From Chlorobiota bacterium (lineage in GTDB: Bacteria; Bacteroidota; Bacteroidia; Bacteroidales; VadinHA17), in NCBI GenBank assembly GCA_013152085.1, contig JAADHC010000015.1:1-33725 (forward strand): 33,725 nucleotides of DNA, read 5' to 3'. The notes beneath the pieces were generated by a model. That model was not told the origin of the DNA. It worked only from the letters and a program-made list of their open reading frames with translations, and ran no database searches. The position numbers and the translations under genes are program-made. How positions within the stretch are numbered: the stretch's first letter is position 1; each line of letters begins with the position of its first letter. Below are positions 1 to 33,725 of this stretch, piece by piece.

Positions 1-1896
1 GACGGCACGGCCGTTTATACCGAAACATTTAACCCTGTTACGAATGATTTCGGCCTCTTTACCCTCGAAATCGGTAACGGAACGGTTGTCAGCGGTAACT
101 TTGCTGCCATTGACTGGACAGCAGGGCCTTATTTCCTGAAAGTGGAGATGGATGCGGCTGGGGGAACGGATTATACGGACATGGGAACTACACAGCTCCT
201 GAGTGTCCCGTATGCCCTGCATGCGAAAACCGCCGGAAGCGTGACCGGAACCATTACGGAAACCGATCCGGTATTTACGTCAAGCCAGGCAGCAAACATC
301 ACGGCCGGTGATATTACTAACCTCGGTAATCTTTCGGGTGTCAATACCGGCGATCAGGATTTAAGCACCTATGCAACACACCTGATGCTGACAGATACAG
401 CTGCGATCCTCAGATCTCAATTCCCCGATGTGAGCGGGTTTATTACTGCCGAAACCGATCCGGTTTTTGCAACTTCTCCATCCAATAGTATTACAGGCAC
501 GGAAATTACCAACTGGAACACTGCATACGGTTGGGGGAACCATGCCGGCGCAGGTTACGATACCTCTTCCGATAGCTGGGCTGGGGATTCAACAACCTAC
601 ACCATGTGGAATACCGGAATTAAAACGGTACCTTCACTGATCAATTTGCAGGTAGGAAAAAACTATGCACCTTTTTTCGATCATTCCTTTCAGGATATAG
701 ACACTTCCAAAGACAGGACTTTTATGATTTCGGGATTATGGGATACCCACAGTCATTCGAAAGGGATGGTTTATCTGGCAGGAAACTGGGTTGACCATGA
801 CTCGGTTACAGGAAGCATTACGTTTGTTTCCGGCGCATGGGAGAATGCAGCGATTCAGGGAAGGGAAGGAAACAACACCGACTGGTCAGGCGATCTTGTC
901 TTCCTCACCCGTCACGATGAGAACCCCTTGACGGAACAGATGCGGATCACGGAAGATGGCAATGTAGGGATCGGGATTCAAAGCCCGGCAGAAAAACTTG
1001 ATGTGAACGGGAATGCCCATATTGCCGGTGACCTTATCGTAGATGGCATCCTGACGGCAAATATTCATATTGACACGGTGGATGTCTCTCAGATTACAGG
1101 ATTGCTGGGGCAAGGTTATACGCTTGCTTTTCCGGATATCGTAGATAATTACACATCTATCAATATCGGCAATATAGGTAGTAGTAACGCAGTTATCCTG
1201 CATGGTCCGGGTTATGATATTGAAAGAATAGAAAGTTATAACCTGGCCGGAGAACGTGATGATCTTCCCGGATTATCTATGGAACATCCTATAATATTTG
1301 AAGTCGATAACTCAAACCCGGCATTCTTAAACAGCCTGATCTCATGGTTTGACGAGAGTAATCCCGCACCCGACAGTGTTACCATCATAATAAAAAATAA
1401 TGGAGGCGAAGAATCTATTCACTGGAATTCATATAACTTCAGACCGGACGGATATGTACAAGGTGTTGATGACCGGATAAGATTTACTCTTGTAAATGCT
1501 TCTCTTCCCGATCATCTTGCCGATCATACGCTGGCAGGCGATCCTTTTGGAACGCAGGCTTCGATTAATCCCGAGACGGATAAGGGTGAAATTCTTTTCG
1601 ATGGTGAAAAACTTCAATATCCTGCTTTTAGTGAGGACACAGCCAGTCATTTCATTACGCTTACATGGGATTTTATCGAAGCACATAACGTATGGCCTTA
1701 TTTCCTGAAATATGTGGTAGGATATGATCACAAATTCCAGGTTATTGTTGCATTTGTTAATGATCATGGAGGTGTAACGCAATGGACTTATGATGGTTGT
1801 TTCCCTGTCAAAATGGAGCAGACTACCGGCTTTGGCCTGGATCTTAAGACAAAAATAAGTGTGAAAATATGGTATGTCAGGAAAAGAATAGCTTAA
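1..1896 (+). CDS. Modular surface/tail-fibre-like protein, 5' end missing
   Basis: The reading frame is open from the first base, so the gene begins outside the window; 631 residues and the stop are visible. The first ~75 residues (ending LSVPYALHAKTA) match a module common in large Bacteroidota surface proteins. Then come two tail-fibre-like repeats opening with ETDPVF (nt ~259-276 and ~451-468), the second followed by YGWGNHAGAGY. Around nt 940-1060 there is a segment resembling MRITEDGNVGIG...KLDVNG, also typical of phage tail fibres and Bacteroidota cell-surface proteins. The last ~250 residues are a domain I do not recognise; no type IX sorting domain is apparent. It is probably an exported adhesive or structural protein. 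The function is unknown and the fibre resemblance does not by itself indicate a prophage, since no other phage gene is present. Confidence 0.75.
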   Translation, partial: DGTAVYTETFNPVTNDFGLFTLEIGNGTVVSGNFAAIDWTAGPYFLKVEMDAAGGTDYTDMGTTQLLSVPYALHAKTAGSVTGTITETDPVFTSSQAANITAGDITNLGNLSGVNTGDQDLSTYATHLMLTDTAAILRSQFPDVSGFITAETDPVFATSPSNSITGTEITNWNTAYGWGNHAGAGYDTSSDSWAGDSTTYTMWNTGIKTVPSLINLQVGKNYAPFFDHSFQDIDTSKDRTFMISGLWDTHSHSKGMVYLAGNWVDHDSVTGSITFVSGAWENAAIQGREGNNTDWSGDLVFLTRHDENPLTEQMRITEDGNVGIGIQSPAEKLDVNGNAHIAGDLIVDGILTANIHIDTVDVSQITGLLGQGYTLAFPDIVDNYTSINIGNIGSSNAVILHGPGYDIERIESYNLAGERDDLPGLSMEHPIIFEVDNSNPAFLNSLISWFDESNPAPDSVTIIIKNNGGEESIHWNSYNFRPDGYVQGVDDRIRFTLVNASLPDHLADHTLAGDPFGTQASINPETDKGEILFDGEKLQYPAFSEDTASHFITLTWDFIEAHNVWPYFLKYVVGYDHKFQVIVAFVNDHGGVTQWTYDGCFPVKMEQTTGFGLDLKTKISVKIWYVRKRIA

Positions 1897-2075
1897 AAAA
1901 TGGAAAATATACAGATATTAATATTTTTCTCTTTTCTACGACAGACAAAAACCATAAAACCAAACCAGTCTCTCCGGGATAGCACCATGCCACCGCGATG
2001 TAAATCCAGGATAAAATTATGGAATACCAGAAAGTGATGTTATCCGTTTAAGAGATGTTACTATTTTTGTCCGGT

Positions 2076-3443
2076 ATGAAAACCCGTTTCTTTAGCTTCT
2101 GCCTGACTTTTCTTTTCTTACTACCCTTGTCTGCACAGGAATATACCGTCAGCGGCTACGTGCAGGATACAGGAACCGGTGAAAAACTGATCGGTGCCAA
2201 TGTGTTTTGTCCCGGAATCCTGTCAGGAACAACAACGAACAGTTACGGCTTTTACAGCATCACCCTGCCTGCCGGAGAGTATAAAATCACATACAGTTTT
2301 ATCGGTTATCAGTCTTCCGTGCAAAAGGTTTCGCTAAGTAAGGATGTCCGGCTGGATATCAATCTGGAACCTTCCCTGGAACTCGATGAAGTTACTGTTA
2401 CGGCAGAACGGAACCGGGCCGTGGAATCCACCCAGATGAGCACCATCCACATCCCGGTAAAACAGATCAAAAAGATCCCCGCCCTGCTTGGTGAGGTGGA
2501 CCTGATCAAAGCCATTCAGTTGCTCCCCGGGGTGCAGTCCGGTACCGAAGGCGCCAGCGGACTGTATGTCAGGGGGGGAGGACCCGACCAGAACCTGATA
2601 CTGCTCGACGGAACACCGGTCTATAATGTTTCTCACCTTTTTGGCTTCTTTTCCGTGTTTAATACCGATGCCGTTAACAATATCGAACTGATCAAGGGTG
2701 GGTTCCCGGCCCGGTATGGCGGCAGATTATCTTCTGTTCTCGATATCAGCCTGAAGGAAGGGAATATGAAAAAGATCAAAGGAACAGGATCCCTCGGTAT
2801 CATCTCGGCAAAGTTTACCATTGAAGGGCCGGTGGTCAAAGACAAGACATCTTTTATCGTCTCTGCCCGGAGGACATACCTCGACTACCTTGTACAACCC
2901 TTTATCCGTACCCTTGGAGATGAAGACCCCAATACCTCGCAAGGATACTTCTTTTATGACCTGAATGCGAAAATCAATCATAAGTTTTCGTTCAAAGACC
3001 GTCTCTATTTGAGTGTTTATACCGGTACGGACAAATTCTACCGTCGCCGGAAACCCTATACCTATCTTTATGACGGTGTTTATTATACCGATGAGTCCAA
3101 ATCCGACCTGGGCTGGGGAAATATCACCGCTGCACTCCGCTGGAATCACCAGTTCACCGGTAAATTGTTCAGTAATACAACCTTTACATACAGCCATTAT
3201 GATTTTCATGTTAAGGAATTTTCGAAGAATATTGTTCGAAACGGCGATTCCACAACCAATGAAATTAATTCGTTATCGTTTCTTTCCGGCATAGATGACT
3301 TTACGGCAAAGGTGGATTTTGATTTTCTGCCCTCTCCGGATCATTTTGTCCGTTTCGGGATGAACCACACCTATCATATCTTCAGACCCGGGGCATCGGT
3401 ATTTAAAATTGCCGGTAAGAAACAGGCAACCGAAGCCGTATAA
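2076..3443 (+). pseudogene. TonB-dependent receptor with carboxypeptidase-like N-domain, truncated
   Basis: An outer-membrane receptor of the non-SusC kind. ATG 2076 is preferred over the upstream in-frame ATG at 2055 because it directly opens a signal peptide (MKTRFFSFCLTF...SAQ). Next come a CarbopepD_reg-like domain (about residues 22-105, starting YTVSGYV), then a plug domain (about 135-235, with LPGVQSG, YVRGGG, LLDGTPVYN and ARYGGRLSSVLD), then the first barrel strands. The coding sequence stops after ~455 residues where the family usually runs to 750-800, so most of the barrel is lost. Its last codons run straight into the remnant of a transposase in another frame, which marks a deletion or rearrangement junction near 3420-3445. 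A product lacking the barrel would not work as a receptor, so I treat it as a broken gene. Confidence 0.8.
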
Positions 3444-3591
3444 CAAAGTAATAGATGAAAAAATTAATTATGTTCATAATAATCCTGTTGATGAAGGCCT
3501 GGTTGTAAGGCCTGAAGATTATACTTACAGCAGTGCCAGAGATTACAGTGGAGAGAAAGGATTATTGGAAAATGTAGTTGTGGTAAAGTAG
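3409..3591 (+). pseudogene. C-terminal remnant of REP-associated tyrosine transposase (RAYT, Y1_Tnp)
   Basis: The last ~50 residues read NKVIDEKINYVHNNPV, then EGLVVRPEDYTYSSARDY, then GLLE, which is the characteristic tail of IS200/IS605-like RAYT (Y1_Tnp) transposases of Bacteroidota. The catalytic HUH and tyrosine portion (about 120-130 residues) is absent: the frame upstream of about 3440 belongs to the truncated TonB receptor. There is therefore no functional enzyme, only a fossil. The true transposase-derived part starts around 3436-3445; the apparent TTG start at 3409 is a by-product of the fusion. Two strong hairpins follow within 70 bp, as expected for a RAYT and its associated palindromes. 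Confidence 0.8.
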
Positions 3592-3594
3592 TAG

Positions 3595-3621
3595 TACCCA
3601 CGCGAAGGGATTCGCGCGGTA
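3595..3621. repeat. REP-like hairpin downstream of RAYT remnant
   Basis: An imperfect palindrome. The left arm TACCCACGCGAA and the right arm TTCGCGCGGTA surround a GGGA loop; CGCGAA/TTCGCG pair perfectly and the outer TACC/GGTA pairs again after an internal mismatch. Its position four bases after the transposase stop fits a RAYT-associated REP element. Confidence 0.6.
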
Positions 3622-3626
3622 GCAGA

Positions 3627-3661
3627 GAAAAACAACGAAAATCGAAGATTTTCTGTTTTTC
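3627..3661. terminator. Long hairpin, REP partner and/or terminator for the sulfatase gene
   Basis: The left arm is GAAAAACA, then a two-base bulge (AC), then GAAAATC; the loop is GAA; the right arm is GATTTTCTGTTTTTC. This gives about 15 base pairs with a triloop. It lies 11 bp past the end of the minus-strand sulfatase gene and has a T-rich arm on that strand, so it could end that operon. It could also be the second half of a REP pair belonging to the transposase remnant. Confidence 0.55.
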
Positions 3662-3672
3662 GGGACCGGGAA

Positions 3673-5118
3673 CTACTTCAACCTTGCCAGCGAATCGAGT
3701 TGCAGGAACGGAAAAGCAGAAGAGGTGATGTGTTCTTTCAGCATGATCTTCTTCATCTTCTTTACAATATCCGGGTGGTCAGACGCTACATCACGGGTCT
3801 CTCCGGGATCTTCTGCCAGGTTATAGAGATGGATCTGCAGGCTGTCTTTGAAAATGTTTCTCCGGATTCCTTTCCAGTTGTCCATGCGAACCATCTGTTG
3901 ACCGCCATAGCTTGAAAACTCCATATAAAGATAAGGATGTTCCTGTTGTTCTCCTTTGCCCAAAAGGGTCGGAGTAAAAGATATCCCGTCAATATCCGGA
4001 GGAACCCTGTTTTTGTTACCTGTTATCTCAAGCAGGGTAGGCATCACATCCTGAAATGCGCCGATGTGATCCGAAACCATGCGTGCAATGATCTTCCCGG
4101 GCCAGCGAACCACCAGCGGAACCCGGATTCCACCTTCATAAACACTGCCTTTCCTTCCCCTGAAAGGACCTGAACTATGAAAGAAATCGGAATCCGATCC
4201 CCCAAGGCGGTTGTAAGTAGGGCCATTATCCGATGTAAAAAATATAACCGTGTTATGATCAAGGCCCAAACTGTCCACCAGGTGTAAAAGCTGACCGATT
4301 CCTTCGTCCATGTGGGTGATCATGGCAGCATAACCTGCATGCGGGTATGGGTGTTGCAGATAATGATGGTGTTCATACGGAGTCTCCGGAATCTGTCCTT
4401 TGTATTTTTCCAGAGATGAATCCGGTACCTGGATGGAGAGGTGGGGGATAATAAACGGCAGGTAAAGGAAAAAGGGCTTGTCATGGTTCTGACGGATAAA
4501 GGATTCGGCTTCGCGGATAAACAGATCCTGTGCGTATTGTTTCCCTGTCAGACTTCGGGTATTCCCTTCCAGCCGGACGGTATCCTGGTTGCGGATCAGG
4601 AAGCGGGGGTAATGATTGTGGGCATGCCGCTGGCAGTTGTACCCGAAAAAGAGGTCAAATCCCTGCCGGTTCGGATCTCCGGAGGATCCCATACGGCCCA
4701 GTCCCCATTTCCCTATGGCTGCCGTGGCGTATCCTGCTTTTTTAAGCAATTCCGCAACGGTGACAATACTGTCCGGCAAAGGCATCTGCCCGAGAAAACC
4801 ATCCCCGCCTTTCACTTCGTAATTATCCCTGACATAGGTATGCCCCGTGTGCATGCCGGTCATCAGCACACTGCGTGAGGGAGCACAAACGGGCGACCCG
4901 GAATAAAATTGGGTGAACTTTATTCCCTCCTCTGCCATCCGGTCAATGTTCGGAGTTCTGATGATCTTCTGCCCATAGCAGCCTAGTTCGCCATATCCCA
5001 GATCATCGGCCATGATAAAGATAATGTTTGGTTTTGCCCGTTCTTTCACTTTTTCCTTACAGCCTGTGAAGAAAAACAGAAGTAAGAAGAGAAAGAAAAA
5101 TGGAGTCACTCTTTTCAT
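3673..5118 (-). CDS. S1-family (formylglycine) sulfatase, lipoprotein
   Basis: It hydrolyses sulfate esters, most likely on sugars of a sulfated glycan, outside the cytoplasm. The N-terminus is a signal peptide ending in a lipobox (FFTGC, Cys20). The core shows the S1 hallmarks: metal ligands Asp38-Asp39 (MADDLGYGE), the formylglycine motif C-A-P-S-R at 78-82 followed by SVLMTG, GKWGLG with Lys137, a His226 region, and SDNGP with Asp297-Asn298. At 481 residues it is of normal family length and looks intact. Cys78 must be converted to formylglycine by a maturation enzyme that is not in this window. It is the last gene of a minus-strand block after GH123, GH2 and GH29, 72 bp behind the fucosidase gene, so it probably desulfates the same glycan. 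Subfamily and exact substrate cannot be assigned by eye. Confidence 0.92.
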   Translation of the reverse strand: MKRVTPFFFLFLLLFFFTGCKEKVKERAKPNIIFIMADDLGYGELGCYGQKIIRTPNIDRMAEEGIKFTQFYSGSPVCAPSRSVLMTGMHTGHTYVRDNYEVKGGDGFLGQMPLPDSIVTVAELLKKAGYATAAIGKWGLGRMGSSGDPNRQGFDLFFGYNCQRHAHNHYPRFLIRNQDTVRLEGNTRSLTGKQYAQDLFIREAESFIRQNHDKPFFLYLPFIIPHLSIQVPDSSLEKYKGQIPETPYEHHHYLQHPYPHAGYAAMITHMDEGIGQLLHLVDSLGLDHNTVIFFTSDNGPTYNRLGGSDSDFFHSSGPFRGRKGSVYEGGIRVPLVVRWPGKIIARMVSDHIGAFQDVMPTLLEITGNKNRVPPDIDGISFTPTLLGKGEQQEHPYLYMEFSSYGGQQMVRMDNWKGIRRNIFKDSLQIHLYNLAEDPGETRDVASDHPDIVKKMKKIMLKEHITSSAFPFLQLDSLARLK

Positions 5119-5190
5119 ACGTTTAAAATTTTATTCATTTTATTCATAAGATCGCTTCGCTCAGTTCATGTTCGTTTCGTATTTTGAGAA

Positions 5191-6981
5191 TTAAATTGCC
5201 CGGTTCAGTATCCATTCATTTAATACCGGAGTGCCTCCGTCCGGGCCGGTAATGATCAAACGGAAATACCGTCCGGTGACAGGTTCGAAACGTTGTGAAT
5301 GACCGGTTCCTTTGGTCTTCCCTTTGATAACCGTTGCCCATTGATCTCCTTGTTTAACCTGTAATTCAAATTGTTGATATTTATGATCCCAGGGATGCCA
5401 TGGTTCGGCAATGGCAAAATGACCTATTTGTACCGGTTCACCGAGGTCAACTTCTACCCATGCATTATTCTTTCCGGATGCCGGCATCCACTTATTTTTC
5501 GGGTCTCCGTCAAAGAGATTTGCTATACGGGTACCCGGACCGGTGGAGGAAGCAGTACCTGTTTTACCTGCCGAAGGAACTGGCAGTACATCGGGTTCCC
5601 CTTCAAACACAAGGGTAACGACAGATATGACGGAGTCGGGAGCTTCGGCGGGTACGGAAACTTCTATATACCCCTTTGTATCTGTAACTTTGAGCTTTTT
5701 GTCAGGATCAGTCAGCAAATACGCTTTGTTCACTTTGTTTCTCACAGGTACCTTTAACTTCCCATCCTGCGGCCAGTCATAAACATGCAGATATATCTTT
5801 TGTCCCTGTCGTGTGGCCCTTCCCCAGGGCAGGTATGGAAAAGGACTGGCTGTGGTACTGTAAATAGCCTCTCCGTTTATTTTCATCCATCGTCCGATAT
5901 ACTTCAGGCGGTCAATACTGGGTTGTGGTATTAAGCCTTCTGATGTAGGGCCGACATTCAGCAGAAAATTTCCTCCTTTGGATACAATCTCCGAGAGTTT
6001 CAGCAGCAGGTCTTTACCGGATTTCCAGTCGTTATCCCAGGATTTATAACCCCATGTATCATTCATGGTCATGCATACTTCCCAGTTTCGTCCGGGAAAT
6101 CCGGTAGCCGGAATAAATTGTTCCGGGGTTTCCAGATCCCCTTTGACTCCTCCTCCTAACCGGTTGTTGGTGATCAGGTTCGGGTATTTGGCAATAACAG
6201 GTAGAAACTTCGCTGCACGTTCTTCTGTCATATTTTTGGGTGTATCCCACCACAGAATATCAATGGGGCCATAATCGGACAAAATTTCCTTTATCTGGGG
6301 AACGGCAATTTCGTCGAGGTATTTATCAAAATCTCCCAGTTGAGCCGGGTCCCAATGTCCGTCATGTTCAGCTGTATATTTATCAATTCGGGCCGAATCC
6401 GGATTATCCCATCCGTCACGTGCAGGGACCCGGTAAGCTGCCCCCCCTGGATGGCTCCAGTCCTGGGCCTGAGAATAGTAAAATCCTATATGCATTCCTT
6501 TCTTCCGGCAAGCCCTGACCAAAGGAGCCAACACATCTTTCCCGTAAGGGGTTGCATCTGTAATATCCCAGTCTGTCACCTTCGAATCGAACATGGCAAA
6601 TCCGTCATGATGCTTCGAGGTGATCACCATATATTCCATGCCCGCTTCCCCGGCCAGTTTAACCCAGGCTTCCGGATCGTACTTCTCCGGATTAAATGAT
6701 CTGGCATATTCTTTATATTCTGCCACGGGAATCTTGGCGCGGTTCATTATCCACTCCCCGATACCGTTAACTTTATGACCTTTATAAATGCCTGCAGGTA
6801 CCGAATAGACTCCCCAGTGGATAAACATACCAAACTTGGCATCTTTCCACCATTGCATATGGTCAGCTTGTTGAGATGCCTGTTGTGTTCCTTCCGGTGT
6901 TTTCTTTTTTTCGGGACCAGCACAAAACGGAAGAATCATCAGACCGGCAACAATCAGAAATAAAAAGTTGGTTTTTTTCAT
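5191..6981 (-). CDS. GH29 alpha-L-fucosidase with C-terminal F5/8 type C (CBM32-like) domain
   Basis: A retaining alpha-L-fucosidase that would remove terminal fucose from oligosaccharides. A signal peptide precedes a possible lipid-modified Cys20 (ILPFC, an imperfect lipobox). The GH29 domain spans about residues 40-400 with the motifs KFGMFIHWGVYSVPAG, SKHHDGFAMF, GFYYS and ILWWD; Asp246 in the last is at the position of the family's catalytic nucleophile. The ETPEQ stretch (284-288) is a candidate region for the acid/base. Residues ~470-596 look like a discoidin/F5-8 type C carbohydrate-binding domain (NLFDGDPKNKW, AWVEVDLG, RYFRL). The length, 596 residues, is usual for this architecture. 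The gene lies between the GH2 and sulfatase genes on the same strand, and a perfect palindrome sits about 47 bp upstream of its ATG. Confidence 0.93.
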   Translation of the reverse strand: MKKTNFLFLIVAGLMILPFCAGPEKKKTPEGTQQASQQADHMQWWKDAKFGMFIHWGVYSVPAGIYKGHKVNGIGEWIMNRAKIPVAEYKEYARSFNPEKYDPEAWVKLAGEAGMEYMVITSKHHDGFAMFDSKVTDWDITDATPYGKDVLAPLVRACRKKGMHIGFYYSQAQDWSHPGGAAYRVPARDGWDNPDSARIDKYTAEHDGHWDPAQLGDFDKYLDEIAVPQIKEILSDYGPIDILWWDTPKNMTEERAAKFLPVIAKYPNLITNNRLGGGVKGDLETPEQFIPATGFPGRNWEVCMTMNDTWGYKSWDNDWKSGKDLLLKLSEIVSKGGNFLLNVGPTSEGLIPQPSIDRLKYIGRWMKINGEAIYSTTASPFPYLPWGRATRQGQKIYLHVYDWPQDGKLKVPVRNKVNKAYLLTDPDKKLKVTDTKGYIEVSVPAEAPDSVISVVTLVFEGEPDVLPVPSAGKTGTASSTGPGTRIANLFDGDPKNKWMPASGKNNAWVEVDLGEPVQIGHFAIAEPWHPWDHKYQQFELQVKQGDQWATVIKGKTKGTGHSQRFEPVTGRYFRLIITGPDGGTPVLNEWILNRAI

Positions 6982-7027
6982 GACTTTACGGATATTTTAC
7001 CTGGAAAAACATATAATTATTAGTTTA

Positions 7028-7069
7028 ATTATCTACGTAGTTAACTACGTAGTTAACTACGTAGATAAT
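7028..7069. promoter_or_regulatory. Perfect 42-bp palindrome built from three TACGTA cores
   Basis: The site is a perfect inverted repeat and at the same time a tandem repeat with 12-bp period: TACGTA occurs three times, separated by GTTAAC twice, with flanks ATTATC and GATAAT. It lies between the GH2 stop and the GH29 start. No T-run follows on the minus strand, so it does not look like a terminator; an operator for a dimeric regulator or a single-strand hairpin signal is more likely. The function is inferred, not shown. Confidence 0.6.
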
Positions 7070-7129
7070 CCTCTAAAACCTTGATGTGATCAGTCATCCA
7101 TTATAAAATTCAACAAATTAAACGTTACA

Positions 7130-10360
<3,231 letters not shown>

Positions 10361-10540
10361 TTACCAGTTCTGTCCGGGATACTTTAGGTATTTTTTTCAT
10401 GTGTAAGGTAACGGTGGAATATCCTGACGATCCGGTGTTTTTTTCTTAACGTCATTCCAACATCTTGCATTTATGCCCATTTCCCATCCGGCCGAGTCCA
10501 TTTCGTCTCTGTCTCAATCATCCCGGGTTCAAAATATATC

Positions 10541-12307
10541 TCAGAATCCGGTCAAAAGGTTAATGAGTTTTTTCCCTTCTTCTATTCTTTTTTGCTCAGC
10601 GGCTGATTCCGGGTTCCCACGGATATTTTCCAGAAGATCTTTCAGCTTCTTAAATTGTTTCAGTTGATCAGTATTTTCGGAAGATTTCATAATTTCTTCA
10701 AGGATCCTGATCTTCTCGTAATCCTGAATTCCTTCGCGCAGTTTTTCAAATCGTATGGATGATAAAGGACCGGGATAGATCAGGTAGGTATCACCGGCAG
10801 GCCAGGTGATGAAACGGGAGTCGGTAAGCGGGGTTTCGGGCCATGAGTTATATGCCCAACGCAGGAAACCGTCAAACCCGTATGCGGCTGCAACCCATCC
10901 GGGAAATGTCGCTTCGGACGGAGGTGAAAAAGTAAAAGTATTCGGGTATGGAATACCACAGGCAACATAGAAAGTGGTCTTTTTACCGTTATTGCGCCGT
11001 TTGGCAAGCATTTCGGAATTTGCCTGATCAATCAGTCGCCAGTTGAAGCTGAAATCATGAACCGCAGGCATCAGGTCCGGATAATAATGGCCGGCAAGCG
11101 TAACTTTGAATTCGGGTGCGGTTTCTTTCAGAAAAGCGAGCTGGGCAGCCATCTGCTTATGGTTGCGCTCGTCCATGGCAATGGTTGTTTTGTCGAGCCA
11201 TTCCCGTTCGCGAAGGTGTTCACGAAAATCCCATAAAAAAGGACGCCACAGATCTTCATATTCCTGACTGCCGGGTTGTAATACCCTCGTAATGTATCCG
11301 GAAGAGTCCTCTTCAAACCAGCTAAACCGGTTGCCACCGGGGACCATCGTATAACAGTTGATTTGTGCCGTTATCCCGGCATCCATAGCCGTCTCGATAT
11401 ACTGGTCAAAAATGGCGTAGTCATAATCCCATTCCCCGGAAGAACTATGCAGCCAGGTGATCATCGATCCGAAAGGATCATACGTCTGGCCATGCCACGG
11501 ATGATCTATGATGGATGTGGTTATGCATTTCTGACCCGCATCTGCTAATAAAACCAGGTATTTTCTGATCAGTTGCCAGTGTTCTTCCGACCAGAGGGGT
11601 ACTTTATGAAACCGTGCGATGGCAAAAGGATTCTGCCACAGATCAAGATGAAAAGACCAGTCGGAGGGGGGAGGCAGCATTAAGCCCTGCACGGTTATGT
11701 TATAGGTCAGGCTGGTAGAATCATTCAGAGCAGTGATGAATATATTTCCGGTATACTTGCCGGCAGGTGCATCGACGGGGATATTTACGGACACCCATAC
11801 CGGCCTTGCGGTACGGCCGGGAATATTGAATGTGCGATTGTGATGGAGGATATCTGCAGCCAGGTGCGAGGCGATTGTATCCTTGTCCCGGTGACTGCAT
11901 CCGTTGAGAAAAGCATCCGTAATGACATATCCCACCGGTGAAAGGACGACGGCAGGGGTGTCTATTTTATTTCCCCTGTCGTCAGTGAGGTTGCCTGCAG
12001 AAACTTTTACTGAGATAACATCTTCAGAACTCCAGAGAACAACCTGCGTATAAATTCTTTCCCCTTTCCATCCTGTGGCAGCCCACGAAGCCGATAACCC
12101 GTTTTCGGGCATTACCGTTCTGGCATACCGTATGTCTGTACTGCCAAATGCAGCATTCAGGCCTGCAGAGCAGTTTCCCCAGGTAGTGGCATATTGCAAA
12201 CTATCCGGATCAGAAAGTTCCGTAAATCCGGAAACCAAAGCCCCTTTTGGCCGGCAACCGGAAAACAGGGATGAGACAATAAACAGGTAAAGAAATATTT
12301 TTTTCAT
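10541..12307 (-). CDS. GH123-family glycosidase (beta-N-acetylgalactosaminidase-like), lipoprotein
   Basis: Members of this family (formerly DUF4091) release GalNAc from glycan and glycosphingolipid termini by substrate-assisted catalysis using an adjacent Asp-Glu pair. Here that pair is Asp379-Glu380 in TTIAMDERN. The N-terminus has a lipobox (SLFSGC, Cys18). Residues ~30-215 form a beta-rich N-terminal domain ending near VQGLMLPPP, and ~216-525 the barrel-like catalytic domain (HLDLWQNPFAIARF, ITAQINCYTM, VAAAYGFDGFLRWAYNSWP). The C-terminus ~530-588 is helical (LREGIQDYEKIRILEE), as in other DUF4091 proteins. It is the first gene of the minus-strand block, transcribed divergently from the cysteine operon. 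Family assignment is firm; exact activity is inferred, but an AgaI-like amino-sugar enzyme at 24.2 kb agrees with GalNAc as the product. Confidence 0.82.
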   Translation of the reverse strand: MKKIFLYLFIVSSLFSGCRPKGALVSGFTELSDPDSLQYATTWGNCSAGLNAAFGSTDIRYARTVMPENGLSASWAATGWKGERIYTQVVLWSSEDVISVKVSAGNLTDDRGNKIDTPAVVLSPVGYVITDAFLNGCSHRDKDTIASHLAADILHHNRTFNIPGRTARPVWVSVNIPVDAPAGKYTGNIFITALNDSTSLTYNITVQGLMLPPPSDWSFHLDLWQNPFAIARFHKVPLWSEEHWQLIRKYLVLLADAGQKCITTSIIDHPWHGQTYDPFGSMITWLHSSSGEWDYDYAIFDQYIETAMDAGITAQINCYTMVPGGNRFSWFEEDSSGYITRVLQPGSQEYEDLWRPFLWDFREHLREREWLDKTTIAMDERNHKQMAAQLAFLKETAPEFKVTLAGHYYPDLMPAVHDFSFNWRLIDQANSEMLAKRRNNGKKTTFYVACGIPYPNTFTFSPPSEATFPGWVAAAYGFDGFLRWAYNSWPETPLTDSRFITWPAGDTYLIYPGPLSSIRFEKLREGIQDYEKIRILEEIMKSSENTDQLKQFKKLKDLLENIRGNPESAAEQKRIEEGKKLINLLTGF

Positions 12308-12416
12308 GGTTAAAAGGGTTCATTAATGTCAGTTCTAAAAATAATGATTTTTTGAGGTTGAGATGTTTTTAACCTTTGTTTTTTAAAATTTAGTAGGCAG
12401 ATCGTTTTTTTTTGTT

Positions 12417-12424
12417 TATTTTTG
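12417..12424 (+). promoter_or_regulatory. Bacteroidota -7 promoter element of the cys operon
   Basis: TATTTTTG matches TAnnTTTG exactly. No clear TTTG -33 element is seen at the usual spacing. Transcription would start around 12428-12431, at or just before the first ATG of the leader peptide. This makes the second ATG (12447) a plausible real start, with a ~17-nt untranslated lead. Confidence 0.55.
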
Positions 12425-12428
12425 CATC

Positions 12429-12509
12429 ATGATCAAATGGGAAAAAATGAACTGTTGTTGCTGTTTCTGTTATCACTTAACAGAAAGGGTACTATTTTTC
12501 CATTGTTGA
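12429..12509 (+). CDS. Cysteine-rich leader peptide upstream of cysE-cysK
   Basis: A 26-codon ORF whose codons 8-15 read NCCCCFCY. Six of its 26 residues are cysteine, four consecutive, encoded TGT TGT TGC TGT, then TTC, then TGT; another TGT is the last codon before TGA. A second in-frame ATG at 12447 gives a 20-residue version starting MNCCCC, which fits the predicted transcription start better. It lies 73 nt ahead of cysE with an intrinsic terminator in between. By analogy with trp, his and leu leader peptides, translation would stall at the Cys codons when charged tRNA-Cys is scarce. The ORF is too short to judge by coding statistics; the evidence is the Cys run, the position before Cys-biosynthesis genes and the adjoining alternative RNA structures. 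Confidence 0.72.
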   Translation: MIKWEKMNCCCCFCYHLTERVLFFHC

Positions 12510-12549
12510 TAAAGCCATTACATATTTAAGTTATTAACAAAGCCCTTTC
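12483..12549 (+). promoter_or_regulatory. Candidate antiterminator pairing of the cys attenuator
   Basis: GAAAGGG at 12483-12489 is exactly complementary to CCCTTTC at 12543-12549, which is the 5' arm of the terminator hairpin, so the two structures exclude each other. The GAAAGGG segment lies within the leader ORF, just 13 nt past its last clustered Cys codon. A ribosome stalled there would leave it free, whereas a ribosome reaching the stop codon at 12507-12509 would not. A further pairing, ATGGGAAAA (12437-12445) with TTTTCCAT (12496-12503), could form an upstream protector hairpin. Confidence 0.6.
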
Positions 12550-12569
12550 GAAAACCGGAAGGGCTTTTT
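12539..12569 (+). terminator. Intrinsic terminator (attenuator) in the cysE leader
   Basis: The stem AAAGCCCTTTC / GGAAGGGCTTT has 11 pairs including one G-T wobble, a 7-nt loop, and a tail TTTTT at 12565-12569. It ends 13 nt before the cysE ATG. No complete gene precedes it on this strand other than the Cys-rich leader ORF, so it has no upstream gene to terminate and is best read as an attenuator. It may also mask the translation start of cysE. Confidence 0.8.
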
Positions 12570-12582
12570 AAATGTTGTAAAA

Positions 12583-13416
12583 ATGAAAGAAAAAATCTCT
12601 ATTCCCCACCGGGGGCAGTTTAAAGAATTTGTCAGGGGAAAAGTTCCGGAGAAAATAAAAGTCTTTGCATTTGTACATGCGATGATCGAATATCTTTTCC
12701 CCGTACTCAGTGAGGAAATAAACCGCCAGAGTGACGAATATAAATATTCGTCCATCGAAAAGTTGTTAAAAGAAATATTGTCCTCTTATGATACCGGACT
12801 AAACGATATTCAGTCAGTGATTCATGATTTTTTCATCACGGTTCCTGAACTTTATAATCGTCTGGTATCCGATGCCAGGGCAATTTATGAAGGGGATCCG
12901 GCTGCCGGTTCCGTCGAAGAAGTGATGATCAGTTATCCCGGTTTTTATGCCATTCTTATTTACAGGATTGCACACGCCCTCAGTGCCGTATCCGTTCCGG
13001 TAATGCCACGAATGCTGACAGAATATGCCCATGGCAAAACAGGGATCGATATTCATCCGAAAGCCCGGATAGGCCGGTCTTTTTGTATCGATCACGGTAC
13101 AGGAATTGTCATCGGCGAAACAACGGAAATTGGTGACCATGTAAAGATTTACCAGGGGGTGACATTAGGAGCCATCAGTGTATCCAAAGAAAAAGCCAGT
13201 ATGAAAAGACATCCTACGATAGAAGATTATGTCACGATATATTCAGGAGCCACAATCCTGGGAGGAAAAACCATCATCGGAAATCATTCTGTAATCGGAG
13301 GAAATGTTTGGTTAACTCATTCCATAGCACCCTGGTCGATGGTGTTGAATAAAAATGAAGTGATTTTGAAAAAAAATGGCAATGAAGATTTTGAATCTAT
13401 TGATTATATTATTTAA
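12583..13416 (+). CDS. cysE: Serine O-acetyltransferase
   Basis: It makes O-acetylserine from L-serine and acetyl-CoA, the first step of cysteine synthesis, in the cytoplasm. Residues ~1-150 are the helical N-terminal domain, including EGDPAAGS and YRIAHAL; residues ~151-250 are a left-handed beta-helix of hexapeptide repeats. The catalytic pair is seen as Asp156 (GIDIHPKA) and His171 ([13 protein letters not shown]), matching E. coli CysE Asp143 and His158. The length of 277 residues is typical, with an N-terminal extension common in Bacteroidota homologues. It is followed after 11 bp by the cysteine synthase gene, so the two form an operon. Expression is probably controlled by the Cys-codon leader and terminator directly upstream. 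Confidence 0.95.
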
Positions 13417-13427
13417 CATATATTGAA

Positions 13428-14333
13428 ATGAAAGTAGGAAATGTACTTGAACTTATTGGCCATACACCGGTGGTTCACGTAAACAGGTTGTTCCCGGAAT
13501 CACTTGAGATATGGATAAAACTTGAAAAACAAAATCCCGGTGGCAGTATTAAGGACCGTATTGCCCTGGCAATGATTGAAGATGCAGAAAAGAAAGACCT
13601 GATAGGGCAAGGTTCAGTAATTATTGAACCAACTTCCGGCAATACCGGCATCGGACTTGCACTGGTGTCTTCGATCAAGGGTTACAGGTTGATTCTGGTA
13701 ATGCCCGAATCCATGTCAGTTGAACGAAGGAAGCAGATGCAGGCATATGGCGCTGAGATTATCCTTACGCCAAAAGAAAAAGGAATGAAAGGTGCTATTG
13801 AAAAGGCCTTCTCTTTACAAAAGAAATTGAAGGGATGGATGCCTATGCAATTTGAAAATAAAGCCAATCCTGAAATACATCGTAAAACAACAGCCGTTGA
13901 AATTTTGGATGATTTTCCTGATGGCCTTGACTATATTTTTGCCGGTGTCGGTACGGGAGGACACCTGACAGGTGTGGCCCGGGTACTGAAAAAATCCTGG
14001 ACTTCGCTGAAAGTTATAGCCGTTGAACCTGCAGACTCCCCGGTCATCAGTGGCGGTGCTCCGGGACCTCATCCGATACAAGGCATTGGGGCCGGCTTTA
14101 TTCCCGATAATCTCGATGACCGTATGATTGATGATGTGGTTCGTGTCTCAAAAGCTGAGGCTTATACATTTACTACCCTCGCCGCAGCGAAAGAAGGCCT
14201 TTTTATCGGTATCTCCTCGGGAGCATCTCTTGCCGCGGTGGCACAACGGCAATTTACCCTGAAGGGGAAGAGAATACTGACTTTTGCTTACGATACAGGT
14301 GAAAGATATTTGTCTGTGAATGATTTGTTTTAA
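13428..14333 (+). CDS. cysK: Cysteine synthase (O-acetylserine sulfhydrylase)
   Basis: A PLP-dependent enzyme that turns O-acetylserine and sulfide into cysteine. The Schiff-base lysine is Lys42 in NPGGSIKDR. The substrate loop TSGNTG is at 69-74, the phosphate-binding loop GTGGHLTG starts at 175, and Ser263/264 in GISSGAS contacts the pyridine nitrogen. The His in GTGGH replaces the more common Thr, a variant I associate with Bacteroidota cysteine synthases. At 301 residues it is full length. The C-terminus of CysE here ends in DYII; a terminal Ile is what docks into the CysK active site in known cysteine synthase complexes, so the same complex may form. It shares a transcript with cysE. CysM rather than CysK identity cannot be excluded by eye. 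Confidence 0.93.
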
Positions 14334-14381
14334 CCCTGATTGTTTTTTATGCTTTTGGGAACAGAACAATATATTTATCAC

Positions 14382-14389
14382 TAATTTTG
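14382..14389 (+). promoter_or_regulatory. Candidate -7 promoter element of the GH3 gene
   Basis: TAATTTTG matches TAnnTTTG 39 bp before the ATG. A TTTG lies upstream at 14354-14357, but the 24-nt spacing is longer than the usual 19-21. Confidence 0.4.
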
Positions 14390-14428
14390 AAGATGTAGAA
14401 AAACAGACATTTTTTAAACATCTTTATC

Positions 14429-16873
14429 ATGAAAAAATATTCCATTCTTGCATTTGCTTTCACAGGGATCTTCCTGATGTTTAACAACGGTTGTAACAGT
14501 AACCATACACCGCAATTAGGGCAGGACCCTGTAAAAAAAGTGGTTTCGGCCATGACCCTGAAGGAAAAAACGGAACTGGTGGTCGGTACCGGTATGCACT
14601 TTGAAGTTCCTGATTCTGTTTTACCGATGATCCCCGAGCAGGTTCGCCGGATGTTTAACCGGCCTGTCGAATGGGGTGATTCCGTTTATAAGGCCATGGT
14701 AAAACGTATCAGCCGGCTTGTGCCGGGAGCGGCCGGACATACTGCTGCCTTCGACCGGCTGGGAATTACAACGACCGTTCTGACTGACGGCCCGGCCGGC
14801 CTTCGTATCCAGCCACAACGACCCGGTGATTCTGCAACCTACTATTGTACGGCATTCCCGATTGCTACGCTGCTGGCTTCCAGTTGGGACATCGGACTTG
14901 TTGAAAATGTTGGAAAGGCTATGGGAAATGAAGTGCTGGAATATGGTTCGGATGTACTTTTAGCCCCTGCCCTGAATATTCAACGAAATCCGCTTTGTGG
15001 CAGAAATTTTGAATATTATTCCGAAGATCCGCTGATTGCCGGAAAGATGGCTGCTGCCATGGTCAGGGGTATCCAATCACAGGGTGTGGGAACTTCCATT
15101 AAGCATTTTGACGCCAATAACCAGGAAACACACAGGATGAGCGTGAATACCATCGTCAGTCAGCGGGCTTTGCGTGAGATCTACCTCAAAGGATTTCGTA
15201 TTGCTGTACAGGAGGGGCATCCCTGGACCGTCATGTCATCATACAATAAAATCAACGGCACTTATGCTTCGGAAAGCCATGACCTGCTGACAAAAATCCT
15301 GCGTGATGACTGGGGTTTTAATGGGTATGTGATGACCGATTGGGGAGCCGGAACCGATCCTGTAGCCCAGATGAAAGCAGGAAACGACTTATTGATGCCA
15401 GGGACTCCTTTACAGATTGAGGCTGTCATGAATGCGGTAAAGAACGGCATACTTGATTCAACCTTTCTCGATACCAATGTCGAAAGAATCCTGAATATTA
15501 TCCTGAGGTCTCCCAGATTCAATGGATATGCCTGTTCTAACCGTCCCGATCTGAAAGCCCATGCTGCGGTTGCCCGCCGGGCTGCAGCCGGTGGTATGAT
15601 CCTGTTAAAGAATGATGCTGATGTGCTGCCCATAACCGGCGAAGGAGTTAAGGTGGCACTGTTTGGAAACAGTTCGTATGAAACCATTATCGGAGGTACG
15701 GGAAGCGGCGATGTAAATGAAGCTTACAGCATTTCCATTGTAGATGGCCTTTCTTCTGCCGGTATGAATGTAAGTGCGTCCTTGCAGGAAACATATCTTA
15801 ATTATATCAAAGAAACCCGGAAGAAAATCGGTCCGTCGAAAAACTGGCTGGCCAACATTATGGGAGCCAAAATGCCTGTTCCCGAAATGACGGTAAACCG
15901 GAAGATGGCTTCACAGGCTACCGGATCAGCAGATGTCGCGTTAATCACTATCGGCCGGAACGCCGGTGAAGGTGCGGACAGGGAGATTGAAGGTGATTTT
16001 ATTCTCTCCAAAACCGAACAAAACCTTATTAAAAATGTGACATCGGCTTTTCATGATGCGGGTAAGAAAGTAGTTGTTGTTCTGAATATCGACGGTGTCA
16101 TTGAAACCGTTTCGTGGCGTGAATTGCCTGATGCCATCCTGCTGGCGTGGCAGCCGGGACAGGAAGCCGGAAATGCTATCGCCGATGTACTGACCGGGAA
16201 AGTAAATCCTTCCGGAAAATTGGCCATTACGTTCCCTGTAAAATATGAAGATGAACCTTCTGCTCCTAATTTTCCCGGAGTAACCCTGGAAGGAACTGAA
16301 ACTGGTACGGAAGAAACCGGGGCTTCATTTATGCGAAGAGTTCCTGCCGAGGTGGTCTATAAAGAAGATATCTTTGTAGGATATCGTTACTTTTCAACCT
16401 TTGATGTACCGGTAGCTTATCCGTTTGGTTACGGACTTTCCTATACTACATTTGATTATTCCAGTCTGAAACCGGGAGGAGATTATTTTGAAGGCAGTAG
16501 TTATACGGTTTCTGTGGATATTACCAATAGCGGAAATATTCCCGGTAAGGAGGTTGTACAGCTCTACCTGCATGCTCCGGCAAAAACCTTGACCAAACCG
16601 GAAGAGGAGCTACGTGCTTTTGCCAAAACCGTACTGCTTAAACCCGGTGAATCAGAGACCGTATCCTTTACTTTGACTCCGGAGGATCTGGCTTCGTTTG
16701 ATGAAAGCCGTTCGGCCTGGGTGGCTGAAAAGGGAACCTATGAGGTGCGTATCGGGGCTTCATCCCGGGATATTAAATTTACCACAACGTTTGACGTGAA
16801 CGATGAAAGGGTTGTACGTGAGGTAAGCAATGCCCTGGCGCCCCACAGAGAATTCAAGAGATTACAGGAATAA
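14429..16873 (+). CDS. GH3 beta-glucosidase-like glycosidase, lipoprotein
   Basis: A retaining exo-beta-glycosidase, probably beta-glucosidase or a related activity, anchored in the periplasm or at the surface by lipidated Cys22 (MFNNGC). The GH3 N-terminal barrel spans about 30-370: LTDGPAGLR, GRNFEYYSEDP, KHFDANNQETHR (Lys225-His226) and GYVMTDWGAG with the nucleophile Asp304. The C-terminal alpha/beta domain (about 385-640) includes ILLKND, NAGEGADRE and ILLAWQPGQEAGNAIADVL. It is followed by a fibronectin III-like domain (about 700-795, NSGNIPGKEVVQLYL). An acidic insert around 605-625 (EGTETGTEETG) extends a loop. The full length of 814 residues is normal. It starts 95 bp after cysK with its own promoter-like element, so it is likely a separate unit. 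The sugar it acts on cannot be told from sequence; GH3 also includes xylosidases and hexosaminidases. Confidence 0.9.
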   Translation: MKKYSILAFAFTGIFLMFNNGCNSNHTPQLGQDPVKKVVSAMTLKEKTELVVGTGMHFEVPDSVLPMIPEQVRRMFNRPVEWGDSVYKAMVKRISRLVPGAAGHTAAFDRLGITTTVLTDGPAGLRIQPQRPGDSATYYCTAFPIATLLASSWDIGLVENVGKAMGNEVLEYGSDVLLAPALNIQRNPLCGRNFEYYSEDPLIAGKMAAAMVRGIQSQGVGTSIKHFDANNQETHRMSVNTIVSQRALREIYLKGFRIAVQEGHPWTVMSSYNKINGTYASESHDLLTKILRDDWGFNGYVMTDWGAGTDPVAQMKAGNDLLMPGTPLQIEAVMNAVKNGILDSTFLDTNVERILNIILRSPRFNGYACSNRPDLKAHAAVARRAAAGGMILLKNDADVLPITGEGVKVALFGNSSYETIIGGTGSGDVNEAYSISIVDGLSSAGMNVSASLQETYLNYIKETRKKIGPSKNWLANIMGAKMPVPEMTVNRKMASQATGSADVALITIGRNAGEGADREIEGDFILSKTEQNLIKNVTSAFHDAGKKVVVVLNIDGVIETVSWRELPDAILLAWQPGQEAGNAIADVLTGKVNPSGKLAITFPVKYEDEPSAPNFPGVTLEGTETGTEETGASFMRRVPAEVVYKEDIFVGYRYFSTFDVPVAYPFGYGLSYTTFDYSSLKPGGDYFEGSSYTVSVDITNSGNIPGKEVVQLYLHAPAKTLTKPEEELRAFAKTVLLKPGESETVSFTLTPEDLASFDESRSAWVAEKGTYEVRIGASSRDIKFTTTFDVNDERVVREVSNALAPHREFKRLQE

Positions 16874-16890
16874 CTTTGTGATAATCCGGA

Positions 16891-16924
16891 AAAATCCCCG
16901 GTGATGATCATCACCGGGGATTTT
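16891..16924. terminator. Bidirectional terminator (perfect 34-bp palindrome)
   Basis: AAAATCCCCGGTGATGA is followed directly by its exact reverse complement, ending GGGGATTTT. It lies 17 bp after the GH3 stop and 21 bp before the end of the convergent minus-strand gene, with T-rich ends in both directions, so it can serve both. Confidence 0.85.
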
Positions 16925-16945
16925 CTTTGCAAAGTGTTTATTCCT

Positions 16946-17365
16946 TTACCGCCTGGCAAAGACATGCACCGTTGCTCTCCGGCCTGCTACATTTTTTGTA
17001 TCATACCAGAAAGTGATATTTCGAATGATGCGCCTGCCGCCCTGTAAATCAATCACTCGTGAACCGCTACGGCGTGTGAAAGTGTGACGTAAAGGTATCT
17101 TATCCTTAGTGCCATTTCCGTACTCCACAACCATGCGGTGCATATTCAGGCTTCCGCCTGTAACTACAACTTTCAGCTTGGTAAAACCACCTTCCTTTAA
17201 ACCTACATGTATAATGTCATGATCCAGGGTATAATTGACTTTCCGGCTGCCCAATCTGACCCAGGTTGCTGCCTGAGCAAGCGCTGGAGTTGTTTGCATT
17301 TCAAAAACGGAAAATGCCAGGAAAAACATACTCCCCAATAATAATGTTGTAATTTTTGTTCTCAT
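16946..17365 (-). CDS. Secreted DUF2541-like protein of unknown function
   Basis: 139 residues with a Sec signal peptide (MRTKITTLLLGSMFFLAFSV, cleavage probably after ALAQA near residue 32). The mature part is a small basic beta-rich domain with TWVRLGSRKVNY, LKVVVTGGSLNMHRMVVEYGNG, SRVIDLQGGRRIIRNITFWYD and RATVHVFAR. This pattern resembles DUF2541-type proteins (…MVVTFGDG…SRVIDLPG…), a family without established function. It is monocistronic with a well-formed promoter about 75 bp upstream, and it converges on GH3 across a shared terminator. Family placement is from memory of the pattern. Confidence 0.7.
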   Translation of the reverse strand: MRTKITTLLLGSMFFLAFSVFEMQTTPALAQAATWVRLGSRKVNYTLDHDIIHVGLKEGGFTKLKVVVTGGSLNMHRMVVEYGNGTKDKIPLRHTFTRRSGSRVIDLQGGRRIIRNITFWYDTKNVAGRRATVHVFARR

Positions 17366-17672
17366 AGGATATTCATTTTTGTTTGACCATTAGATAATAA
17401 AAGGTACACATGGTTTAATCAATTATCGCCTCTGCAGGTAGCAAAGATAATATTCTTTGATTTACCTCCAAATAAAAGGAAGTCAGATACTTCAATGATG
17501 ATACCTGTACGGATATCCCGTTTTGTAAAATTATCCCGGATGATCTCTTCTTTTTTCACGATAATGGTTTTGTTGCTTTTATTTCTTTGTAAAGTTTATT
17601 TCTGTAGTGACTACCGGTTTTGCAAATTGTCTGACAATTCATACCTTAGAGTGCATTATCATACGCAGACAG
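17366..17672. other. Gene-free stretch between divergent genes
   Basis: About 300 bp between the DUF2541-like gene (minus) and the small barrel-like gene (plus). It holds the minus-strand promoter at 17442-17472. I see no other gene; the frames that are open here have no recognisable product. Confidence 0.5.
17442..17472 (-). promoter_or_regulatory. Bacteroidota promoter for the DUF2541-like gene
   Basis: On the minus strand TTTG (17472-17469), a 19-nt spacer and TATCTTTG (17449-17442) match the Bacteroidota primary-sigma consensus TTTG / TAnnTTTG. The gene start lies 77 bp downstream. Confidence 0.7.
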
Positions 17673-18152
17673 GTGAAAAAAATAATAATCCTGCTTACCA
17701 CTTTTCTTCTTTTTACTGTCGTATATTGTCAGGAAGAAGATGTTTATGTGGATGATTTCAGTGACCTTGCCATACGTAAAAACAGCATCTATGCCGAAGG
17801 GCTGGGTAACGGGATATACGGATCCCTGAATTATGAACGCCTTTTCTTTAAAGTTCCGCAGCGGGTTGTTACATTTCGTGCGGGACTGTCTGTTGTGGTT
17901 AATCACGGAAACTTTCATCTGCTCATACCATTGGAAATGACTGCAATTTTTGGTAAACGTCATTGTTTTGAAACCGGACCGGGACTCACTCTTGCACCCG
18001 GCAGTGAAGAAAGATACCTCTTCTTTTACAGGGCGGGTTACAGGCTTCGGGCAGAAAATGGCATCATGTTCAGAGTGGCCCCTGTGTTTATGTTTGTTCC
18101 GGGTTCGTATTCCGGTCCTTCCGCAGCTGTCAGCCTGGGTTATTCCTTCTGA
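17673..18152 (+). CDS. Small exported outer-membrane-like protein
   Basis: I prefer the GTG at 17673 as start because it opens a clear signal peptide (KKIIILLTTFLLFTVVYCQ); the in-frame ATG 22 codons upstream would bury it. The mature part (~140 residues) has alternating beta-strand character: GIYGSLNYERLFF, VTFRAGLSVVV, HLLIPLEMTAIFG, FYRAGYRLRAENGIMFRVAPVF. It ends in SLGYSF, with a terminal aromatic residue typical of outer-membrane barrels. I do not recognise a specific family; it resembles short Bacteroidota outer-membrane beta-barrel domain proteins. No neighbour indicates its job. Confidence 0.6.
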   Translation: MKKIIILLTTFLLFTVVYCQEEDVYVDDFSDLAIRKNSIYAEGLGNGIYGSLNYERLFFKVPQRVVTFRAGLSVVVNHGNFHLLIPLEMTAIFGKRHCFETGPGLTLAPGSEERYLFFYRAGYRLRAENGIMFRVAPVFMFVPGSYSGPSAAVSLGYSF

Positions 18153-18369
18153 AGGATATAAGCTTCCCAGAGTAAAATAGGGTCGTGGTTAAATAAATTT
18201 AAACTTTCATCAAAAAAAAACTTTAAGAGTATCAATAATTACTTTTTTTTATATCATTGTGTGATAGTTTTATGTCAAGGCGGTTGGCAGGAACATTTTT
18301 GAGAACGATAGATAACCTTGGTGCTGAAGAAATGATTACTGTCCGTTCTCCTGATAAAAGCTGAAAAAA

Positions 18370-18377
18370 TAAATTTG
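18370..18377 (+). promoter_or_regulatory. Candidate -7 promoter element of the acidic protein gene
   Basis: TAAATTTG matches TAnnTTTG 11 bp before the ATG at 18389, which would leave a very short untranslated leader. No -33 element is evident. Confidence 0.4.
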
Positions 18378-18388
18378 TACAATTATCT

Positions 18389-18739
18389 ATGAGTCAGCAA
18401 AAAATGAGAGTGATCAGGGATTACGACAAACTGGATAAAGCCATCCAGGAACAGATAAAACTTGTCTACCCGGAAGGTTTCAGTCAGCATCTGATCACAT
18501 TCCTGAATAAGGACGGGAAGTATGTAAGTGCCCTCCCGTTTGAAACAGATGAAAAATATTACCTGGTAAGGATGACGGAAGCTGAAGCTGATTTGATCAT
18601 CAGTGAAGACGATGATTATAACGATGCCGGCAACCTCAAGGATAAGGTGAAGGAGGAATTCGTGGATAAATATGCCGAATTGGAATATTTATCCGAGAAT
18701 ATGCCCGATGACGGGGAACCGGAAGATGAAGAGGATTGA
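18389..18739 (+). CDS. Conserved acidic protein of unknown function
   Basis: A 116-residue cytoplasmic protein without signal peptide or membrane segment. The body has YDKLDKAIQEQIKLVYPEGF, then HLITFLNKDGKYVSALPFET, then EKYYLVRMTEAEA; the tail is very acidic (DDGEPEDEED). I recognise this arrangement as a short protein conserved across Bacteroidota without known function. An acidic low-complexity tail suggests binding to a basic partner, but nothing in the neighbourhood points to one. It is a single gene, with the next gene on the opposite strand. Confidence 0.7.
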   Translation: MSQQKMRVIRDYDKLDKAIQEQIKLVYPEGFSQHLITFLNKDGKYVSALPFETDEKYYLVRMTEAEADLIISEDDDYNDAGNLKDKVKEEFVDKYAELEYLSENMPDDGEPEDEED

Positions 18740-18929
18740 CCTCCGGTTTTTTCCGTATTTTTTCAAGATGATTGCAGCAGGATCACCGTGTATCTTTACT
18801 TATCTCAATTCGATATAAGAATTACATCTTAAACATTGATATACAGGGTTATTGTTATGTAATACTTAGTGATGCCCTTATATCCTGAATTTTTGGTGGC
18901 ATATTTCTGTAATTCCTGACAGCTATACA

Positions 18930-18958
18930 AAAGAACCCGGCTATTAACCGGGTTCTTT
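18930..18958 (-). terminator. Terminator of the sugar-porter gene
   Basis: The 11-bp stem AAAGAACCCGG / CCGGGTTCTTT has a 7-nt loop (CTATTAA). It lies 19 bp past the stop of the minus-strand transporter gene, with T-rich ends on both strands. Confidence 0.8.
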
Positions 18959-18977
18959 GTATTGAAAAGTAACTGTT

Positions 18978-20456
18978 TTATCCCTTTAAATCTCTGGGTT
19001 TTTTCCCCTGCCGCCAGTGCTCTTCGATTTTTTCCAAAGAAATTCCTTTGGTTTCAGGCAGGTAAAAATAGCCCCAGATCAGTCCTAAAATGCCAATAAC
19101 GGTATAAAACCAAAAAGCACCGGCAGGATTCCCATTATCTACAGCCTTTGTTACAAAAGAATTCGTAGCTGGATTATACAGATTTTCATGGGTAATGATT
19201 CCGGTTCCGGCAGCAGTAAACAGCTTCACGATCTTGAAAAAGGTAAAAGCAACAATGCCATTAAAGAGCCAGTTGGAAAGAGATCCGATGGATGAACCAA
19301 TACCCCGTACACGAAGTGGGAAGATCTCGGAAATAATCAACCAACCCAAAGGCCCCAGGCTGATGGCGAAGAAAGCGATATAAATCCAGACGAAACCAAT
19401 GGCCAGCCATTTTCCCATATCTCCGAGACTTGTGTGAAAAGCAAAAACAAGGCCTAATGAAAAAAGTGAAAAGATGATTCCGCTAAGTCCGATAAAATAC
19501 AGCTTTCGTCTTCCAAGTTTATCAATTAAAAACAAAGACAGAATAGTAAAAGCCACATTGACGACACCGACACTTACCGATCCCCAGATTCCCGCACGGG
19601 CACCTTCAAACCCTACAATCATAAATATTTTCGGACTGTAGTATATCACTGTGTTGATGCCTACAAACTGTTGGATAAACATGATCCCGACAGCAATGAT
19701 CAGCGCATTTCGCAACCAGGGACGGAATACTTCCCTGAAATCCGGGCGATGTTTATCCTTTTCTATTTCTTGTTTGATCTGGGCAATGGAACCCTCAACC
19801 AAATCAGGTTCTTCGATCCTTTTTAGGATTTTACGGCTTTCTTCCTCACGTCCTTTACTCATCAACCAACGGGGTGTTTCCGGAAGGAAAATGATCCCGA
19901 CCAACAGGATCAATCCCGGGATAATTCCGGCATATAACATCGGACGCCATGATTCCACATCACTGTTATCTGCAAAGGCCAGGTCACTGAGGTATGATAC
20001 CAGGATACCCACAGTAATGAGGAGTTGAAAAAGAGAAACCAGCCGGCCTCTCATTTTGGAAGGAGATATTTCGGCGATATATAAAGGAACGGAAAAGGAT
20101 GATATTCCTATTGCCAGGCCGATAAATAAACGGGCAAACATGAGATTATGCGCATTGGGTGCCCATCCCGACCATGCGGCACCGACAACAAAGATAATGG
20201 CCGCTGTCAATATGGTCTTTTTCCGGCCAAAAATATCGGATAATCGTCCCGTGAGTACAGCACCAATCACAGCTCCAAGCAATCCGGCTGTGGTGATGTT
20301 CTCAATCATACTGTTATCCAGTTGAAAATTCTGCTGTAAGAATGGAATAGCTCCGGAAATCACACCGGTATCAAATCCAAACAGCAGACCACCTGTAGCC
20401 GCAACGGCAGCGATGATGACTACCAGGTTTTTGTTGTACGTTCCTTTTTTTGACAT
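18978..20456 (-). CDS. Sugar-porter MFS transporter (XylE/GLUT-like)
   Basis: An inner-membrane sugar:H+ symporter or facilitator of the sugar-porter family, 492 residues, about 12 membrane helices. The signatures are complete: GGLLFGFDTGVISGAI (helix 1), RLSDIFGRKK (loop 2-3), LPETPRWLMSKGR (end of helix 6), QQFVGINTVIYYSP (helix 7, sugar-binding Gln-Gln and Asn), SLGPLGWLIISEIFPLRVRG (helix 10) and PETKG near the C-terminus. The hexose or pentose carried cannot be decided from the sequence; glucose, xylose, galactose and arabinose carriers all look alike. It is monocistronic, with a promoter-like TATATTTG about 55 bp upstream and a terminator after it. Confidence 0.92.
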   Translation of the reverse strand: MSKKGTYNKNLVVIIAAVAATGGLLFGFDTGVISGAIPFLQQNFQLDNSMIENITTAGLLGAVIGAVLTGRLSDIFGRKKTILTAAIIFVVGAAWSGWAPNAHNLMFARLFIGLAIGISSFSVPLYIAEISPSKMRGRLVSLFQLLITVGILVSYLSDLAFADNSDVESWRPMLYAGIIPGLILLVGIIFLPETPRWLMSKGREEESRKILKRIEEPDLVEGSIAQIKQEIEKDKHRPDFREVFRPWLRNALIIAVGIMFIQQFVGINTVIYYSPKIFMIVGFEGARAGIWGSVSVGVVNVAFTILSLFLIDKLGRRKLYFIGLSGIIFSLFSLGLVFAFHTSLGDMGKWLAIGFVWIYIAFFAISLGPLGWLIISEIFPLRVRGIGSSIGSLSNWLFNGIVAFTFFKIVKLFTAAGTGIITHENLYNPATNSFVTKAVDNGNPAGAFWFYTVIGILGLIWGYFYLPETKGISLEKIEEHWRQGKKPRDLKG

Positions 20457-20510
20457 CTTGCTTCAGTTTTGTAGGTGAAAATAATTACTTCAATTTGTTT
20501 ACAAAAAGTT

Positions 20511-20518
20511 CAAATATA
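20511..20518 (-). promoter_or_regulatory. -7 promoter element of the sugar-porter gene
   Basis: On the minus strand this reads TATATTTG, an exact TAnnTTTG match, 54 bp before the start codon. A -33 element is not obvious. Confidence 0.5.
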
Positions 20519-20603
20519 AAAATAAATCTATTGTGCCGGATGATCTTAGCGAAAAAGCATTTGAAAAAATCAGGTTGTTTCGTATGATTCACCTGAAATG
20601 TTA

Positions 20604-20681
20604 CGGCTTTCATCTTGTTTTACACGAACCCGACACGGAAGATCCCATTTTTCCGTAAGCCGGGCTGAAGATGAAATGCCC
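20604..20681. repeat. Nested inverted repeat, possible structured RNA or REP-like element
   Basis: Three complementary arm pairs are nested around one centre: TTTCATCTT (20608-20616) with AAGATGAAA (20668-20676); CCCG (20629-20632) with CGGG (20661-20664); ACGGAA (20635-20640) with TTCCGT (20651-20656). The arms nest properly, so they could fold into a single long interrupted hairpin. Confidence 0.45.
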
Positions 20682-20786
20682 GTGACGAACAGCTATAAAG
20701 AGATCAGAAATGTACAAAGAGTGGATTTAAATGTAACAGCTGTTATTAGGTTAATCATTTTACATCCAAATATAAAGTTATTTTTT

Positions 20787-20794
20787 TATTTTTG
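20787..20794 (+). promoter_or_regulatory. Candidate -7 promoter element of the DedA gene
   Basis: TATTTTTG matches TAnnTTTG, 108 bp upstream of the DedA-family start. It lies in a T-rich stretch, so chance is possible. Confidence 0.4.
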
Positions 20795-20901
20795 CTCCTT
20801 TCCGGATGGGATGGTTTAAGGTTATGAACTATTCATACTGATGATGATTTTAAACCTGGCCTGTTCATCGGATGCAAGAGGTGAGGTAATAAAATATATA
20901 T

Positions 20902-21507
20902 ATGCTGACAAACACCGATCTTTTTCACCTGGTTAACGGCTATACCTATTTTGGTATCGCTTTCTATTACATCATTTTTGATTTTGTATCACCGGTCTCT
21001 GATGAAATGTCGCTCATTACCATTGCCTATCTGGCTAAAAATGGTATTGTCAATATTTACGGTGGCGCATTGATGTCTTTCCTGGCATTATATTTCAGAA
21101 ATATTATCCTGTTTTATCTGGCCCGGAACCGGACCGGCATCATCAGTAAACTTACAGACAGATACCCTGATTTTATGGAAAATTACAAAAACAGGATGTC
21201 AAAGCATCTTTTTACGACAGTACTGATCATGTCTTTTATTCCCAAGATCAGGATTCTGGTTCCGCTGGCTGCCGGTTTCGGGCGGGTTTCCCAAACGAGA
21301 TTCTTTTTGTTTCAGGGCATTGCCCTGACTCTTTTTATCATTCTGTTTTATCCGCTGGGCATATTCTTTTATGCTGCATTCCGGTCAATTGCAGATAAAA
21401 TAGGTTCATTCAATCATTATTATCTTCTGGCCGGGCTTCTGCTTTTTACCATCCTGATCAGTTTCGTTGGTGGCAGGTACCTGATTCGCAAGATGAAACA
21501 AAATTAG
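20902..21507 (+). CDS. DedA-family (VTT domain) membrane protein
   Basis: 201 residues with about five hydrophobic segments. FVSPVSDEMSLITIAYLAKNG corresponds to the DedA motif around the conserved Pro and acidic residue. FIPKIRILVPLAAGFGRVSQTRFFLFQ corresponds to the F-x-P-x-x-R...aG...m...F motif with its essential Arg. DedA proteins sit in the inner membrane and are linked to lipid scrambling, undecaprenyl-phosphate recycling and proton homeostasis. The member here is short and rather divergent, and its cargo is not deducible. It stands alone, with about 180 bp to the next gene. Confidence 0.72.
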   Translation: MLTNTDLFHLVNGYTYFGIAFYYIIFDFVSPVSDEMSLITIAYLAKNGIVNIYGGALMSFLALYFRNIILFYLARNRTGIISKLTDRYPDFMENYKNRMSKHLFTTVLIMSFIPKIRILVPLAAGFGRVSQTRFFLFQGIALTLFIILFYPLGIFFYAAFRSIADKIGSFNHYYLLAGLLLFTILISFVGGRYLIRKMKQN

Positions 21508-21548
21508 GATTCACCGGTAATTGAGCACCTGACCGCTTTGCTATTGAA

Positions 21549-21562
21549 GCAAATACATTTGC
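21549..21562. promoter_or_regulatory. Small perfect inverted repeat, possible operator
   Basis: GCAAAT-AC-ATTTGC lies 126 bp upstream of the DUF1080 gene. The length and symmetry are operator-like, but nothing identifies a regulator. Confidence 0.3.
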
Positions 21563-21687
21563 ATCATTTATCCCTTAAAAAATCTTAAAAAAAGATAAAT
21601 AATAATGAAATATACTTAATTTTAAGGTGTTGATCAATAAATGAACAGATAACATTGTTTTTAAGTATAATTTAAAATGGTAAGAAA

Positions 21688-22395
21688 ATGAAAAAAGTAA
21701 ATTTAAAACGATTCCTTTTGGGATCGATGTTGTTCGCATCTGTGATGTTTGTTGGTTATGCCGGCATAAATCCGGATCAATCCACCGGCAAACAAGATAC
21801 GAAAGGCGAATGGAGGCAACTTTTTAATGGCAAGGATCTTACAGGCTGGAAGCATGTTGGTCCCGGATACATGACCGTTGAAAATGGCCTTATCAGAGGG
21901 CATGGTGGGATGGGCCTGTTATACTGGACCGGTGAGAAGCTTGGAAATTGTACAATCCGGGTGGTATATAAAATGCGTGATGAAAATGATAACTCCGGGG
22001 TTTTTATCCGTATCCCGATCAAACCCCGTGAAGCCTGGATGCCGGTATTTTATGGTTATGAGGTTCAGATTGATAATCGCCCTGACCTCTCTAATGAAGA
22101 TGACTATCATTACACCGGCACACTGTATTCCCTGACAAAACCTCTGGCAAAAACGGGAAAACCGGGGCCTGAATGGAATACTATGGAAATTACTTTAAAA
22201 GGATCCAGAACCATTGTTTATTTGAACGGGGTAAAAGTGACGGATTATACCGAAGGTGATCCGGTTCCGGCCCGTAAGTTTGATTTCGAACCCTATCGTG
22301 GGCCCCGTCCTGATTTCGGTTATATTGGTTTACAAAACCATAGCGATAAGGATGTCGTGTTTTTTAAAGAAGTTTCCGTTAAATCTCTCAAATAA
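21688..22395 (+). CDS. DUF1080 (3-keto-disaccharide hydrolase family) secreted protein
   Basis: 235 residues with a Sec signal peptide (about 1-26). The single DUF1080 domain is a concanavalin-like beta-sandwich seen from WRQLFNGKDLTGWKHVG through GLIRGHGG, GNCTIRVVYKMRDENDNSGVFIR, YGYEVQIDN, WNTMEITLKG and YIGLQNH. Several members of the family cleave 3-keto-glycosides produced by Gfo/Idh/MocA dehydrogenases. Here the next gene, 56 bp downstream on the same strand, encodes exactly such a dehydrogenase, which supports this role. Catalytic residues of the family are not firmly known to me, so activity is inferred from family and neighbour. Confidence 0.85.
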   Translation: MKKVNLKRFLLGSMLFASVMFVGYAGINPDQSTGKQDTKGEWRQLFNGKDLTGWKHVGPGYMTVENGLIRGHGGMGLLYWTGEKLGNCTIRVVYKMRDENDNSGVFIRIPIKPREAWMPVFYGYEVQIDNRPDLSNEDDYHYTGTLYSLTKPLAKTGKPGPEWNTMEITLKGSRTIVYLNGVKVTDYTEGDPVPARKFDFEPYRGPRPDFGYIGLQNHSDKDVVFFKEVSVKSLK

Positions 22396-22451
22396 AAGTT
22401 ACAGGGAATAAGCAAATCTTTGAATCCATTAAACATGATAAAAAAAATATT

Positions 22452-23978
22452 ATGGAGAAGACAGATCATAATAAGAATGAATCGCCGGGTATTTCCCGGA
22501 GGAAGTTTGTTGGAATGACGGCATCCGGGGCAACGGCTCTTACTGTCGTTCCAAGTTTTGCAGTTAGCGGGCTGGGGCATGTTGCCCCGAGTGATAAGTT
22601 GCATATAGCTGCTGTCGGTTGTGGGGGTGAAGCAGCAGCAGATATCCATACTTTTATAAAAACGCCTAAGAAAAACGTCGTCATATCCCACCTTTGCGAT
22701 GTGGATGACCGGCAGGCGGCACCCATGCGTAAAGAATTTCCTAAAGCACCCTTTTATCATGACTGGCGTGAGATGTTCGATAAGGAGCACGAAAATTTTG
22801 ATGCGGTGACTGTCGCCATTCCCGATCATAACCACGCTCTTGTCGGCCTTAGTGCTATGCAACTTCACAAACATTTATATCTTCAGAAACCTTTAACGCA
22901 TGATATCTATGAAGCCAGGATTTTAACGGAGGCTGCGAAAAAATACAAAGTAGTTACCCAGATGGGTGATCAGGGTGCATCATGCGATGGAATGCGCACT
23001 TTACGGGAATGGCTGGAAGCAGATATCCTCGGTGACATTGAGAAAGTTTATTGCTGGACAGACCGGCCGGTTTGGCCGCAGGGAATTCCCTGGCCTGATA
23101 AACATCCCCAGGTTCCCAAAGAGCTTAACTGGGATCTTTGGCTGGGCACAGCGAAAGAAACGGAGTATATTGACAATATGGTTCCTTTTAACTGGCGCGG
23201 CTGGTGGGAGTTTGGTACCGGAGCCCTTGGCGATATGGGATGCCACATTATGGGTCCACCTTTCAAATTACTGGAACTTGGCTATCCTACAGAGGTGTCG
23301 GGTAGTGCCAGTACGGTTTATGACGGTATTTTCTCAGAAGCACAATATCCTGAAAGCGGGCCTGTTTCCAGTTCAATCCGTTTTAAATACAATTTAAAAA
23401 ACGGAAAAACCCTTGATCTTTACTGGATGGACGGAGGAATTACCCCTGAGCGACCCGAAGAATTAGATACTGATAAGAATATGAATGAGATACTCGGAGA
23501 CTGGCCGGGGTTGAATGACTATGAAGGCAGTACCTTGTTTATCGGGACCAAAGGAAAAGCAGCATGTGGCTGGGGTGGCCGTAATCCGATATTGTTGCCA
23601 CTTTCGTTGAATAAAGACCTTCATGTACCTGAAAAATATCCACGGGTAGCAGGTGGGATGGATGGACATTACTGGCAATTTGTGGATGCCTGTATTGCGG
23701 GATATGGAAATGCCGAAGTGGATTCTCCATTCGAAGGTTATGCCGGTCCGCTTACCGAAACCGTACTGATGGGAAATTTATTGTTACGCAGTTTTAATAT
23801 ACGTGAAAAAATAAAAAGAAAAGATCCCGTATATGGCAACCTGGAAGGATTTGTGTATCCCGGTCGTTATATTAACTATAAATGGGACGGAGAAAACATG
23901 CGGATAACCAACTTTGAACTGGCAAATCAATTTGTGAAAAGAGAATACCGGGAGGGGTGGGGAACCCTGAAACTGTAA
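22452..23978 (+). CDS. Tat-exported Gfo/Idh/MocA-family oxidoreductase
   Basis: 508 residues with a twin-arginine signal (SRRKFVG, residues 15-21, followed by a hydrophobic stretch to about 43), so it is folded with cofactor before export to the periplasm. The Rossmann fold starts HIAAVGCGGEAA (52-62); QKPLTHD (145-151) holds the catalytic-region Lys, with Gln in place of the more common Glu of EKP. The C-terminal domain includes WRGWWEFGTGALGDMGCHI. Such secreted members use a tightly bound NAD(P) and oxidise or reduce sugars, often at C3. Paired with the preceding DUF1080 gene it suggests oxidative glycoside cleavage in the periplasm. Substrate unknown. Confidence 0.88.
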   Translation: MEKTDHNKNESPGISRRKFVGMTASGATALTVVPSFAVSGLGHVAPSDKLHIAAVGCGGEAAADIHTFIKTPKKNVVISHLCDVDDRQAAPMRKEFPKAPFYHDWREMFDKEHENFDAVTVAIPDHNHALVGLSAMQLHKHLYLQKPLTHDIYEARILTEAAKKYKVVTQMGDQGASCDGMRTLREWLEADILGDIEKVYCWTDRPVWPQGIPWPDKHPQVPKELNWDLWLGTAKETEYIDNMVPFNWRGWWEFGTGALGDMGCHIMGPPFKLLELGYPTEVSGSASTVYDGIFSEAQYPESGPVSSSIRFKYNLKNGKTLDLYWMDGGITPERPEELDTDKNMNEILGDWPGLNDYEGSTLFIGTKGKAACGWGGRNPILLPLSLNKDLHVPEKYPRVAGGMDGHYWQFVDACIAGYGNAEVDSPFEGYAGPLTETVLMGNLLLRSFNIREKIKRKDPVYGNLEGFVYPGRYINYKWDGENMRITNFELANQFVKREYREGWGTLKL

Positions 23979-24065
23979 TTTCAGAGCAGTATGGATCTGT
24001 TATTCCCGGTGATTAGCCGGACAAAAAGAAAAGTGGTACTTGAATATTTTCTCCTGGTGAAACTT

Positions 24066-24124
24066 GGTACTTTTGTGACTTTGTGGTTAAGGAAATACCA
24101 CGAGGTCACAAACACAAAGGTACC
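24066..24124. repeat. Imperfect inverted repeat of CTTTGTG-type units
   Basis: The left arm 24066-24087 (GGTACTTTTGTG then ACTTTGTGGT) pairs with the right arm 24097-24124, which on the other strand reads GGTACCTTTGTG, TTTGTG, ACCTCGTGGT. The right arm has one extra 6-bp unit and the spacer is 9 bp. It lies between the oxidoreductase and the AgaI-like gene and resembles the scattered CACAAAG/CTTTGTG intergenic repeats seen in many bacterial genomes. Confidence 0.5.
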
Positions 24125-24191
24125 ACAATGATTTCTGTTATTTTTCATCCGCCATTGCGGAATGTAAAGATGGATTAATAATGCGGTGGGT

Positions 24192-24935
24192 ATGAAAATT
24201 GAAATTTTGGATAATTATGATGAATTAAGTAACAAAGCAAAGGATATCCTTGTGCAGGAAATCCGGAAAAACAAGCGTTTGTTACTTTGTGCCGCCACCG
24301 GAGGGAGTCCTGCCGGGATGTACTTTCAGATTGCCGTGGAATATCAGAAACAACGCGGACTTTTTTCACAAATCCGAGTTATCAAACTTGATGAATGGGG
24401 CGGTCTTTCCATGGATGAACCGGCAACCTGCGAGGCCTATCTGCAGGAACACCTGGTAAAACCGCTGGAGATCCCCACTTCCCGTTATACCGGTTTTCAG
24501 AGCAATCCGGATGACCCGGAACAGGAATGCCGGAGGATACAATCATTTCTTCAAACTGATGGTCCGGTAGATGTATGTATCCTGGGACTTGGCATGAACG
24601 GCCATCTTGCGTTAAATGAACCTGCTGACTTTTTACACCCTTACTGCCATGTGAATACACTGACCGATATGTCACTAGGTCATTCCATGCTTTCAGGATT
24701 AAAAAAGAAACCTGCATATGGTCTTACTCTCGGGATGGCTGATATCCTGCATGCGCGCAAAATCATCTTCCTGGTCAGCGGAAAAAAGAAACGTCAGGTT
24801 TTTGAACAGTTTCTGACGAAGAAGATCACGACCTTCCTTCCGGCTTCACTTCTGTGGCTGCATCCGGATGTTACCTGTCTGGCTGACAGGGAAGTTGCCG
24901 GCAATATGGATATCCCTGACCTGTCTGTCCCCTGA
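24192..24935 (+). CDS. agaI: Galactosamine-6-phosphate deaminase/isomerase (AgaI-like; NagB superfamily)
   Basis: It would convert galactosamine-6-phosphate to tagatose-6-phosphate and ammonia in the cytoplasm. ATG 24192 is preferred to the GTG two codons upstream. Superfamily motifs (numbered from this ATG): TGGSP at 36-40, KLDEWGGL around 65-72, and GLGMNGHLALNEP at 132-144. In NagB the corresponding motif is GxGxDGHIAFNEP; the Asp is Asn136 here, as in E. coli AgaI as I recall it (GLGKNGHLGLNEP). Other stretches also follow AgaI rather than NagB: CHVNTLT, YGLTLGMADILHARKI, and PASLLWLHPDV near the C-terminus. The 247-residue length fits. It is followed after 23 bp by a sugar transporter and then a ROK kinase. 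6-Phosphogluconolactonase and NagB are the alternatives. Confidence 0.75.
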   Translation: MKIEILDNYDELSNKAKDILVQEIRKNKRLLLCAATGGSPAGMYFQIAVEYQKQRGLFSQIRVIKLDEWGGLSMDEPATCEAYLQEHLVKPLEIPTSRYTGFQSNPDDPEQECRRIQSFLQTDGPVDVCILGLGMNGHLALNEPADFLHPYCHVNTLTDMSLGHSMLSGLKKKPAYGLTLGMADILHARKIIFLVSGKKKRQVFEQFLTKKITTFLPASLLWLHPDVTCLADREVAGNMDIPDLSVP

Positions 24936-24958
24936 TAATCACTAAAAACCCAATCAGT

Positions 24959-26230
24959 ATGCGAAAAAGAAGTGTATTTATTGTTTTCCTGATCCTCTGT
25001 ATCTGGTTTTATATCTCATTTGTAACCAATATCCTCGGCCCGCTTATTCCTGTGATCATTGATAATTTCCGGCTGAGCCTGACCCTTGCCGGATTTCTTC
25101 CTTTTTCTTTTTTCCTGGCCTATGGAGTGATGTCAATCCCGGCAGGAATGTTTACCGAACGTTATGGAGAAAAAACGGCCATGCTGGTGGCATTCGGTTT
25201 TACCTTTACAGGTGCACTTTTCTTTGCTTTATTCCCGGTTTACCGGATCGCATTGGTTTCTCTCTTCACCATCGGCATCGGGATGGCGATCCTGCAGGTC
25301 GTAATCAATCCCCTTATGCGTGTAGCGGGAGGAGAGGAGCATTTTGCATTCAATTCGGTACTGGGTCAACTGGTTTTCGGGGCAGGCTCGTTTGTCAGCC
25401 CGTTTGTCTTTTCCTATATGATGCAGAATGTTCCTGTTCGTCCCGGTGAAGGAAACGTACTGACAACCACTTTATCTTCCCTTGTTCCGCATGAACTTCC
25501 ATGGGTTTCACTTTACTGGATTTTTGTGATCGGAGGCATACTTATGTTTGTCATTATGGCGTCTGTGCACCTTCCGAGGGTCGAGCTTAAGGAAGATGAA
25601 AAAACAGGTGCTGTCCGCGGTTATCTGCAACTGCTGGGACAAAAAAAAATTATTCTCTTTTTCCTGGGGATATTTGCCTATGTTGGCACGGAACAAACAC
25701 TTGCCAACTGGATGAGCAAATTTCTGAAAACATATCACGGTTTTGATCCTGTGGTTCAGGGAGCAACTGCCGTAGCCTGGTTCTGGGGACTGATGTCAAT
25801 AGGCTGCCTGGTCGGACTTGTGATCCTGAAACTTGTCGATTCCAAAAAAGTATTGCGAATTTTCAGTTTACTGGCTATGGCGGATGTAGCCCTGGCATTG
25901 TTTGGCCCTGCCCGCCTTTCCCTGTTGGCTTTTCCCGCTGCCGGTTTCTTTATCTCCGTGATGTATTCCGTGATCGTTTCGCTGGCTCTCAATTCCGTGG
26001 ATAAGCATCATGGGACATTCTCGGGTATCCTTTGTACGGGAATCCTCGGCGGTGCAGTTATCCCCCTGATCGTCGGATGGCTTGGCGACCACCTCGGACT
26101 GCGCACGGGCATGTTGTTTGTATATATCACGCTTGGATATATTCTTTTCATATCCGTCTGGGCAAAGCCGCTCATAAACAATAAGACAGTATCTTTAGCA
26201 GCTTTGTTCGGAAAAAAACAAACAGGATGA
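24959..26230 (+). CDS. FHS-family (FucP-like) MFS sugar transporter
   Basis: 423 residues, about 12 membrane helices, of the fucose:H+ symporter (FHS) branch of the major facilitator superfamily, distinct from the sugar-porter branch at 19-20 kb. Typical FHS stretches are FFLAYGVMSIPAGMFTERYGEK, INPLMRVAGG, FNSVLGQLVFGAGSFVSPF, FAYVGTEQTLANWMSKFL and the C-terminal half GTFSGILCTGILGGAVIPLIVGWLGD. Known members import L-fucose, glucose/galactose or GlcNAc. Being 23 bp after the AgaI-like gene and ahead of a ROK kinase, it most likely imports an amino sugar such as GalNAc, or a monosaccharide released by the upstream glycosidases. It would act in the inner membrane, driven by protons. Confidence 0.88.
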   Translation: MRKRSVFIVFLILCIWFYISFVTNILGPLIPVIIDNFRLSLTLAGFLPFSFFLAYGVMSIPAGMFTERYGEKTAMLVAFGFTFTGALFFALFPVYRIALVSLFTIGIGMAILQVVINPLMRVAGGEEHFAFNSVLGQLVFGAGSFVSPFVFSYMMQNVPVRPGEGNVLTTTLSSLVPHELPWVSLYWIFVIGGILMFVIMASVHLPRVELKEDEKTGAVRGYLQLLGQKKIILFFLGIFAYVGTEQTLANWMSKFLKTYHGFDPVVQGATAVAWFWGLMSIGCLVGLVILKLVDSKKVLRIFSLLAMADVALALFGPARLSLLAFPAAGFFISVMYSVIVSLALNSVDKHHGTFSGILCTGILGGAVIPLIVGWLGDHLGLRTGMLFVYITLGYILFISVWAKPLINNKTVSLAALFGKKQTG

Positions 26231-26302
26231 TTTTTATAGCTATTCTGTTGAATACGGGAAACAGATATTAACTTTATCCATACTGAAAACAATACATACA
26301 TT

Positions 26303-27148
26303 ATGAAAATCATCGGGATGGACATCGGAGGTACCAAGATCAGTGCCGCATTGATTGACGGAAACCGCATCGTAAAAAAAGAATCCGTTCCGACACCCTA
26401 TGATCAGCCCAAAGAGATTGTATTAAACACAGTTACTGTTATTCTGGAGCATCTTTTTGATCGCGATATTACCGGAATCGGTATCGGTGTTCCGGGGCTG
26501 GTTGACCTCGAAAAGAACCTGGTACTGGATGTACTCAATATCCCATCCTGGGAGACCGTATCGTTGAAAGCCATCCTGGAAGATCATTTTCACAAACCGG
26601 TATTTGTAAACAATGATGCCAATTGTTTTGCCCTTGGGGAGAAATATTTCGGTAAAGGGAAAAAATACAGGAATTTTGTAGGCGTATCTCTCGGCACTGG
26701 CCTGGGTACAGGGATTATCATTAATGACCATCTCTATTCAGGACGTTATTGCGGTGCGGGCGAATTCGGTCTGCTTATCTATAAAGACAAATGTCTGGAG
26801 GCCTATGCAAGCGGACAGTTTTTCAAAGACCAGGGTCTTTCCGGAGCTGACCTGGCCAAACAGGCCGGACAGGGCGGAGCGGAAGCGATTCGCCTCTTCA
26901 GAACTTTAGGTGAGCATCTGGGCAGGGCGATGATAGATATCCTTTTTGCCCTGGCTCCCGAAGCGGTGATCCTGGGCGGATCGGTTAGCCGTTCTTATCA
27001 TCTCTTTGAGGAAAGTATGCGGTCCGTACTCGAGAAAGAATTCCCCTATCAGCGGCTTTACCGTGCCTTGAATATCGAAATCTCCGATCTGAAAGACAGC
27101 GCAATCTTCGGTGCTTCATCCCTGGTGCTGGAAAATATGGGCATCTGA
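26303..27148 (+). CDS. ROK-family sugar kinase
   Basis: 281 residues. The ATP phosphate loop is DIGGTK (7-12), the catalytic base Asp105 lies in VNNDANCFALGE, and a second phosphate loop is GTGLGTG (131-137). The sugar-binding Glu of the ROK E-x-G-H motif is Glu154 (GAGEFGLL), but the His is replaced by Leu. The zinc-binding CxCGxxGC cluster is missing; only CLEAYASG remains. Kinases without the zinc cluster occur in Bacteroidota. No helix-turn-helix is present, so it is an enzyme rather than a repressor. It is third in the AgaI-transporter-kinase set (72 bp after the transporter), which suggests phosphorylation of the imported hexosamine at O6. The true substrate is not provable here. Confidence 0.85.
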   Translation: MKIIGMDIGGTKISAALIDGNRIVKKESVPTPYDQPKEIVLNTVTVILEHLFDRDITGIGIGVPGLVDLEKNLVLDVLNIPSWETVSLKAILEDHFHKPVFVNNDANCFALGEKYFGKGKKYRNFVGVSLGTGLGTGIIINDHLYSGRYCGAGEFGLLIYKDKCLEAYASGQFFKDQGLSGADLAKQAGQGGAEAIRLFRTLGEHLGRAMIDILFALAPEAVILGGSVSRSYHLFEESMRSVLEKEFPYQRLYRALNIEISDLKDSAIFGASSLVLENMGI

Positions 27149-27547
27149 CATTTTATTGTATTCTGCTGATTTATAAACCCTTTATCCAATAATGACTCTT
27201 CAGGGAGACTATTTCAGTTTTTCAAGGTATTACCTGTTTGTTATTGACCCCTTTCAGGGATCGTGATTGATATTGTCTTATAACCGTCCTTTGCAAGGAC
27301 GGTTATTTACATTTAGCCACTTCGTGGCAAATTTTAAAATATCTTTGTATATTTTCACGGGTGCTTTGTATGAAATTAAGGATTATCTTCTATTAAATTA
27401 TTCAAGCCCTGTAAGGGCTGAACATGAATCATGAATTACCGCTGATGCAATCGGCGGTAAATAATACCCCCTTCATCATCCCCGAAGGGGGTGAATAATA
27501 TCCTGTGTAAATTAGTAAATACCAGTATTTCCCGGACCCGGTGCCGG
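27149..27547. repeat. Gene-free stretch with a cluster of six short palindromes
   Basis: Between the convergent kinase and GH130 genes. Palindromes: CCCT-TTC-AGGG (27249-27259); TAACCGTCCTT-TGC-AAGGACGGTTA (27281-27305, followed by TTT and probably the terminator of the kinase operon); GCCAC-TTC-GTGGC (27316-27328); AGCCCT-GTA-AGGGCT (27405-27419); TTACCGC with GCGGTAA (27436-27460); ACCCCCTTC with GAAGGGGGT (27466-27492). They differ from one another in sequence, so this is not a tandem or CRISPR array. It looks like a REP-type intergenic mosaic. No gene is seen. Confidence 0.6.
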
Positions 27548-28705
27548 TTATTCAGGCGTATTTGTGGCAACGGCAATTTTTGAATCGGCTGTTCCGTAGT
27601 AGAGATACCAGGTCCCGTTAAAATGGGCAAGTCCTTCCACAAAACATACATTATTGACCTGTCCGGTGATCTCGTATGGTTTTTCAGGTTTGAAGAAATA
27701 ATTATCAGTACGATCCTGAAGCTTTTCAGGATTTGCCGCATCATATAAAGCCTGCCCGGCAGCGTATGTTCCGTCGGGAAGGGTTGTATCACCGTATTCC
27801 TTACTATTCTTGCTGTTATAGATGAGTAAAATCCCCTTGCCGGTAAGCATGGCAGGAGGTCCGGGTTCAACGAGCTCACTGTCGAATTTCCCTTTTCTGG
27901 GTTGCAGTACAGGCAGGAGATCTTCACGGTAGTCACGCCGGTCATCCGGTATTGACGAATGATCTGTATTTTGCTTTTCTACCGGGGTCCAGTTGATCAG
28001 ATCTTCAGAATAAGCCAGGAAAAGATCCGTATCACCGAAATACATCCAGTATTTTCCTTTGATTTTCGTGGCAACAAGTCTGTTATCTTTGAGTTTGCAA
28101 ACAATTGAACCGGACTTGGAGTGGATCCTGACATATTTTCCGTCAAAGGCTTTGGTAAACACAGAGCCATGCTTTTCCCAGGTAAAGAGGTCATTTGAGG
28201 AGGCAACAAAAAGCCTCGGTTTATCTCCATTCCAGGCCGTATAAGTCATAAAATAGGTACCGCTGTCATTTTCAACGATACGGGGATCCTCACATCCGCC
28301 TTCCCATTCAAATTCTTTAAAAGCATCATTGTCAGGATACAGTACGGGTTCAGGATTCCTTTTGAAGTTTAATCCGTTTTCACTTTCGGCGATGCCGATC
28401 CGGGAGGTTCCCAGTAGTTTTCCGATCTTGTCTTCGGCCCTGTATAAAAGGTATATTTTCCCGTTTCGAACCACCGCGGCAGGATTAAAAACATCTTTGG
28501 CTTCCCAATGTACCAGGGTGTCACGTACAGGACATAAAAAGACCGTGCTGTCCAGGGGCCCAAGTATCGGGTTCACATCATCAACTTTTACAAACGGACC
28601 CAGCATCCAATCATTGTCTGAAGAAGGCCCGGGTTGATAACAACCCGTTATGAACAGCCCTGCAGTAAAAATAAGTAAAACAGTTTTCATTAAATAGTTT
28701 TTCAT
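27548..28705 (-). CDS. GH130-family glycosidase/phosphorylase, lipoprotein
   Basis: Start taken at ATG 28705 (a GTG lies one codon upstream, another ATG at 28690). The signal peptide ends in a lipobox (FITGC, Cys22). The rest is a five-bladed beta-propeller of the GH130/GH43-like type: FNPAAVVRNGKIYLLYRAED, SRIGIAESENGLNF, EWEGGCEDPRI with the conserved Asp140, TYFMTYTAWNG, GKYWMYFGDTDLFLAYSEDL, and FVEGLAHFNGTWYLYYGTADSKIAVA at the end. GH130 enzymes act on beta-mannosides, either as phosphorylases (cytoplasmic) or as hydrolases (often exported). Lipidation and export argue for the hydrolase type, since phosphate-dependent cleavage is used inside the cell. The length of 385 residues is normal. 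It is single, with no obvious operon partner. Confidence 0.83.
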   Translation of the reverse strand: MKNYLMKTVLLIFTAGLFITGCYQPGPSSDNDWMLGPFVKVDDVNPILGPLDSTVFLCPVRDTLVHWEAKDVFNPAAVVRNGKIYLLYRAEDKIGKLLGTSRIGIAESENGLNFKRNPEPVLYPDNDAFKEFEWEGGCEDPRIVENDSGTYFMTYTAWNGDKPRLFVASSNDLFTWEKHGSVFTKAFDGKYVRIHSKSGSIVCKLKDNRLVATKIKGKYWMYFGDTDLFLAYSEDLINWTPVEKQNTDHSSIPDDRRDYREDLLPVLQPRKGKFDSELVEPGPPAMLTGKGILLIYNSKNSKEYGDTTLPDGTYAAGQALYDAANPEKLQDRTDNYFFKPEKPYEITGQVNNVCFVEGLAHFNGTWYLYYGTADSKIAVATNTPE

Positions 28706-28708
28706 CAC

Positions 28709-29079
28709 TTACAATATATTTATGAGTTATGCTAAGGTTTGGATTTTATGGATTCTGTGACAAAAATGCAATATTTTGAGGATATAACATAATTCCGGAT
28801 TTTTATTCCTCCGGGCATATCCTGTTTTACTTTTTAATTGTAGGACTTTTAAAATATTATCATAGGTATTAACACCTTTTGTTGAAGTTCTAAAAATCTG
28901 AAGTACGAATTGATTCAATTCAATTCATTGAACAATTTCTTTTACTATTTTCTTACTTTTCTTTCAAAATGTACAACGGGTTAATGGTTTTTCAATTAAG
29001 ATATACGGTCAACGTCACTGGAGGGATCCCTTCTAATTATTTTATTAAATTGCACCCTATAAGATAATGAAGTGTTGTT
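28709..29079. other. Gene-free divergent intergenic region
   Basis: About 370 bp upstream of both the GH130 gene (minus) and the DUF5683-like gene (plus). It is AT-rich. I find no TAnnTTTG element, no strong hairpin and no coding sequence; promoters for both genes must lie here but cannot be placed. Confidence 0.4.
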
Positions 29080-29868
29080 ATGATCAGACTGTTGAATATT
29101 ACTGTTTTAAGACTACCCATATTGAGTATATTATTGTTTAATCCAACTCTAATTTATGCTCAACAGTCTACAACGATCTCAAAACCGGAACTTGTTTTCA
29201 GAAATGACACTCTCATTATTAAATACAATTTTGATCATTGCAAAAACGAAGAGCTATATAATGTTTGGATTGAGGCTGCAACCATGGATGGGAAGAAACT
29301 TTCTGCTCAATCGTTAACCGGAGACATTGGAAATGAAATTATCTGTGATACCGATAAAATTATTTACTGGGATCTGATCGGTGATTCTCTTTTTTTGGAT
29401 GATGTAATATCAGTAAAAGTAAAGGCAACAGCAAGTGATCAAAGGCATGCACAAAAAAATAAAGATCCGAGTTACATTCTTTCTTCATTGATTTTCCCTG
29501 GTAGTGGATTAGTATTATTAAAGCAGAACAATAAACCCTATTGGATTATGGGAATCGTTGGATATATGGGTATTGCTTCTACACTTCATTTTTATCAGGC
29601 AGCTAAAAATGATTATCAAGATTTCCAACAAGAAGAGGATTTGGTTCAACAGCAGCAGTTTTTTGAATCATATAAGAATAATCAAAAAATAATGCGTATT
29701 TCCGCCATATCAACAGGATCTCTTTGGCTGACAAATCTTATATGGACCATTACCTCACCAAGGCATAAATCAATGAATATTGCTTTTAAGAATAATAGTG
29801 TAAGAATTGGAGCTGTAACCATGCCCGGTTCTTTTACTTCCGGAATAATTATAAAATATGAATTTTGA
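29080..29868 (+). CDS. DUF5683-like membrane protein with N-terminal beta domain
   Basis: 262 residues. It has a signal peptide (to about IYAQQ, residue 29), a beta-sandwich-like domain (about 35-120, LVFRNDTLIIKYNF, YNVWIEAATMDG, IIYWDLIGDS), then a membrane part with two or three hydrophobic segments. The second half shows SYILSSLIFPGSGLVLLKQNNKPYWIMGIVGYMGI, which resembles the PG-x-G...kpyw motif of DUF5683-type proteins, then a Gln-rich coiled stretch (QQEEDLVQQQQFFESY) and a C-terminal strand ending in EF. The function is unknown. It is the first gene of the AT-rich right part of the window and stands alone. Confidence 0.55.
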   Translation: MIRLLNITVLRLPILSILLFNPTLIYAQQSTTISKPELVFRNDTLIIKYNFDHCKNEELYNVWIEAATMDGKKLSAQSLTGDIGNEIICDTDKIIYWDLIGDSLFLDDVISVKVKATASDQRHAQKNKDPSYILSSLIFPGSGLVLLKQNNKPYWIMGIVGYMGIASTLHFYQAAKNDYQDFQQEEDLVQQQQFFESYKNNQKIMRISAISTGSLWLTNLIWTITSPRHKSMNIAFKNNSVRIGAVTMPGSFTSGIIIKYEF

Positions 29869-30386
29869 AATAAGTTTTTATTAAATCATTTATACAGAAA
29901 ATCATTATGGTAAAAATAAGAAAGAAGAATTCGGCCATGTTTTGCAACAAAGTTTTTTTATATTATCATATTTAATAAAATAGATTTACATGAAAAAGTT
30001 TTTTGTAAAAGATAAGGAGTTATTATTTGTATAAAATTTATAAAATTCTTAACTCCCTTATTTCCTTCCATCTAACAAACCTTAAATTCGGTTTCACACG
30101 AAACTTCCTTAGGAGAAAATCCGGAAGAAAGATATAATATGCACATATACAGTTAGTTATGCATGGCTATATAGCGCATGTACATTCATCAACGAATTCA
30201 ATGTTTTTGTCAAAATAATTTTATCTTTCTGAGAAAAAGTCATAAATTACGTAAGACAAGTTGAATTGATCACGTACAATGAATATACGATGATTTAAAA
30301 TTATTGTAATTTTTTTCCCCTTAGGAATTCAATAAATTTCTTATTGAAGTGAAAAAGTATTGCAATATAATTAAGATATAGATATA
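29869..30386. other. Long AT-rich gene-free region ahead of the sugar transferase
   Basis: About 520 bp with no recognisable gene. A small perfect hairpin, TTCAATAA-ATTTC-TTATTGAA, lies at 30328-30348, about 40 bp before the transferase ATG. An imperfect CTTCC...GGAAG hairpin lies near 30108-30130. A long untranslated leader or a degraded gene is possible. I see no promoter consensus. Confidence 0.4.
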
Positions 30387-31916
30387 ATGAGAGACTTTTT
30401 ACTTGATGTACAAAACAAGATCAGTAATAATCCTACTTTAATTAAGGATAAAAATCCATTTTACTATCATCAGGAAAGTCGAAGTAAAGAACAGGAAGTC
30501 TGTAAAGTTATCCCATCCGTAGAAATTATCAGAAAATTTGTTCCTGATAATAAAAAGTCACAAAGTTTTGAACATGAAATAATCAGAGGGTCTAGCTTTG
30601 CTGTTTTGAAATATATTTTAAGTCATCTTGACCTGAAGAGAATTAATAAGATTTTACTTACGTCTACACATGAACTTAATGCCAAGAACATTCTTAATAG
30701 TGTTAAATATCTTGCCAAAATTAATAACATAAGGGCTATTGTCAATCTCAACCAGGTTAATTATTCAAGGTTTATTAATAAATATTTTGAAAGTATTAAT
30801 AAAATTCTTCCTGATACAGGAATTTACATAGGTTGTGTTGAAACGGTCAGACAGCGGAATAAACATCTCTTTTATCGTTATAAAAGGAGGTTTATTGCCA
30901 GCCTGATTATATTCTTCGAATTTCTATTTCACAGAGTTTTTCCAAAAATCAATTTCTTAAAAGGACTTTATTTTGGGATAACCAAAGGTAAATACCGGTT
31001 TTTAACTATTGCCGAAACACTTGGCAGACTTATATCATGCGGGTTTGAAATCATAGAATACAAGCAGATCAGAAACTTAGTCTATTTTGTAGTTATTAAA
31101 ACACGTGAACCATATTATGACACAAATCCATCTTATGGGCCTGTTGTGAAGATAAAGAAAACTGATAAAGATGGAAAAGTTTATTATAGATACAAATTTA
31201 GACTGCATCACCCTTATTCAGAATACATTCCCGATCATGTTCTTATGTTGAATGCCACTTCAAGACCGTCATCAACCAGTGGAGATTTAAGATATACTTT
31301 CTTGGGAAAAACAATATATGAAATTTTCTTGCCTTCAATCGGGAATTATTTTCGTCGAATTACGTTAAAACTAAACTCTATCTATGAAAGAGTTCCTAAA
31401 GTTAGAATATTTCCTAAATATACAATAGAAGACTTTTTTTATATAAAAAGGAGTCTGGGGAAGGGGGGCAAATCAATCAAAATCTACAAGTTCAGAACAA
31501 TGGTTAAAAATGCGGACCAATTGGATCATATGTTAACTGAGTTTAATAGCTATGGTAATCCTGTGAATGACACACGGGTTACATCATTTGGTAAATTCAT
31601 GAGAAAGGTATGGATTGATGAACTACCTCAAATATATAGTCTGATTAAAGGTGATATTAAATTAGTCGGTATAAGACCGATGAGAGAGTGTGATTGGCAA
31701 AGATATCCTACCGGTTTAAAGGAAGAGGCGCTTAAACAAAAACCTGGTTTAATGGGCATTCAATATGGTTCACCTTATCGTGATAATTACGATGATCATC
31801 TGAGCTATTTTCAGGAATATATTGAGCAATGGAAAAAATATCCGTTAAAAACGGATATCCATTATTTTATTAGAATTTGGTACAATATTATTTTCAAAGG
31901 TGTTAGAAGCACTTAA
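30387..31916 (+). CDS. Bacterial sugar transferase (polyprenyl-phosphate sugar-1-phosphate transferase family), atypical
   Basis: It would start surface polysaccharide synthesis by moving a sugar-1-phosphate onto a lipid carrier. The 509 residues fall into three parts. Residues 1-250 match the N-terminal half of a Bacteroidota transferase family (HRVFPK, ITKGKYRFLTIAETLGRL, SCGFEIIEY, NPSYGP). Residues ~255-345 look like a degenerate catalytic core: KFRLHHPYSEY stands where KFRTMHPYSEY is expected, and the DELPQ segment is replaced by FLPSIGN. Residues ~350-509 hold an intact core: KIYKFRTM (365-372), IDELPQ with the Asp411-Glu412 dyad, KLVGIRPM (425-432), KPGLMGIQYG, and TDIHYFIRIWYNIIFKGVRS. 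The usual membrane re-entrant hairpin before KFRTM is not evident; the main hydrophobic segment is 169-182. No other polysaccharide gene is in view. Confidence 0.78.
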   Translation: MRDFLLDVQNKISNNPTLIKDKNPFYYHQESRSKEQEVCKVIPSVEIIRKFVPDNKKSQSFEHEIIRGSSFAVLKYILSHLDLKRINKILLTSTHELNAKNILNSVKYLAKINNIRAIVNLNQVNYSRFINKYFESINKILPDTGIYIGCVETVRQRNKHLFYRYKRRFIASLIIFFEFLFHRVFPKINFLKGLYFGITKGKYRFLTIAETLGRLISCGFEIIEYKQIRNLVYFVVIKTREPYYDTNPSYGPVVKIKKTDKDGKVYYRYKFRLHHPYSEYIPDHVLMLNATSRPSSTSGDLRYTFLGKTIYEIFLPSIGNYFRRITLKLNSIYERVPKVRIFPKYTIEDFFYIKRSLGKGGKSIKIYKFRTMVKNADQLDHMLTEFNSYGNPVNDTRVTSFGKFMRKVWIDELPQIYSLIKGDIKLVGIRPMRECDWQRYPTGLKEEALKQKPGLMGIQYGSPYRDNYDDHLSYFQEYIEQWKKYPLKTDIHYFIRIWYNIIFKGVRST

Positions 31917-32014
31917 GGCTAATGATATCATCATAGTGCTGAATCTGTATATTAACAGATTTTTATCAACTTTGTCACAAAGACAGATACGGTTATAATG
32001 TAAATAACCCTTTA

Positions 32015-33433
32015 TTAATGACGAAACACTTTAGGATCAGTGATACGTAAATCATTTTTGAATGCAGCGACAAATGCTTGCTTGTATCCGGCTTTTCGGC
32101 ATAAGGTATTAAATACTAATGCTTTTTTAATCGAATCAAATTCTCCGACAGTATAACGATATGCCCCTTTATAAAAATATTCGAAGGCAGTATATTCCTT
32201 GTTGTTTATTGTGACGATAAAGTTACCTTTAGGTTTTGTGCTTGACAGAAATTGAATCCGAAATACGACAGGAGATACCTTTTCTTTTGATGGAATGATC
32301 TTTTCCCGGGGAGGAATATTCTCTTCTTGCTGCTTAGCAGGAACCTTTGCCACTTTTTTGTTTATAATGACAGAAGTATCAGGATTTTCTGGTTTCAAAG
32401 GTGTTTCCACCACCGTTTTACTAGTTGGTTTCTTAACAGCTTTTATTCTAGCAGGAATGTTTACCTTAAAAAAATGTGTTTGCACATTCTCAGGATCATG
32501 GATTGATACAAGTACTGCCAGCGTATCGTCCCGGCTAAGTTTAAACATCATTTCATCATATCCGGAGTTTATTTCAGACCCAAGGTTAACCGGAACATCC
32601 CAATCTTCTCCGTTATATTTTGACATATATATATCATATCCGCCATATCCGTTTTCCTTGTTCGAAGAAAAAAATAAATTATTATATATATCAAGAAAAG
32701 GAAAAATTTCATTTCCATCTGAGTTAATCTTGTTCCCCAGGTTATTAGGATTTGTCCAACCTGAAGAATTATGAGTTACTACGAACAAATTTGCTCCATT
32801 ATTCTTTGAAGGCATATCTGAGGAAAAAATTAAAATCTGTCCATTAAGAGAAACAGCAGGATGCATATATGAATACTCTTTTTTACAAAAAGTCAAAACT
32901 TCAAGTTCCTTTGACCAGCCAGTATTTTTTTTCCCCGTTGAGTTTGTTTCAACCGTCTGGTAAATCTGAGACTTTCTTTCGTTCTTCTCATTAAGTTCAC
33001 TTTTTGTAAAATACATTGTATGGTAATCTCCTGTAAACGAAAGGGCTCCTGGGGAATAGGGAAATGGGAAATTATTACAGAAATAATCATACTGTTTTAA
33101 TTGATAACTTTTCAATGGAGCATAATAGGTATCATATCTTCCAAAAGAAATATAATCAGCCAATCCATTGTAATTGTTTTTTGTATTCATTATAAAAATA
33201 ATCCCATCCTTATAAAATTGTATTCCCTGAGAACTATTTACAGCATCAATTGTAAATGAATCTTTATAAAAATGAATTGCTTCTTCAGCAGAATCCAAAG
33301 CAACAATGGAACTGGAGTGATCCTTTGTTAGCTCGGAAATATACTTGCCTGCACAATATACAGGAATTTGAGTCATTGAGAAACCAATCAGGAGGAATAT
33401 TAAATAAATAAGTAATAGTTTCTTCATATCCAT
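32015..33433 (-). CDS. PD40 beta-propeller protein with C-terminal SPOR-like domain
   Basis: 472 residues with a signal peptide (MKKLLLIYLIFLLIGFSMTQ, mature from about 28). Residues ~130-330 contain PD40/TolB-like propeller repeats: GALSFTGDYHTMYFTKS, HPAVSLNGQILIFSSDMP, NEIFPFLDIYNNLFFSSNKENGYGGYDIYMSKY, YDEMMFKLSRDDTLAV. A Lys/Pro-rich linker follows (about 335-387). The end (~388-462) resembles the SPOR-like tail of Bacteroidota proteins (FRIQFLSS, YRYTVGEF, CRKAGYKQAFVAAF). Similar proteins in type IX secretion and gliding loci end in an OmpA domain instead, so peptidoglycan contact here would be through SPOR. It lies 22 bp after a PorP/SprF-like gene on the same strand, and the two likely form an operon. 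An in-frame ATG at 33427 is an equally good start. Confidence 0.7.
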   Translation of the reverse strand: MDMKKLLLIYLIFLLIGFSMTQIPVYCAGKYISELTKDHSSSIVALDSAEEAIHFYKDSFTIDAVNSSQGIQFYKDGIIFIMNTKNNYNGLADYISFGRYDTYYAPLKSYQLKQYDYFCNNFPFPYSPGALSFTGDYHTMYFTKSELNEKNERKSQIYQTVETNSTGKKNTGWSKELEVLTFCKKEYSYMHPAVSLNGQILIFSSDMPSKNNGANLFVVTHNSSGWTNPNNLGNKINSDGNEIFPFLDIYNNLFFSSNKENGYGGYDIYMSKYNGEDWDVPVNLGSEINSGYDEMMFKLSRDDTLAVLVSIHDPENVQTHFFKVNIPARIKAVKKPTSKTVVETPLKPENPDTSVIINKKVAKVPAKQQEENIPPREKIIPSKEKVSPVVFRIQFLSSTKPKGNFIVTINNKEYTAFEYFYKGAYRYTVGEFDSIKKALVFNTLCRKAGYKQAFVAAFKNDLRITDPKVFRH

Positions 33434-33455
33434 GTTATTACAACCATTTAATCAT

Positions 33456-33725
33456 TTACCAATTACGGTTATATATAGCTTTACTTTCCTTTCTGCCAAT
33501 ATTCAGTCCGAGAGTGAATTCAACAGTTATTCTCCTATCACTCCATAGAATATTATCGTGATAAGGAAATTCCACATAAGTTCCAACAAATATTCGGGGA
33601 AACTGAAGATGCATTAGAAATGATAACTTATTTATGTCATTTAGATAAGTTCCAAAAAAAGAATTTTTATAATAAAGTTTAAGACCAGGGTGAATATTTT
33701 TCTGAAACATATTGAGATTCTGATT
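33456..33725 (-). CDS. C-terminal part of a PorP/SprF-like outer-membrane protein
   Basis: The frame is open to the window edge, so only the last 89 residues are seen. The stretch has alternating outer-membrane strand character (LKLYYKNSFFGTYLNDINKL, FPRIFVGTYVEF, ITVEFTLGLNIGR). The pairing with a PD40 protein immediately downstream is the usual context for PorP/SprF-family proteins, which go with type IX secretion and surface attachment in Bacteroidota. The fragment alone is too short for a firm family call; any other outer-membrane barrel would look similar. Confidence 0.5.
   Translation of the reverse strand, partial: NQNLNMFQKNIHPGLKLYYKNSFFGTYLNDINKLSFLMHLQFPRIFVGTYVEFPYHDNILWSDRRITVEFTLGLNIGRKESKAIYNRNW

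Follow-up and report, generated by a model that had tools for sequence, protein, structure and literature searches.

Monotopic phosphoglycosyl transferases commit the cell to the production of surface glycans. PglC consists of a small single core that is directly preceded by its membrane hairpin, with no N-terminal domain, and in WbaP the hairpin also lies directly before the core. Passages of a published study of WbaP (PMC10942596) give four transmembrane helices per chain and a cytosolic extra domain that differs from the N-terminal domain described below. Single-core Bacteroidota transferases, among them L035 in genome G010, L009 in genome G046 and L002 in the genome of the present sequence, have an N-terminal region with an RVxPK hairpin segment and a C-terminal signature in common with the protein analyzed here. 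The window, i.e., the whole 33,725-nucleotide stretch of DNA under study, encodes a relative of these proteins that combines two cores, with the following features:

30387..31916, + strand: double-core sugar transferase open reading frame (ORF), 509 amino acids in a single uninterrupted frame, stop codon included in the coordinates
31125..31355, + strand: core 1, a degenerate, truncated transferase core (residues 247-323), from a profile of single cores (E 6.9e-14)
31209..31253, + strand: residues 275-289 of core 1, a conserved block that reads H-x-YSEY-x-PDH-x-L-x-LN in each of the four double-core proteins
31332..31337, + strand: site of the lost Asp-Glu dyad in core 1, Pro316-Ser317 or a deletion here, from motif spacing and pairwise alignment
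31299..31385, + strand: predicted linker helix between the cores (residues 305-333), of low confidence, poorly conserved and overlapping the end of the core 1 match
31407..31913, + strand: core 2, an intact transferase core (residues 341-509), with the Bac_transf match at 349-496
31488..31502, + strand: KFRTM motif of core 2 (residues 368-372)
31617..31631, + strand: DELPQ motif of core 2, containing the dyad Asp411-Glu412

A sequence-only reading of the locus had proposed that residues ~255 to 345 are a catalytic segment that has lost its motifs and is followed by an intact copy. Core 1 (residues 247 to 323) matched positions 2 to 81 of a 168-position profile (domain E 6.9e-14) made from 125 single-core relatives, all double-core proteins being excluded. 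The same region of the three other double-core proteins scored E values of 7.3e-13, 1.6e-8, and 9e-9, and the best of 1000 shuffled core 1 sequences reached 0.72. The proposed segment is thus related to the catalytic core, but it amounts to about half of one, as it stops shortly past the dyad position and the VGIRP-arginine stretch is missing. The expected Bac_transf match of this segment did not materialize: a Pfam scan of residues 1 to 350 yielded no match at E up to 1, NCBIfam transferase families matched only from residue 350 on, a PDB sequence search with residues 1 to 340 gave no match at E up to 1, and the family-specific profile alone detected core 1.

The losses in core 1 were borne out. 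KFRTM is replaced by KFRLH (residues 270 to 274) in the window protein, and its Lys is lost in the three other double-core proteins (L006, L007, and L008). At the 46-residue spacing of single cores, the Asp-Glu position falls on Pro316-Ser317, and when gaps are allowed in aligning core 1 to L035, a close single-core relative, Asp-Glu-Val is deleted. The dyad is therefore absent under either alignment, and it is also gone in L006, L007, and L008. As had been read, core 2 is intact, with KFRTM at 368 to 372, Asp411-Glu412 in DELPQ, VGIRP at 427 to 431, and a Bac_transf match at residues 349 to 496 (E 6.6e-29, 101.2 bits, cutoff 27). A PDB sequence search matched core 2 to WbaP (E 2e-19) and PglC (8g1n and 8e37, E 1e-11). 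Passages of the PglC literature (PMC12802240) list Asp93, Glu94, Lys59, Arg88, and a further arginine as active-site residues, for which motif positions and alignments give K368, R406, D411, E412, and R430 as counterparts in core 2. The single-core L002 from the same genome aligned to residues 72 to 286 of the window protein and then, 24 bases on, to residues 390 to 508; since this alignment skips from 286 to 390, the window protein has ~100 extra residues. Judged by its motifs and alignments, the N-terminal core is a truncated, catalytically dead remnant rather than a complete second domain. Three observations support the coexistence of a putatively dead and a putatively live core within a single protein: the significant profile match, the loss of the dyad in four genomes, and a layout that is kept together with the gene neighbors. 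This upholds the proposed pairing of a pseudo-catalytic with a catalytic unit, except that the former is a remnant and not a domain.

The double-core layout was found in 4 of 117 family genomes (G000, G010, G012, and G038), which include the window's genome and belong to three genera, so that the survey of homologues for a tandem arrangement added three genomes and two further genera. The three additional loci (L006/L062, L007/L063, and L008/L064, the last cut by its contig end) encode proteins 53, 51, and 47% identical to the window protein (L006, L007, and L008, respectively); the G038 protein ends inside core 2 at a contig end. Matches spanning both cores at E 1e-45 came from G000 and G012 in an order sample and from G000 alone in phylum and class samples, with no further both-core match at this threshold among the 393 (order), 395 (phylum), and 395 (class) genomes. 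These samples overlap, three candidates were scored in most genomes and open frames were checked in the fetched loci, so distant double-core proteins could be missed. In a plasmid collection, 700 records matched, with no single place that covered 80% of the query, and the 20 places listed lay within residues 273 to 508. We also noted frames of 648 to 684 residues in another class of the same phylum (L107, L110, L111, and L112), which are single-core relatives with a long N-terminal extension.

That an assembly error had fused two genes was a concern, as all four assemblies are in many contigs and three of their records are metagenome bins. However, the same junction occurs on four separate contigs, the three others encoding proteins at 47 to 53% identity to that of the window, and the neighboring genes agree as far as the contigs extend. 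An artifact is practically out of the question, and we rejected it on the strength of the three further contigs.

Motif spacing set core 2 apart from the single cores. Of 131 single-core ORFs, 130 have a distance of 46 residues from the KFRTM Lys to the dyad Asp (124 identified by pattern, 6 by eye), and the remaining one has 48. The ORFs were counted as distinct strings, so that a gene truncated at different locus edges may have been counted more than once, and two WcaJ-like or short proteins with a spacing of 36 were excluded. In core 2, this spacing is 43, a value found in none of 133 single-core or WcaJ-like ORFs in the fetched loci checked for spacing. The KFR position and D-x-R are 30 residues apart in core 1 of every double-core protein and in 126 of the 131 single cores, and 27 apart in core 2 of the three double-core proteins that extend so far. 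A form of the YSEYxPDHxLxLN element lies between KFRTM and the dyad in the 131 single cores; core 2 is without it.

The sequence-only reading had offered internal duplication or fusion as the origin of the two cores. Comparison of the trees favors fusion, with a divergent core from the same broader group as the partner, over internal duplication, since the N-terminal part with core 1 nests beside the single-core L035 and L009 (100/98), while core 2 falls outside all 33 single cores (97/94). The core 2 branches are long, at 1.05 and 0.87 changes per column versus 0.31 for the stem of the N-terminal part. Duplication of one core followed by fast change of core 2 would account for the C-terminal signature of the subfamily in core 2, and for a core 2 profile that scores better with cores of this subfamily (E 6.8e-34 for L002 from the same genome and 1.2e-41 for the best single core) than with the WcaJ type (9.7e-19 for L004, a WcaJ-like protein of the same genome). 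Furthermore, approximately unbiased (AU) tests rejected neither core 2 held with L035 (p 0.108) nor core 2 held with L009 (p 0.0764). Against duplication stand the position of core 2 outside all single cores, its long branches, and its spacing of 43 rather than 46. Core 2 held with both L035 and L009 was rejected (p 0.0066), but the L035 and L009 cores held together by themselves were rejected as well (p 0.0213), so this weak point provides no argument against duplication. A 75-column tree with both cores had little resolution, and searches with core 2 in 114, 237, and 238 genomes, with spacing checked in part of the fetched loci, revealed no gene that could have donated it as a free-standing core. 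Altogether, we regard duplication as possible but somewhat unlikely. As a separate observation, L035 and L009 pair by their N-terminal parts (92/80) but their cores refuse this pairing in the AU test, which suggests that cores have been exchanged elsewhere within the family too.

The part of the protein that precedes core 1 contains two predicted features:

30564..31109, + strand: N-terminal class I methyltransferase-like domain (prediction), residues about 60-241, from structural matches (best Z 9.1)
30888..30983, + strand: membrane hairpin, helix-break-helix (prediction), residues 168-199, within the methyltransferase-like domain and at a hydropathy peak

The hairpin, which had been reported as not visible, is predicted as helices 168 to 187 and 189 to 199 (block pLDDT 77 to 89) on the segment where the window protein is most hydrophobic, and some 70 residues separate its end from the first KFR. 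The earlier statement holds for the second KFRTM, as no strong hydrophobic segment adjoins core 2 and the sole predicted hairpin is that at 168 to 199. No strong hydrophobic segment occurs before residue 170 of the window protein either, so the four N-terminal transmembrane helices of the WbaP/WcaJ type are missing. The model of the double-core protein was built from 22 alignment rows and had a mean pLDDT of 65.4 and a pTM of 0.41, a level at which the packing of the cores is not readable. Its alignment (A7) contained shorter unmodified fragments; in its predecessor (A5), the first halves of the single cores had been aligned to core 1 and the second halves to core 2. A single-core model (mean pLDDT 57.7) showed a similar helix-break-helix at 165 to 184 and 186 to 196.

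Among the structural matches listed for the double-core model, residues ~60 to 241 matched methyltransferases or, for a few titles, methyltransferase-fold proteins, most ranges being about 60 to 241. The best Z was 9.1, with superpositions of 157 residues at 6.3 Å and 146 at 3.6 Å, on a model of modest confidence. Against the double-core model, 14 of 1000 chains reached a Z of 8 or more, and a best Z of 7 to 8 is common with this method; methyltransferase-type chains recurred against the single-core model at a Z of 6.5 or less. Pfam named no domain for the N-terminal part in the window protein or in nine single-core relatives. Class I S-adenosylmethionine (SAM) methyltransferases have a glycine-rich SAM-binding motif after the first strand, and by eye we saw no GxGxG, the usual form of this motif, in INKILLTSTHELN, a region modeled at a pLDDT of about 50. 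The resemblance of the N-terminal domain to methyltransferases is thus suggestive, a lead drawn from predicted structures. According to the models, single-core loci including L035 (1910-3139), L009 (1135-2397), and L002 (952-2511) share such a methyltransferase-like, hairpin-bearing N-terminal region.

For the cores, the model gave strands 253 to 259 and 265 to 271 and helix 276 to 288 in core 1, and strands 351 to 357 and 363 to 369 and helices 376 to 385 and 400 to 421 in core 2. The N-terminal half of core 2 (351 to 400) was modeled at a pLDDT of about 46 to 61, with four sequences only over most of this stretch, and the model was poor at 281 to 350. The best Foldseek match of the double-core model was PglC (E 3.8e-5, TM 0.41 by target length, rmsd 19.6), and the C-terminal part of the single-core model matched WbaP and PglC at Z values of 7.7 and 7.5.

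To describe constraint, we compared the four double-core proteins region by region. Amino acid identity among the three others was 0.71 to 0.79 in the N-terminal domain, 0.48 to 0.51 in core 1, 0.26 to 0.41 in the linker, and 0.72 to 0.80 in core 2; between the window protein and the others, it was 0.57 to 0.58, 0.37 to 0.39, 0.10 to 0.19, and 0.62 to 0.67, respectively, the core 2 comparisons that involve G038 covering 50 columns only. Across all six pairs, differences in core 1 amounted to 0.25 to 0.39 at second and 0.52 to 0.70 at third codon positions, and in the linker to 0.44 to 0.70 and 0.42 to 0.74. The linker helix was also considered as a candidate amphipathic membrane anchor: its moment clearly exceeded that of shuffles in one of the four proteins (0.007), was borderline in two (0.050 and 0.078), and did not exceed it in one (0.259). 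The reading frame is open in all four, and 11 of the 15 positions at residues 275 to 289 are identical across them. From the region identities, the codon positions, and this invariance, it follows that core 1 is relaxed yet partly constrained rather than neutral; the constraint might reflect folding needs alone.

These data bear on what core 1 does. It could be an evolutionary scar, decaying after the fusion and left as a linker without a role: core 1 changes much faster than the neighboring regions and has lost its second half, the linker behind it is little constrained, and the model is poor throughout that stretch. Decay of this kind sits badly with the invariant positions at 275 to 289, which include a Pro-Asp-His found in none of the 131 single cores (most of which have Gln at the first place), and with second codon positions that are clearly more conserved than third ones in a frame kept open by all four proteins. 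We therefore rate the scar as unlikely. All four double-core proteins retain Arg272 and the YSEY block, as would suit a regulatory pseudo-core that controls core 2 and still has a nucleotide- or lipid-binding site. The non-catalytic domain of WbaP, implicated in uridine nucleotide binding in passages of PMC10942596, offers a precedent. Such a function is improbable, given that core 1 lacks the VGIRP-arginine stretch and that three of the four proteins have lost the KFRTM Lys that aligns with the active-site Lys of PglC.

The genes next to the double-core ORF are also conserved:

29080..29868, + strand: DUF5683-like protein of 262 amino acids, the conserved upstream neighbor (Pfam below cutoff, 22.9 of 26.7 bits; neighbors in L037, L038, and L039 42-44% identical)
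32015..33433, - strand: PorE-like protein with a PD40 repeat, the conserved downstream neighbor (NCBIfam T9SS_PorE, E 4.3e-31, below the family cutoff; 43-44% identical in L037 and L038)
33456..33725, - strand: PorP/SprF-like protein, truncated at the window edge so that its C-terminal end remains (44% over 78 residues to the L037 PorP/SprF; no family match alone)

The order DUF5683-like gene, double-core gene, PorE-like gene, PorP/SprF-like gene occurs in the window, G010, and G012 (where the PorP/SprF-like gene was assigned by a 30% match to that of G046), and its first two members occur on the G038 contig. The PorE-like gene lies on the opposite strand, convergent with the double-core gene. 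Between the latter and the DUF5683-like gene, G010 and G012 have an extra frame of about 148 residues, and the window has none that long. Among five relatives in which no double-core protein was found, a DUF5683-like gene matched in two (G046, 46%; G029, 33%) and PorE-like genes matched in all five, so the presence of a PorE-like gene says little. In G046, the DUF5683-like gene and the small gene that follows it in L037/L038 are present, and the contig ends 317 bases on, at the expected start of the double-core gene. In the same genome, a distance of about 5 kb separates the single-core L009 from PorE-like and PorP/SprF genes, and a polysaccharide export gene is next to L009. Neighborhood thus provides a lead toward a tie with type IX secretion.

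Several observations were made alongside. In G046, a 364-residue ORF with a weak exosortase match (E 0.003; L040, 6254-7345) lies between a CHU_C type IX signal-domain gene and L009, and the PorE-like gene (L040, 663-2331) is split over two overlapping frames, the result of a frameshift or stop that is either genuine or introduced by assembly. Pfam found no glycosyltransferase among 19 other ORFs of the window. Positions 3673-12307 hold a cluster of sulfatase, alpha-L-fucosidase, GH2 beta-galactosidase, and GH123 genes, likely a glycan-degradation locus, and positions 20902-28708 hold a series that includes several sugar-metabolism genes, for 3-keto-disaccharide hydrolase, Gfo/Idh/MocA, glucosamine-6-phosphate isomerase type, MFS, ROK, and GH130 proteins.

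On balance, we consider it probable that the protein is a membrane-bound phosphoglycosyl transferase that gained a second core, in which core 2 is active and core 1 serves as a non-catalytic dock or spacer. In this scheme, the ancestor would have been a single-core enzyme with a methyltransferase-like domain, a membrane hairpin built into it, and then one core. A second, divergent core would have been added to the C-terminal end of this enzyme, and the old core would then have lost both the catalytic dyad and the portion that follows it. Conserved motifs and solved relatives suggest that core 2 performs the chemistry, and the models suggest that the single hairpin of the N-terminal domain anchors the whole protein to the membrane. 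The pattern of constraint would be consistent with core 1, which comprises a beta hairpin and the YSEYxPDHxLxLN helix, being kept as a dock or spacer between the N-terminal domain and core 2 that positions the latter. As a putative phosphoglycosyl transferase, the protein probably starts the building of a surface sugar chain. In the most tentative step of the scheme, the glycan product may be destined for the cell surface, perhaps in coordination with the neighboring type IX secretion genes. A bolder and quite unlikely version is that the YSEYxPDHxLxLN element absent from core 2 is contributed by the dead core 1, so that two half-dedicated cores on one membrane hairpin would together form the active enzyme, with a product tied to the type IX module; if so, a pseudo-core would act as a structural cofactor inside a phosphoglycosyl transferase. 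A natural combination of a dead half-core with a live core would help to tell structural from catalytic parts of the core. The double-core protein also bears on how a core works with its membrane hairpin far off in another domain, and it draws attention to a Bacteroidota subfamily with a predicted methyltransferase-like, hairpin-bearing N-terminal domain.

Among the matches listed in a search of the open-licence PubMed Central literature, we found no tandem or pseudo-core phosphoglycosyl transferase, nor one beside PorP/PorE genes; a network study of this enzyme family may describe related fusions. The double-core protein is a genuine variant within a well-known enzyme family, undescribed among the open-licence papers listed. 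With large monotopic enzymes of the WbaP/WcaJ type (Salmonella WbaP, 8t53), it shares the Bac_transf catalytic core with its dyad and arginine motifs; unlike it, WbaP has no second core. Among the single-core Bacteroidota transferases, the N-terminal part of L035 is 57% identical to that of the double-core protein over 221 columns, and L002 has several N-terminal transmembrane helices, which the double-core protein lacks. Whereas these single-core relatives possess one intact core with a motif spacing of 46, the double-core protein combines a putatively dead half-core with a second core whose spacing is 43.
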